DNA of 64,000 nucleotides, taken from contig CAUYUJ010018712.1 in the NCBI GenBank assembly GCA_963575745.1, forward strand, positions 62,001 through 126,000. Reading direction: 5' to 3'. A program made the translations under genes and the position numbers. Of the stretch, positions 1 through 64,000 are shown in pieces. The notes under the pieces are model-generated. The model was not told the DNA's origin. It did not search any database and saw nothing but the letters and a program-made list of their open reading frames with translations. This DNA is from Prorocentrum cordatum (taxonomy: Eukaryota > Sar > Dinophyceae > Prorocentrales > Prorocentraceae). How positions within the stretch are numbered: the stretch's first letter is position 1; each line of letters starts with the position of its first letter.

Positions 1-25
1 CTTTGGACCCCAGGGCGGTCGCAAT

Positions 26-823
26 CTAATCGGCGCGGGGCCTCGGGGCAGAAACGCCAGCCTGATCATCTACAGAAGCTGCGTTCGCGGCGAACCAGGC
101 CGACCCGCGCGCAGGGCCCGCGCCGTCCACGACGCCTCCTTTTACCGGCTTCTGGAGGGCGGCCTTCTCTAGGACTTTCAAGAACTGCAGCGCGCAACAG
201 GGGCTGGATGGGCGCAGGCGTAGCAGAGCGCGGGACATGTCGCCGCCCCGTTCGTCCGGACAGGGGCCGCGGGGCTTTTCGCAGGCCGCCTGATTCGCCG
301 AAGGGTCAAAGCCGCGGCAGACATTGGGCCCGAGACAGACTTCCAGCATAATCTGGCCAACTTGGCCAGGTCTCTGAATACCGTCTATTACAGAAGCTGC
401 GTTCGCGGCGAACCAGGCCGACCCGCGCGCAGGGCCCGCGCCGTCCACGACGCCTCCTTTTACCGGCTTCTGGAGGGCGGCCTTCTCTAGGACTTTCAAG
501 AACTGCAGCGCGCAACAGGGGCTGGATGGGCGCAGGCGTAGCAGAGCGCGGGACATGTCGCCGCCCCGTTCGTCCGGACAGGGGCCGCGGGGCTTTTCGC
601 AGGCCGCCTGATTCGCCGAAGGGTCAAAGCCGCGGCAGACATTGGGCCCGAGACAGACTTCCAGCATAATCTGGCCAACTTGGCCAGGTCTCTGAATACC
701 GTCTATTGCACAAAGGAAGCCAGCCCAGGCCAGCTCGGAAAAGCTCAGACCTTTGAGGCTCAAACCTCCCTGCAGCACCCTGGGATGGGCGAAATCTGAA
801 GAAACAAATGGCACGTGTGCCAT
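26..823 (-). CDS. Hypothetical protein with an in-frame duplicated 106-residue segment
   Basis: I do not recognise this protein. The minus-strand frame is open from an ATG at 823 (MAHVPFVSS) to a TAG at 26, 265 residues. It contains the same 106-residue segment twice, each copy with the Cys-bearing stretches VCLGPNVCRGFDPSANQ and SSPCCALQFLKVLEKAAL, then ends in a short unique tail. The duplication is 318 bp, a multiple of three, so the frame survives it, which is the main reason to suspect coding. The frame also stays open upstream through the GC-rich satellite, so openness alone means little. It could equally be a noncoding repeat. Confidence 0.3.
   Translation of the reverse strand: MAHVPFVSSDFAHPRVLQGGLSLKGLSFSELAWAGFLCAIDGIQRPGQVGQIMLEVCLGPNVCRGFDPSANQAACEKPRGPCPDERGGDMSRALLRLRPSSPCCALQFLKVLEKAALQKPVKGGVVDGAGPARGSAWFAANAASVIDGIQRPGQVGQIMLEVCLGPNVCRGFDPSANQAACEKPRGPCPDERGGDMSRALLRLRPSSPCCALQFLKVLEKAALQKPVKGGVVDGAGPARGSAWFAANAASVDDQAGVSAPRPRAD
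72..707. repeat. 318-bp tandem duplication, two copies
   Basis: Two adjacent copies, about 72-389 and 390-707, match base for base by eye. The right edge diverges at 708, where copy one runs on into copy two and copy two runs into unique sequence. Confidence 0.9.
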
Positions 824-867
824 GGCTCTTGCACAAAAAGGAAGGGGAAGGAGGAGGATGTGGAGGA

Positions 868-2640
868 GGAGGGGGGGGGGAGAGGACGGTCGGGGCGGAG
901 GGGGCACTGGGCGGGCGCTGGAAACGCAGGGGGGCGCTGAGACGGCGCGGGGGGGGGAGGGGGAGCGGGGGAGGGGGGGTGCGGTGCCGACATAAAAATG
1001 GTCGGGGCGGAGGGGGGGGCTGGGCCGCGCGCTGGCGCCGCGGGGGGGGCGCTGAGACGGCGCGGGGAGGGGGCGGAGCGGGGGGGGGGTGCGGTGCCGA
1101 AATAAAAGGGTCGGGGCGGAGGGGGCGCTGGCAGGCGCTGGAGCCGCGCGAGGGCGCGGGGCGGAGCGGGAGGGGGAGGGGGCGCTCGGGGCGGAAGGGG
1201 GCACAGGGCTAGCGCCGGAGCCGCGCGGGGGCGCTGAGACGGCGCGGGGGAGGGGGCGGAGCGGGGGGGGGTGCGGTGCCGAAATAAAGTGGTCGGGGCG
1301 GAGGGGGCGCTGGGCGGGCGCCGGAGCCGCGGGGGGCGCTGAGACGGCGCGGGGGAGGGGGCGGAGCGGGGAGGGGGGGTGCGGTGCCGAAATAAAGTGG
1401 TCGGGCGGAGGGGGCACTGGGCGGGCGCTGGAGCCGCGGGGGGCGCTGAGACGGCGCGGGGGAGGGGGCGGAGCGAGGGGGGGGTGCGGTGCCGAAATAA
1501 AGTGGTCGGGGCGAGGGGAGCGCTGGGCGGGCGCTGGAAGCCGCGGGGGGCGCTGAGACGGCGCGGTGGAGGGGCGGAGCGGGGGGGGGGGGGGTGCGGC
1601 GCCGAAATAAAAATGGTCGGGGCGGAGGGGGCGCTGGGCGGGCGCTGGAGCCGCGGGGGGGCGCTGAGACGGCGCGGGGGAGGGGGCGGAGCGGGGGGGG
1701 TGTGGGGGGCGGTGCGGACGGGGGGTGGGTGCGGTGCCGAAATAAAGTGGTCGGGGCGGAGGGGGCACTGGGCGGGCGCTGGAGCCGCGGGGGGGCGCTG
1801 AGACGGCGCGGGGGAGGGGGCGGAGCGGGGGGGGGGGTGCGGTGCCGAAATAAAGTGGTCGGGGCGGAGGGGGCACTGGGCGGGCGCTGGAGCCGCGGGG
1901 GGGGGCGCTGAGACGGCGCGGGGGAGGGGGCGGAGCGGGGGGGGGGGTGCGGTGCCGAAATAAAGTGGTCGGGGCGGAGGGGGCACTGGGCGGGCGCTGG
2001 AGCCGCGGGGGGGCGCTGAGACGGCGCGGGGGAGGGGGCGGAGCGGGGAGGGGGGGTGCGGTGCCGAAATAAAGTGGTCGGGCGGAGGGGGCACTGGGCG
2101 GGCGCTGGAGCCGCAGGGGCGCTGAAGACGGCGCGGGGGAGGGGGCGGTGCCGAAATAAAGTGGTCGTGGCGGAGGGGGCACTGGGCGGGCGCTGGAGCC
2201 GCGGGGGGCGCTGAGACGGCGCGGGGGAGGGGGCGGAGCGGGGAGGGGGGGTGCGGTGCCGAAATAAAGTGGTCGGGGCGGAGGAGGCACTGGGCGGGCG
2301 CTGGAGCCGCGGGGGGGCGCTGAGACGGCGCGGGGGAGGGGGCGGAGCGGGGGGGGGTGCGGTGCCGAAATAAAGTGGTCGAGGCGGAGGGGGCACTGGG
2401 CGGGCGCTGGAGCCGCGGGGGCGCTGAGACGGCGCGGGGGAGGGGGCGGAGCGGGGGGGGGGGTGCGCGTGCCGAAATAAAGTGGTCGGGGCGGAGGGGG
2501 CGCTGGGCGGGCGCTGGAGCCGCGGGAGGGCGCTGAGACGGAGGGGGCGCATGATGATGATGATGTGGATGATGATGCTGATGATGATGATGGTGATTAT
2601 GATGGGGGGGGGGGGGGTGCGGTGCCGAAATAAAGTGGTC
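868..2640. repeat. GC-rich satellite, period about 108 bp, about 15 monomers
   Basis: Each monomer carries GCCGAAATAAAGTGGTCGG followed by a run of G-rich text (GGCGGGCGCTGGAGCCGCG, GCTGAGACGGCGCGGGGGAG). The GCCGAAATAAA landmark recurs at about 986, 1098, 1278, 1388, 1492, 1600, 1737, 1845, 1953, 2063, 2150, 2258, 2364, 2471 and 2627. Monomers differ mainly in G-run length. An ATG/GAT microsatellite (about 2548-2602) interrupts the last monomer. Proline-rich frames on the minus strand come from this array and are not genes. Confidence 0.92.
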
Positions 2641-3440
2641 GGAGCTCTAGACACCCTGTGCAAGAGAATAAAAACCAAGCAGGACCCCCCCCCGAGAGAC
2701 TGAGCGCGGCGAGAGATCCGCCCCTGCCAAGCAAGAAACAAACACATTGAAGCGTTTCCTACCGAAGTCGGCACGCGAGGCCTCGAGGTGCCACGTCTGC
2801 ATTTGAAGCGATCTTCTGAAGGCCCTCTGGACCGCTGTCTTCGTTCCCCCCGACCTGATGCTAGCGCCCGCCGAGCCATCCACGCCGATCCGCAGTGGCC
2901 TTGCCCGGGACAGGGCAGGAGCAACTAGCAGGCGCCTCGCGAAGGCAATATGATGATCCATCATGGCCGTGCTCGCGCGGAAGGAGGCGGAGGACATGGA
3001 TGCGATGAAGTCTAGGGCGAATTTCCAGGCGCCGATGACGGAGGGACTGACATCATCGACGCGGGCGCTGAAACGGCGAAACCCGTCGAGGAAGAGAGCG
3101 CCATCGCTCGCGCGGGCCCCGGGGCGGCCCGCCCCATTCGGAGATCTGGGAATGCTGTCGGAAGCGCCGGGGGATTGGGCGCGGATCAGGATCGGGGTGG
3201 CGCCGCAGCCTGAAATCGCGCCATGGATGACAGAGAACGGACTGGCAATAGCGCTCGGCCCAAGACGCCCAGGACAGCCTCCAGACAGCCCAAGATGCCG
3301 GCAAGACGCGCCGCGAAGCCACCGATGGTCTGCCCAGCGGGCCCCCGTGGGCCGCCTTCCCTGGGGACTATGCGCTGCAGCGCAATCGCAAACGCTCGTG
3401 CGAGCGAGCTGGAACTGCTGATGGATGCCCATGCGTCGTA
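2640..3440 (-). pseudogene. Possible LINE reverse-transcriptase remnant
   Basis: The minus-strand frame contains stretches such as FSVIHGAISGCGATPILI and DGFRRFSARVDDVSPSV. These loosely recall the palm region of the LINE reverse transcriptases found elsewhere in this window, where a short helix precedes the metal-binding DD. No complete motif set is visible and the opposite strand is also open, so this is a weak call made mainly from context. Confidence 0.25.
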
Positions 3441-5630
3441 GGGCTTCGGAACCGTTTGCCTCGCGGTTCTCGAGCGCGCCCCAGGGGGCCGACGCAGCGT
3501 GGGGCCTCCGGCGAACTCCAGATCCCGAGCGAAACGAGTAGTGCCCCCGACGAACTCCAGATCCAGATCCCCGCGGCGCCGATCGCCCCGCGATGCTTTC
3601 CTGCCGAGACGTAGCCCCTGGCGCAATCGGACTTCACATGTCGTGGAAGAGTCGCCCGGCCCCCCCCCCCCGCGCGCAGCTGGGGCGGGGGGGGCGGGGG
3701 GCCTCAACGAGGCGGCGCCCCCCCTATGGCGGGGGAACGGGGAGGGGCTCCAAAGGCGAGGCGGCGCCCTCCAACAATTTTGTTGATGAGAGCAATGGGC
3801 GCTACGCGAAATCAAATAAATATCGCCCAAGCGCGCTCCAAAACGTCCGGGGCCCCGATGGGGGCGGCGGGGCGGTCGGCGCTGCAACGCTGGAAATGCC
3901 CGGCGCGGGGCCCGCCGAAGGAAGTTGCGCCCGTCTCTGCGCGGGCCCCGCTGGAAGCGCAACTTGGCGGAGGGGGCAAAAGAGAGAACGCGCCGCAGCT
4001 AAACCCACTCGCATCCTGGCCAGACAACCCGCGGGGAAAACCGGCGTTCTCGCCAAGGGCGGCGGCGGCGGAGGGGGCCCAGGTGAGAGGCCCCTTGATG
4101 ACCGAACGGGCATCGTTGGGTCTCCCGTTGCTGAACGCACTCAGTGGGAGACGCTCTCGGACGGGCGCTGAGCCCCGCGGGGCCCCTCAGGACGCCCAAG
4201 AAACACGACTGCCCCCGACCGGGCTCTGAGCGCCTCCCGAAACGAGTCAAGGCGCAGCAGAATTCCCGCGGGCAAGAGCGCGCCCAATCAGAGAAGCTCC
4301 ACAGAGAGCCCCGGCAGGGGACCCCGCAAAGTGGGCGCCCCCGCCCCCGATGCCTGACGCCAGGCCCAGGGGCCTGGAGAGAACGGCGACAGCTTGAAAG
4401 CGAACGGGGGCCCACCTGAGCGCGCGCGGCTGATAGTGGTGGACATGATTGATATCCCCCGTCAAAGCAAGGCACCAGGCGACCTCGGGGCCCGCAGAGG
4501 AGCTCTCGCAGGATCACCTGCGAAGGCCCACGTTGCCCGGGGCCAAGGGGGGAACCGACCGCGCCCGCCGCCGCCGCGCAGCGCTGGCCCAGACCTTGCC
4601 GGCGCATCGCCGCCCGCGGCTGGCCCAGTCCGACGCGGCTCGGCCCGCGGCCCGGGGTGGGGGGGGCGCCGAGCGCACGTGGGCGAGCGCTTTATTATTC
4701 CTTTCCGACCGAGGGGCTGCGCCCCTGGGCCGACCCCCCGCCTTCCGAACCCCGCGGCGATACTTGGCACTCGGACTGCGGCCCCAGGGCCGCGCGGAGG
4801 GGGGGGGGGGCGGGCCTGGAGGTCGGCGCCGGCGCGGGGGGGAGCCGCGGGGCGCATTGGCCCTCCAACAATATGTTTTGTTGCGGATTGGGATTCGCCC
4901 CCTCCTTCTCAGCGCGCCTCAGCCCGCCGTCGCCCAGACGGTTTCGCATTCCGCCCTGTCCTGGAAGGGCCCGGATCCCAACCCAGGAGAAGCTGGGGGG
5001 GCCGAGCCGAGGCGTCGCTCCTGCGGGGGCGGCATTGCGCCGGCCATCCGCGAAGGGGGGGGTGGGATCCTCTACTTCGACAGCTCCTGGAACTGTTCGC
5101 GCGGATGCGTCTTAGACTCCCGCCACTTGGCCGCCGCCGCCGCCGCGGCGGGGCGCCGCCGGCCGGCCGCTCGCGGCGGCCCGGAACGCCCGCGAGGGCG
5201 GGCGGCAACGCCTGCGGCCTCCAGCCCCGGCTTGCGCAGCGGGCCGGCCTGGCGTCGCTCCTCGGCGCCAGCGATGCTCGCCTCGTAAAACCCGACGGCG
5301 ACGTCGTCCTCAACGAGCCGCGCGGTGACTGGCGCGGGCGAGCGCGGCCGCCACCGCGCAGCGCCGGGGCTGCCGGCGCCCGTCACGACGGCTGTCGCAG
5401 TGCACCTCGCGGCCCCGGTCGGCGCGCGGGGCCGCGCCGCCCTGCGCGGGGCGACGGTCGCGGCGCCCCGGCCGCTGGCGCGCGGCCGCGCGGCGTGGCA
5501 GAGCAGCCGCGGCAAGTCTGCGTGGGAATGCGCGGCCGCGGCCGCGGCGCCGGTCCGCCTGGCGCGGATCCTGCCCGGGGCGATATGCTCGTCGCCCGCG
5601 TCGAATGAGATGGCGCCGAGCAGCGCGGCG
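3440..5630. other. GC-rich stretch with no recognisable gene
   Basis: All six frames are long and Arg/Ala/Pro/Gly-rich, as expected at this GC content. I found no motif, repeat array or convincing exon. The 5.1-5.6 kb part may be the 3' tail of the retroelement that follows on the minus strand. Confidence 0.5.
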
Positions 5631-5639
5631 AGCCCGCGT

Positions 5640-7092
5640 CTATTGGCCCGAGCATCGGCTCTCCATGTGGAAGGGCGCGGGGAAGCGGGGCTCGGCCGCC
5701 CGGCGGCGGCAGCGCTGCGCGCAGGCCGCGGCTTCGACCCGCTTGTCGGGCTCGTCGGGCCCGGAGAAGGAGTCAGCGGCGTCGCTTTTCGACGCGGCCC
5801 ACTCGATCCAGACTCCGGTGCCGAGGGCGCCGAGCAGGAGCCGGATAGCGCCGACGATGGCCGCGCTGTCGTCGTCGCCGGCTGCAACGCGGCCGACGCT
5901 TTCCAAGGCGGGAGTGTTGTCTTCGAACAGGGCCGGCCGAGCGCCGCGCACTGCCTCTTGGCGCGTCAGCAGCATGACATGCGCGGCGAGCAGCTCGGAC
6001 CAGGCGTTCCGCTGCCTCCGCGCGGAGAAACTTCGGCCGCCGCTGGTGGGGGACAGCGGCGTGCCCCCGATGGCGCCTGCTCCGGCTTCCATGTCCTAGG
6101 GCCCGTCGACCCATCCAACGACGACGGGGCGGTCTGTGCCGTGGGCGCGCTTCTGGCACAGCGGGCGCCGCAGCAAAGCTTTTTCCACGGTGACAGCGCG
6201 TGAGTAAGGCGGCCAGACCAGCCGCCGGCGCGCGCGGATACTGGCGAGGCGCAAGCGCGGCCGACGCGGCCGAACATCGCCGAGGTGGAGAAGCCCAACT
6301 GCCCGCCCAGCCTGGCAGCGTCGCGCTTGCTGAGGCGTTGTGCTCGTAGGGCGGCGCCCGCGTCGTCGGCCCGAGCGGCGCGGCGCTCGGCGGCGAGGCG
6401 CAGGCCCGCCTGGCGCGGCGTGGAGAGGGCGCCCAGGCCAAGCAGGTCCAGCACGGCCGCCGGGCCTTGGTTCTTGCCGCCCTTCAGCGGGGCCCCGAGC
6501 ATGAAATGCAGCTCTTGGAAAATGCATTCGCGCATGGCGGCCCACCGGGCAGGCGAGGCGCGGTGGAAATCGCCCGCGCGCGCGTTTTGCGGCGCGCTGA
6601 AGATGCGCTGGAGAGGGTAGTTTTCGCTGGCGGCCACTCGCGCGCATCCCCACGGGGCCCCGGTGGCGCCGAACAGGCAAGGCCTAGCGCGCAAGCTCGG
6701 AAGCCGCCCGCGCGCCCGACGCTGTCGCCCCAGACGAGGCAGACCAGCAGCCGCGCGTCGTCGGGGTGCAATGGCCACTGGCGGCGCGCTCGGGCGCGGC
6801 CCCCCTTCGCGATGAGCGGGGCGCCGTCGTCGCAGCGGAAGTTCTCGGCGGTGAAGGGCGCGGCTTCGAGGCGCGAGGCCAGGCCGGCCATGCGCGCGCG
6901 CTCCTGGGTGGCCGCGGCGAGGTTGAGGCCGCTCGCCGTCGCATCGTCGATAGGGCGCACTTTGTAGGAGGCGGCAGATCGGCCTTGAACGCGGGGGAAG
7001 CGGCGCGTCGGTAGCCAGTGGCCGCCGGGCGAAGGGCGCAATGGAGTTCGCGCGCCCATCGGCGCCGATCCGCACCTTCCACGGGCCGTCAA
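5640..7092 (-). pseudogene. Reverse transcriptase-RNase H of a DIRS-like retroelement, decayed
   Basis: Read on the minus strand from 7092, pieces in successive frames line up with a retroelement polyprotein. There is a finger region (VRPIDDATASGLNLAAA), then RRQWPLHPDDARLLVCLVW, then LFGATGAPWGCARVA, then the active-site stretch APQNARAGDFHRASP near 6570. After these come the thumb/connection stretch GQLGFSTSAMFGRVGRA and the RNase H pieces FEDNTPALES and WIEWAASKSDAADSF near 5740. The family normally has YVDD where this copy has RAGD, so the first catalytic Asp is Gly and the enzyme should be dead. Several frame changes confirm decay. The RNase H style (DNT...SK.NAAD) is that of DIRS/Ty3-type elements. 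The exact family is from memory. Confidence 0.7.
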
Positions 7093-8180
7093 GCGCCGGG
7101 GCCCGCAGCAAAGACGGCCCGCTGCTCCTGCTCAGAGCGGATGGCCCACTACATGCGAGCGCTGTGCTGCGGGCGATCAGAACGACCTGATCCCCGAGCG
7201 GAGATCGCAATTCCACGCGAGCCCAATATTCAAACTCGGACTGACATGTATCGACCGTGGAGCGGGGCCGGGAAGAGGCGCCACGGGGGCGCGAAAGGGC
7301 TTCCTGAAGCCCAGAACTTGCACACTCACCGGCTGAGGACTTCACACCAAGGAGATCACCGTGCTCGGCCAGGTCTGAAGACACCGTCCGGGCAGCCTTG
7401 CACCGACTTGGTTCCCTGAGTCAGACCTCCAAACGTAGTGGGGAATCTCTGGTGCTCTGAGAGGTCCCGAAGCAAGTGGCCTATCGCGTGGAGATGAGTT
7501 CCCCGTCTCGTGGCTTCGACTGGCCCTGAAGCCACGGCGACCGCTGGATCTGAATTGAGGCCCCCTTCAAATGATGGCGGAGCCAGGGTTGAGCGCGATG
7601 TAGGAGCCGACGACTTTGGGACGGTTGATCTGGCGCCCAGTCATGCCTTCCGAGCCGCGCCCAAACATAGAGACAGCCGCGGCGGGGATGCCATCTGGAA
7701 GATGAAGCTTGACAGCAAGAGCTCGGCCAGACACACTCGTAGAACCTCCTGGAGGAACCATCTAGGGCCCGGCGCAAACATGTTCCGCGGCGGCGCAACC
7801 TGCGCCCCCCCGCCGGGGCGACGCGCGAAGTGGTTGCCCCCCGCCCGCTGGCGGGGGGCTCCGAAAGGAACCCGATGGCTTTGAGGAGCCCGTGGCAGAA
7901 CTCTGGACTGGCCCCTGGGGGCGGGGCGGGGCTCGCACCCTGGGGTTTTCTAGAAGCAGCAGCTGCAAATAATGAGGAAACGGCTGAGGCTTCACCGCCA
8001 GCGTCAGTCGCAGTGGCATCAGCGGAAGGCCGCAAGGATCGACTGCTTCGCCTCCCGGAGCGGCGCTGTCCTGGGATGTCCTCTTCTTCCAGGACAGCCT
8101 GGCGACGTGAGTATGGCGGTCTGCACGAGCTGCTGAGCAAGAGGCGGGAACTTCGGAGCACAACTCATTAGTGGGGTCAC
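7093..8180. other. No recognisable gene
   Basis: Frames are open on both strands, but none shows protein-like composition or motifs that I trust. Confidence 0.4.
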
Positions 8181-8182
8181 GA

Positions 8183-8855
8183 TCACCAGACGGACAAAAA
8201 AACATGCTTAAGCAACTCCATATGCTCCGTATCCTCGGGAGCCAAGTCGTAGGCTTCCGCGCGAGTGAACAAGTCATCGCCCAGCGAGAACACGAAATCG
8301 TCGCCACCCTCGACCAAAGACTTTGAGGCTGAGGGGCTGGGGCTTGGACTGGGCAGCCTTGTGCCCGCGCTCCAACCCGTCGCGGACCTGGTGGTCCGGC
8401 TCACGGTAAATAGACTCGTAGGCCTCGAGTTCGCCCCGCAAGGAATTGATGTGAACCTAGAGAGCAGGGGCATCCTGCTGCCACTTCTCCAACTTGTCCA
8501 CTTCGCGAGATAGGCGTTTCTCAACTTGTGTGATTTTGGACTGGGCCTGTGCGGCGCTGGTGTGCGGGCTGCAGGTCGACTCGATCTGGGTGCGATCCAT
8601 ACCGTCGATTGCCGCCTTCCCAAGCCCGTACTTTCAAGCAAGGTCAGACTGGTCTTGCTCGGTGGCCAAGGTGATGTGCATCCCCAGCTTCTCGGACGAA
8701 GGCCCGTCGGTACTGAGCTTGTCGTTGGGTGCGAGTGCAGGCCACGACTGCAAAGTAGATCGCCCAGAGACTCCGACTCGTCCCCGAGAAAGAGGCAGCA
8801 TAATGAGATCAACCGCATATTTATGATCATGCCCAGACCACGCAGTGTCGCCAAG
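8183..8855 (-). pseudogene. Remnant of a coiled-coil protein, possibly a LINE ORF1
   Basis: One minus-strand frame reads as a charged helical protein (KITQVEKRLSREVDKLEKW, then INSLRGELEAYESIYREP) but is interrupted by stop codons. The acidic tail LVEGGDDFVFSLGDDLFTR, followed by APEDTEHMELLKHVF, lies in a different frame and ends at 8183. The heptad-like charge pattern suggests a coiled coil. Similar coiled coils occur in LINE first ORFs, and this window is full of LINE debris, but no nucleic-acid-binding motif is visible. Confidence 0.35.
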
Positions 8856-8859
8856 TTAC

Positions 8860-9290
8860 TCGGAGCCGAACGCCCACGGAACTTTAGAGTGCTTGCGCCA
8901 CCATGCGCTGTAGTTGTTGTCGCACATCCACAGCTGCCACAACGCCATAATGTTCTCTGCGTTGGCGGCGGCTTGTCCGCCTAATGGTATCCGATGGCGA
9001 GACGGGGGCAAATCGTGATCCTGAGGGCAAATACCCGGCAAGGGTGTACACACAACGTTTGGCTCGCAACAACAATACCGTTCTGAAGCTAGGTGCTGCA
9101 AACTCATGTCCGCAACGCGGGAACAATGGCGGCAGAGGAAATGTGTGCTCGTGGGTTACAGGCGAGGCTCCCGTTTTATCGACACCCTCCACACACCTCC
9201 CTACCTCCCTCCCCCTCTCCCTCTCTCATGCCCTTCCCTGTCCTAATCGTACTCCTCGTCCACCTACGAAATAATCCTCGCCCTCCTTGT
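8860..9290. other. No recognisable gene
   Basis: Moderate-GC sequence with short frames only. It leads into a pyrimidine-rich tract. Confidence 0.4.
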
Positions 9291-9955
9291 TTTCCTCGTC
9301 CTCTTCCTTTTCGTCCTCCTCCTCCTCCTTCTCCTCCTCCTCCTGATCCTGTAAAGCACAATCTGGAAGCGAACTCTAGCCGACGGGTCTAATTTACGGT
9401 TGCACGGCGGCGACCGTGACGCGGCTCCAGGCGACGCGGGCATCCGTTGCCTTTGGACAGAAACTGCTGCCGCTGCTGCTAATGCTGTTGCTGCTGCTGC
9501 TGCTGCTCATGACCCCTTCTCCTCCGTATTCTCTCTCTCTCTCTCTCTCTCTCCCTTCACCTCCCGTGATGAGAAACACTCATTATCAGCCGGAGCGCGA
9601 AGATGGCCCACAGAAGGCCAAATCGGAAACTCAATACACACGGTCTGGCTCCACGTGACAAAGCCTCCACTCCCTGGAACCTCCTTGCTGCCTCGCATCC
9701 TCATCCGCCTTCTCCTGCCCCTGCATCCGCCTCCTATGACCTGTTATTGTTACCATGGGCCCTACGTCATGCGAATCCTCCTCCTGCTCTTCCTGCTCCT
9801 CCTGCTCCTATTGCTCCTACTGCTCTCTCCTCCTCCTCCTCCTCCTCCTCCTCCTCCTCTTCCTCCTCCTCCTCCTCAATATCCCCCTCCTCCTCCTGCT
9901 CCTCCTCCTCCTCCTCCTGCTCCTCCTCCTCCCTGTGCCTTTGTACTTCGCCTCC
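9180..9955. repeat. Pyrimidine microsatellites: (CTC)n, (CTG)n, (CT)n
   Basis: Interrupted CTC/TCC tracts lie near 9190-9350 and 9775-9955, a CTG tract at about 9462-9510 and a CT tract at about 9530-9555. Poly-Leu, Ser and Pro frames here are low-complexity artefacts. Confidence 0.85.
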
Positions 9956-10374
9956 TCCCCCTCCTCCGGTCGATTGTCCTCCGCCGCCTCCGCTCCGCCC
10001 AATGCCTCTCTGCCTCGAACTCCCCCAACCCGAACGCCTCCATCGCCTCGCGCAGTACGTCCCTGAACCAAGGCTGGTACATGCACGTCGTCTTGCGGAT
10101 GCCGTTCAATCCCGTCACCGCAGGATGGGGGAGCAGTGCTGCGGAGAGGACGAGGCTAGATCGAGGAGCAGGACACACAGGATGGAACGGAGGAGTAGGA
10201 GTAGGAGGAGAATGGGTGAGGAGAGGCAGGGAGAGGCGGAAGCAAACGATAAGGGGAGCGGGCCACCCGTCTGATCAGCGTTTCTTTTCGACATGCTTCA
10301 AATCCGCCGACCCTGTCGGCCTGTGGAAGAGGCTTTGTTGTTTGCCCCATCTTCCTCGTCGTTCCTTTTTCCCG

Positions 10375-10990
10375 TTTCCCTGCAGCGTCGTCGCTTCTGT
10401 CCCTTCCCTACAGCCTTCTCCTCCACTGCGCCCATCGCTTTCTCTCCTGTCCTAAAACCTTTTCCTGAAACGTGTCGGTACAAACCGAAACGGAACAACG
10501 TCGCCTCTGAGTCAAAGGGAAGCCCTTTCCTTTCTTCCCTTCCCCGCCAGGGGGGGGGGGTCCCGAGGGGGGGTCCCGGGGGGGTCCCCGGGGGGGGGGG
10601 TCCTGGGTCAGATACGCCGCCCTCCCGGCGTCGCTTCTGTCTCTTCCCTACAGCCTTCTCATGAATTTCACATACGTTTTTGAAATATTGTGGCGTTCTT
10701 GCCTCTTCCGCTTCCCGACTCGCCAAGACGGCCCAAGAGGCCCCCAAGATCGCCCCGAGACGGCCCAAGAGGCCCCCAAGAGGGTCCCCTAACGGCCGAA
10801 GAGGGCCCCAAGACGGCCCAAGACGCCTCCAAGACGGCCCAAGAAGCCCCCAAGATTGCCCCAAGTCAGCCCAGGAGAGCCCCAAATCGCCCAGGAGGCC
10901 TCCAAGAGTGCCTCGAGACGGCGCAAGAGGAGCCCTGGACGGCCCAAGACGGCCTCAAGAGAGCCCCAGGCTGTTCCAAGAAAGCCTCTG
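10375..10990. repeat. Two short repeat families and G-runs
   Basis: GCGTCGCTTCTGTC with a shared downstream CTTCCCTACAGCCTTCTC occurs at about 10387 and again at about 10628. Between them, 10550-10605 is a series of G-runs separated by TCCC or TCC. From about 10720 to 10985 an imperfect repeat of roughly 30 bp (AAGACGGCCCAAGAGGCCCC) gives the Trp/Gly/Leu-rich frames on the minus strand. Confidence 0.6.
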
Positions 10991-10992
10991 GC

Positions 10993-11146
10993 CTCCTCCT
11001 CCTCCTCCTCTTCTTCTTCTTATTATTATTCCTCCTCCTCCTCCTCCTCCTCCTCCTCCTCCTCCTTCTCCTCGTCCTCCTCCTCCTCCTCCTCCCTCCG
11101 CCTCCTCCTCCTCCTCCTCCTCCTCCTCCTCCTCCTCCTCCTCCTC

Positions 11147-11179
<33 letters not shown>

Positions 11180-11345
11180 TCTGTTGCCCCTCCTCCTGCT
11201 CTCTTCTGCCTCCTTCTCCTCTTGCTTCTCCACCACATCCTTCTCCCCCCTCCTCCTCCCTCATCCACCTCCTCCACCCTTCCTCCTCCCCTCATCCTCC
11301 TCCCCCTGCCCCCCCCCTCGTTTTCATCCTCCTCCCCCTGCCCCC
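10993..11345. repeat. (CCT)n microsatellite and C-rich tract
   Basis: A nearly uninterrupted CCT/TCC array runs from about 10993 to 11175 and is followed by degenerate C-rich text including a duplicated CCCCCTGCCCCCCCCTCG. Confidence 0.85.
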
Positions 11346-11935
11346 CCCCTCGTCGTCGTTCTCAGGGTCGGCGGCACCGGCCGTAAGACCTTCGCAATAA
11401 GCCTTACGCGCGGGCTGTGCCTATCAATTCGGTCTGACATATCCAACACGGAGGCCGCCTCGTCGAATAAGCTGCGTACATTCAAAGTGCGAATAATGTG
11501 TGCCGACACATTCATCGCGACCTCGGAGCGACGATTCTTCAAACAATTTCAGGATCCCTGGACCTTCATACGCAGAATCCGAACAGCAGGCGACGTATCC
11601 TCCCCCTCATCTGGCCCCTGACGCACGCGTGAACTTGACACGAATTGCTTTGCGTTTTGGTGAGCGTGGGGGGCGGGGACCGAACGGGGCTCTTCAACGC
11701 GCCCGGAGTCGGCGTCGTCATCGTCGGCCACAGCGGGCGGGAAGGCGGGGGCGCGCCAGCACGATCCAGGGTTTCGTGCCCGCCGCGCGCTGGGCCGAGG
11801 CGTCCGCCGCCTGCTCCCACTGGCCGTCCTTGGCGGCCCCGGGAGGCAAGCGGTGAAGCAGGCAGAGGAGGGGGGGGACCCCGGGGGGGGGGAGGAGATC
11901 CCTCGTCAGGGAAGAGGTAGGATTGCGGAGCACTC
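11330..11935 (-). pseudogene. Possible minus-strand exon group, unknown protein
   Basis: Three minus-strand stretches in different frames have ordinary protein composition, unlike their surroundings. They are KDGQWEQAADASAQRAAGT (about 11.8 kb), FVSSSRVRQGPDEGEDTSP (about 11.6 kb), and NVSAHIIRTLNVRSLFDEA with VLDMSDRIDRHSPRVRLIA (about 11.4-11.5 kb). They may be exons separated by short introns, or a frameshifted pseudogene. No domain is recognised. Confidence 0.28.
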
Positions 11936-12329
11936 TGCAGCTTTTTTAGGAACCAGAGGAACCAGAGGCGGAGGAGGAGGAGGAGGACGAGGAGGAGGAG
12001 GAGGACCAGTGTAAACCCAAGAGTCATCAACGATGTTGGAATTCACCTTCCTTCCAAGCTCTCTCTTCATAGGCCCCTACAACGGTTCATTTCCATTGGA
12101 AGAACCGTTTGAAGATCCCGGAGCGTGCCAAAACATTCTTCTCGGGATTTCAACGCCACGTATCAACCTGATTGCTGCGTGCTGGCGATCAGGAGTCGTG
12201 TCATACCGTCATTTTGTGGATTTCAACACCGCGAATCAACATAGCTGTTGCAGCCGCATGCTCCCGAATCTTTCCAAAACGCCATTTTGGGTACGCTGAT
12301 CATGGAAAGCTGTGAAACTTTTGCAAATG

Positions 12330-12905
12330 CTTACGAAGAATGCGCGCGGCGCTACAGCGACAACCGCAATTTGAGAGAGAAACAAGCGCCCTAAATCCCT
12401 GAAGCCCTTGCAAAATTTTGCAAAGAATGTGCGCGACGCTGAATCGAGAACCACATGTTGAACAATAACCGCCCTTAATCCATGAATCTCTTACATTTGT
12501 TACAATAATGTGCGCAACGCTAAAAAAGAACCGCATGTTGAAAACCACCCGCCTTCAATCCGTGAATCTCGTGCAATTTCTAACGAAGAATGCGCGCGGC
12601 GCTAAGGCGAGAGCCACATTTTGAAAACCACCGGCCCTCAATCCGTCAAGCGTTTGCAATTTGTTTAACGAATGCGCGCGGCGCGAAGGCGAGAACCAAA
12701 TGTTGAAAACCACCCGCCCTCAATCCGCGAAGCTCTGGCAATGTGTTACAATGAATGCGCGCGGCGCTAAGGCGAGAGACGCATTTTGAAAACCACCCGC
12801 CCTCAATCCGTGAAGCTCTTGCAAATTTTGAAAACGAATGTGCGCGACGTTAAAGCGAGAGCCACATTTTGAAAACCACCCGCCGTCCATCTGTGAAACT
12901 GGTCA
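12330..12905. repeat. Tandem repeat of about 82 bp, seven diverged copies
   Basis: Landmark AATGCGCGCGGCGCTAAGGC (variants TGTGCGCGACG, TGTGCGCAACG) recurs at about 12338, 12426, 12507, 12588, 12671, 12752 and 12836. Each is followed by GAGAGCCACATTTTGAAAAC, then ACCCGCCCTCAATCCGTGAA. Divergence is base substitution more than length change, which indicates an old array. Confidence 0.85.
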
Positions 12906-13189
12906 CTGTTTAAGCTTCAGAATCATGAATGTTGAGAAAGTCTCAGGCGAAACGCCCGGCCCGTCCACAAAACTAGCCTCGAGGTGCGACTGGGAGGAGT
13001 ATTTATAAGGAAAAGGAATGGAGCGCCCGCAAATGGCGGGTCAGATGGCTCAGTAGTTTCGCGGCCGGCGGGGCCTAACAGTAGTCAGAATGAGAGGCCG
13101 AACGGTCAATCATTGTCCCTGGGTGCGTCACTGAACTGGGGAGCCGTGGTGAAGATTATGCTTGTTGCGTTGTTTGTTGTCGTCGTCCC

Positions 13190-13620
13190 CCCTGCGACCC
13201 ACCCGCGACCCACCCCGCGACCCCACCCGCGACCCACCCCGCGACCCACCCCGCGACCCACCCCGCGACCCACCCGCGACCCACCCGCGACCCACCCGCG
13301 ACCCACCCCGCGACCTACCCCGCGACCCACCCGCGACCCACCCCGCGACCCACCCGCGACCCACCCTGCGAACCACACGCGACCCACCCCGCGACCCACC
13401 ATACAAAATGCGAGATTCGTATACGAAGATTATGCTTGTTTTGTTGCATCGTCCCCTGCGAGACCCGGCCCGCGACCCACCCACGACCCACCCGCGCGCC
13501 CACCCGCGAGCCACCCCGCGACCCGCTCGCGACCCGCCCGCGACCCACCCGCGACCCGCCACCCACCCGCGACCCACCCGCGACCTGGCCCGCGACCTAC
13601 CCGCGACCCACCGTCGACCA
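13190..13620. repeat. Minisatellite, 10-11 bp unit CGACCCACCC(G)
   Basis: An almost continuous array of CGACCCACCC and CGACCCACCCC units is split near 13405-13465 by an AT-richer spacer (GAAGATTATGCTTGTTTTGT). A similar spacer (GAAGATTATGCTTGTTGCG) stands just before the array at about 13152, so the two halves may be a larger duplication. Arg/Pro/Thr frames here are artefacts. Confidence 0.9.
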
Positions 13621-13639
13621 ACGAACTCACATTGTTTTA

Positions 13640-14440
13640 ACAAAAAAACGGCGCCTGCTGCGGGCTCGATAAAAACTCTGCGCCTGCGGCGGGCTTCTTC
13701 TGAGCCTCGCAGACGGTCGACGTCCCCGCCGCCCCCTGACTCTCACCCGCAACTACGGAGCGCGACATACTTCTCGGAGTTGTCGACGGTGGAACCTTGG
13801 CCCCGTGTGCCGCGACCCTCGCAACTGCGACTGCCGCGTCCGGCGGTTGGACGCGTGTATTCAGACGGTGGCGAAAAATGTTGAGAGCGTAGTAGATGCG
13901 CGCCAATTGTCCTACAGTCTGCGGCAGGTTGTTCTCCGCATCCTCAGCGTCGTGGCATGCTGGATCTTCGCCGAGACCAAATCTGCGCAGCACGCACGAT
14001 TGCGCGAATGACCACGTCGCCAGGCAGACCGCCCACCAGGCCCCGCGACAGGTCAGGTAGCGTGCGATGTCGTCGCTGCAGCCCTCGCAACTGAACCGGC
14101 AAGCAAATGAAGGACGCCGACGTGTATCCGAAAGGCCTGTATCCGAAAGGCCTTAGGCCAGGCCCCTGCCAGCGCGCGGTAGTTCGCCCGCAATGCACCA
14201 AGGGGAGCAACCGAGAAATGGCGTCGAAGGCGCCGCCGCCAGCCCGCCAAATCTGGCGGCAGTGCGAGCTGAGGCAACCAAGTCTTGATCCTCTTGGCAA
14301 TCCTAACGCGGGACATCCCGGGGTAAAGGGCGGCCGAGGCCACCGCCTGGCGAACGCGTTTTGGAGGGTGCAAGTAGGGGCCGGGCGCAGGGCCCCGGCA
14401 ATGGTGTCTCTACGGGCCATGCGTGGGCGACGCATCCTCG
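13640..14440 (-). pseudogene. LINE ORF2 C-terminal region with zinc-knuckle remnant
   Basis: On the minus strand a frame gives FSCEGCSDDIARYLTCRGAW, then VVAGESQGAAG further on. Dinoflagellate LINE ORF2 proteins end with a CxxC...H...C knuckle followed by a Trp-containing helix, and this matches with the His replaced. Frameshifts are frequent. The stretch lies 3' of the LINE endonuclease and reverse transcriptase at 15.3-18.2 kb on the same strand, so it is probably the end of that element, separated from it by the repeat at 14.67-14.92 kb. Confidence 0.5.
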
Positions 14441-14664
14441 ATTGCTGTGTTCGGCGGGGGGGCCGATTGGGGCTCTCCGCCTGCGCCCGCGCGCGAGACT
14501 TGAGGGTGAACGAAGCAAGGGGGCGGGGGGCTCGGGAACGGCGACGAAGGCAACGCTCGCTGAGGGCACAAAAAAAAGGTTGGAGTAAACGAAAAAGGTT
14601 AGGCGAATGTCAAAATCTGCTCAGCCAATCTGACACGCGGAACACTGCACCTCAGTTTGGGGGA

Positions 14665-14915
14665 TTTTGAGGGCCAGGGCAACATGTGAATTCACATTGT
14701 GGGGAAAAGCAAAATGTGAATTCAAATCTGGGGAAGGAAAATGTGAATTTTCATTTTGGGGCAACAATATGTGAATTCGCATTTGGGGATGCTGTATCGG
14801 AATCTGTATGAAAGGGCCAGAATGTGAGTTCACATATGGGAGAAAGAGAAAGTGTGATTTCACATGGTGGAAAAACGGAAAATGTGGACTCACATGTTGG
14901 GAGACTTGCGGGGCC
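14665..14915. repeat. Tandem repeat of about 35 bp with palindromic core TGTGAATTCACA
   Basis: About eight units of AATGTGAATTCACATTTGGG type. The core is a perfect 12-nt palindrome in the first unit (about 14685) and degenerates in the others (TGTGAATTCAAA, TGTGAATTTTCA, TGTGAATTCGCA, TGTGAGTTCACA, TGTGATTTCACA, TGTGGACTCACA). It sits inside LINE sequence. Confidence 0.8.
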
Positions 14916-15290
14916 CATTCCAAATCTGCCTAGGGGGCCGGCAAGTCATCGTTTGGGGACATGCGCGATCATCAACCGCACAATCAAGACGCACTTGCAC
15001 TCCACTTCGCCACCCCACGCGCGATGTGCAATAATGCCCGCACGAATGAAGGATAATGGATAGACGGCGCGTTCTCCCGCGCGGGAAACGCGCGGGCACG
15101 AGCGATTGGCCCTCCATGACCGCCAACATTTGATGCCAATCATGCCCGATCACATTCATGAGCGAAGCGTTGCATTGAGCATGCATGGGCCATTCAGCTC
15201 CCATTGAAGATCCCCTGTTGCGCACCCCGTCTTTCGCCCTCCAAGCGTCGAAGGTGGGCGCGCGGGTCGCGGGGGGCAACTGCCCGCAGG

Positions 15291-18192
15291 TCAGTCTTGG
15301 CTGCGCGGTTGCCCGGAAACGGGGCCCCTTGCCTCTCGCGCCGAAGCCGCGCGCCGCCCCGGAGTCAGAGGCGATGAGATATCAAGCAATGGATTGGGGC
15401 ATGGCCCAACAAGCAGAAGTCCAGCTCCCTGCGATGGCCAATGCCGGCGCGAGGTCGTCGAAGACGCGCTCTTCCCACGCGCCCGCGAACTCCCCCCGGC
15501 CCTTGAGCGCGGCGTTTCCCGCGCGCGCCAGGCCGCGGCCCAGGCCGGAGGCAGCGACGGAGACGAAGTCGGATACGAGGACCACGTGCGCATGCTGAAG
15601 AGATCGGGGAGGCTGAACGACTTCGGAAACGCCGTCAAGATACCGCGCAAGACGTCGATCTCCGCCTTGAGCAAGACTTCCGGAATCGGGGGGAGTTGGG
15701 ATGGGTACAGGAACACCGTGTTTGCAGAAGAGTTGTAGAGTTTGACCACCTCGAGTGTGGTCGCGGGAATCCCCCTTAGGATGGCCACCTGGGATCGATG
15801 CTTGTTCAAGGCCCCGAGCCAGGATTCCTCGCGGGTCGCACCTGGTCCAAAGACAAATCCAGGTCCTCCGCAGAGGACTCGATCGTGAAATCTGGGGCCA
15901 ACTCAATCGAAGCGGCTCGGATCGAGTCTCGCGCATGAGCAAGCTGGGCCGTCGACACCCATAGGGATATAGGGAGGCCAACGCGTGCTTCTTCGGCTGC
16001 AGGGAGAGGCAAGCCAACGGGCCAATTGCACCAAGGATTCACGGCGAGAGGACGAACCAATGCCAACTCCCAGAGCACCACCCCGAGATCGCCAGCGCAA
16101 GGTCCGAGCTCTGCTTCGCGGCTGGGTCCAACGAGCAGCTCCTCGCGTCGCGGGCGAGCCAGCAGGGGGCGCGAAGAGAGGCCGAGAGCTCCTGACATGG
16201 CCTCGACAATGGGGCGGCAGTGAAAGCCCAAAGCGAACCCGAAAGAGGGCAGCCTTGAGCGACCCCCGCCAGAACCTGACCGAGGTGGCAGGCGCCCGCG
16301 CGGGTCCAGCAGCGCTGCTCGTTGCACAGGGCATGGATCAAGTTGATGCATGTCGATGGGGGCGCCGAATTTGCTCGACGGCCGCGAAAAGTCACGGCCG
16401 CGCCAGAGGCGGGAAGGCCGCCGTCGCGTCGAAGGAGGCAACGGGACCGCCAGCGTCGCAACGAATCCGCATCGCCTAGCGATGCAATGCGAGCCTGTCC
16501 GTCAAATTTCCACATGTTTGTGAGACAGTTCTGGCCACGTACAAATCCTCGTGGGACGCGAGGAACATACCGTTCAGCAGTCTTGGCCAGGTAGATGTTC
16601 GCGGTCGAGGTCAGCAACTTGGCGTCGCTGTTCTGAAGAGCCAGCGGTCGTGTCTTACCCGATTCGCGGGTGCATCCCGCCGCCAGAGGCCCCATCAATC
16701 TTCGGGGCGAACTGGGGCCATGCGTGGCTGAGGCCACGAGGGGGGCGCGCCCCTGCATCACGGCCGACATCATGTTGCGCAAGATGTGTCATGCGCCACG
16801 TGCCCGAGACCACCCATAATGCGGGATCCCGTCAGGGGGGGGTGTTGTGGGTCGCGCGCGGCGCGCTGCTACTTCCATGTCCGGGAACTCGGGCACCGGT
16901 AGTTGAAGATCTGGCAACAAGGGAAAATGAAGCTGTAGACAGTCGTGTATTTCAGCACTCGGGACCTCTTTGGGCGCGAAGATGGGCTCCCAGGGCGCCC
17001 GGGAAGCCGACGCCATCCCTGGCTGTCGCCAGAGTGGTTGTAGACGAGATGGCCGATGTGGCTGGATGCGCCGACTGCAGCATGCCCGCCAATATCTGCG
17101 CGCTGTGGAAGGGGCGACATAGCTGAGCCATTTGCCGCGTCCTCCACCCGCAGCCCCAGTTGGCGCCTGCGTCGCGGGCGCCTCTCTGATAAGCGGCGGC
17201 GGCGCGGAGCTGGGCGTCGGCGCGTCGACGATCAAGAACAGACGGGGCCGCCCGGCGCATGCGGGAGGCAAAGGCGTCGGGGACGAGGAGAGCAGCCCCT
17301 TCATCGCCGACCTGAAAATACTTGGCAGCAATCGGGGCAGTCGCGATGAGCAAGCCCAGCGCGCGCGTATCTCGCCGCCAGCGGGCGCGCGCAGCAGATC
17401 GGAGCAGCGGGGGGGCGGCGCCCAGGCGCGCCGGGTGACTCGCCAGGTCTGGCTCGCGGGGGGGAAAATTGCCGTTCAGTCTCGCCGCCTTCTTAATGTT
17501 CGCCTTGGTGGCGCGCCGTTGTCAGAAAACGTCGCCGTCGTCGGGCGCAGACGCCGCCTGGAATGTGTCGAAGCACTCCGCGCGCAACGGCCCACGGAAG
17601 ATCCACCCAGGCATTGCCAAATTTTCTGGGCGAGCTGCGGCTGCACTACCGACCGCGGTTGCATGGCGCCGCGGTCGGAGAACGAAGCGGGGTCAGAGAT
17701 GGGCGCGGCTTCGACGTCGACGCCAAAAGTGGCGCGCGGCGGCGGGGGCGCGCAGAATTTGTCCAGGGTGTTGGCTCTGCGACGCATGGCGTCGCAGTGG
17801 GTTGGTTGGTCAAGACGGATCCGAAGCATGGGCCCATTAAACGGATCCCAGATACGCGGGGCCGCGTCGTCACGCCGCGCCTCATGTTGCGGCGACCGGG
17901 AGGGATTGAGACAGCCGAGGTCGGCGCCGTCGTCGTAGCTGAACTCGCCGGCGGGCAGGAAAAGCCGCGCCTTTGGGCGAGCGTGCGCCCGCCGGCGCGC
18001 CGCGTGCCAGGCAGCGGCAACCTTCCGCCTGTCTGGCGATGCCAGGCCGTGGTTGTAGACGCTCATGAAGGCGATCGCAGGGGCGCGCCCCTCGCGACGC
18101 CCGCGCGCCTGGGGTGAGAAGAGGGCCGGGCAGGAGACGACGAGGATGAGGGGGGGGGGGGGGGGGGGGGGGGGGGCGGGGCGCAAGGGCAC
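15291..18192 (-). pseudogene. LINE (non-LTR retrotransposon) endonuclease and reverse transcriptase, copy 1
   Basis: Read from 18.19 kb down on the minus strand. An AP-endonuclease-like part comes first (VYNHGLASPDRRKVAAAWH near 18.05 kb, then FLPAGEFSYDDGADLG where the family has GDFN). The reverse transcriptase part follows: RPLALQNSDAKLLTSTANIY, then VPRGFVRGQN near 16.55 kb, GVAQGCPLSGSLW near 16.25 kb, CAGDLGVVLW near 16.09 kb, AGLPL-like thumb text, and LYNSSANTVFLYPSQLPP near 15.7 kb. These pieces lie in several frames. CADD, the catalytic pair, reads CAGD here, so the copy cannot be active. A non-LTR retrotransposon copies its own RNA at a nick cut by its endonuclease. Confidence 0.8.
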
Positions 18193-18285
18193 GGATGAGG
18201 AGGGGCGGAAGAGGAAGGAGCAGGAACAGGAGGAGAAAGGAGCAGAAGAGGAGGGGGGTGATATTGGGGGGCGGGGGGGAGGAGG
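18151..18285. repeat. Poly-G and purine tract
   Basis: A run of about 25 G is followed by GGA/GAG-rich text. The equivalent tract in copy 2 is at 23050-23185 and differs in length. Confidence 0.9.
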
Positions 18286-18379
18286 GCGAGGAGGAGTGAC
18301 CGTAGCTCGAGGCGCGCACGTCTGTTTCCACCTCGGTGGATGCCACTGCGCTGGCAGGGCGACGTTAGTGCCAGACTAG

Positions 18380-19315
18380 GGCTCGGCCAGCACTGAGGGC
18401 CGCGGCGATTGCCTCGCTCGTCGGAGCGGTATTTTTCAGTTTGCTGTATAGATGAAGGCGAGCGTCGCGCGCTGGATCGACCGACGCGTCGAGGGGTCGC
18501 TGCTGGGATTGGGGGGGCGCGCTGCAGCAGGGCACGTGGCCCAGGTCGCAAGTGCGTTTTGGCGAGGAGGCGAGTCATGGGGGCCAGAGGCTCAGGAGGG
18601 CGGGGCAAGAGAGAACGCGGGGACATGAATCGGCTGCGCGCGCGTAGCCGAACGCGCGAGGTTGGAGGCCGAGCACGCGCGCGCGGCGCGTGGTCCTCCA
18701 CCCGCCGCTGAGCGTCGCGAAGGTGGCCCAGAGCCAGCCGGGGCGGACAGCTCCGAGCTCGCGCGAGAGAGCTCCCCATCTCTTGGAGAGCTCATCAGCT
18801 GAAGGAGGCTGCAGGACGTTCCACGCGCGGATGCGCTTGCGGAGCGTAGGCGCGGCGGGCTCGCTGCAGCAAGTTCTCGCAGTGCCCGACGTGCGTGGTT
18901 CGCCACGGCCATGTCTGCGGCAGAAATGGGGCATGCTCGCGCCCCTGCGCGAGGGCATGGTGGCATTGAGCGATCGAGCGCTCCTCGATCCAGAACGGCG
19001 CAGACCATTCGCCATCCGGCCAGCGCGCAAAAGTGCGAATCGCGCTCTCCTTCCGCGCCGCGTCGCGCAGGCGGTCGCGAGAAGGCCCCCGCGAGCCAGA
19101 TAGAGCATGCGAAGCGGAACGGATGGCGGCAGAGGCAGCAGTGACTTGGACAGAGCGAGTGACGGGCGGCGGACTCCAGTCCGCCATTCATAGCATATCG
19201 ACGCGGCGAAACGCATTCGGGGGCAGACTGAGCATCTCGTGAAAGATGCAATGCTCGCGCTGCACGATGTTCTTATCGAGCGGAAAAACTGGGCAACGCA
19301 GCTGAGCGTGGGCAA
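18380..19315 (-). pseudogene. 3' fragment of a second LINE, copy 1
   Basis: The minus strand gives CIFHEMLSLPPNAFRRVDM, then FARWPDGEWSAPFWIEERS, then GWLWATFATLSGGWRTTRR and the tail CPRVLSCPALLSLW. In dinoflagellate LINEs the ORF2 C-terminus has a Trp-rich helix before a CPxLW motif, so this is the end of an element. Another LINE 5' half follows head to tail at 18.2 kb on the same strand. Several frames and a stop are involved. Confidence 0.55.
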
Positions 19316-19485
19316 GGCTGATGCGCTATATCAGCGAACCGTGGCGCCACCGCCACTCTGCACAATATTGACATGATTGCCCCCTAGCCGCAATTTCTGC
19401 CCTCGGGCGAGCCACCGGGAGGCGACTGGGGCAGAGGGCCCAGAAGGCCCCGAGGTACTCGGTTCGCCCCGCGATCGAAAATTAG

Positions 19486-19857
19486 CCTGGCGAAGGACCC
19501 AACCATATGCAGTTGTGAATGCCGCAATTGTGCTGGGTGGTGGCGGACGCATGCGGGCGGTGCCACTGGGACCTTCGGTGGAGCTCCCTATGGGGCCACG
19601 AAGCGCTGTACTGGGTGGGTGAGACGCGGTCAGCAAGGGCTGTGCTGCGTGGTGGCGGACGCATGCAAGCGGTGCCACTGGGGCCTTCGGTGGAGCTCCC
19701 TATGGGGCCACGAAACGCTGTACTGGGTGGGTGAAACGCAGGCAGGGAGCAAAGGCTGTGCAGGGTGGTGGCGGACGCATGCGGGCGGTGCCGCTGGGAC
19801 CTTTGGTGGAGCTCCCTATAGGGCTACGAAGCGCTGCTCTGGGTGGGTGAAGCGCAG
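19486..19857. repeat. Start of the 89-105-bp satellite, copy 1, cut by the gap
   Basis: The leader CCTGGCGAAGGACCCAACC is followed by about three long monomers (GGTGGCGGACGCATGCGGGC, then TCGGTGGAGCTCCCTATGGG). The sequence breaks at the N run. Confidence 0.9.
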
Positions 19858-19957
19858 NNNNNNNNNNNNNNNNNNNNNNNNNNNNNNNNNNNNNNNNNNN
19901 NNNNNNNNNNNNNNNNNNNNNNNNNNNNNNNNNNNNNNNNNNNNNNNNNNNNNNNNN
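19858..19957. other. Assembly gap, 100 N
   Basis: Exactly 100 N, the customary length for a gap of unknown size. Confidence 0.99.
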
Positions 19958-20191
19958 TGGATAGACGGCGCGTTCTCCCGCGCGGGAAACGCGCGGGCAC
20001 GAGCGATTGGCCCTCCATGACCGCCAACATTTGATGCCAATCATGCCCGATCACATTCATGAGCGAAGCGTTGCATTGAGCATGCATGGGCCATTCAGCT
20101 CCCATTGAAGATCCCCTGTTGCGCACCCCGTCTTTCGCCCTCCAAGCGTCGAAGGTGGGCGCGCGGGTCGCGGGGGGCAACTGCCCGCAGG

Positions 20192-23097
20192 TCAGTCTTG
20201 GCTGCGCGGTTGCCCGGAAACGGGGCCCCTTGCCTCTCGCGCCGAAGCCGCGCGCCGCCCCGGAGTCAGAGGCGATGAGATATCAAGCAATGGATTGGGG
20301 CATGGCCCAACAAGCAGAAGTCCAGCTCCCTGCGATGGCCAATGCCGGCGCGAGGTCGTCGAAGACGCGCTCTTCCCACGCGCCCGCGAACTCCCCCCGG
20401 CCCTTGAGCGCGGCGTTTCCCGCGCGCGCCAGGCCGCGGCCCAGGCCGGAGGCAGCGACGGAGACGAAGTCGGATACGAGGACCACGTGCGCATGCTGAA
20501 GAGATCGGGGAGGCTGAACGACTTCGGAAACGCCGTCAAGATACCGCGCAAGACGTCGATCTCCGCCTTGAGCAAGACTTCCGGAATCGGGGGGAGTTGG
20601 GATGGGTACAGGAACACCGTGTTTGCAGAAGAGTTGTAGAGTTTGACCACCTCGAGTGTGGTCGCGGGAATCCCCCTTAGGATGGCCACCTGGGATCGAT
20701 GCTTGTTCAAGGCCCCGAGCCAGGATTCCTCGCGGGTCGCACCTGGTCCAAAGACAAATCCAGGTCCTCCGCAGAGGACTCGATCGTGAAATCTGGGGCC
20801 AACTCAATCGAAGCGGCTCGGATCGAGTCTCGCGCATGAGCAAGCTGGGCCGTCGACACCCATAGGGATATAGGGAGGCCAACGCGTGCTTCTTCGGCTG
20901 CAGGGAGAGGCAAGCCAACGGGCCAATTGCACCAAGGATTCACGGCGAGAGGACGAACCAATGCCAACTCCCAGAGCACCACCCCGAGATCGCCAGCGCA
21001 AGGTCCGAGCTCTGCTTCGCGGCTGGGTCCAACGAGCAGCTCCTCGCGTCGCGGGCGAGCCAGCAGGGGGCGCGAAGAGAGGCCGAGAGCTCCTGACATG
21101 GCCTCGACAATGGGGCGGCAGTGAAAGCCCAAAGCGAACCCGAAAGAGGGCAGCCTTGAGCGACCCCCGCCAGAACCTGACCGAGGTGGCAGGCGCCCGC
21201 GCGGGTCCAGCAGCGCTGCTCGTTGCACAGGGCATGGATCAAGTTGATGCATGTCGATGGGGGCGCCGAATTTGCTCGACGGCCGCGAAAAGTCACGGCC
21301 GCGCCAGAGGCGGGAAGGCCGCCGTCGCGTCGAAGGAGGCAACGGGACCGCCAGCGTCGCAACGAATCCGCATCGCCTAGCGATGCAATGCGAGCCTGTC
21401 CGTCAAATTTCCACATGTTTGTGAGACAGTTCTGGCCACGTACAAATCCTCGTGGGACGCGAGGAACATACCGTTCAGCAGTCTTGGCCAGGTAGATGTT
21501 CGCGGTCGAGGTCAGCAACTTGGCGTCGCTGTTCTGAAGAGCCAGCGGTCGTGTCTTACCCGATTCGCGGGTGCATCCCGCCGCCAGAGGCCCCATCAAT
21601 CTTCGGGGCGAACTGGGGCCATGCGTGGCTGAGGCCACGAGGGGGGCGCGCCCCTGCATCACGGCCGACATCATGTTGCGCAAGATGTGTCATGCGCCAC
21701 GTGCCCGAGACCACCCATAATGCGGGATCCCGTCAGGGGGGGGTGTTGTGGGTCGCGCGCGGCGCGCTGCTACTTCCATGTCCGGGAACTCGGGCACCGG
21801 TAGTTGAAGATCTGGCAACAAGGGAAAATGAAGCTGTAGACAGTCGTGTATTTCAGCACTCGGGACCTCTTTGGGCGCGAAGATGGGCTCCCAGGGCGCC
21901 CGGGAAGCCGACGCCATCCCTGGCTGTCGCCAGAGTGGTTGTAGACGAGATGGCCGATGTGGCTGGATGCGCCGACTGCAGCATGCCCGCCAATATCTGC
22001 GCGCTGTGGAAGGGGCGACATAGCTGAGCCATTTGCCGCGTCCTCCACCCGCAGCCCCAGTTGGCGCCTGCGTCGCGGGCGCCTCTCTGATAAGCGGCGG
22101 CGGCGCGGAGCTGGGCGTCGGCGCGTCGACGATCAAGAACAGACGGGGCCGCCCGGCGCATGCGGGAGGCAAAGGCGTCGGGGACGAGGAGAGCAGCCCC
22201 TTCATCGCCGACCTGAAAATACTTGGCAGCAATCGGGGCAGTCGCGATGAGCAAGCCCAGCGCGCGCGTATCTCGCCGCCAGCGGGCGCGCGCAGCAGAT
22301 CGGAGCAGCGGGGGGGCGGCGCCCAGGCGCGCCGGGTGACTCGCCAGGTCTGGCTCGCGGGGGGGAAAATTGCCGTTCAGTCTCGCCGCCTTCTTAATGT
22401 TCGCCTTGGTGGCGCGCCGTTGTCAGAAAACGTCGCCGTCGTCGGGCGCAGACGCCGCCTGGAATGTGTCGAAGCACTCCGCGCGCAACGGCCCACGGAA
22501 GATCCACCCAGGCATTGCCAAATTTTCTGGGCGAGCTGCGGCTGCACTACCGACCGCGGTTGCATGGCGCCGCGGTCGGAGAACGAAGCGGGGTCAGAGA
22601 TGGGCGCGGCTTCGACGTCGACGCCAAAAGTGGCGCGCGGCGGCGGGGGCGCGCAGAATTTGTCCAGGGTGTTGGCTCTGCGACGCATGGCGTCGCAGTG
22701 GGTTGGTTGGTCAAGACGGATCCGAAGCATGGGCCCATTAAACGGATCCCAGATACGCGGGGCCGCGTCGTCACGCCGCGCCTCATGTTGCGGCGACCGG
22801 GAGGGATTGAGACAGCCGAGGTCGGCGCCGTCGTCGTAGCTGAACTCGCCGGCGGGCAGGAAAAGCCGCGCCTTTGGGCGAGCGTGCGCCCGCCGGCGCG
22901 CCGCGTGCCAGGCAGCGGCAACCTTCCGCCTGTCTGGCGATGCCAGGCCGTGGTTGTAGACGCTCATGAAGGCGATCGCAGGGGCGCGCCCCTCGCGACG
23001 CCCGCGCGCCTGGGGTGAGAAGAGGGCCGGGCAGGAGACGACGAGGATGAGGGGGGGGGGGGGGGGGGGGGGGGGGGCGGGGCGCAGGGGCACTAGG
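20192..23097 (-). pseudogene. LINE endonuclease and reverse transcriptase, copy 2
   Basis: Same content and same lesions as the copy at 15.3-18.2 kb, including CAGD at about 20.99 kb in place of CADD, so the two are not independent decays. Confidence 0.8.
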
Positions 23098-23284
23098 GAT
23101 GAGGAGGGGGCGGAAGAGGAGGAGCAGGAGCAGGAGGAGAAAGGAGCAAGAGAGGAGGGGGGTGATATTGGGGGGGGGGGGGGGAGGAGGGCGAGGAGGA
23201 GTGACCGTAGCTCGAGGCGCGCACGTCTGTTTCCACCTCGGTGGATGCCACTGCGCTGGCAGGGCGACGTTAGTGCCAGACTAG

Positions 23285-24220
23285 GGCTCGGCCAGCACTG
23301 AGGGCCGCGGCGATTGCCTCGCTCGTCGGAGCGGTATTTTTCAGTTTGCTGTATAGATGAAGGCGAGCGTCGCGCGCTGGATCGACCGACGCGTCGAGGG
23401 GTCGCTGCTGGGATTGGGGGGGCGCGCTGCAGCAGGGCACGTGGCCCAGGTCGCAAGTGCGTTTTGGCGAGGAGGCGAGTCATGGGGGCCAGAGGCTCAG
23501 GAGGGCGGGGCAAGAGAGAACGCGGGGACATGAATCGGCTGCGCGCGCGTAGCCGAACGCGCGAGGTTGGAGGCCGAGCACGCGCGCGCGGCGCGTGGTC
23601 CTCCACCCGCCGCTGAGCGTCGCGAAGGTGGCCCAGAGCCAGCCGGGGCGGACAGCTCCGAGCTCGCGCGAGAGAGCTCCCCATCTCTTGGAGAGCTCAT
23701 CAGCTGAAGGAGGCTGCAGGACGTTCCACGCGCGGATGCGCTTGCGGAGCGTAGGCGCGGCGGGCTCGCTGCAGCAAGTTCTCGCAGTGCCCGACGTGCG
23801 TGGTTCGCCACGGCCATGTCTGCGGCAGAAATGGGGCATGCTCGCGCCCCTGCGCGAGGGCATGGTGGCATTGAGCGATCGAGCGCTCCTCGATCCAGAA
23901 CGGCGCAGACCATTCGCCATCCGGCCAGCGCGCAAAAGTGCGAATCGCGCTCTCCTTCCGCGCCGCGTCGCGCAGGCGGTCGCGAGAAGGCCCCCGCGAG
24001 CCAGATAGAGCATGCGAAGCGGAACGGATGGCGGCAGAGGCAGCAGTGACTTGGACAGAGCGAGTGACGGGCGGCGGACTCCAGTCCGCCATTCATAGCA
24101 TATCGACGCGGCGAAACGCATTCGGGGGCAGACTGAGCATCTCGTGAAAGATGCAATGCTCGCGCTGCACGATGTTCTTATCGAGCGGAAAAACTGGGCA
24201 ACGCAGCTGAGCGTGGGCAA
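23285..24220 (-). pseudogene. 3' fragment of a second LINE, copy 2
   Basis: Same as 18380-19315, with the tail CPRVLSCPALLSLW near 23.52 kb. Confidence 0.55.
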
Positions 24221-24390
24221 GGCTGATGCGCTATATCAGCGAACCGTGGCGCCACCGCCACTCTGCACAATATTGACATGATTGCCCCCTAGCCGCAATT
24301 TCTGCCCTCGGGCGAGCCACCGGGAGGCGACTGGGGCAGAGGGCCCAGAAGGCCCCGAGGTACTCGGTTCGCCCCGCGATCGAAAATTAG

Positions 24391-27300
24391 CCTGGCGAAG
24401 GACCCAACCATATGCAGTTGTGAATGCCGCAATTGTGCTGGGTGGTGGCGGACGCATGCGGGCGGTGCCACTGGGACCTTCGGTGGAGCTCCCTACGGGG
24501 CCACGAAACGCTGTACTGTGTGGGTGAGACGCGGTCAGCAAGGGCTGTGCTGCGTGGTGGCGGACGCATGCGAGCGGTGCCACTGGGACCTTCGGTGGAG
24601 CTCCCTATGGGGCCACGAAGCGCTGTACTGGGTGGGTGAAACGCAGGCAGGGAGCAAAGGCTGTGCAGGGTGGTGGCGGACGCATGCGGGCGGTGCCGCT
24701 GGGACCTTTGGTGGAGCTCCCTATAGGGCTACGAAGCGCTGTTCTGGGTGGTGAAGCGCAGGGAACAAGGGCTGTGCTGGGTGGTGGCGGACGCAAGCGG
24801 GCAGTGCCACTGGGACCTTTGGTGGAGCCCCCTATGGGGCCACGAAACGTGCGAGGGGTGTGCCAGAATGGGGTGTGGAACCGCATGCCAGCGCAGCCAC
24901 TGCGGCGTTCGGTGGAGCTCCCTATGGAGCCACGAAACGTGTGAGGGGTGTGCCGAAATGGAGGGTGGAACCGCATGCGGGCGCAGCCACTGGGGCCTTC
25001 GGTGGAGCTCCCTATGGGGCCACGAAACGTGTGAGGGGCATGCCGAAAAAAGGGTGTGGAACCGCATGCGAGCGCAGCCACTGGGGCCTTCGGTGGAGCT
25101 CTCTATTGGGCCACGAACCGCATGAAGGGTGTGCCGAAATGAGGGAGGGGGGGTGGAACCACATGCGGGCGCAGCCACTGGGGCCTTCGGTGGAGCTCCC
25201 CATGGAGCCACCCACGAAGCGTGTGAGGGGTGTGCCGAAATGGAGGGTTGGAACCGCATATGCGTGGCGCACCACTGCGGGTTCGGTGGAGCTTCCCTAT
25301 GGTGCCACGGCCACGTAACGTGTGAGGGGTGTTGCCAGAATGGGGGGTGGAACGCATGCGGGCGCCGCAAACCCACTGGGGCCTTCGGTGGAGCTCCCTA
25401 TGGGGCCGCGAGCGTGTGAGGGGTGTAGCCAGAATTGGTGGTGGAACCGCATGCGGGCGCAGCCACAGGGGCGTTCGGTGGAGCTCCCTATGGGGCACGA
25501 AACGTGTGAGGGGTTGTGCCGAAAATTTTGGGTGGAACCGCTATGCGGCCAGGGGCCACTGGGCCTTCGGTGGAGCTCCCCATGGGGTGGGGGGGGGGAC
25601 CACGATAGCGTGTGAAAGGCGTGTGGCCAGAATGGGGGGTGGGACCGCATGCGGGCGCAGCCACTGGGGCCTTTGGTGGAGCTCCCTATGGGGCCACGAA
25701 GCGTGTGAGGGGTGTGCCAGAATGGGGGGTGGAACCGCATGCGGGCGCAGCCACTGCGGCGTTCGGTGGAGCTCCCTATGGGGCCACGAGACGTGTAAGG
25801 GGTGTGCCTGACTGGGGGGTGGAACCGCATGCGGGCGCAGCCACTGGGGCTTCGGTGGAGCTCCCTATGGGGCCACGAAGCGTGTGAGGGGTGTGCCAGA
25901 ATAGGGGGTGGAACCGCATGCGGGCGCAGCGCTTGTGGCCTTGGTGGGAGTCCCGATGGTGCCACGAAACGTGTGAGGGGTGTTATCTTTCTTCTGGGAG
26001 GTGTGCCTGAATTGGGGGGTGGAAACCGCATGCGGCGCACGCAGGCCACTGGAGCTTCGGTTGGAGCTTCCCTGTGTGGCCGCGAAGGTGTGAAGGGGGT
26101 TTTGCCCGAATGGGGGGGGGGTGGGGGGGTCGGGGTGTGTTGGAATCGTCGTGCGGGGCCCCTCGGCGGGAGCTCCCTATGGGGCCACGAAGCGTGTGAG
26201 GGGTGTGCCAGAATGGGCGTGGGAGGGGGGAGGGGGAAGAATGGGGGGAGGAGGAAGGAGGAGGATGAACGCGGGGCAACGTCTCTTCAAAACGAGGACC
26301 CAACACCACATAATGGTTGGGAAAATTAGCCTGGCGAAGGACCCAACCATATGCAGTTGTGAATGCCGCAATTGTGCTGGGTGGTGGCGGACGCATGCGG
26401 GCGGTGCCACTGTGGCCTTCGGCGGAGCTCCCTATGGGGCCACGAAACGCTATACTGGGTGGGCGGGACGCGGTCAGCAAGGGCTGTGCTACGTGGTGGC
26501 GGACGCATGCGAGCGGTGCCACTGGGACCTTCGGTGGAGCTCCCTATGGGGCCACGAAGCGCTGTACTGGGTGTGTGAAACGTAGGCAGTGAGCAAGGGC
26601 TGCGCAGGGTGGCGGACGCATGCGGGCGGTGCCGCTGGGACCGTTGGTGGAGCTCCCTATAGGGCTACGAAGCGCTGTTCTGGGTGGGCGAAGCGCAGGG
26701 AACAAGGGCTGTGCTGGGTGGTGGCGGACGCAAGCGGGCAGTGCCACTGGGACCTTTGGTGGAGCCCCCTATGGGGCCACGAAACGTTCGGGGGTGCGCC
26801 AGAATGGGGGGTGAAACCGCATGCGAGCGCTGCCACTGGGGCCTTCGGTGGAGCTCCCTATGGGGCCACGAAACGTGTGAGGGGTGTGCCAGAATGGGGG
26901 GTGGAACCGCATGCGAGCGCAGCCACTGCGGCGTTCGGTGGAGCTCCCTATGGGGCCACGAGACGTGTGAAGGGCGTGCCGAAAAAGGGTGGTGGAACCG
27001 CATGCGAGCGCAGCCACTGGGGCCTTCGGTGGAGCTCTCTATGGGGCCACGAACCGTGTGAGGGGGCGTGCGAAAGAAGGGGGGTGAAGGGGGGGAGGGG
27101 GAAGGGGATTGGGGGGGGAGGGTGCCACGTGCGAGCGCAGCCACTGGGGCCTTCGGTCGAGCTCTCTATGGGGCCACGAACCGTGTGAGGGGTGTGCCGA
27201 AATGGGGGGGAACCACATGCGAGCGCAGCCACTGGGGCCTTCGGTGGAGCTCCCCATGGAGCCACCCACGAAGCGTGTGAGGGGTGTGCCGAAATGAGGG

Positions 27301-30215
27301 GGGGGGAGGGGGGGGTGGGCGCATGCGGGCGCGGACTCTGGGGCCCTTTTCGGTGGAGCTCCCTATGGTGGCCACGAAGCGTCGTGAATAGGGGTTAATG
27401 TGCCAGAATAGGATGGTGGAACCGCGTGCGTGGCGCAGCCACTGGGGCCTTCGGTGGAACCCCCTATGGGGCCACGAAACGTGTGAGGGTTTGCCAGAAC
27501 GGGGGGTGTAAAACCGCATGCGGGCGCAGCACTGGGGCATTCGGTGGAGCTTCACCATGGGGCACGAAGCGTGTGAGAGGTGGTTCGGCAGCACTGGGGC
27601 CTTCGGTGGAGCTCCCTGTGGGGCCACGAAACGTGTGAGGGGTGTGCCGAAATGGGTGTGCGGGACGCATGCGGACGGCAGCCACGGGGCCTTCGGTGGA
27701 GCTCCCTATGGGGCCACGAAACGTGTGAGGGGTGTGCCAGAATGGGGGGTGGAACCGCATGCGGGCGCAGCCACTGGGGCCTTCGGTGGAGCTCCCTATG
27801 GGGCCACGAAGCGTGTGAGGGGTGTGCCAGAATGGAGGGGTGGAACCGCATGCGGGCGCAGCCACTGGGGCTTTCGGTGGAGCTCCCTATGGGGCCACGA
27901 AGCGTGTGAGGGGTGTGCCAGATTGGGCGGGGGTGGAACGCATGCGGGCCGCAGCCACTGGGGCCTTCGGTGGAGCTTCCCTATGGGGCCCGAAACGTGT
28001 GAAGGTTATATGTGCCAGAGGGGGGGGTGGAAACCCGCATGGCGGGCGCAAGCCACTGGGGCCTTCGGTGGAGCTCCCTATGGGGCACGAAGCGTAGTGA
28101 GGGTGTGTGCCCGAATGGGGGGTGGAAACCGCATTTTGAGGCGCACCACTAGGGCCTCGGTTTTTTTTTTTTTTTTTTTGCGTGGAGCTCCCTATGGGGC
28201 CACGAAACGTGTGAGGGGTATGCCAGAATGGGGGGTGGAACCGCATGCGGGCGCAGCCACTGGGGCCTTCGGTGGAGCTCCCTATGGGGCCACGAAACGT
28301 GTGAGGGGTGTGCCAGAATGGGGGGTGGAACCGCATGCGGGCGCAGCCACTGGGGCCTTCGGTGGAGCTCCCTTTGGGGCCACGAAACGTGTGAGGGGTG
28401 TGCCAGAATGGGTGTGGGAGGGTGAGGAGGGGTGAGGAAGGGGAGGAGGAGGAAGGAGGAGGAGGAAGGAGGAGGAGGAAGGAACGCGGGGCGACGTCTC
28501 TTCAAAACGAAGACCCAGCACCACAGGATGGTTGGGAACAAAAATAAAACAATTATCCTGGCGAAGGGCCCAACCATACGCAATTCCGAATGCCGCCGTT
28601 GTAAGTATCGTCGTTGGTGGAACACCCGATGGGGCCACGAAGCGTGTGAGAGGTGCGCCAAATGGAGGTGGAACTGCATGCGGACCCTGCCACTGGGGCC
28701 TTCGGTGGAGCACCCTGTGGGGCCGCGAAACGTGTGAGGGGTGCGCCGAAATGGAGGTGGAACTGCATGCGGACCCTGCCATTGGCGCCCTCGGTGGAGC
28801 TCCCTATGGGGCCGCGAAACGTGTGAGGGGTGCGCCGAAATGGAGGTGGAACTGCATGCGGACCCTGCCACTTGGGCCTTAGGCGGAGCTCTCTATGGGG
28901 CCACGAAACGTGTGAGGGGTGCGACGAAATGGAGGTGGAACCGCATGCGGACCCTGACACTTGGACCTTCGGTGGAGCTCCCTATGGGGCCACGAAACGT
29001 GTGAGGGGTGCGCCGAAATGGAAGTGGAACTGCATGCGGACCCTGCCACTGGGGCCTTCGGTGGAGCACCCTATGGGTCCACGAAACGTGTGAGGGGTGC
29101 GCCGAAATGGAGGTGGAACTGCATGCGGACCCTGCCACTGGGGCCTTCAGGTGGAGCTCCCTATGGGGCCACGAATCGTGTGAGGGGTGCGCCGAAATGG
29201 AGGTGGAACCGCATGCGGACCCTGACACTTGGGCCTTCGGTGGAGCTCCCTATGGGGCCACGAAACGTGTGAGGGGTGCGCCGAAATGGAGGTGGAACCG
29301 CATGCGGACCCTGACACTTGGGCCTTCGGTGGAGCTCCCTATGGGGCCACGAAACGTGTGAGGGGTGCGCCGAAATGGAGGTGGAACCGCATGCGGACCC
29401 TGACACTTGGGCCTTCGGTGGAGCTCCCTATGGGGCCACGAAACGTGTGAGGGGTGCGCCGAAATGGAGGTGGAACAGCATGCGGATCCTGACACGTGGG
29501 CCTTCGGTGGAGCTCCCTATGGGGCCACGAAACGTGTGAGGGGTGCGCCGAAATGGAGGTGGAACCGCATGCGGACCCTGACACTTGGGCCTTCGGTGGA
29601 GCTCCCTATGGGGCCACGAAACGTGTGAGGGGTGCGCCGAAATGGAGGTGGAACCGCATGCGGACCGTGCCACTTGGGCCTTCGGTGGAGCTCCCTATGG
29701 GGCCACGAAACGTGTGAGGGGTGCGCCGAAATGGAAGTGGAACTGCATGCGGACCCTGCCACTTAGGCCTTAGGCGGAGCTCCCTATGGGGCCACGAAAC
29801 GTGTGAGGGGTGCGCCGAAATGGAGGTGGAACCGCATGCGGACCCTGACACTTGGGCCTTCGGTGGAGCTCCCTATGGGGCCACGAAACGTGTGAGGGGT
29901 GCGCCGAAATGGAGGTGGAACCGCATGCGGACCTTGCCACTGGGGCCTTCGGTGGAGCTCACTATGGGTCCACGAAACGTGTGGCCATGATGGAGACGGC
30001 GATGATGATGACGACGATGGTGATAAGAACGATGATGATGATGCTGATGATGACGGTGACGATGACGATGATGATGATGCTGATGATGAGAGGAGGAGGA
30101 GGAGGAGGAGGAGGAGGAGGAGGAGGAGGAGGGGGAAGAGGAGGAGAGGAGAGGACGCGGGCACCGTCTCTTCAAAACGAGGACCCAACACCACAGGATG
30201 GTTGGGAAAAAGAAG
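24391..30215. repeat. 89-bp satellite in three head-to-tail composite blocks
   Basis: The monomer contains TGGAACCGCATGCGGGCGCA, then TTCGGTGGAGCTCCCTATGG, then GGCCACGAAACGTGTGAGGG. In all I estimate roughly sixty monomers. The period is exactly 89 bp in the homogeneous part (28.74-29.98 kb) and 88-105 bp elsewhere. Blocks begin with a leader CCTGGCGAAGGRCCCAACCA at 24391, 26330 and 28557. They end with a GGA or GAT/GAG microsatellite and a tail starting CGTCTCTTCAAAACGARGAC at 26280, 28495 and 30165. Since 89 is not a multiple of three, each monomer changes frame, and the many 73-89-residue frames are artefacts. Confidence 0.93.
29990..30150. repeat. GAT/GAC then GAG microsatellite closing block 3
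   Basis: A GATGATGATGCTGATGATG-type tract passes into (GGA)n before the block tail at 30165. Confidence 0.9.
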
Positions 30216-30314
30216 AAGAAGAAGAGGAAGAATAAGAATAAGAAACACGCACAATTATCCCAGTGCGACCCTACCTAGGAGTTGGAGCCCCTAGGAAGGT
30301 AGCATTGGTAGTAA

Positions 30315-30692
30315 CAGTAAAGCTGAGCTAGAGCTAAACTAAAACTAAACTAAAGCTAATCTAAAGTTAAGCTGAAGCTAAGCTAAAGCTAAAGCTGAGC
30401 TAAAGCTAAGCTAAAGCTAAGCTAAAGCTAAGCTAAAGCTAAGCTAAAGCTAAGCTAAAGCTGAAGCTAAGCTAAAGCTAAGCTAAAGCTAAGCTAACTA
30501 AAGCTAAGGTAAAGCTAAGCTAAAGCTAAACTAAAGCTAAGCTAAAGCTAAGCTAAAGCTAAGCTGAAGCTAAGCTAAAGCTAAGCTAAAGCTAAACTAA
30601 AGCTAAAGCTAAGCTGAAGCTGAGCTAAAGCTAAGCTAAAGCTAAGCTAAAGCTAAGCTAAAGCTAAACTAAAGCTAAGCTAAAACTAAAGC
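30315..30692. repeat. Hexanucleotide-based array (AAGCTA)n
   Basis: A dense array of AAGCTAAGCTAA units with occasional GAAGCTAAGC variants. It is not the canonical dinoflagellate telomere repeat (TTTAGGG). A 24-bp duplicated GGGGACTGGGGGA motif follows at 30693-30740, then decayed LINE sequence. Confidence 0.92.
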
Positions 30693-30791
30693 TCCCAGGG
30701 GACTGGGGGAACCGCTCCCAGGGGACTGGGGGAGCCGCCCGGGGCGATTTCCACTGCCCGGCCCCTTTAAGCTAAGAGAATAAGAACCCAT

Positions 30792-31846
30792 CTAGGCAGA
30801 GCCTAAGTAGGGAAAAAAACGGCACGGGCACGGCTCGGCCAGAAGGGAACGGGCTCGGGCAACGGTGTCCGGGGTCGCCGCGGCCCAGAGAGGCACAATC
30901 GCACACTTGCGAGGCTGGAGAGAGAGGGGCGCCAGCTCCTCTGCGGCGCGGAATGGCTCAGTGGTGCGACTCAGAGCGTCGAGCTGGCGCGCGAGGAGGC
31001 CGACGTCGCCAGCGCAGCCGCCGACGTAGTCCTCGTCGCAGTCTGGCGCGCCGTCGGCGTGCTCCACGGGCGAGGCGACGCGGCGGAGCAGCGGGTCCAT
31101 CGCGATCGCCGGCGCCGAACCGCTGGCAAGGCGAGCCCACGCAACGCTCAACTCGATCGGGGGCGTGGAATGGCGCGCCACATCGACCTTGACGCAGCTG
31201 TTCGGAGCGCGGCACATGGAGCGGAACGGGCCCATGTAGCCGATCGGCAGGCCGAACCGCTCGAGACCGGCAAAAACAACAGGCCCGACTCGGGGGCGGG
31301 AAGGCCACCGAGACATCGAAGCTGGCGAAGGTCGGCCCGTGCAAGGCGGCGTCGGGCATGATGCGGGCGCGACGCAGTTCGGCGTCGATGCGAACGATGC
31401 GCCCCGTGAAATTGCGGCCGACGGCGAAGCCCCGCTGCGAGCCATGCGCGCGCGCGTGGCCACGGCGTCATTGAGCGTGACATTGGCAGCGCCCGCAGTG
31501 GCTCTGATGTCAGTGGTTTGCAGCGAGAGCGGGCGCGCGTCCGCAGGCGCCCTGTCGGCGGCGTGCAAGCCAGCGAGGTCCCCCCCCCTTCGGTGGGAAC
31601 GCGAAATCCCAGACGCTCAAGTCGGGGGCGAAATGCTGGTCAGAACAGAAAATGAAAGATCCTCGAGGATGTCCAGTGAGCTATCGCATGCCAGCCAGGC
31701 CTCGCGCGACGACAGTCGGGGCCAGGAGCCGACGCGCGCGCTGGAGGAAGTAGCGGATCGTGGCCTTGGTCGGGGCGCCGACATCGATGGCCCCCCCGAG
31801 CGGCATGTGATCATTGATGCAATGGCGGACCTCGGGCTCGTCGGCA
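30792..31846 (-). pseudogene. LINE reverse transcriptase half, left of the inserted element
   Basis: Minus-strand pieces in changing frames. These are HCINDHMPLGGAIDVGAPTK at about 31.80 kb, LQTTDIRATAGAANVTLND at about 31.5 kb, then FASFDVSVAFPPP near 31.3 kb (the family has FDFAAAFPS, with catalytic Asp). Next come GLPIGYMGPFRSM near 31.24 kb, GGCAGDVGLLARQLDAL at about 31.0 kb (family CADD, here CAGD) and LSLQPRKCAIVPL near 30.9 kb. It stops at FPYLGSA next to the hexamer array, so the 3' end is missing. Its 5' edge is the left inverted repeat at 31847. The matching endonuclease half lies on the same strand at 45.8-47.9 kb. Confidence 0.75.
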
Positions 31847-31863
31847 CTTTGATGAACGCGAAG
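31847..31863 (+). repeat. Left terminal inverted repeat
   Basis: CTTTGATGAACGCGAAG, the exact reverse complement of 45653-45669. Confidence 0.8.
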
Positions 31864-32280
31864 AAGTAAGAATTTATAAATGGTTATAGTGATGCTATGC
31901 TCGAATCCTATAGGATGCTATGCTAGTTTAGGGTAGGTTAGGATGCTATTTCGGATAGGTTCGGGTTCTATAGGAGGGCCATTAGTATTAGTGACGATTA
32001 GGGAAACTATTTTTTCCTATACGGCATATAGGGCCCTATCATCAGCGAAAGTTGCGAAGCTTAAAACTGTTTATTTTTTTGTATGTTTCAATGTTTCCCT
32101 TTTTTTCACGGGTTTCCAATATTTTCAATAATTTTACGTTTTCATTTTTTTTATATGTTTTTCACTGTTTTTTTTATAATTATTTGTGCATTACCTTCCA
32201 CTAATTTCAGCATGTGCTCATTATTTTCTATTATTCGTTTTTTTGTTCTTTATTAAGAACACATCAAAACAAAAGCGTTC
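31864..32280. other. AT-rich left subterminal region
   Basis: Repeated GCTATGCT and TCCTATAGGATGC motifs, then long T-rich text. The drop in GC is abrupt at the inverted repeat. No gene. Confidence 0.7.
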
Positions 32281-32442
32281 GCCGCCGACTGAACGTTGCT
32301 TGCCAGGGAGACGAGGGGGCGCTCGTCCACCTGCAGTTCATGAACGCGCAGCGAAGCGCCCGCGGTGGGGATCCCTCTCTTCATCCGCTCGCTATCTGCA
32401 ACATCTCCTCCCCATATCCTCATGTTCTTCCTCACTTTCTAC

Positions 32443-32846
32443 AGCGGCCAGACCGCTTGGCATATCATATTTGCATTATTCCTGCTCCCCCCCCTTCTGC
32501 GGCCAGACCGCCTTGCCATATCATATGGTCATTACTTCTGGTCCCCCCCTTCTACAGCGACCAGACCGCTTGGCAAATCATATTATTATTAGTCCTAATC
32601 TCCCTTCCCCATTCTACAGCGGCCGGACCGCTTCGCATATCATCTTATTCCTTCTTGCGCAATATCTGAAGGACGATGGCAGCGCGCAGAGCGGTTTGAC
32701 CGCTTCGCCCGTGCGTAGCATCCTTGCGCGTAACATCGGTTTGCGGCCTGCCCGCTTGTTGCTTGCGCGGGGGAGGACGGAGAGGAGGAGAAGGAGGGGG
32801 GGCAGCAGGGGCAGGAGCGGCCCCTCGCATCAGCGGCCTGACCGCT
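32443..32846. promoter_or_regulatory. Palindrome cluster 1, seven copies upstream of gene A
   Basis: AGCGGCCAGACCGCT (32443) and variants at 32498, 32556, 32618, 32690, 32742 and 32832, mostly followed by TTGGC, TTGC or TTCGC. The arms AGCGGYC and GRCCGCT are reverse complements around one central base. A promoter, binding-site or processing role is inferred only from position. Confidence 0.7.
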
Positions 32847-32945
32847 TTGCAATTTCTTCCGACGCGTTGCGCCGCACCACCAACACGCAGCCGCGACGGC
32901 GGTTCGAGCGCGGCCAGTCGCCGCGGCGACGGCGGCGCGCGCGGG

Positions 32946-34753
32946 ATGGATTCCGCAAGGGTCCTGCGGCGCATCGCCGCAGTCGGTTCAATCCTGGAGT
33001 CGACCGTCGACCAGCTGCAGCTCGCCGCGGCGTCGCGCTCGCAGTCGGGGCAGCTCATTCGGGAGCTCAAGAAGGCAAGGTTGCCCCCAGAGGAGCTTCA
33101 GCCGATTCTGGGTGCGATCGCGGGGTCACGCTTTCTCGAATGCGATAAGGCGAGCATCAACACCGCCATTTCGCAGCTGGTTGCTGCCTGTGGCGATCAT
33201 TGCATGGCCATCGCGAACTACCAGGAGTGGGAGACGCTCATCGAGTTCTTGCCTCAGCCAGTGTGGGATTCCCTGCCGTCAGGAAATCCGAACATACTGT
33301 TCGACTTTCTGATTGACCTGGGGCTGCGCAAAGCTTCGGAGCCGACGCGGCACGTGATGGCCTGCCTGCTCATGCAAGCAGGGAGAGGGCTTGACGGCGC
33401 TCTTCAGATCGATACGGACACAAGGGCAGAGTCGGCGTTTGCCGTCGGCACGCTGTTCGCACAGAGGGCGGCTCAGCAGCCGTTCCCAGTTCCTGTCATC
33501 ATGAAGTTGCCGACGGCGCCGATGAGTCTTCAGACCGAGCATCCCGCTCTGTACATGCGGGTATACAGTTAGCAGCCGCCGAAACGCTTCGATCTCGACC
33601 CCATCCAATGGAACGTCCTCAAGAAGGCCACCAAGATGCGCCATCGCGCAGGTCGGGCTGCAGCCATGGGCGCCCCGACGAGCAGCGGGGCGCAGTGGGT
33701 TCCTTCGAGGCAGGTGGCTCCAACATCCTTGCTTTCCCATCGGCAGCCGCTCCTGCCAAGCCAGGACGCGTCTCCTGCGATGGTCGCGCAAGTGGTAACA
33801 TCGATGATGCCATCGCTAGTGCCGATGCAGCAGCATATCCAGGGAGTGCTGCATCAGATGCTCCAGCAAACGATCGCTGGGCAGCCGAGCGGGGCACCGC
33901 CAAACCAGAACCTTTTTTTCAGCGCTTGCGCTTGTGCATCCGAGTGGGGCACCGCCAACCTCGAGCTCGCTCCAAGATGCCGTGGCAGCGATTGCTGCAC
34001 CACCAACGCCTACCCCAGCACTTGTTGCACCACCAGCGCTGTCACTTCCGCAGTCGCAGCCGCGCGCAGAGCCAAGTGCAGCACAAGCACCAGCAGCAGG
34101 CGTGCCAGCAGCACCAGCAGCGCGCGCAGCAGCACCAGCAGCAGCACCCGCGCCAGCAGCAGGCGCGCCAGCAGCAGCAGCAGCTGAGGCACCGCCTGCA
34201 GACGGGCAAGCAGCAGCTGAGGCACCGCCCACAGTTGACGCCGCGACGGGCTCCAAGCCGAAGTTGTCCGTAGCTGAAGCTGCCGACAGAATTACTACGG
34301 CCTGCGACGCCCAGAAGAAGGGACGGAAAAGGGCCAAGACAGAAGATGAGGCCAAGAGCCAAGATGACCAAACGGCTGCACCCCCGAAGACGACACCGAC
34401 CGCCAAGAAGAAGCCTGCAACCGCTGGCCCGACGAGCCCAACCAAGAAGCTTGCGACAACCGCCGCGAAGTTGCAGCGCTTGTACGACGAGTCCACGCGT
34501 TGCAATTTTCTGATCCGCTTTATGGATGTTGCGGACACGCAGGGTTCCATGAGCTTCCCGCGCACCATGAAAACGAAGCAGGCTACCATGAAGGAGGCCC
34601 GCGGGGGGGAGTGGGGGTGGGGTGGGGTGGGGCGTGTGTGTGTGTGTGTGTGTGTGTGCGTGCGTGTGTGTGTGTGTGTGTGTGTTGTGTGTTTGTGCGT
34701 GTGTGTGCGTTCGTGTGTGTGTGTGTGGTGTGTTTGTGTGTGTGTGTGTGTGG

Positions 34754-34793
<40 letters not shown>

Positions 34794-34802
34794 GGCGGGC
34801 GG

Positions 34803-34881
<79 letters not shown>

Positions 34882-35414
34882 TGTGTGCGCGCGCGCGTGC
34901 GCGCGTGCGTGCGTGCGTGCGCGCGTCTGTGATAGTTGCGCGTGGGGTGGTGGTGGTGGTGGGTGGTGGTGGTGGTGGTGGTGTTGGTCTGTTGGTGGTG
35001 GTTGTGCGTGCGGCGTGTTGTGCGTGGGCGCGTGGGGGGGGGGGGGGGGGGGGGGGGGGGGCTTCGCAGAGGAGGGGGAGGAGCAGTGGTGGTGGTGGTG
35101 GCGGTGGTGGTGGTGGTGGTGGTGGTGGCGGCGGTGGCGGCGGTGGTGGCGTGTGTGTGCGTGGGGGACTTCGCGGAGGAGGGGGAGGAGCAGCAGGAGA
35201 AGGGGGAGAAGGTGGGGGAATGCGCGGCAGGAGGAGGAGGAACCGCACGTATATAGGGGGTAGGAGAGGAGCGCAGGGGAGAGCAGGGGAGCGCATGGGA
35301 GAGCATTTATTTTTATTCCCGAACCTCCAGGCCATCAAGGTCTGCAAGGACGCGTGCAAGAAGAGCAACGTGCACGTCCCCCATGGACACGAATTCCTCT
35401 CGACTGCGAAGTGA
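32946..35414 (+). CDS. Element gene A, Gln/Ala-rich protein of unknown function, interrupted
   Basis: Not recognised. The ATG at 32946 opens MDSARVLRRIAAVGSILEST, a helical domain that continues to YMRVYS. A TAG at 33570-33572 interrupts it, but the same frame resumes at once with QPPKRFDLDPIQWNVLKKA. At the T7 run 33913-33919 the protein-like frame shifts by one and continues with GAPPTSSSLQDAVAAIAAP, an Ala/Pro/Gln-rich linker, and then a Lys-rich stretch to about 34596. A likely GC-AG intron (34597-35330) holds the GT/GTGC microsatellite. The last exon gives AIKVCKDACKKSNVHVPHGH and a TGA at 35414, in phase. The stop and the shift suggest a pseudogene, or sequencing error at the T-run. It follows palindrome cluster 1. 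Confidence 0.55.
34597..35330 (+). other. Probable intron of gene A with GT, GTGC and GGT microsatellites
   Basis: Donor GAG|GCCCGC and acceptor CCTCCAG|GCCATC are both followed by GCC and keep phase 0. (GT)n and (GTGC)n run from about 34630 to 34925, and (GGT)n with a long G-run from about 34945 to 35160. GC donors are known in dinoflagellate genes. Confidence 0.5.
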
Positions 35415-35521
35415 GCTTTGCGTCGGAGCTGGAACTTTTTTCGCCGCGATTGCATCTCCGCAGTCCTGGCGTCATACAAACATCTAAGCTTGCATCATCT
35501 CGTGCCTCTGACGTTTGCTGC

Positions 35522-35660
35522 AGCGGCCTGGCCGCTTTGCCTGATGCTTATGTCTGGCTTGCTGGCCATAGCGGCCCGACCGCTTTTGTCGCCTGCTATG
35601 TGTCAACCTTGCTTAGTATAGCGGCCCGCCGCTTTTGCTTGCTTCAGCGGCCTGGTCGCT
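35522..35660. promoter_or_regulatory. Palindrome cluster 2, four copies upstream of gene B
   Basis: AGCGGCCTGGCCGCT at 35522, AGCGGCCCGACCGCT at 35570, a 14-nt variant at 35620 and AGCGGCCTGGTCGCT at 35646. The last ends 36 bases before the gene B ATG. Confidence 0.7.
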
Positions 35661-35695
35661 TGCGCGGCCGCCCACGCCGCGCCCTGCGCGGCGCC

Positions 35696-37019
35696 ATGGG
35701 CGCGTTCCTCAACATGGAGAACGTGGACCCGCTGTCTTTCCTGCGTGGTGAGGGCAGCTCCAATAGCTTTCTCGTTGCCTCTCTGCCCCAACACAACGTC
35801 GATGCTTTCTCCCGTGCCCCTCCCGTGTCCCTCCCGTGTCCCTCCCGTGCCCCTCCTCTCGTGTCCCTCCCGTGTCCCGCCTGCCCCTCCTTCCGCGCCC
35901 CTCCCGTGTCCCTCCCGTGTCCCTCCCGTGTCCCTCCCGCGCCCCTCCCGTGTCCTTCCCGTGTCCCTGTGCCCCTCCCGTGCCCCTCCTGCCCCTCCTC
36001 CCGTGCCCCTCCCGCGCCCCTCCCGTGCCCCCTTGTCTTGCGCGCGCCCCAGGAAGCTGCTCCAGTTGCAGCGCCAGCGCGCGGCAGCGGAGCAGCGGCA
36101 GCAACAGCAGCGGCAGCGCCGCCGCAGGCAGCACCAGCGCATCCAAAGAGCAGCACTCCGTGGCCATGGCGCCGCCCTGCGAGCGCGGAGGAGGCCGCGG
36201 CCTGCATCCGCTCGGCCAAAGCGCGCGTGCTCGATCGGCACCGCGGCCTGGGCCCCCCCCCTGCCCCTCGCGTGCCTAGGAGTCATTCGAGCAAGAGGCC
36301 GAAGCTCTCACCCGCGTCAAAGCACGCCAGCGCAGCAGCAGCGGACGACGCCAGCGCAGCAGCATCAGCGCAGAAGGCGACGGCGACGAAGAGCGAGCCG
36401 ACAACGAAACAGCCCAAAGAGCAGCTGCTCCTTCCGACGGCAGCAGACGCAGCACCACCAGGCAGCAGCGCACCAGCAGCAGCACCTGCCGACGCAGCGC
36501 AGCAGCAGCAGCAGCTGCTGCCGACGCGCATGAAGGCTGCGCCACGGCCAAAAGTAGGGCCTCCGGCGCCGCCTCCGAAGTCGGCGAAGGCGCTGCCGCC
36601 GAAGCAGCCTGCAACGCCGCCTCCGAAGTTGCCTGCGCCGAAGCAACCTGCAGCGCCGCCTCCGAAGGTGCCTGCGCCGCCGCCTCCGAAGGCGCCTGCA
36701 GCGCCGCCTGCGCAGGGGGCTCCGCGCGCGCACGCCCGGCCCCTTCGGCTGGCGTGCTCCGAACGGGGGGCCGTGGAGGGCGGGCGTTGACGGCGGTCAG
36801 GCGCGACGCGGCATCAGCGGCGGCCGTCGCCGCGACTATTGCCGCATGCCCAACGTCGCCAAGAAGCAGGGCCCCGAGGCCGTCGCGAAGTTCAAAGCCT
36901 CGAACCCGCGCCCTCGGGGCATCGAGGAGGCCTGGGCGTTCTACCAGCTGACGAAGGCTAATGTGCAGGCTGCGCCGCCTCCGCCTGCATCGAGGCCGCC
37001 GCCGCCCCCTCCGCCGTAG
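35696..37019 (+). CDS. Element gene B, Ala/Pro/Lys-rich protein of unknown function
   Basis: Not recognised. Exon 1 from the ATG at 35696 gives MGAFLNMENVDPLSFLR. A GTGAGG donor at 35748 and an AG at 36064-36065 define an in-phase intron that removes the 11-bp minisatellite. The frame then gives EEAAACIRSAKARVLDRHRG near 36.2 kb and a long low-complexity region of PPPKxPA repeats. At about 36.72 kb the protein-like frame shifts by one. It continues RRDYCRMPNVAKKQGPEAVA, then GIEEAWAFYQLTKANVQ, and ends in a Pro run with a TAG at 37017. The shift is either a lesion or an unseen intron. The strongest coding evidence is the non-repetitive text at 36.2 and 36.85-36.97 kb. Confidence 0.5.
35815..36045. 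repeat. Minisatellite, 11-bp unit CCCTCCCGTGT
   Basis: About twenty units alternate CCCTCCCGTGT and CCCTCCCGTGC, inside the probable gene B intron. No frame meets a stop, because an 11-bp unit cycles through all frames without a stop codon. Confidence 0.9.
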
Positions 37020-37079
37020 CCATGGCGCGGGGGCCGCTGCAGTGAGGAGCTGCCACCAGCCGCTTTTAACGGCGAGGAG

Positions 37080-37163
37080 GAAGAGGAGGCGGACGAGGAG
37101 GACGAGGCAGAGGATGACGAGGAGCAGGAGGAGGAGGACGAGCAAGAGGACGAGGACAAGCAA

Positions 37164-37194
<31 letters not shown>

Positions 37195-37225
37195 GAGGAG
37201 GAGGAGGAGGAGGAGGAGGGGGGAG
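37080..37225. repeat. GGA/GAG purine tract downstream of gene B
   Basis: GAGGAGGAGGACGAGCAAGA-type text followed by pure (GGA)n. Confidence 0.85.
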
Positions 37226-37356
37226 GAGAAAGATGCCCGTTCGCATTGGGCGCCTGCACGACGCTGCTTTGCCGAGCAACCTGGCCGCCTCGGCCCGCGC
37301 GGAGATTCAAACAAGCGTTCTCTTCAGCATCCCCCCTCAACTTCCATGCAACCCAT

Positions 37357-37664
37357 GGCGGCCAGACCGCTTTGCCTATCCCACATCCTCCTTGCTCCCC
37401 CATCCCCCCTCCACCAATACCTGTCTGCGCCTCCTCGTTCTCCTGCAAGCCCTCCTCCTCCCACGTGGCGGCCAGGCTGCTTTGCCCATTCCCCTTCCCC
37501 CATCCCCCCTCCACCAATGCCAGTTTGCAACTCCTCCTTCTTCGCGCAACCCCCCCTCCTCCGATATAGCGGCCAGGCCGCTTTGCGTGTTGTCGCCGCC
37601 ATTCAGATAGCGGCCAGACCGCTCTGCGCGTTGCCATCGCCCTTCAGATAGCGGCCAGACCGCT
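37357..37664. promoter_or_regulatory. Palindrome cluster 3, five copies upstream of gene C
   Basis: Copies at 37357, 37467, 37568, 37609 and 37650. The last three are AGCGGCCAGRCCGCT followed by TTGCG or CTGCG. The last two sit in a short direct repeat (ATCGCCCTTCAGATAGCGGC). Confidence 0.75.
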
Positions 37665-37803
37665 TTGCGTGTTGCTATCGCCCTTCAGCTTCGCATTGGC
37701 TTTGCCACATGATTGCACCTCGGCTCGAGGAGGCGGCCGAGGCCCCCGCCCCGTGGCCCCCGCAGCAGCAGCTCGACCGCCCGGGCAGTTCTTCTCGCCC
37801 GGG

Positions 37804-38870
37804 ATGGCCGCTAGCGACGAGACCCGCGCGCAGCGGCGGTTCCACGAGTGTCCGTTCCCCGAGAACTGCACCAAAGATGTGTGGAATCGCAAGTGGCATC
37901 GGTGCCAGTCGTGGATTTCGGAAGACGATGCTCGCTACAAGCTCTTCAGGCATCTGCAGTCTCGCGACGAGCACAAGGAGGGCCTCGCGGATCTCGACAA
38001 CGAAGGGGCCAAAGCGCTGGTCGATACGCAGCCCATTGAATGTCGCACCATCAGCAAGAAAGATGACGAGTGCATCAAGTGGATGGAGCGGGAGGAAGAG
38101 AAGAAGGAGAACAAGCGCCGAGCTGCCGCCGAGGCCGCCGAAGAAGAACGCCGCCACAACAAGCGCCATCGCCGCAGCAGCGGAGGCAAGGGCATCTCTG
38201 AGCAGCAGAAGGGGGAGATTGCCGACATGGTTGCCAGCAGGTTCGGGCTCCCAAGTGCTCCGCGTCCACTTGGGCCTCCAGCTGCTGCGCAGGATGCAGC
38301 ACCAGCAGCCTCGCCAGCGTCGAGCCTGCGGCCGCTGGTGAGCCTTCGCCAGTCGGCAGCGGCGGTGGACAACACCCAGAAGCTCACCATCAGTCTCGGC
38401 GAGCTGAAGGCGCTCCAGGACGACATCGAGCGCTGCGCCCGCGCGTCGTCGCAGATCTTGCGCTTCCTCGACGGCGCCAAGGCTGCGTTCCCGAACGAGA
38501 TGCAGACGTTCAACGCGGCCAACGAGACCATCCGCCAGATCATCGAGGCGCACACGGGGGTGCACATGCACATCGCCCGCGGCGGTTTGCGAGGGCTGCG
38601 CGGCACTTTGGCATCTGCAGTCTGCAGCCTCCCTCGCATCAGCGAGCATCTCACCATCGAATCTCACCATCGCCATCTCACCGTCGATCCTTCTTCGCCC
38701 CCCTGCTGGGAAATGCAGCGCTGCGCCAGATGCCAACGTAAGAGCATCTGCATGCGAGAAGCGGCGGTTCGCTCGACGATATCTTCCGTCGAGCCGCGCG
38801 CCCGACGATCTCTTCCGTCGAGCCGTGCGCTCGACAACCTCGCGTGGGAAAACGCTGCGTTCCTAATTAC
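37804..38870 (+). CDS. Element gene C, Cys/His protein with coiled coil, 3' end unclear
   Basis: From the ATG at 37804 the protein opens MAASDETRAQRRFHECPFPE and continues CTKDVWNRKWHRCQSWISED with KLFRHLQSRDEH, a CxxxxxC...HxC pattern with a later HL...H that could bind zinc. A highly charged helix follows (EREEEKKENKRRAAAEAAEE) with a basic HNKRHRR patch, then an Ala/Pro linker. A second helical domain gives LTISLGELKALQDDIERCAR, then FNAANETIRQIIEAHTGVHM near 38.56 kb. Beyond about 38.58 kb the text becomes less protein-like and runs into a minisatellite and a gap, so the real 3' end or intron is not known. Similar small Cys-Trp...HL proteins exist in other dinoflagellates as I recall them. 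A nucleic-acid role is a guess. No lesions were seen in the first 260 codons. Confidence 0.6.
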
Positions 38871-39124
38871 CGTGTCCCTCCCGTGTCTCTCCCGTGCCCC
38901 TCCCGTGCCCCTCCCGCGTCCTTCCCGTGCCCCTCCCATGTCCCTCCCGTGTCCCTCCCGTGTCCCTCCCGTGCCCCTCCCGTGTCCGTGCCGTGTCCCG
39001 TGTGCCACTCCTCTCGTGTCCCTCCCGTGCCCCTCCCGTGCCCCTCCCGCGCCCATCCCGTGCCCCTCCCGTGTCCCTCCCGTGTCCCTCCCGTGTCCCT
39101 CCCGTGTCCCTCCCGTGCCCCTCC
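38870..39124. repeat. Minisatellite CCCTCCCGTGT running into the gap
   Basis: Same 11-bp unit as at 35.8-36.0 kb, about 23 units before the N run. Confidence 0.92.
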
Positions 39125-39224
39125 NNNNNNNNNNNNNNNNNNNNNNNNNNNNNNNNNNNNNNNNNNNNNNNNNNNNNNNNNNNNNNNNNNNNNNNNNNNN
39201 NNNNNNNNNNNNNNNNNNNNNNNN
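39125..39224. other. Assembly gap, 100 N
   Basis: Exactly 100 N placed within the minisatellite, so the array length is unknown. Confidence 0.99.
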
Positions 39225-39256
39225 CCCCCTTCGCCCCCTCCTCGCCCAAGCGCTTC

Positions 39257-39308
39257 AGCGGCGCGACCGCTGCGCGCCATATCCTCTCGACCCAGCGGCG
39301 CGGCCACT
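39257..39308. promoter_or_regulatory. Palindrome cluster 4, two copies upstream of gene D/E
   Basis: AGCGGCGCGACCGCT at 39257 and AGCGGCGCGGCCACT at 39294. A further copy, AGCGGCATGGCCGCT at 39543, lies inside the likely first intron of gene D/E. Confidence 0.65.
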
Positions 39309-39418
39309 TTGCATTGTGATTGCTGCGCGTGGCGCGCGACTCTCCATGCGCAGCCACTTCGCTCTCCGCGCGGCTCCCCGCGCCCCCGCTTCGTCGGGGG
39401 CCCGCCCGCGCGCGCGCC

Positions 39419-41747
39419 ATGGGCAAGGGGCGCTCCGTCGGAAAGCGGCCTGCAGCGGCCTCGGTGGAGGCGTTGGAAGCTGACGGTGACCAGCCTCCCT
39501 CATGCCCTATCCTCGGGCCATGTCATCGCTCCATTCACGCGCAGCGGCATGGCCGCTTTGCAACGCCCCCCCCCCCCCCCCTTTCCCCACCTTCAGCCCC
39601 GCCCCCGCGCCGCCCCGGTGGCGACTCTACTGATCCAGGAGACGCAGCAGTTGCCATCGCCAGCGCGATGATGACGACCTTGCCCTCCGCGGACGACACC
39701 CCGCCCAGCGTGCAACCAGCTGCAGCGCAGAACGTGCTCCATGCGCTTTTCAACCGGCAGAATCAGAAGCAGAACGGGCAGGGCCGCAAGAACCAGCAGG
39801 GGCCGACGTGGGCGGCAGGCAGCCTTCAGCCAGGAGGAGGCGCCAGCGCAGAGAGCCAGCAGTCAGCAGAGGGGGCCCACGGGACCAACTCCGTCGGCCA
39901 GGCCGCGGGCGAGCCCGACGGTCGCCCCGGCGCCCCAGCCCCGGCCCAGCCCAGCCCAGCTGGCCCAGCCGAGGCCGAAGACACCCAAGTTGAAGAAGAG
40001 GTGCCAGCTGAGCAGGCAGATATGGAGCAGCCAGCTGAGGAGCAGCCACCTAGCCTGAGATGCGGCCAGCTGAAGAGGAGAAGCCACCTGAGGAGGGGCC
40101 AGCTGAGGAGCGGCCACCTGCAGAGCTTGAAGATGGGCCGACGCAAGGTGAGATTGCGGAGCTGCTCGCATCGCAAAAGCCGCCGATATGCATTTTGCGC
40201 AAGAAGGAGTGCGATCCGCTTGAAAAGGGCTGTAGGATCACCCACAACGGCGCGCAGATGACGCGTGCCAGGTGCAGGGTGCGCGACCAGACGCTGCGGG
40301 GGATATTCGGCGGGTGGCCGATTGCGGAGTTCGACGAGCTCAGCGCAGAGGAGCAGGATGAGTTCTACAGGGGATGCGGCCCCACCGCTGCCGCCTGCCG
40401 CGACGCAATGAAGCACATGCTTATGCAGGTGCGCATGAAGCGTATCACGGAATCCCAGAGTGGGCAATGCTTGCCCCGGTCCGTGCGCGAGAAGCTGGGC
40501 TACAATACTGATGACATCGAACAGAAGACGCCAGCGGCAGACATCGAGGAGCACCACGTTCTCGGGAAGACGTACCGAGTTGCGATCCACTCGATCTCTG
40601 AGGACAGGATCAAGGAGGTCATCTTGCAGGAGGTGGCAAAGACAGTGGGCCACAGTCGCAAGCGCAAAGCTGCAGCCTTCCTCGAGGGAGCCTCAACACC
40701 TGAGGAGGGCGCAGAAGCTGCAGGCAACAGGCCGCCCGAGCAGAAGCCAGAGAAGAAGCGCGGCTCAAAGATGGGACGCACATGAACATACTAGTACTAT
40801 ATGTCCTCCTTGGAGGCGCGCGTCCGACCCGAACATATAGTATACCCATCTTGTAGTATATCGTTTCCCGAGCGGTGTGGCCAGAAAGCACCCGCCACGA
40901 CGCATATACTATAAGATTTCTCGGTGCGCGCGTCGCCCCTGGGGGGGCGACGCACATATAGTATAAGTATGTTGGGGTGTTGCCGAAAAGAAGCGCAAGA
41001 GCAGCAGCAGCAGCAGCAGCTCCAGCGATTCGAGCTCCGGCAGTAAGAAAAAGAAGAAAGGCAAAACGTCCAAGATGGGCAAGCGGTCCAAGAAGAGCAA
41101 ACCGCCCAAGAAGGGCAATCAGTCGAAGAAGGAGGCCGATGAGTTATCGGGGTCGGACGCGGGCCTCTCGCCAAAGGAGCTGCTAGCCAAGCGCAGGGCC
41201 AAGGTCGCAGCTGAAAAAAAGCGGCCCGCGAAGCTGAGGCGCAGCAGAAGCCGATTGACAGAGAGCTGGCCAAGGGGCAAGCAGCCCAGAAGAGGGAGGA
41301 ACAGAAGAAGCGCACCCAGGGCCTGCAGGTCGTTCACAACGTGCTGGCGGCGGCGAAGCCGTCGGCGAAGAAGACGGCAACGCTGCTGGCAGATGATCGC
41401 TCGAAGAAGGCGCCAGCGAGAAGGAGGGGGAGGAGAAGGAGGAGGTGGTGGCACGGGATGGGGGGGGGGGGGGGGGGGGGGGGGGGGGTGGGGTGAGAAG
41501 GAGGACGAGGGGGGGGGGGGGGGGGGGGCGCCCCCGCCCTCGCCAGGCGCCGAAGACGCACGCCGAAATGTCCAACAAGAAGCAGGAGCTCCTGAACGAA
41601 ATTGCGAAGTACTGCAATAGCTGCCTGGGGGAGGAGAATCTGATCCCACAGATCAAGGAGGGCGAGGTTAAGACGGCCGTCAGCTACATGACGGCGTGGA
41701 TGGAGACCACGACTGCTGCTTTCGAGCTCAGCACGTGGGCAAAGTGA
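39419..41747 (+). CDS. Element gene D/E, conserved-looking dinoflagellate protein, possibly one spliced gene
   Basis: The ATG at 39419 gives MGKGRSVGKRPAAASVEA. A GT-AG intron (39486-39596, phase 1) holds one palindrome. Then follow a Gln/Pro/Ala region and a Glu/Pro region, where one base seems lost near 40052. The best-folded part is frame 1 to 40785: QKPPICILRKKECDPLEKGC, FGGWPIAEFDELSAEEQDEF and EEHHVLGKTYRVAIHSISED. The 'hpvLGktYrv' text is common in dinoflagellate proteins as I remember them; its function is unknown. After the 189-bp inverted-repeat element the reading resumes without an ATG as AEKKRKSSSSSSSSSD, a Lys/Ser region and a coiled coil (AAQKREEQKKRTQGLQVVHN), with one base missing at the A7 run near 41215. 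The last exon (about 41536-41747) gives LLNEIAKYCNSCLGEENLIP and a TGA. D and E as one gene is an inference. Confidence 0.55.
40785..40973. mobile_element. 189-bp element with 20-bp inverted repeats, introner-like
   Basis: The left end AACATACTAGTACTATATGT and the reverse complement of the right end, AACATACTTATACTATATGT, differ at two positions. Inside are further TATAGTATA motifs and a hairpin with arms CGTCGCCCC and GGGGCGACG (40931-40953). It separates two stretches of Lys-rich coding text, and removing it would join them, so it may act as an intron. I see no clear target duplication. Confidence 0.65.
41458..41530. repeat. Poly-G tract in the probable last intron of gene D/E
   Basis: Two long G-runs are separated by TGGGGTGAGAAGGAGGACGA. 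The acceptor CCTCGCCAG lies just downstream at about 41535. Confidence 0.85.
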
Positions 41748-42151
41748 TCCAGCGAGGGGCTGGGCAGCGGAGACTCGGGGGCGCTGGCCAGCGCACTTCG
41801 GAGTAAGTCTCTATATTCGACGTCTGAGCGAGCCTGCCAGTGCACAAAGCGGATGTAACCGCTCTCACGTAGGGTAAGGAGCTCGTTGCTCCTCTTAGCG
41901 TCGGATATACAAGGGGCGCGTTGCTCCAGTGGCCCAGCGATCGGCGTCGCGGATGGAAGCCGATGCAGTTCCATAGCAAAAGCGCACCTGTGCCCCCCCC
42001 CCCCCCCCCCCCCCCCTCCTCCTTCCCCCCCCCCCCCTCCCCCACCCCCCCCCCTAGACCTTGCTGCCCCCCTTCCCAACCGCGACAGAATCACTTCCTT
42101 CCTCCCTCTCCTCGCTTCCCTCCTTCGCTTCGCCGTCGCTGTGCGCCGTGT
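41748..42151. other. Intergenic stretch with poly-C tract
   Basis: No gene seen. A C-rich run with few interruptions occupies about 41993-42055. Confidence 0.7.
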
Positions 42152-42238
42152 AGCGGTCTGACCGCTGCGCGTGTGCTTGCGTAGCAATCTTACTTGTTCG
42201 GTTCTTGCTCTCGTTGCGCGCGCAGCGGTCTGACCGCT
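42152..42238. promoter_or_regulatory. Palindrome cluster 5, two perfect copies upstream of gene F
   Basis: AGCGGTCTGACCGCT at 42152 and 42224, perfect dyads around a central T. The second is followed by TTGCC and a CGTGCATGCTTATGCC stretch that recurs after copies near 45.3 kb. They end about 100 bases before the gene F ATG. Confidence 0.75.
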
Positions 42239-42339
42239 TTGCCACGCGTGCATGCTTATGCCAATGCTTCCGCTCATTGCCGCTTCGCGCGCAACCAGCT
42301 TTGGCCCGAACCGCCTTGTTTGGATCAGTTCCAGCCCCA

Positions 42340-44450
42340 ATGGAGCGACCAAACACTGATGGTAGTGAGCGCATTTCGAAGAGGTCACGGACGTTGGCCC
42401 CGCTGGTGGATTCATTTCGCGCGTCGGATTCTGCAATCTATGACGCGGCGCGAAAGCTGAAGGAGCGGCCCGAGTTGATGGGCGACCTTACGAAGTCGAA
42501 ACTACAGCGCGCACGCGAGGAGTTCGCCGCAGCGTTTCTCGATGCGCCGGTAGAGCTGAAGCTGAGCGACGGCAACTTCAATATGCCAGTCACCGACCCT
42601 GCCAATCTGCTTCGGCACTGCGTTTCAGAATCGGGAAGCTTCAACCGCTTGAGGTCAACAACTTTCAGCAAGAGCCCATGCTCCTCTGTCACATCATGGG
42701 ACTTTGTTTTGCATTTCGACGAGTTTGTGCCAGGGAATGTATTGAGGCAATATAACAAGCGCAAAGCATTGGCGTGTTATGCAAGCTTCCGCACGTTCGG
42801 CCCCGCTGCGTTGACATCTGCGGATGCGCGGTTTCCACTCGCATTTATACGGCATACGATGGTCGATGAGGTATGTGGTAAGATGTCTGCAGTTGTCCGC
42901 CAACTATTGCGGCGACTATTCATTGGCCCAGACAGCGCGTCGCAGAGGGGCGCCCTCATTGATGGCATTGGGCCTGGCGGTGCCCCTGCGCTGATCTTTT
43001 TCAAATTGTCGAACCTACTTTATGACGAAGATGGCGCTAAACATGCATTGCGTTTAAAGGGTGCGGCTGGCGTTGTTCCATGCGCGTTGTGCAAGAATGT
43101 CCACGGTATCTACGATTCAACGGAAACCCTGCTCTCAGCGTTCGACGCGACGGGAACATCGGCACCCATTTCTTGCGCTGGCCCGAATTGGTTCGACGCG
43201 CGCAGCGCTGACGATTTGTGGTTCAGCGCTGATCTACTGCAGCGCTTGAAGGAAACTTTACCCACGGGCGCATTCGATGAGCAGCGCAAGATGCACGGCA
43301 TTAATCACGTGCCATATGGTTTGCTATTGGACACTGAACTTCGCCAGCACGTGTCGCTGGACATGCGCGCGCGCGATCCAGCACACTGCGTGATCATAAA
43401 TGGGATCGCGCAGATTGAACTGAGCGAGTTGCTGTGCCGCCTTGCTGCCGTCGGCCTGACTTTGGACAGATTCAGGTGCGTCGCCAACGCGCAGTGGAAG
43501 ACCTGCTCGGCACGTGGGCCGCTTGACGCAAACAACCTTTTCAGCGATGAGCGACAGAAGCATTTGCGCAAGAGCAAAAAAAACACCGGTAAGGCGAGTG
43601 ATATAATATCGGCCCTGCCGCTACTTCGATACGCCCTGGATGCACTCACCGATGGAAGCGCGCAGTTCAAGGCAGACTTTGCAAAGGAAATGGCGTAGTT
43701 TACAGCGCTGGCCCAAGATGTTTCGTTATATTTAGAAGCAAAGAGAGGCCCTGCTCAGGCAGATGATTGGGCTGTGGCTTTGCGCGGCCACGCCCTACTG
43801 TTCGAACGCGCGCGCGGGGACTGCGGCATGCGCACCCCCTAAATTCCATGTCTGCCGACACTTGCCGCGGCGGGTTGCGTGGGGCGGCTTCGCCCTGGAC
43901 GCGCTGGCTACCGAGCGATGCCGCACAAAAAAAACCTTTGGCTGTCGCTGGTAATATCGGCAACGCCAGCACCTTTGAGACATCATTTTTGATGCGATGT
44001 GTTGCTCTTCGCTGCTGCAAGGAAGGAGAAGCAGCTGTCATTTGGAAATGGCTTGGTGAATAGCGCCAGGTACAACGACGTTATGAGCATTTCGACGATG
44101 GTCGTTATTGGGGGATCTCGCGTCAAAGCTGGATATATAATTCACTTTGGTGGCGGGCGTCATTTTATCATCGGTGGGGCTGAAGAAGGCGGCACCGTGG
44201 TGTTGATTGCCCACACTTTGCAGTTTGTTTGTCGGGCATCCCCCAGCGCCTCACGCCGGCGAAAGGACGGCGCCCCTCGGCCCCTGCGTTGCGAAAGTTA
44301 CAAGCCACAGGCGCTGTGGACAGAGGAGGATCCTGGAGCGTTTCTACCTGTTGATATGGCATAGGTACCGATTGCGACGTGTCTCCCGAACTGCTGGTTT
44401 AGAGCGCTGATGTCATTGCAGGGCCAGCGCGAAGCTCGGAACAAAAAAAA
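42340..44450 (+). pseudogene. Element gene F, DDE-transposase-like protein, disrupted in the C-terminal part
   Basis: The ATG at 42340 (MERPNTDGSERISKRSRTLA) is preferred over 42205, which reads through a palindrome. The first 452 codons are intact. They hold VLHFDEFVPGNVLRQYNKRK (likely first catalytic Asp), LKGAAGVVPCALCKNVHG with a CxxC, INHVPYGLLLDTELRQHV, and RARDPAHCVIINGIAQIEL. The last carries a DxxH of the kind seen in CACTA, KDZ and Plavaka transposases. A TAG at 43696-43698 interrupts, yet the frame goes on as FTALAQDVSLYLEAKRGPAQ. Frame changes at a C5 run (about 43840), an A8 run (about 43925) and near 43995 link PKFHVCRHLPRR, NIGNASTFETSFL and GYIIHFGGGRHFIIGGAEEG. A second in-frame TAG is at 44362. 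The family occurs widely in dinoflagellates as I recall. It would be the element's mobilising enzyme, now broken. Confidence 0.65.
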
Positions 44451-44653
44451 AAAAAAACAACATCGCCACCGCGATCACCATCGTCGCTATCGCTGTCGGA
44501 AGTGGCGCGACCGCTGTGCCGGGCTATCTCCTCCTCTTGCTTCGTCTCCTCTTTCTCATCTGCTCTCTTCTCACCCCCTCTTTCTCATTATCATCCTCCT
44601 CGTCCTCTTCCATTGGAAGCAACGTTCCGGGCGTGATTCAGAGCCAAATTTTA

Positions 44654-44668
44654 AGCGGCCAGGCCGCC
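44654..44668. promoter_or_regulatory. Palindrome copy before the relict spliced leader
   Basis: AGCGGCCAGGCCGCC, 40 bases upstream of the leader-like sequence. Confidence 0.6.
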
Positions 44669-44707
44669 GCTGTGCATGCAGAAACAACAAACAGGAACAA
44701 CCATAAT

Positions 44708-44728
44708 CCGTATCGCTTTTGGCTCAAG
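44708..44728 (+). other. Relict dinoflagellate spliced leader
   Basis: The 21 bases from CCGTA to GGCTCAAG match the dinoflagellate spliced-leader exon at 18 of 21 positions. The last 12 (TTTTGGCTCAAG) are exact, the preceding base is T as allowed, and mismatches fall at positions 6, 8 and 9. Relict leaders in genomic DNA are known where a trans-spliced mRNA was copied back into the genome. An ATG follows 56 bases later. Confidence 0.7.
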
Positions 44729-44784
44729 TTTGATTTTCGGGGCCGCATCAGCAGCTCATCCGCCTGCCGCGCCGCCTTTAGGCC

Positions 44785-45294
44785 ATGGCGCTTGCCAACG
44801 GGAGGTGCTCGCTCTGCCAGACCCTCAACGCTGATGCAGGGACAGCGTGGGTGAAGCAGCGCTGGGGTTCGCGGTGGTTTCCAGTGTGCCCAGCGCGCTG
44901 GGGCGCCGCCGAATCGACGACTCCCCCTCGAGTTCGTGAGTATTGCAGCGGGCAGCACGAGTGGAAGCTCCGAGCAGCTGTTGGAGATCGACTCGCGCTC
45001 ATGGTTGAATTAGGGCTCTCTCTCTCGGCAGTGTGCCTCTCTCTCTCTGCGGGCGCAGGGCCGCTTCCAGAGGCGCCGACTGAATTAGGATTATGTTTTA
45101 TTTTTCCCAGGTCCCTGCGCGCGATGCATGTCTGGAATAGACTTCCCTGTGATAGGCGGCTTCGCTCCGCCCCCTGCGAGGTCTGCGCGCGCCGCTGGCG
45201 CCGCAGGCCTGCTAAAAAAGCTTGCCGCGCGCGCGCGCGAGCGTCAGCGGAATGGCCGTTTTGCTTGTATCGGTGCGTGTCTGCAGCGGTCTGA
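44785..45294 (+). CDS. ORF G, small Cys-containing protein downstream of the relict leader
   Basis: 169 residues from an ATG 56 bases after the relict leader. The N-terminus MALANGRCSLCQTLNADAGT with KQRWGSRWFPVCP has a CxxC and Trp-rich text that resembles part of a zinc-binding domain, and REYCSGQHEW continues in this style. The second half is Arg-rich and less convincing and overlaps a palindrome copy at 45246, so the true protein may end earlier. Function unknown. The leader makes a retroposed mRNA origin likely. Confidence 0.4.
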   Translation: MALANGRCSLCQTLNADAGTAWVKQRWGSRWFPVCPARWGAAESTTPPRVREYCSGQHEWKLRAAVGDRLALMVELGLSLSAVCLSLSAGAGPLPEAPTELGLCFIFPRSLRAMHVWNRLPCDRRLRSAPCEVCARRWRRRPAKKACRARARASAEWPFCLYRCVSAAV

Positions 45295-45390
45295 CCTCTT
45301 TGCTGCGCTTGCATGCATATTCATGTTTCAGCGGTCTGTCCGCTTTGCTGCGCTTGCATGCTTATTCATGTTTGCAGCGGTCTGCCCGCT
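45246..45390. promoter_or_regulatory. Palindrome cluster 6, four copies near the right end
   Basis: Copies at 45246, 45285, 45330 and 45376. The last three are AGCGGTCTGNCCGCT-like, each followed by a repeated TTTGCTGCGCTTGCATGCTT, giving a tandem unit of about 46 bp. Confidence 0.7.
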
Positions 45391-45399
45391 TTGCTACGC

Positions 45400-45652
45400 T
45401 TGCATGCTTATGCGAAGTTGTATTCTTGTTGCTTATTTGCTATCGTCATTGTTTTTCACTCATTTCCATATTTTTCATATTTTTTATTTTTCATTATTTG
45501 TCATTATTTTTCGCTATGTTCACGATTTGTCAAGTTTTCATGATTTTCTCTTTATTTTTATGTTTTCACTATTTTCATTATTTCTCATTATGATTCACTA
45601 TATGTTGATGCGATCCTATAGACAGCTATAGGACGATATGCCTTTCTATAGT
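45400..45652. other. AT-rich right subterminal region
   Basis: T-rich text with repeated ATTATTTTTC and TTTTCATTATTT motifs, ending in CCTATAGACAGCTATAGG and CTATAG next to the right inverted repeat. It mirrors the left end in composition and CTATAG content. Confidence 0.7.
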
Positions 45653-45669
45653 CTTCGCGTTCATCAAAG
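45653..45669 (-). repeat. Right terminal inverted repeat
   Basis: CTTCGCGTTCATCAAAG, the exact reverse complement of 31847-31863. Confidence 0.8.
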
Positions 45670-45836
45670 CATGCTTCTCGGCGAAGATGGGCCGTCAGCG
45701 CAAGCGCAGCGCGCCCGCGATTCCACGGCTCTTTCTCACGACAGGCCGGCGCCCAAATGGGGCCTTGGAGTTTGACCCCCTGCAGGATCAGGCGGCGCCT
45801 CCACGGGGCCCGAAGGGGCGCCGCGGCCTGGGGAGC

Positions 45837-47924
45837 CTAGAGGACCTTGCGAAGCCTCTCTGGGCTGATCGCACCTAACTGCCCCGCTGGGCGCCGGGCA
45901 GCCTGCTCAGCCAGAGAGCGCTGCCCGGCCTCGAGGGCGCGGCGCAGGCTGGAACATAGCATGACGAACTCGGTGTTGTCGGAGAGCGAGGTTGGGTCGT
46001 TCCTTATAACCAAGAACTTGGCGCCCAGCTCGGTCGCGGACTGGGCGCGGCGTGCGAGCTGGATGTCTTGCCGCCAAACCGCCCGCGAGATCGAACGCGC
46101 GGTGAGCACCCGGCCCTCGACGTAGCCAGCGCGGTGGATGTCGCCAGTGGGACGACGAAGCCAATCGTCGCGAACAAGTTGAGCAGCCTCCCTCATCAGG
46201 CGTTCGCGCGAACGCCAGCGGTTCTCGATCGGCTGGCAGGTGTCGTTGGTGGCATCAATGAGCTGCTGCGAGTACTTAGCATAGTTGGGGTCGCGGAAGA
46301 TCGACGGGTGGATTGCCTGCTCAAGGAGCGGCGCGCGCGGCTTCAGGAACGACGAGAACTGCGGCACGGCACGGTCGCAAAGGCGTCTGCCGGACAGGAT
46401 GGCAGATTCGCGTGCGATTGAGACTTTCGCAACAACCTCGTGCATGACATGCGACGGCAAACTGATGAAGATGCGGTCCATAGCGGAAGCGGTGTAGTCG
46501 GCGCTGTTGAAGCTCGTGGGCATGTAGGACTGGATTTCGAGCTTAGAGTCGAACAGCGACTTCCAGAACGGCTGCTGCTGAAGTGCGCTGTTGTCAAGTG
46601 CGAGGCGTGCGCGCTGGGGTCGCGGCTGTAGAAAGCTGCTCGGAGGGCGGCTGGCCGTGTTGAGTCCACCGATAGCGATGAACGTGCGCGCGCGGTAGTT
46701 CTGCTCCGCCCACGTGCGGTGGAGGCGCCACTCGCGACGGATATTGACACGGCCGGCGGCCTCGATGTCATGGTTGTGTACGCTCATGATGACGACGGCG
46801 TTGCGTGTGACAGCGTTAGTGATGGCAGTAATCTGAACGCGACCAGGGACGGGCACGCGAGATGGGCGGGAGCTGGTTTCCCGCGAGCTGCTCGAGCTGT
46901 ATCGGCGAGAACCACGGGACGAGAGTGGCGGCGCCACCCGTGGCGCTGTCGGTGCTTCCGTCCGGGACCGTGGACTCACACAAAAAAAATGTGAACGGGA
47001 ACGGCTGGGCATCCACCTACGCGCTCAGCAAGGCCTCCGTGCCGTGCGGGCGCGCGCGTTCCAGGAGACGAAGCACGCCTGCGACGCGCCCTCCGGTGCA
47101 CGCCAGGGCGCCCACAGGTGGCCAGAAGCGCCACTCTTCCGACCCAGTGTCCGCAAAGAGGGCCCGAAAATCGGTAAGGATTGCGCACCGATCGATGTCG
47201 CGGAAGTACTGGCGTTCGAGCGCCTTCCCGTTCCACTCGAAGACCGACGGGTCAGCCTGGCCCTTGATCTTGGACGGGCGAAGGGCAGGACATGACAATG
47301 GTTCTTTCCCTTGGCGGTGATGGCGCGCCACAGCTTTTCGGGGCACCTGTGCTGCATGAGCTGGTTGAGCTTCTTGCCGTGAACAACCGTGCGGATCTGT
47401 TTGGCGGATTTGTCTGGGTTGATGAAGATAGGGGCGATCAGGCCTGTGGTGTCCGTGGACTCGAAGCGCTTCCGCTTCCCAGCGACGTCGCGAAGAGCTC
47501 GGGCGAGAGCGAGGGCGCGTGGGACAGCGACTTCCTTGCTACCTTTGACCTCAAGGGTGAAGCGCCTGGCGGGCGCGTCGTCACGCAGTTCCACCATGTC
47601 CGAATGCAGGTTGGCTGCGGCGGTCCAGTCTTGCAAGTCGTTGAGAAGCATATCGGGCGCGATGATGCGTTGGGAGCCGATGGCGAAGATCGTGGCGTCT
47701 GGCGCCCGGTCCCATTCGACGCCCTGTCCATTCGCAGTTCTGAACGACGGGAGCAAAGCGCCGATCCAAAAATTAGGTCCGTCTTGAAACACCGAAACCA
47801 ATCGGATTGCAAAACAAACCTGAAACACAACAACCTTTTGAAAACCTAAGTGTGCAAAACAGCTCGCTGAAGGGGTGGGAGATCTTTCGCGCAACTCCAT
47901 GGAAAGAGGGGGAGCTGTATTCAT
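45837..47924 (-). pseudogene. LINE ORF1-like and endonuclease half, right of the inserted element
   Basis: From 47924 on the minus strand an ORF1-like protein reads ADMVELRDDAPARRFTLEV-type text (LHSDMVELRDDAPARRFTLE), then VPRALALARALRDVAGKRKR and IFINPDKSAKQIRTVVHGKK. FVSWNARARTARRPCL near 47.05 kb is the usual start of the endonuclease domain (family SWNARAL). A frame change follows. Then come VVIMSVHNHDIEAAGRVN near 46.78 kb, FIAIGGLNTASRPP where GDFN is expected, SAMDRIFISLPSHVMHEVVA near 46.46 kb, and the helical linker SRERLMREAAQLVRDDWLRR. It ends with ERLRKVL at 45837, before any reverse transcriptase. The missing part lies beyond the inserted element at 30.8-31.8 kb. Confidence 0.75.
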
Positions 47925-47929
47925 ATTGT

Positions 47930-48132
47930 TGAATTGTGGAGGGAGGGCGGGGGAAGGATAAGGAGAGGAATACGGGAGGAGGCCAACGTAGAAGAGGAGC
48001 TCGGGCTCCCACCCTGATCCTCCACCTCTTGATCTGGACGCGTGGAGCTCAGATCACGCAGATCAGCCTTGGCAACCGCTTCACTCGTGGTGGTCTTGCA
48101 GATTTATTCGGGGGAGGTAATTTTCAGCAGCG

Positions 48133-48170
<38 letters not shown>

Positions 48171-49090
48171 TATATGTATACTTGCATCGGTTGTGCATGT
48201 ATACTACCGTATGTATGCACAAATTCCCCGATCTACTCAACCAATGAGCTCCCACAACAATGCTTCAATCGGGTGTCCGGGAAGCTCCACGGGCACGCCA
48301 GCGACCCAACGAGCAACAACGCAAGGTACACACAAGCAGAAGCGAGATACGCACACACACGATGCCTACACATTTCAAATCAGTGAGTACAAATATGCAT
48401 GAATAGGGAAACGAACGGGTAGCACTAGGTGGCGCGTGTGGCAGGTAACGTGTGCGAACACACCTGGATATGAAGACCCAGATGGCACATCTTGTCCGCC
48501 AGGACGACTCCCTCATATGGGGCACCCGACAGGAGGAGACGTGAGATATTTCGAGTAGCACGAGCTCGGAAGCTGGAGTAGCAGAGGGGAGCAAGGACAC
48601 CAGGATGATGGAAGGGTACATTAGTGCATCTTGCCCGACAGGATGAAGGAGGAGGGAGATGGAGGCGAGGGTGGGCAGGAACATCCTGCCCCCTCCTCCA
48701 GCTCCTCGTTCCCCCCATGGAGCCGCCGATTGGACGTGAGTCCTGGGTGGCCCATCGAGGAGACCGAGGGGGAGGAGGTGCTTCTCGGAGGTGAAAAGGG
48801 GTAAAGAGGAGGACGATGGAGTGCGTCATGCAGGCGCCACTCGGATGGCACATCCAGAAGGGGTCCTGGTGGCGAGCCCGGAGGGCCATGATGGGGCCCC
48901 CATGGACATATCGGGCGTCCTTAGGCACGGTCCTCAGTGGCAGGGGGAGGGGGGGACCGCGCGCCACGCAGATCGCACATGAATAGCCGCCCTAGGACCT
49001 GAGGGCCTCATGAGGACGGGAGGGGGGGAGAAAGCTCCGCCGGAGGGGATGGGGAGGGGAAGCATGCGGGACCCTTTTCCGCCAGTGAGT
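47930..49090. other. No recognisable gene, contains a TA microsatellite
   Basis: (TA)n with TATG interruptions spans about 48132-48180. The rest has open frames on both strands without motifs. Confidence 0.6.
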
Positions 49091-49092
49091 TC

Positions 49093-49816
49093 TCAGCACG
49101 CGAAAATCAAAGTCATCGGGAGGCCATTCGCGAACTGCGAGTCCAGGTAGAAGACGCCCTGGCCGCCGAACCCCGAAGCCGCTGCACTGCCCCCGCCTGG
49201 TGGTCGCCACATCGGGCTGAGGTTGCGGCTCGAAGGCAAGCGACAGCCACTGGACGCGCCAACAGTGGCCCCGCGCGCGCGTGTGCGCTCCCGCTGCAGC
49301 CGCGGCGGCTGGCACTGCTCCTGCGCCTGTCGCTGCAGCTCCGTCTGCGGGCTGACCGCCACGCGCCATGGCTGTGGCGCTCCGACTGGCCCCTGCGGCT
49401 GCCGACACATCTGCAGCTGCGCGTCAACGACCGGCAAGGGGTGACCAAACGCGCTCAGCGCGCTGGCGCGTAGTGGCGGCTCCGCCAGCATCTCTCGCAG
49501 CTCTTGTACAAGCTGCTTCGACTGCGTCTGCCCACCCACGGAACGCCTTCGTCTAGTCCCTGGCATCGCTGCCAGCACTGGTGCCCGCTGACGGCTGGGT
49601 CGCTGTGGGGCAGCGCTTGTGGGCGCACCGCCTGAGACAAAGCGGGCTCGGGGGCGGGGTGTTCGCGCGCGGGCCTGCAGCATCGCGCTCTGGGCCAGTA
49701 ATACCTCTCGATGGGCCAACAGTTGCAAGTGCTATCTTTGGGCGCTGGGACGAGGTGTAGTCCCTGCGTTCCACGTGACGCTCCAACTCGTGGATGAAGG
49801 GGCTGAGGCCCGTCAC
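49093..49816 (-). CDS. Possible Gln/Ala-rich protein, two frames
   Basis: Not recognised. On the minus strand VTGLSPFIHELERHVERRDY (about 49.8 kb) and, after a one-base frame change near 49.73 kb, LLAHREVLLAQSAMLQARAR read as a continuous helical protein. Then come SKQLVQELREMLAEPPLRAS and a Gln-rich stretch, with a TGA at 49093. The frame change may be an intron border or a lesion. The opposite strand is also open (49619-50149) but has less protein-like composition. Confidence 0.3.
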
Positions 49817-49819
49817 GAA

Positions 49820-50770
49820 AAGCGACCCAAAGGCAGGACAACCTTGGGCGATGCTTCACATGACAAGACAGAACGGGATGCACTCCATGTTACGCGAGAT
49901 TACCAATACGCTGAGGTTGCTTACCTTCAACAAGTCCAGGCCGCCGCTGGAGAAGGAAACAGGATGAGGGAGAAGGATCCGAGATTCAAGGAGTGGCCGC
50001 ACCATATAGGCCGCGCGGCTAGCAACAGAGGAATGTCCAAACTGAAGGCTGCGCGCCGCGCGCGGCACCTTACAGCCAACGCTGGTCCTCGCAGCTCGGC
50101 GGCACGCGGGGCAGTCCTGCGCACCAAGACCAGGACCATACAGCGATAAGCAACCGTTCTTGCCCATGCCACTGGATTTTGACAGGAGGAGCAGCAGCAA
50201 CGGGAGGAGGAGAAGAACAGGGAACGCCGAAAAACAGGAGGAATATACTTTCGAGGGAAAGACACCCAATAACCAACCATGAAGACATGTACAGACGTGG
50301 CAAACCTGAGTGGACCTTGGGAGCTTCTCGGAAGAGCTGGATGACGAGGGTGAAAAGGAGGGTGCGGATGATGTCTTGGAGCGGGGACAACAACAAGGCG
50401 CGGCGATGGCCTCCGCCCCGCGCGCGCGTGCGCGTGGTCCCGCAATACCCGCTGGAACACTTGGCGGAACTCCGCCGATCCGGGCCTGCGGCGGTCTCTG
50501 CTGCCGACTTTCATTCCTCAGCGTCCTCCTCCTCCTCCTCCTCCTCCTCCTCCTCCTCCCCTTTTTCTCCTCAACCTTCACCTCCGCCTCCTTCTAATCC
50601 TCGTCCTCCTATCCTGGACATCCTTCTCATCCGTGTCCCCCTCCCTATCTGGGGGGCTGGATGACGGGGTGGGGGAGTGAAGCAAAGCGAAGCGAAGCGA
50701 ACGCCAGAGTCGTGCGCGCTCCCTTGGGAAGCCCGCCTCTGCCCATCAGGGCATGGCGAGAAGGCCGTGG
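49820..50770. other. No confident gene, short (CTC)n tract
   Basis: A CTC microsatellite occupies about 50523-50570, followed by GCGAAGCGAAGCGAAC near 50690. I see no convincing exon. Confidence 0.5.
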
Positions 50771-50772
50771 TT

Positions 50773-51429
50773 TCAAACATGTGCTATGTAGGCGGGCTCA
50801 CGTCGTAACCACCATTCGATGTTCCCGTTTGCTGATGACCACCGCATGTCGCTCAAGCTGTTGTGATTGTGTTGTCTTGGTTCGGTCGCTGCCCGAATAT
50901 GGTACTGCCCGGCGTCGGCGGGGCACCAGTGCCCGTTCAAGCTGTGGAGACACTTCCGGACGTCGTCGTCCAATCTCTTGGTTTGCCTTCCGGGTTGCCA
51001 GCGACCTCGATGTCCAGCGTTGAGATGTTGGTTCCAATTAAGCACTCTCTGCGTCAAGCGTGTAGGGAGGTGGTGAGCCACAGCACTCGCCCATCGCTCA
51101 ACACTTCTGCGGTGGATATGTGGAACATGGTGTGCGTAATGTTTAAGAATCAATGTTTGTGCCCTCCGCGTGCTCCCGTGGATGAAGTCAGACCAGAAGC
51201 CGACGTCGTAGTCCCGCGGAATGCCCAGTTGCGTGTCCTCGCGATCGCTGTCGTCCTGCAGGTTGGGCTGCTGCTTGGGTGGAGAGCTACAAACGTCGGG
51301 TTCGCTGGAGCCGCTTTGGACAATGTTGCTGGTGTTGTGGTTGTTGTTTTGGCCTGTCGCTAAATTGCGGTGCGGCGTCGGTGTCGCTGCCGTGCGTCGC
51401 CCAAGCGTTCCCAATATCATTATAACCAT
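50773..51429 (-). CDS. Hypothetical protein, 218 residues
   Basis: Not recognised. An uninterrupted minus-strand frame in moderate-GC DNA with ordinary composition. It has an Asn/Gln/Pro-rich N-terminus, an acidic patch (LQDDSDREDTQLGIPRDYDV), then a His/Trp-rich helical part (HYAHHVPHIHRRSVERWASA, LPTRLTQRVLNWNQHLNAG) and a C-terminus ending EWWLRREPAYIAHV. The plus strand is open over the same span with a hydrophobic frame, so strand is uncertain. I prefer minus because of its charge balance. Confidence 0.3.
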   Translation of the reverse strand: MVIMILGTLGRRTAATPTPHRNLATGQNNNHNTSNIVQSGSSEPDVCSSPPKQQPNLQDDSDREDTQLGIPRDYDVGFWSDFIHGSTRRAQTLILKHYAHHVPHIHRRSVERWASAVAHHLPTRLTQRVLNWNQHLNAGHRGRWQPGRQTKRLDDDVRKCLHSLNGHWCPADAGQYHIRAATEPRQHNHNSLSDMRWSSANGNIEWWLRREPAYIAHV

Positions 51430-53340
51430 CTGGTCCTGTGTTCGGCGCTACTGTTGTTTATGAGGCTCTGTTAGTCCACCCTCCTCCGCCGTGCATCACT
51501 GCAAGTACGGCGCTGCCCCTGTAATAATTGTTCTCGGCGTCCCGGTGTGTAGTGAATGCTGATGAGTTTTTGTCTGCTAAAGCATGCCTGTGCTTCTTGA
51601 ATCCGTTGGTAGATTTACTTCTGTATCGGGGGCGTCATCGGGGGCGTCGTGAAGGTTAATGGTTTTGCCGAGGTATGTAGCAAGCCTGCACCCCAGAGTT
51701 TGTCTCCTGTCACCGCACTGCGCAGCAGCGGAAGCGTGAAACAGGAGGAAGGATGAGCAGGAGTGGAACGGACGCTGTGCGGCGGACACCTGCGGCCCAA
51801 ACGGCCGCAAATACAAAACTCAAAAAAGCAACCGTGGTGGCAGGAGCGAACACGGGGCGGGAGGAAAAAAGCAAAAAGAGAGTGGCGATCCAGCAACGTC
51901 AGATAATCTCGCGCGTGTGAAGACCAGACGCTCCGGGCTGAGCCAGAGCTGGTGCGCGCACAGGAGCCCCACGCGAGTCTGGTGCAAATTGTGGCCTCAA
52001 GCTGAGGTACGCCCCGTAGCAGCCTGGCAGGAAGGGCCATGCCGCTTTGCCAGATGAGCGGGCACCTAGTGCCACGGATGCCGATGCGACGCAAGGCACA
52101 GGAGGAGGAGGAGGAGGAGGAGAAGGAGGAGGAGGAGGAGGAGAGCACAACAGAGAAGGGAGCAGGAGGACGAGAGCGACCGGCAAACATAAAGAAATTG
52201 CAGCAACCGCGCGAGAGGGGGTGCAGGGCACGGGAAACTCCGAGGGCAAACCGTCCCTGACGCCCCTGGGGCGGGGGACGCCGCCCCCGAAATTTTGGGA
52301 CAGCGCGCTCATAAAAAAAAAAAAAAAACATGCAAGGCAACGCTGTGATGGAGCCGGGAGGGGCGCGGGCGGCGAATGGCGGTGGAACTGAGCACTGCAC
52401 CGCTACCATTGGGCGCCTCCCCCAGAAGGCGGCCACAAGCCCAACGAAGGCAGGACCGCACCCCAACGACGACGACGCCGACGACGACGGCGACGGCAAC
52501 GAGAACGACGACGACGACGCCGACGCCGACGACGACAGCGACAGCAACGATAACGACGACGACGACGCCGACGCCGACAACGACGACGACGACGCCCAAG
52601 ACTACGACGACGAGGACGATGGCGACGACGACAGGGCGGCGGCGGAGGCGGAGGAAAAGGCGGCGGCGGCGGCGACAACGACGGGGGGAGAAGGAAAGAG
52701 GAAGGAGGGATAAAAGAGGGAACGGAGGGACAAGGGGAAAGAGGAACGAGTGGTCCCCAGCCCCCCAAGGCGTGGGGCCCCCGGGGGGAGGAGGCTGGCG
52801 GCCAGTGTCACCGCTAGCCGAGGAAGTCGCCGTGCTGCTGCAGGACTGCTGCGGGACTGGCCTAAGCACGTGATGGTGTTAGTTCGTGCCAATACTTCGG
52901 CATCCATCCCTGCTGCTTTGGCAACACATTTGTTTTGTTCTGGCGGGGCGCAATTCCAATCCGCGCGGCTTGTCTGAATGTCCTGGTGTCTAGTGTCCGA
53001 ATGTCCTAGTGTCTAGCGCCCTAATGTCCTTGTGTCCGAATGCGCTGGCCACAGGGCCACGGCCACGCAAACGGGAGGATCTTTCATTCGAGCCATCTGA
53101 CTCCTCGGTTGGCCTCTGCATCCTCATCTGCCCCTTCCCTCCCGCCCTCCCCTGCCCCTTCTTTGCCCCCAACCCCTTGTCTGGCAAACACAACAACGCG
53201 TCAATGTTTCATGGCTCGCCGCACGGTGCAGCACAAGCTGTTTGCGAGGTCTCTCGCTCCTGCCACGCCCAGACGGCGTGGGGACATGGATGGGTGAAAC
53301 GCACAAACATATCACTGAACTCATTCAACATATAACCATT
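51430..53340. other. No confident gene, GGA and GAC microsatellites
   Basis: (GGA)n at about 52098-52145, an A-run at about 52313-52328, and (GAC)n/(GACGCC)n at about 52465-52640. A short direct repeat of TGTCCTAGTGTCTAG type lies at about 52980-53040. Poly-Asp and poly-Thr frames are artefacts. Confidence 0.6.
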
Positions 53341-53361
53341 AATCAAAACATAAGCACATAA

Positions 53362-53679
53362 TCAAAACATCCTAACATCATATTCAGTCGGGCTGTTGGG
53401 CTCCTCGCCCTCCTCGCCCCGATCAGGGCGAATATCGCGCTCGCACCTGCGTAACTCCCTGCCGACGTCTGAACTACTGGCGATAGCCCTCGCAGCAACT
53501 CGTTCGGCGCGCCATCTCCCCAGACAGGCTCGGCGCCCGCAGCCAGCCCAGCGGCCACGTAGCCGACAGGGCGGCCGTGGCCAGGGACCAGGCACCCACG
53601 GGATCAGTAGCCGACCGAGTGACGCGGCAGCCTGGGTGGCGCCCGCACACAGACTCGAAACAACCTTGCCGGCCCGCAC
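53362..53679 (-). CDS. Possible exon, unknown protein
   Basis: The minus-strand frame ends DVGRELRRCERDIRPDRGEE then PNSPTEYDVRMF, with a balanced charge pattern that contrasts with the Arg/Pro-rich neighbouring frames. No start or domain can be assigned. It could be a terminal exon of a larger minus-strand gene. Confidence 0.22.
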   Translation of the reverse strand: MRAGKVVSSLCAGATQAAASLGRLLIPWVPGPWPRPPCRLRGRWAGCGRRACLGRWRAERVAARAIASSSDVGRELRRCERDIRPDRGEEGEEPNSPTEYDVRMF

Positions 53680-55270
53680 GACGCCACAATCTTAGTGGCG
53701 CCCCAGGCGAAATGCTGGAAGTATAGTGGCCCTGCCAATATGATCACTCAGCCAACTTACAGATATGTGCTAGTATGTGCGCGCGTAACCGTTCGGAGAC
53801 CTGGTGCGAGTGTGCAAGTCTGCCCGTGCATGCACTCGCGTGCAAGCCGTGCGTAGATATGCGACCGAGTTGCAACGCGTGGCTACTTGCTACCTGGACA
53901 CGGTGCACTTGAATACCAAACATAAATCAGTTATAACACCCAAGTGTAACGTGGAAACGCCATGAACCAACTACAACACTTAAAGCTTAGAGCTTGGAAC
54001 GCATGCCGTGAAACTATGAAACGCCAAATGTTGCAACCATGATCGGCGGAAGTCTTCAAATAATAGGTATTCTCACCGTGGTGGGCGTGGTGATGCACGA
54101 CCGTAGCTGGCAGTCTCTCGCCCGCGCCCCCCGGGGCTGGCGCAGCGGGCCATGGGCCTGGGATCGCTGGAGGGGGCTCGGCGATGCCAGCGGCAGGCGG
54201 CGCGCAAGGTGGCGCGGCAGAGCTTGCTGCATCAGGGTCTGGCACACCAGGCCCAGGAGGGCCAGCCCCTCGTGGCGCGGCTGCGTCGCTCTCGGGTCGG
54301 CTCGGCGACCCCGGGGCCCAGGGGTCCAGCAGGGGGCCGCAATCCCCAAAAAAATTGGGAGGCACCCTGTACCTCGGGATGCATTGATGATGTTGTGGTG
54401 TCTCGGTGTAGTGATTGCGTTGCACGTGCTGTGCTAGTGCTGTTGCTGTGTCTTGGTGATGCGGCGTTGCGTTTGTTCTGCGTCGGTATCGTGGTAGCGT
54501 TGTCGCTGGTGGTTCGCGTGCGAACGCCGGCAATGCGGGCGCTGCCTCGGCTAGAAACGCAACTCTACGCGATGGTCTCTGCGCGTGGGTGCGCTCGCGG
54601 GGGCGCTGGGCATTGGGCGGGCGGGTTGCTGTCGACAGACGCATGGATGGGATCTCCCCGCCATCCACGTGGAAGTCGTCGCCCTCCCGCGAGCTCACCG
54701 AGGGCGCGTCCGAGTCCTCTGGGGCGCAGGGGGGGGCCAGGGCGAAGGCCGCGGGGGGGGCGACCCGCGCGCGGCCTCCGATTGCATCGCGGCGAGGGGG
54801 GGGGGGGGGGGGGCGAGGGAGGGGCGGGCGAGGGGGGCGGTCAGGATAACGGCGAAAGGAGGAGGCGGGGGGGAAGGGCAGGGTGCGAAGGAAAGGGGGG
54901 GGGGGGGCTATGCTATGACACGAAGGCGATGCAATCGTAAAGCAGCCATGCGCAAGCGGGCGCCTCCTGGGCGGGCGTTCCGGGCGCGCCGACACACGGC
55001 CGACCTTTTAAACAGTAAGTTCGCTCAACCCAAGAGGCCCCAAGTCCCAAGTCACGTGCAAGCACTGTTTGAGGGCGTGTGTCGTGCAGTTGGAACACGT
55101 GCACGCGCGCGTGGGACTATATGCGGTTAGACGCCGAAGTCTCTCATGCGCGCCATGCCATGCAGAACCAGGGCGGCATCTCAACAACTCGGACCAATAA
55201 AATTAGAACTCATTGCATACTACCGAAATTATCATCGCGACCCGATGCGTTGCGTCACGCCTCCCACCAT
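53680..55270. other. No confident gene, long G-runs near 54.8-54.9 kb
   Basis: A minus-strand helix-like piece (GLALLGLVCQTLMQQALPRH) is visible near 54.25 kb and could be an exon, but nothing links it to others. G-runs occur at about 54797-54815 and 54895-54908. Confidence 0.4.
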
Positions 55271-55272
55271 TC

Positions 55273-55809
55273 TCAACCTCGGACCCCAGACAGCTCCTGC
55301 GATGACCAATGAGAGCCGCCACTCGGCGCATCGGGCCCCTGGGACTCCTTGACGGCGTCGGCGGAGTCGGGGCTGTCTGGGCCGAACAGCCCCCACTCCT
55401 CGTCGGAGTTCAACTCGCGATAAGGTGGCCTGCCGCTGGCCGAAGACGCATCTGAACTCGACGAGAGCGCCTCGTCACGGTCGTCCTCGGCGTCGGGCCC
55501 CGCGTCGGCTATGGGGGCGGGGCCCGGCGCGTCCTCGAAGACACGAGCGCGTCCGCGGCCAGCGCCGCGCCCTCGCGGCTGCGGCCGCGCGGGCCACGTC
55601 TGGACACCGGCAGTGGGCGAGGCGAAGGGCCGCGCCATCACCGGGCCTGGCTGGAACTGAGGCACAGGGCGGGCATGCGTCTGGGTCTCCATGAAAGAAG
55701 CATCCCACCGCAGATGCGTCTCGAATGCGCCGGCCACGCGGCACAGGTTACGCCGCTCGCCGCTCGCCAACAGCCTGCTCTGGGACAGGGCAAACGCAAT
55801 TGGATCCAC
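55273..55809 (-). CDS. Possible exon or small protein with Arg/Gly and acidic regions
   Basis: Not recognised. 178 residues from an ATG at 55809: a helical start (FALSQSRLLASGERRNLCRV), a Pro/Gly/Arg-rich stretch (RPQPRGRGAGRGRARVFEDA) and an acidic Ser-rich part (DAEDDRDEALSSSSDASSAS) followed by ELNSDEEWGLFGPDSPDSAD. The ordering resembles a disordered regulatory tail. The other strand is open but Arg/Ala-rich. Confidence 0.35.
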   Translation of the reverse strand: MDPIAFALSQSRLLASGERRNLCRVAGAFETHLRWDASFMETQTHARPVPQFQPGPVMARPFASPTAGVQTWPARPQPRGRGAGRGRARVFEDAPGPAPIADAGPDAEDDRDEALSSSSDASSASGRPPYRELNSDEEWGLFGPDSPDSADAVKESQGPDAPSGGSHWSSQELSGVRG

Positions 55810-56120
55810 ATCGCAGGCGCACGCGGGCTCTGTCTATCGTCTATTTCTACGCAGTGTACGAGTAGGTAGCTAGGCGCCCGTGCGTTGTAACGATTGTACA
55901 GGTGCATTGTGGTGCGCGTCCAAACGTCAATGGTAAAGCCATGCGCGTGCTGTGTGCACGGACGCGTGGTGCGCTGCAGTGGTGGCGCGCAGTGTGCATC
56001 TTCTCGAGCGTGCGAACTGCCCAGACACCAAGTAGCACATTGGTCACTTGGAATGCCGAAGGCTGGGGGCAACATCTTTTAGAAACTACGGGGGTTGCTT
56101 GGAAGCAGAACTACTTTTAA

Positions 56121-56405
56121 TCACGCGGTCTTCAAACCGATCTCGGCTGCGCTCGCGTCAGCGCCCGTTGACTCAGTCTCGGCGGCAAGCTTCATCAGTT
56201 GCATCTCAGGCTCGAAGGGCGACAGCGACATGCAACTAACATGCCAGGATCTCGAGTCATATGCCAAGCCCCAAAATTCAGCGAGCTCGCCCTCGGAGTC
56301 TGCGCCGCCGAGCAAGGAACAATCGAATCTAGCAACGACGAGGCCGTCCTGGAGGACGCATTGGCGACATGGGACTCTTTGCCGGGTTGGCCGATGCACG
56401 ACCAT
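56121..56405 (-). CDS. Possible exon, unknown protein
   Basis: 94 residues of ordinary composition on the minus strand: HRPTRQRVPCRQCVLQDGLV, then GGADSEGELAEFWGLAYDSR, then LSPFEPEMQLMKLAAETEST. It has a CxxC near the start. It lies upstream of the 55.3-55.8 kb frame on the same strand and could be joined to it by splicing, but the borders are not clear. Confidence 0.33.
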   Translation of the reverse strand: MVVHRPTRQRVPCRQCVLQDGLVVARFDCSLLGGADSEGELAEFWGLAYDSRSWHVSCMSLSPFEPEMQLMKLAAETESTGADASAAEIGLKTA

Positions 56406-56739
56406 TACATGGTAGGTCGCGCACTGGTGCGGCGCAGCACAACAATTACGCCTAGTTATACATAGTTACACCTGGTTGCGCTGACATACGTCCAGCTAAG
56501 CCTAGTTACACGCAGCCCCCAAACGTGCGCCAAACTGCCACACGGCCGAGTTTGATATGTCCAGCAGGTTTCGCGCACATGCGCCGCGCTGCCATCGATC
56601 TGAGCGGGGCTGCAGCCCCCCCCCGTGGAAAACCCTAAATGGCAAACTCCTGTGCAAAATGATTCCTGTGTACAGAATTTCCCCCTGGCCCTTGTCGTGC
56701 CACAACATGCGAGACGTCGATGGTCTGTCCTCGTCAAAA

Positions 56740-59100
56740 ACCCAGCGTGAGACGACGATGGCGACGATGGCGGCGGCGACGGCGATGATGCTGGCGGTGG
56801 CGACGACGGCGACGATGGCGACGGCGGTGGCGGTGATGGTGATGGTGACGGTGATAGTAATGGTGCGGGATATGGCGATGGCGGCGACGACGGCGACGAC
56901 GATGATGATGCCCATGGGGACGACGATGGTGATGGCGATGCCGACAACGGTGCTGGCGACGACGGCGGCGGCGATGTCGATGATCATGGTGATGATGGCG
57001 GCGGCGATTACGACGACGATGACAAGGACGATTGCGAGAACGGCGAGAATGCCGATGATGATGCCGAGGACGATGGCGATGTTGATGATGGAGGCGGCGA
57101 TTGTGACCATGACGACGATGAAGATACTGACGACGATGGCGACGGGGCTAGGACGATGACTATGATGACGAAGGTGACGTGATCATAAGGGAAAGGAGGG
57201 TGATGCTGGCGATGGCGGCACCAATGACGAGTTGACAGGACGACGATGACGACGAGGCCGATGGCGATGACGATCACGGTTACGCTGCTGGCCGGCCATG
57301 ATAAGGCCGATGGCGACGATCGCGACGATGGCGACGGTGGTGATCATAATGACAATGAAGGTACTGATGACGATTGCGGCGGCAAGTCTGACCACGACGG
57401 CGGGGGCGATCATGACGACGATGGTGATGGTAACGCTGGCGAGTATGACGAAGACGATGATGACGAAGGTTACGTGATCATAAGGGAAAGGAGGGTGATG
57501 CTGGCGATGGCGGCACCAATGACGAGTTGACAGGACGACGATAACGACGACTACAATCACGATGGCGATGGCGATGGCGCGGGCGAGATTCTGTACACCG
57601 GGTTAAGTTGGTACTACATGTCCCCTTTTGAATTTTACCCCGGGGCACGGCGCCTGCAGTCCCATCCAAGCAACCGCCACAAAACGAGGGCGACGGTTCG
57701 GCAGGAAGGCGATGACGACGACGATTGCGATTGTGATACAGATGTTGATGATGATGATGGTGGCAGCGACGATGGCGCAACATTGATGACGGCGTTGGCA
57801 ATGGCGGCGATGACCACGATAACGATGATGACGACGGTGGGGGCGTCTAGAAGGCTGGTGGCGATACCGACGATGACAACGATGGCGTCAGCGGCGCCTC
57901 AGTTGGCATTGCCCCTCTCTCGGGCCTCTCTCGGGCTCCTTTCGATGACCTTGCGGGTGCATATTGGGGGCCCGCTGAGCTCTACCTAGCTCGGTTTACG
58001 GGCGCCTTGGATGCGCTTTGGGCAGCCTCTCATACCGAGCAGGCGCGTGCGAAGCGCCTGATCAATATGAGAGGCTGCCCTCGCACGCCTTGGGCGGGCA
58101 TTTCGGAGGAAGGGCGCCGGGGGGGCCGCGGGCGGAGAAGAGGCGGGGGGGCGAGCAGGAGGAGGAGCAGGGGTAGGGGGGGGGGGGGGGCAGACGATGG
58201 CGACGAAGGTGGCGAGGTGGCCTGGCGACGGCGACAGCGACGACGATGGCGATGGTGATGCCCATGCTGATAGCCCGCATAATGGCGATTGCGTTTGTGA
58301 TGTTGACGGTGACGACGGCGACGGCGGCGATAATCATGATGAGGAGGGTCAGGGCCGCGACGGTGACGGCGATGACGTCTGCGACAGTGACGATGCGGGC
58401 GATGTTGGCTACGGCGAGGAGGGCGATGACGATTGCGGCGCCGATGGCGACGCCGACGAAAATGACGGGGACAGTGGCGATGATGACGACGGTGGCGTGA
58501 TGATAGATGGGTTGCGGATGACAACGACGATGGCGACGCAGATGGCGAGTTGGCAGGACGTCGGCGACGACGGCGGCGACGGCGTCGATGGCGATGCTGA
58601 TGATATTGGCGATGATAGTGGTGGTGGAGATGCTGATGACGATGCCAACGATGATCCTGGCGATGGCGATGGCGATCGCAATGCTGCTGGCGACGGCGAC
58701 GAAGGCCGCGGCGGCGATGGCGGAGATGAAGAAATGACGCGGGGGGGGGGGGGGGGGGCGGGCGCCGATGACGATGGCGACGCAGTTGGCGACCTGGCAG
58801 GACGTCGGCGACCACGACGTCGATGGCAGTGGCGATGCCGACGACGATGCTGACGACGGTGGCGATCACTGCACTCATGATGATGATGGTGACGGCGGCG
58901 ATGGCGCGGGTGCGCGGGCGCCCGCGGCCCCATTCGGATGACTGCAACGTGCCGGCGGCAGTGGCGGTTCGGCAGTAGTATAATGACACCTGTGATACCG
59001 ATGATGATGTTGGTGGCCATGCGGGCGATGATGAAGGTGTGGGCAAGGGCGCGGATGATGATGATGCTGATGATGATGTCGATGCTGATATCACCCGCTT
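56740..59100. repeat. Degenerate GAT/GAC/GGC trinucleotide array with internal duplication
   Basis: Over 2 kb of GATGGCGACGACGATGATGA-type text, interrupted at about 57590-57700 and 57880-58180. A segment of about 73 bp (GTGATCATAAGGGAAAGGAG, then GATGCTGGCGATGGCGGCAC) occurs at about 57178 and again at about 57475. Runs of Asp, Met/Thr or His in the frames here are artefacts. Confidence 0.85.
58020..58080. other. Strong 61-nt hairpin
   Basis: GGGCAGCCTCTCATA (58020-58034) pairs perfectly with TATGAGAGGCTGCCC (58066-58080). Inside, CAGGCGC (58040-58046) pairs with GCGCCTG (58054-58060), leaving a 5x5 internal loop and a 7-nt terminal loop. It could be a structured RNA or a foldback element. 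Confidence 0.7.
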
Positions 59101-59655
59101 CCCCACATTTCATTGCACCGACGGCCGCGGGCAATTTAAGGGGGGGGGGAAGAGGGAGGTGGCGCAGCCGACGAAAGATGGGCACTTGCGGGCGAGGAAA
59201 GGCGTTGATAGTGGAGCGCCCCTGTTACACTCAGTTTCCCCACCAGTTGCTTGCGCCCGAAAACGCGCGTGACTCAGGGAAACGAAGCGCGAAAACGAAA
59301 CGCTCAACGCAATTGACGGAGTGTAGCTGAAGGTACCTTGTAACTGAGTGTAACTGAGGGCAACTGGGCGCAGAGGGCAGACGCAGCCCGGCGCAGTGCG
59401 CGGCCGCAACGCAACTGCCGTGAAACGTCCTCCCCCTCCTCCTCCGCGTGCCCCTGCTCCTGCAGCTGCCGCTCCTCCTCTCCGCCCTGCCCCCGCTGCT
59501 GCTGCTGCTCCTCCTGCCCCCCCCCTCCTCTTCCTCCTCCCCCACAATCAGAAAAGTGAGAGTTCTGGGCGCGCGAATTTCTGCCCGCGCTGCGTGGCCA
59601 GAACTTTACTCAGCCCCTCCTCCTCCTGAGTTTGCCCCTGCCCCCTGCCCCTGAA

Positions 59656-60463
59656 CTATCTCGCCCCCCCCTGTCTCTGCCTCCCCCCCTCCTCCTCCTG
59701 ATTGCGCGCGCGCGTGCAGTGCCAAGCCAGTGCGCGCGCAGCTTCGCACGCGCGTTGTGCCTCAGTCCGGTTCCAACTGGCGCTACAAGCAATGGCCATA
59801 ACGATGCCAGCGAAAATATCAATGATAATGCTAGCGCGCATGCCTGAGATGAATGCGGCATTGGCGTGTTCCTGGCGGGGTGATGTGACCCGCGCCCCGC
59901 GCGCGCCGTCGACCGACGTTGATACTGCGTTCTCATGGGGGGTCGGCGGATCACGCAAGTAGCCCGTGCAACATAGCACCTGCCATAATAATAATCGCCG
60001 TTGCTTTCAGCCAACCCACAAAGAAAACAAGTTCGCCACTGCCCCTCGTCACCATCAGCAACTTGCGCCCCCACGCCTGCCCCGCCCGCCGCAGGAACGC
60101 GGCGCGGAGAGCGAGCGACGTAGAGCCCCGCAGCTCCCGCTGGATGTCGCCCCTAGGGCCACAGAGACAGATGCCGTTGCCCCAGCATTCGCCATGGTAG
60201 AACTCCCCGTCGTCCGAGGACTCGTCCTGCTCGTCCTCGGCGTCGTCGGCGCACGTCCTGCGCGTGAACGACCAGCGGTTCTCGATCGCCTGCGCCAGGT
60301 CCGCATGGGGCCCCCCGATCGCTCGCATGCACGACATCCGATCCCGAGTATCCTCTGCAGAGGCCTGCATGTCATGGCGGAGGAGGACGACGCCAGGCAG
60401 CGGCCCAGGCGCGGCGCGCATGCTGGATGCGAGCGGCTGGAGTGCGCAGCAGTCACGGCACAA
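59656..60463 (-). CDS. Possible exons of a membrane protein
   Basis: Not recognised. The minus strand first gives AIENRWSFTRRTCADDAEDE, then an acidic stretch (ESSDDGEFYHGECWGNGICL), then a hydrophobic end (GELVFFVGWLKATAIIIMAG) where a GTGCTATG donor is possible near 59995. A second hydrophobic piece in another frame (SIIIDIFAGIVMAIACSASW, about 59.80 kb) follows a CGCTAG acceptor-like site. If spliced, the two would form one or two transmembrane segments. Confidence 0.3.
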
Positions 60464-60498
60464 GGCCTGGCGCCAATCTGGAGAATGCTCAGCTCTGG

Positions 60499-61158
60499 AG
60501 ATATCCCCTCAAGCAGCACTGGGAACTAAAACCGTCTTGAGCCTAGCGTTGGCTCAAGAGAGGAGCACAAAGGGAGGAGCGGCCTCAGACGGTGATGATG
60601 ACCTTTGATGACCTTTTGCCAAGGAGCAATGCTGCTTGCTCCGCTGGCGCCCGGCGCATCACGCGCCGGCGCCGGTCTTAGGCCACGCGTCGCGGGCCGC
60701 GCCGCCGCCAAGGCACTGTAGCGCCGTGGCGGCCTCGAAAAGTCCAGAACAGGGCGGGTAATGAGGCCCCCGACGGGGCCTCAAGGGTGGGCCAGCTTGG
60801 CCTCAAAAGGCTCGAGCCGCCGAATGGCGGTGGGAAAGGAGGGGGAGAGAGGGCAAGCAAGAGGCAAGGGCAGGAGCGATGGGGGCCAAGGGAGAAAGCC
60901 CGCGCCAGTCCTGGAAACGGGGAGATCCATCAGTTTTACCAAACATCCTAGATATCCCCTCAAGCAGCACTGGGAACTAAAACCGTCTTGAGCCTAGTGT
61001 TGGCTCAAGAGAGGAGCACAAAGGGAGGAGCGGCCTCAGACGGCGATGATGACCTTTGATGACCTTTTGCCAAGGAGCAATGCTGCTTGCTCCGCTGGCG
61101 CCCAGCGCATCACGCGCCGGCGCCGGTCTTAGGCCGCGCGTCGCGGGCCACGCCGCCC
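60499..61158. repeat. 209-bp direct repeats 451 bp apart
   Basis: 60499-60707 and 60950-61158 are nearly identical, from AGATATCCCCTCAAGCAGCA to GTCGCGGGCC. Each contains a hairpin CTTGAGCC(7 nt)GGCTCAAG at 60536-60558 and 60987-61009. The intervening sequence has no gene. Arrangement and size would fit a short terminal-repeat element, but the ends are not TG...CA. Confidence 0.75.
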
Positions 61159-61263
61159 ACCTCCTCCTGTGAGTACTCCACCGCGCCGAACTGGCTGTAG
61201 TGGGTCACGCAGTCGCCGAACTTCCCGGCGTCGAACTGAACGGTCCCGGCTTCTGCGGCACGC

Positions 61264-61905
61264 TGCCGCTTCCGCCCATCCAGGTGAGTCCGCAGGCGCA
61301 GGGCGGCACACCGCCGGCGCCCGCGGGGGTTCTTCGTGCGCCCAGTGCGGTAGCCCGGCTGGGCTAGCCGCCGGCGCCTCTCGCATCCGCCACCGCCGTC
61401 CCCCATGACGGCACTGCCGGAGCCAGGCCGGCGCGGCGCTCTGCCCTCAGGCACCAGCTGCCGCCGCCCGCGCCCAGCTGCTCGCAAGCGCAAGGTTGAT
61501 CGCGAGCGCCAGGCTGAACTCAGCCGGCGCCGCGTGGCCGCCCGCACGGCTGCTGCCGGCGGCGGGCCTCTGCGGCAAGCTGCCACGTCCGCCCAGCAAC
61601 GTGGGTCCGCAGGCGCGGGGCGGCACGCCGCCGGCGCCCGCGGGGTTCTTCATGCGCCCGTGCGGCCGCCCTCGCTGGGCTAGCCGCCGGCGCCCCCTCG
61701 TAGCCGCCACCGCGGTCCCCTCATGACGGCGCTGCCGGTGCCGGGCCGGCGCGGCGCTCTGCCCTCGGGCACCAACGGCCGCTGCCCGCGCCCAGCTGCT
61801 CGCAAGCGCAAAGTGATCGCGAGCGCCAGGCTGAACTCAGCCGGCGCCGCGTGGCCGCCCGCGCAGCGGTTGCTGGCGACGGACCTCCGCTGCCCGCCCG
61901 GCCAT
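61264..61905. repeat. Tandem duplication, unit about 318 bp, two copies
   Basis: Landmarks ATGACGGCRCTGCCGG (61405 and 61723) and GCCAGGCTGAACTCAGCCGG (about 61510 and 61828) repeat with a 318-bp offset, with substitutions. The minus strand just left of it (about 61.15-61.28 kb) gives TVQFDAGKFGDCVTHYSQFG and AVEYSQEEVGGVARDA, which could be a downstream exon. Confidence 0.7.
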
Positions 61906-61927
61906 TGGCCGGCGGCAGCCTCGCACC

Positions 61928-63998
61928 TCAGTCACGATGCGGCCTCTGCTCTCCTCCCCGGGGCCATTCGGGCGACCCGCGGTGCCCTGACGGGGCTACT
62001 TCGCGCGTCACCTCGTTGGCCCGGCGGAAGCCCTGGGTCTCGTGCACGTACCTCACGCCGTTGTAGTGCACCGGGCCCATCACTCCTGCGTCGCAGTGCG
62101 TCTTCTGCGGCTGCTTGGGGAGCCTGGGCGCCTTGGGCGTCGGCTGCACTGTGGCCTGCTGTGCCTCTGGCTCCAGCCTCTTCTCTTTCTTCTTGTCTGT
62201 CCCACAGCAGCGGCAGTAGAGCCCCCCGACGCTCCCTGCAAGCAGCGCTGCAATCGTGGCCACCACCTTCAGCGCCGTCTCCACTGGGAAGACGATCGCC
62301 ACCGCGCCCGTCTGCGGCTCCCAGCGAAACGTGACCCCGTGGGCCCTGTCGTCGACTACCGCCATCTCGTGGCTCTGTCTCTCCCCAACGGCCGTTGCGA
62401 GTGCCGTCGCCGCCAGCGCTGCGCACAGCGCGCCTGCCCGGGGGTTGCGGGCTCTGCGGCCGCCGCTGCGCCCGCGGGTCGCCCGCCCGCTCCTTCGCTG
62501 CTGCCTGTGCTGCCAAAGGGCGCCTAACAGCACCGCTGCCAGCAGCGCCCCCGCTGTCGTCGCCCACGCCCCCCAACCGACCAGGAGCACGAGGGTCAGC
62601 AGGCTCTGGCTCTCCGCCGGGTTGACCTGGATCACGTGGCCGTCTGCGCTGCTGGCCATGGCGGCGAGCGTCGTCGCGGCCAGCGCCGCCCTGGGCCACT
62701 TGCCTGCGCGGCGCTCGCCCTCGGCCGAATGGGCCGGCGGCGCCGTGAGCTCGGACGTATCCGTCGCCATGTCGGTCGAGATGCCGCGCATGGGCTCATG
62801 GCTCTCCCACAGGTACCCGTGGAAGCTGTCGGAGGCCCAGCGCCCGAAGCGCTTGACGCGCTGCAGGTCGCCCACGGCGTGGTACATCGCTGTTGCGCCT
62901 CCGATGCGGAGGCTATGTGAGCCGATCTCCTCCTTCCTCAGCCCGGCAGCCAGCCCCGCGATCGTCAAGTAGTGCTGCACCTCCTCGCGGCGGATGGGTG
63001 CGCCGCTCGCCCAGCGGAAGAGCGGGAGCTCCTCCTCGCCCCCTCGCAGCCTCTGCGGGTAGTGCTGCTCCAGCTGACGGACGGCGGCCACGGGGCACAG
63101 CGACGTGCCCGTCTGGTACTGGTTCCTCACGCACCCCACATTGTACTGGTCCGTTTTCGACGAGGTGATGTGGAGCACGATCCACCGCGTCCTTGAAGGT
63201 GCAGGGCTGGTTGTTGCCGTCGCGGCCCGTGATGTCCACGCCGCGCACGACGCGCTCACGGCTCCATGTCTTCCAAGGCTGGATCAGATACTCCGACGCC
63301 CTCAACATGAAGAAGAAGGCCACCACCACGGCGGCCCACAGGACCGCGGCGTCCGCCTCGGGGAGGTCAGCTTGGCCCCTCAAGAAGCCCTGGAGCCACA
63401 GGAGCATGCGTGGTGTCACCGGCCGCTTCCGCCCGCTCGGCCCCTGGCCCCTCCGAAGGCCGGCGAGCGTGGACCAGAGGCGCCCCCGGTGAAGGAGAGG
63501 GTCTGGATATCCGACCACGAGGTGGGCGAAGCGCACGGCGAACAACTTCTGTTTGATCGTGCCTTCTGTGCGCTTCAGCACTTTGGCCAGCACGACGACG
63601 AAACCCAGCAGCGCCTCCTCGTTGGCGTGGCGCTCCTCGCGATCGCGCCCCTCCAGCCAGGGCGACTCGCCCTGGGCCGCTCTGAAGCCCTGCCACTGCC
63701 GCCAGCCGGTCTCGTAGCCGGCGCGGGTCCCCTCGGACAGCCGTAGCATCAGCGCCTCGCGCTTCTGCTCCTCGATCCACCCGCCGTAGTCCCCCCCCCC
63801 CAGGGTCGGGTGGTCCAGCAGGGCGATGGCGGCTCGAGCTCTGCCCAGCGCGACCGGCTTGATCAGCCCCTTGGTCTCCACCTTCTTGCCCCGGTTGGGG
63901 CTCCGCTTCCGCCGCTTCTTGGGCGCACCGACCGTGGCGTTCAAGTCCACATCCCTGGCGTCAGGAGGGGGCTCGGGGCCCCGTACGAGGTCCTCCTC
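61928..63998 (-). CDS. Tyrosine recombinase fused to C-terminal membrane segments, 5' end beyond window, one frameshift
   Basis: The frame is open to the window edge, so the start is outside. After a basic segment (GAPKKRRKRSPNRGKK), the core-binding domain includes GTRAGYETGWRQWQGFRAAQ. The catalytic domain has FFMLRASEYL (first Arg, about 63.30 kb), SSKTDQYNVGC (Lys), HSLRIGGATAM (HxxR), FGRWASDSFHGYLWE (Trp and the nucleophile Tyr, about 62.81 kb): a complete set. One or two bases seem lost near 63187, between CTFKDAVDR and WIVLHITSSK. Downstream are hydrophobic stretches (LLTLVLLVGWGAWATTAGAL, then ALKVVATIAALLAGSVGGLY with a CRCC) and a basic Pro-rich tail ending with PVHYNGVRYVHETQGFRRAN. 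Such enzymes cut and rejoin DNA and drive DIRS or Crypton elements. The membrane tail is unusual. Confidence 0.75.
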
Positions 63999-64000
63999 AA

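Follow-up and report, generated by a model that had tools for sequence, protein, structure and literature searches.

A broken member of a family of large DNA transposons in Prorocentrum cordatum with five genes in constant order and a private palindrome in the gene spacers

The question raised by this locus is whether the sequence between two distant inverted repeats is one mobile unit and, if so, what its genes are for. The window, the whole 64-kb stretch of DNA that was analysed, contains the 17-mer CTTTGATGAACGCGAAG once on each strand, exact both times (Table 1). No third site with up to three mismatches was found in the 64 kb, and shuffled sequence gave a mean of 0.12 sites, with two sites in 0 of 100 shuffles. 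GC content falls from 0.65 outside to 0.32 inside at the left edge and from 0.69 to 0.28 at the right edge, and the dinucleotide CA is directly repeated just outside both ends as a 2-bp target duplication. The flanks appear to be two parts of one minus-strand LINE. When the element and one CA were removed, two LINE copies located inside another locus (L016_17) aligned colinearly over the junction, with tblastx scores that were weak but consistent (about 31–67 bits per piece). The exact match, the drop in GC, the CA on both sides and the LINE alignment bear out the original prediction of perfect inverted repeats at a switch from LINE to AT-rich sequence, inserted into the LINE. The sequence 31847–45669 was thus confirmed as a single DNA transposon with perfect 17-bp inverted ends and AT-rich termini.

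The window element contains a 100-N assembly gap, and about 1.17 kb is found at that place in C17655, a second, gap-free copy that is colinear with the window element over its whole length and has a 2-bp duplication. The other N gap of the window is flanked by a 4.8-kb repeat (99.6%). Both gaps would fit a scaffolding artefact in which two unrelated halves were fused, but the same architecture was found in C17655, C1547 and C12102, all free of N. The probability of such an artefact is negligible, and for the family it is refuted, the exact content of the window gap aside.

The further copies expected from the original prediction were found. The host assembly contains 56 occurrences of the 17-mer, 26 of which form 13 convergent pairs, at 12 loci besides the window element. 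The short target duplication held as well, since all 13 perfect-ended pairs show direct 2-bp duplications. Among all copies with both ends located the duplication was direct in 26 of 28: the 13 perfect pairs, C17655, two of three copies with mutated ends, C1547, eight of nine further members of the C1547 group (the ends of the ninth were not found) and C12102. C18673 and L023 had no matching target duplication. The duplicated letters were CA or TG in 20 of the 26 cases and TA in four (L011, L012, L015 and L022). CT..AG termini are shared by the window element, C17655, C18673, C1547 and C12102, and C1547 sits within a tandem array in which other units show the empty site. Eight of the 13 paired copies are short (1.5–2.1 kb); the short copies that share these ends are derived by internal deletion and were probably mobilised in trans. 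L016_17 (14.55 kb) was rejected as a second full element, its interior matching LINE sequence inside a short copy. The short copies, the other DNA found between the same ends in L016_17 and L018, and the lack of genes in most other pairs would suit the capture, on one occasion, of adjoining host genes by ordinary transposon ends, which would make the window element a multigene copy by chance. We regard this as very improbable, since C17655, C18673, C1547 and C12102 all carry the five genes of the window element, likewise ordered, and these are under selection between subfamilies.

These genes, A, B, C, E and T, all lie on the plus strand of the window element in that order. The order is kept in three more distant lineages (C18673, C1547 and C12102), with transposases about 70, 33 and 29% identical. 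A single multigene element, as first proposed, is upheld. The description of the genes as unrelated cargo is not, because the same five genes keep the same order at about 30% protein identity and are under purifying selection between subfamilies. Introns are likewise unsupported, since the five genes of C1547 are each one uninterrupted open frame and T of the window contains an in-frame stop and a frameshift; the broken frames of the window look like decay. Gene G of the original prediction was rejected as a core gene: 44498–44828 of the window is missing from C17655 (it is present in C4113, which has only the transposase end), and in C1547 63 bp separate the transposase stop from the next palindrome. 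The zinc finger of gene C is present in five of five elements examined, by a pattern picked after the sequences had been seen, and a tblastn search with the C18673 gene C protein against C1547 and C12102 gave nothing significant. The zinc ribbon of gene E is complete in C1547 and C12102; gene B of C12102 was recognised by eye only. A Pfam scan of eight element ORFs, a set that leaves out the gene B core and the N-gap stretch, gave nothing above the cut-offs.

Table 1. Features of the window element and its flanks (positions in the window)
Feature	Position	Strand	Remarks
Left flank, downstream part of split LINE	30795..31846	-	
Left target duplication, CA, 2 bp	31845..31846		
Left terminal inverted repeat, 17 bp	31847..31863	+	exact
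AT-rich left end, GC 0.32	31847..32260		first ~230–260 bp common to the other paired copies
Palindrome cluster before gene A, 6 sites	32443..32850	+	within 4 mismatches
Gene A, conserved N-terminal part, then in-frame stop	32946..33569	+	dN/dS 0.67 vs C18673; homologues in C1547, C12102
Palindrome cluster before gene B	35522..35664	+	
Gene B, conserved RG/GG-rich core	36738..36947	+	dN/dS 0.48, 70 codons; C1547 match E 1.7e-5
Palindrome cluster before gene C, 5 sites	37357..37668	+	
Gene C, C-x5-C ... H-x6-H zinc-finger protein	37804..38583	+	end not fixed
Block also retained in 6/12 other paired copies	38614..39124		
Assembly gap (N)	39125..39224		
Palindrome cluster before gene E, 3 sites	39257..39561	+	
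Gene E, conserved core	40147..40683	+	dN/dS 0.44
Gene E, C-terminal part	41245..41412	+	dN/dS 0.45; in C18673 same frame as core
Palindrome cluster before gene T, 2 sites	42152..42242	+	
Gene T, DDE transposase	42340..44361	+	open frame 42340–43695, then in-frame stop and frameshift
Palindrome cluster at right end, 4 sites	45246..45394	+	
AT-rich right end, GC 0.28	45420..45669		
Right terminal inverted repeat, 17 bp	45653..45669	-	exact
Right target duplication, CA, 2 bp	45670..45671		
Right flank, upstream part of split LINE	45672..48053	-	

Substitutions between the window element and C17655 lack codon periodicity, with a dN/dS of 0.93 for T. We read this pattern as decay following insertion, and selection was therefore tested against C18673. 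The dN/dS values were 0.22–0.48 for genes B, E and T and for the initial part of C, and 0.82–2.1 in wrong frames; gene A gave a higher value (Table 1). The first part of gene C had a dN/dS of 0.29 and the second part 0.83, with a lower value, 0.63, in a wrong frame of the second part. As judged from these codon comparisons, the genes are shown to be under purifying selection between subfamilies, strong in T and weak in A and in part of C. The window copy is a decayed and broken member of a real family of large DNA transposons.

The alignment of gene T shows the motif order D-D-CxxC-HxxxH-E, as in the CACTA/Mirage/Chapaev/Transib group, and on these residues T is predicted to be a DDE transposase, in line with the original prediction. 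Both D residues are present in all six aligned sequences and C(2)C in five, L047 having C(3)C instead. H(3)H is present in C18673, L037, L046 and L047; the window element retains it downstream of the frameshift, and in C17655 its first H is gone. The last E lies 17–18 residues past the second H. No match to T was found in Pfam at E up to 10, and no relative in PDB or in viral contigs. A single-sequence fold of the window transposase had a mean pLDDT of 33 and was not usable.

The earlier assignment to the CACTA group stood in part: the motif order and the short duplication agree with it, but the CT..AG ends, the 2-bp length of the duplication and the lack of a Pfam match do not. Like the CMCT group, T has a CxxC pair following the second D and an HxxxH motif preceding the final E, the 2-bp duplication falls within the 2–5 bp known there, and multigene members (transposase, TET/JBP and a third protein) occur in that group too. 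Termini there are in most cases 5'-CA..TG-3', and the present element differs further in its five conserved genes, its palindrome arrays between genes and the absence of a TET/JBP, other Pfam or profile match. In plant CACTA elements a helper protein binds to motifs repeated close to the ends and the promoter. Plant CACTA (En/Spm) elements are described as encoding a transposase and at least one helper protein in two ORFs (PMC4158355); here too the transposase is accompanied by other proteins, but there are five genes, CTTTG instead of CACTA ends and a duplication of 2 instead of 3 bp. The fungal ESTA elements are presented as EnSpm-like, with TA duplications and extra genes (PMC12730594). They share the 2-bp duplication and an EnSpm-like transposase with extra genes, whereas here TA is a minority, CA and TG dominate, and no TET/JBP gene was seen. 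The 7–8 bp duplication given for KDZ (Kyakuja/Dileera/Zisupton) elements in the same source (PMC12730594) differs from the 2 bp of this element.

An integrated virus or Polinton-like element would also be large and multigenic with inverted ends. Polinton/Maverick elements have these properties, carry DNA polymerase, capsid and integrase genes and make 6-bp duplications. Elements of this kind are reported in another dinoflagellate (PMC12721341). This origin is nonetheless hardly credible for the present element, given its 2-bp duplication, its short ends, a T without relatives in viral contigs, and no polymerase, capsid, protease or integrase match in the eight ORFs scanned (the B core being outside that set).

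The spaces between the element genes contain a recurring palindrome, AGCGG-N5-8-CCGCT. Exact arms were found 18 times in the window element and not once in 50 kb outside it, and 32 times in C1547, never within coding sequence and never in 5.8 kb of its flank; C12102 has five exact palindromes only. Clusters in the window were counted with up to four mismatches. By the conserved TTTGC that follows the palindrome, 23 of 23 window sites are oriented with the genes, and three minus-strand hits overlap plus-strand ones. The arms are constant, and the spacer is 5 bases in the window and 7–8 in C1547. Constant arms with a shifting spacer, and the uniform orientation, could also be expected if the palindromes acted not as DNA binding sites but in RNA, as hairpins (AGCGG/CCGCT stem, variable loop) flagging the borders between genes so that a single long transcript could be processed, for example by trans-splicing. 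We consider this possible but unlikely: a sixth cluster lies past the last gene, and the distances from palindrome to first ATG in C1547 range from 151 to 445 bp.

The locus is very probably a decayed cut-and-paste transposon with the gene set A-B-C-E-T, in which T is a DDE transposase. T most likely cuts at the 17–31 bp CT..AG inverted ends, and insertion would occur mostly at YR dinucleotides, leaving the 2-bp duplications seen. A, B, C and E are element proteins retained by selection, as seen between subfamilies, A and part of C most weakly. The arrays are most likely bound by an element-encoded protein, for which the gene C zinc-finger protein is the best candidate, and such binding would switch on all five genes together. 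TnpA of maize En/Spm helps to assemble the transposition complex, and by analogy the palindrome-binding protein may help to build one here. Most likely the element belongs to a new lineage of such transposons, with five genes and with arrays of its own that have a putative regulatory function. Whether it is an undescribed DDE lineage in which all five genes are obligate and the regulon is self-contained, the zinc-finger protein reading arrays before every gene, we judge to be evenly balanced.

Most cut-and-paste DNA transposons have one or two genes. The unusual trait of this element is that its five genes keep a constant order even in distant relatives, with a private palindrome in the gene spacers. 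The persistence of this order at protein identities as low as about 30% implies that several proteins are required for transposition or assist it, and suggests that some dinoflagellate genes without known function may be transposon genes. The element is also a natural case of a signal repeated ahead of each of five genes in dinoflagellates, in which gene control is poorly understood. If the arrays and the zinc-finger protein do form a regulon, transcription control, and perhaps accessory machinery for transposition, would travel with the element into a host for which little transcriptional regulation is known.

The stretch between the 17-bp inverted repeats is a genuine DNA transposon that carries several genes and forms a family. 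The exact 17-mer pair lies where the original prediction had placed it, its chance occurrence is not expected, the CA noted outside flanks both ends as a direct repeat, and at both ends the GC content switches sharply from 0.65-0.69 outside to 0.28-0.32 inside. The flanking sequences resemble two pieces of a single minus-strand LINE; when the element and one CA were removed, two LINE copies inside locus L016_17 aligned in order across the junction (weak scores), in agreement with the LINE sequence proposed outside both ends. The extent of the 13.8-kb unit was confirmed by a 13,432-bp copy on contig C17655, which contains no N and is colinear with the window element from end to end in blocks of 78-91% identity covering both sides of the window gap. 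Gene content, whose comparison across copies had been proposed as a check, was also maintained on contig C18673, a second subfamily with the same gene order, whose ends carry TG on one side and CA on the other and hence no direct duplication.

Coordinates of the element, its relatives and other features
Feature	Location	Strand	Remark
Element	window 31847-45669
17-mer, left end	window 31847-31863	+
17-mer, right end	window 45653-45669	-
Block kept in 6 of the 12 other paired copies	window 38614-39124
Gap in element	window 39125-39224		100 N
TTTTGGCTCAAG	window 44717-44728	+	inside element, 3' of gene T
4.8-kb stretches	window 15057-19857, 19958-24761		99.6% identical, separated by 100 N at 19858-19957; an assembly duplication is likely
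Satellite arrays	window 24434-30738		long; units ~90 and 112 bp
11-bp TAAAGCTAAGC array	window 30318-30689		adjoins LINE end
ORF	window 61931-63283	-	weak PF00589 phage integrase (tyrosine recombinase) match, E 9.7e-6, 25.9 bits vs cut-off 27.1; perhaps part of another mobile element
Colinear copy	C17655:594790-608221
Second subfamily	C18673:107936-123275
33% group member	C1547:480246-490486		10,241 bp
29% group member	C12102:189326-200574	-
Unrelated DNA between family ends	L018 1530-8336		element orientation; ~6.8 kb, unrelated to window element

The search for further copies with the same ends, proposed with the prediction, revealed 56 occurrences of the 17-mer in the 4.13-Gb assembly (reversed control, 0), 26 of which form 13 convergent pairs spaced 1.5-14.6 kb apart. 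We examined all 13 pairs, C17655, C4113 and seven single ends (~10 kb each; one single end, C4780, repeats the C14172 locus), plus the 3-kb loci L001-L008. Every one of the 13 pairs is flanked by a direct duplication of 2 bp (read as on the contig: five TG, four CA, three TA and one GG), and that of C17655 was TG. Among three copies with mutated ends the dinucleotides matched in L022 (TA) and L027 (CA) and were mismatched in L023 (TA/CA). Overall, both ends could be placed in 28 copies; 26 of them carry a direct 2-bp duplication, which is a YR dinucleotide in 24 cases. Among the 13 paired copies, eight measure 1.5-2.1 kb and look like internally deleted derivatives, since they have both ends in common with the window element and a further internal block is also kept in 6 of the 12 other paired copies. 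An identical 9.2 kb (100% identity, same flank) occurs at L016+L017 and L024, on contigs C14172 and C4780, and represents redundant assembly or two alleles.

A transposase search that scored the best 93 of 2,791 candidates gave at least 98 matches, which fall into groups of about 80, 68, 33 and 29% identity. The C1547 element, one of ten in the 33% group among the matches listed, is bounded by 20-bp ends that match at all but one position, each flanked by TG; the tandem array around it holds 11 further units on the left and one on the right that read like its joined flanks and show the empty site. Eight of nine further members of this group had both ends near the expected places and direct duplications (TG 5, CA 2, TT 1); in C13304 the ends were not found. 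The C12102 element, which belongs to the seven listed matches of the 29% group, is bounded by 31-bp ends identical except at one position and shows a CA/CA duplication. Searching C1547 with the C18673 proteins detected A (E 1.5e-12), B (1.7e-5), E (1.7e-22) and T (1.7e-64) in order, and the C1547 proteins detected A (2.3e-10), E (3.2e-15) and T (1.7e-48) in order in C12102, where gene B was recognised by eye. The C protein of C18673 gave nothing significant by tblastn in either contig, and gene C was located there through a C-x5-C ... H-x6-H pattern and its position. From the first ATG the C1547 genes are five single open frames (A 430, B 255, C 208, E 532 and T 705 aa); the expectation of unrelated genes with introns was thus not borne out, as these genes are uninterrupted and their order is kept in relatives.

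Between the window element and C18673, dN/dS was 0.22 for T (451 codons), 0.44 and 0.45 for E (179 and 56 codons), 0.29 and then 0.83 for C (104 and 75 codons), 0.48 for B (70 codons) and 0.67 for A (207 codons), and two wrong frames of the same alignments gave 0.63-2.1. Gene A and the second part of C, where one wrong frame (0.63) fell below the right one, are the weak cases for selection. For T, the ratio was 0.24 between C17655 and C18673 and 0.93 between the window and C17655; the latter, for which the wrong frames yielded 0.67 and 0.79, fits neutral decay following insertion. The low ratios between subfamilies and this near-neutral one together indicate that the window copy is a fossil, left by an element on whose genes selection acted.

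The predicted DDE transposase-like gene, T, was aligned from the window, C17655, C18673, L037, L046 and L047. Both D residues are conserved in all six, a cysteine pair (C(3)C in L047) follows 19 residues after the second D, and the E lies 17-18 residues past the second H of an H(3)H motif that is kept in C18673, L037, L046 and L047, has lost its first H in C17655 and lies behind a stop and a frameshift in the window. This order, D, D, cysteine pair, H(3)H, E, is the one given for the CMCT group in PMC12730594. Because T had no Pfam or PDB match in support of membership, we regard it as probably working like a CMCT transposase and not as a proven member. The sequence TTTTGGCTCAAG exactly matches the terminal bases of the dinoflagellate spliced leader and may be what remains of a message that was reverse-transcribed. 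Transposition is brought up in the P. cordatum genome paper through introner elements (PMC10666404). A literature search, with few subscription papers among its sources and no repeat database, turned up no account of a multigene DDE transposon from dinoflagellates, so that the novelty of the element is provisional.

Matches to AGCGGCCTGACCGCTTTGC within 4 mismatches occurred at 23 plus-strand sites in the window, every one inside the element (ten order-1 window shuffles, 0-3 sites), and three minus-strand matches overlap three of these. Counted with exact arms (AGCGG, 3-10 bases, CCGCT; 3-12 bases for C12102), palindromes numbered 18 in the window element, with none elsewhere in the window; 36 in C18673, with none in its left flank; 32 in C1547, grouped in six clusters, with none in 5,760 bp of flanking sequence; and 5 in C12102 (shuffles 0.4). 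Shuffled window element and C1547 gave means of 0.39 and 0.33, with a maximum of 2. Coding sequence makes up 6,390 of the 10,241 bp of C1547, yet none of its 32 sites falls there. Every gene has a cluster ahead of it, separated from the first ATG by 151-445 bp, and the sixth cluster lies past the last gene. The zinc finger of gene C is the best candidate reader of the palindromes, because all five of the elements compared retain its pattern, which was picked with the sequences already in view. This anatomy suggests an element-wide regulon that would be read by the element's own protein.
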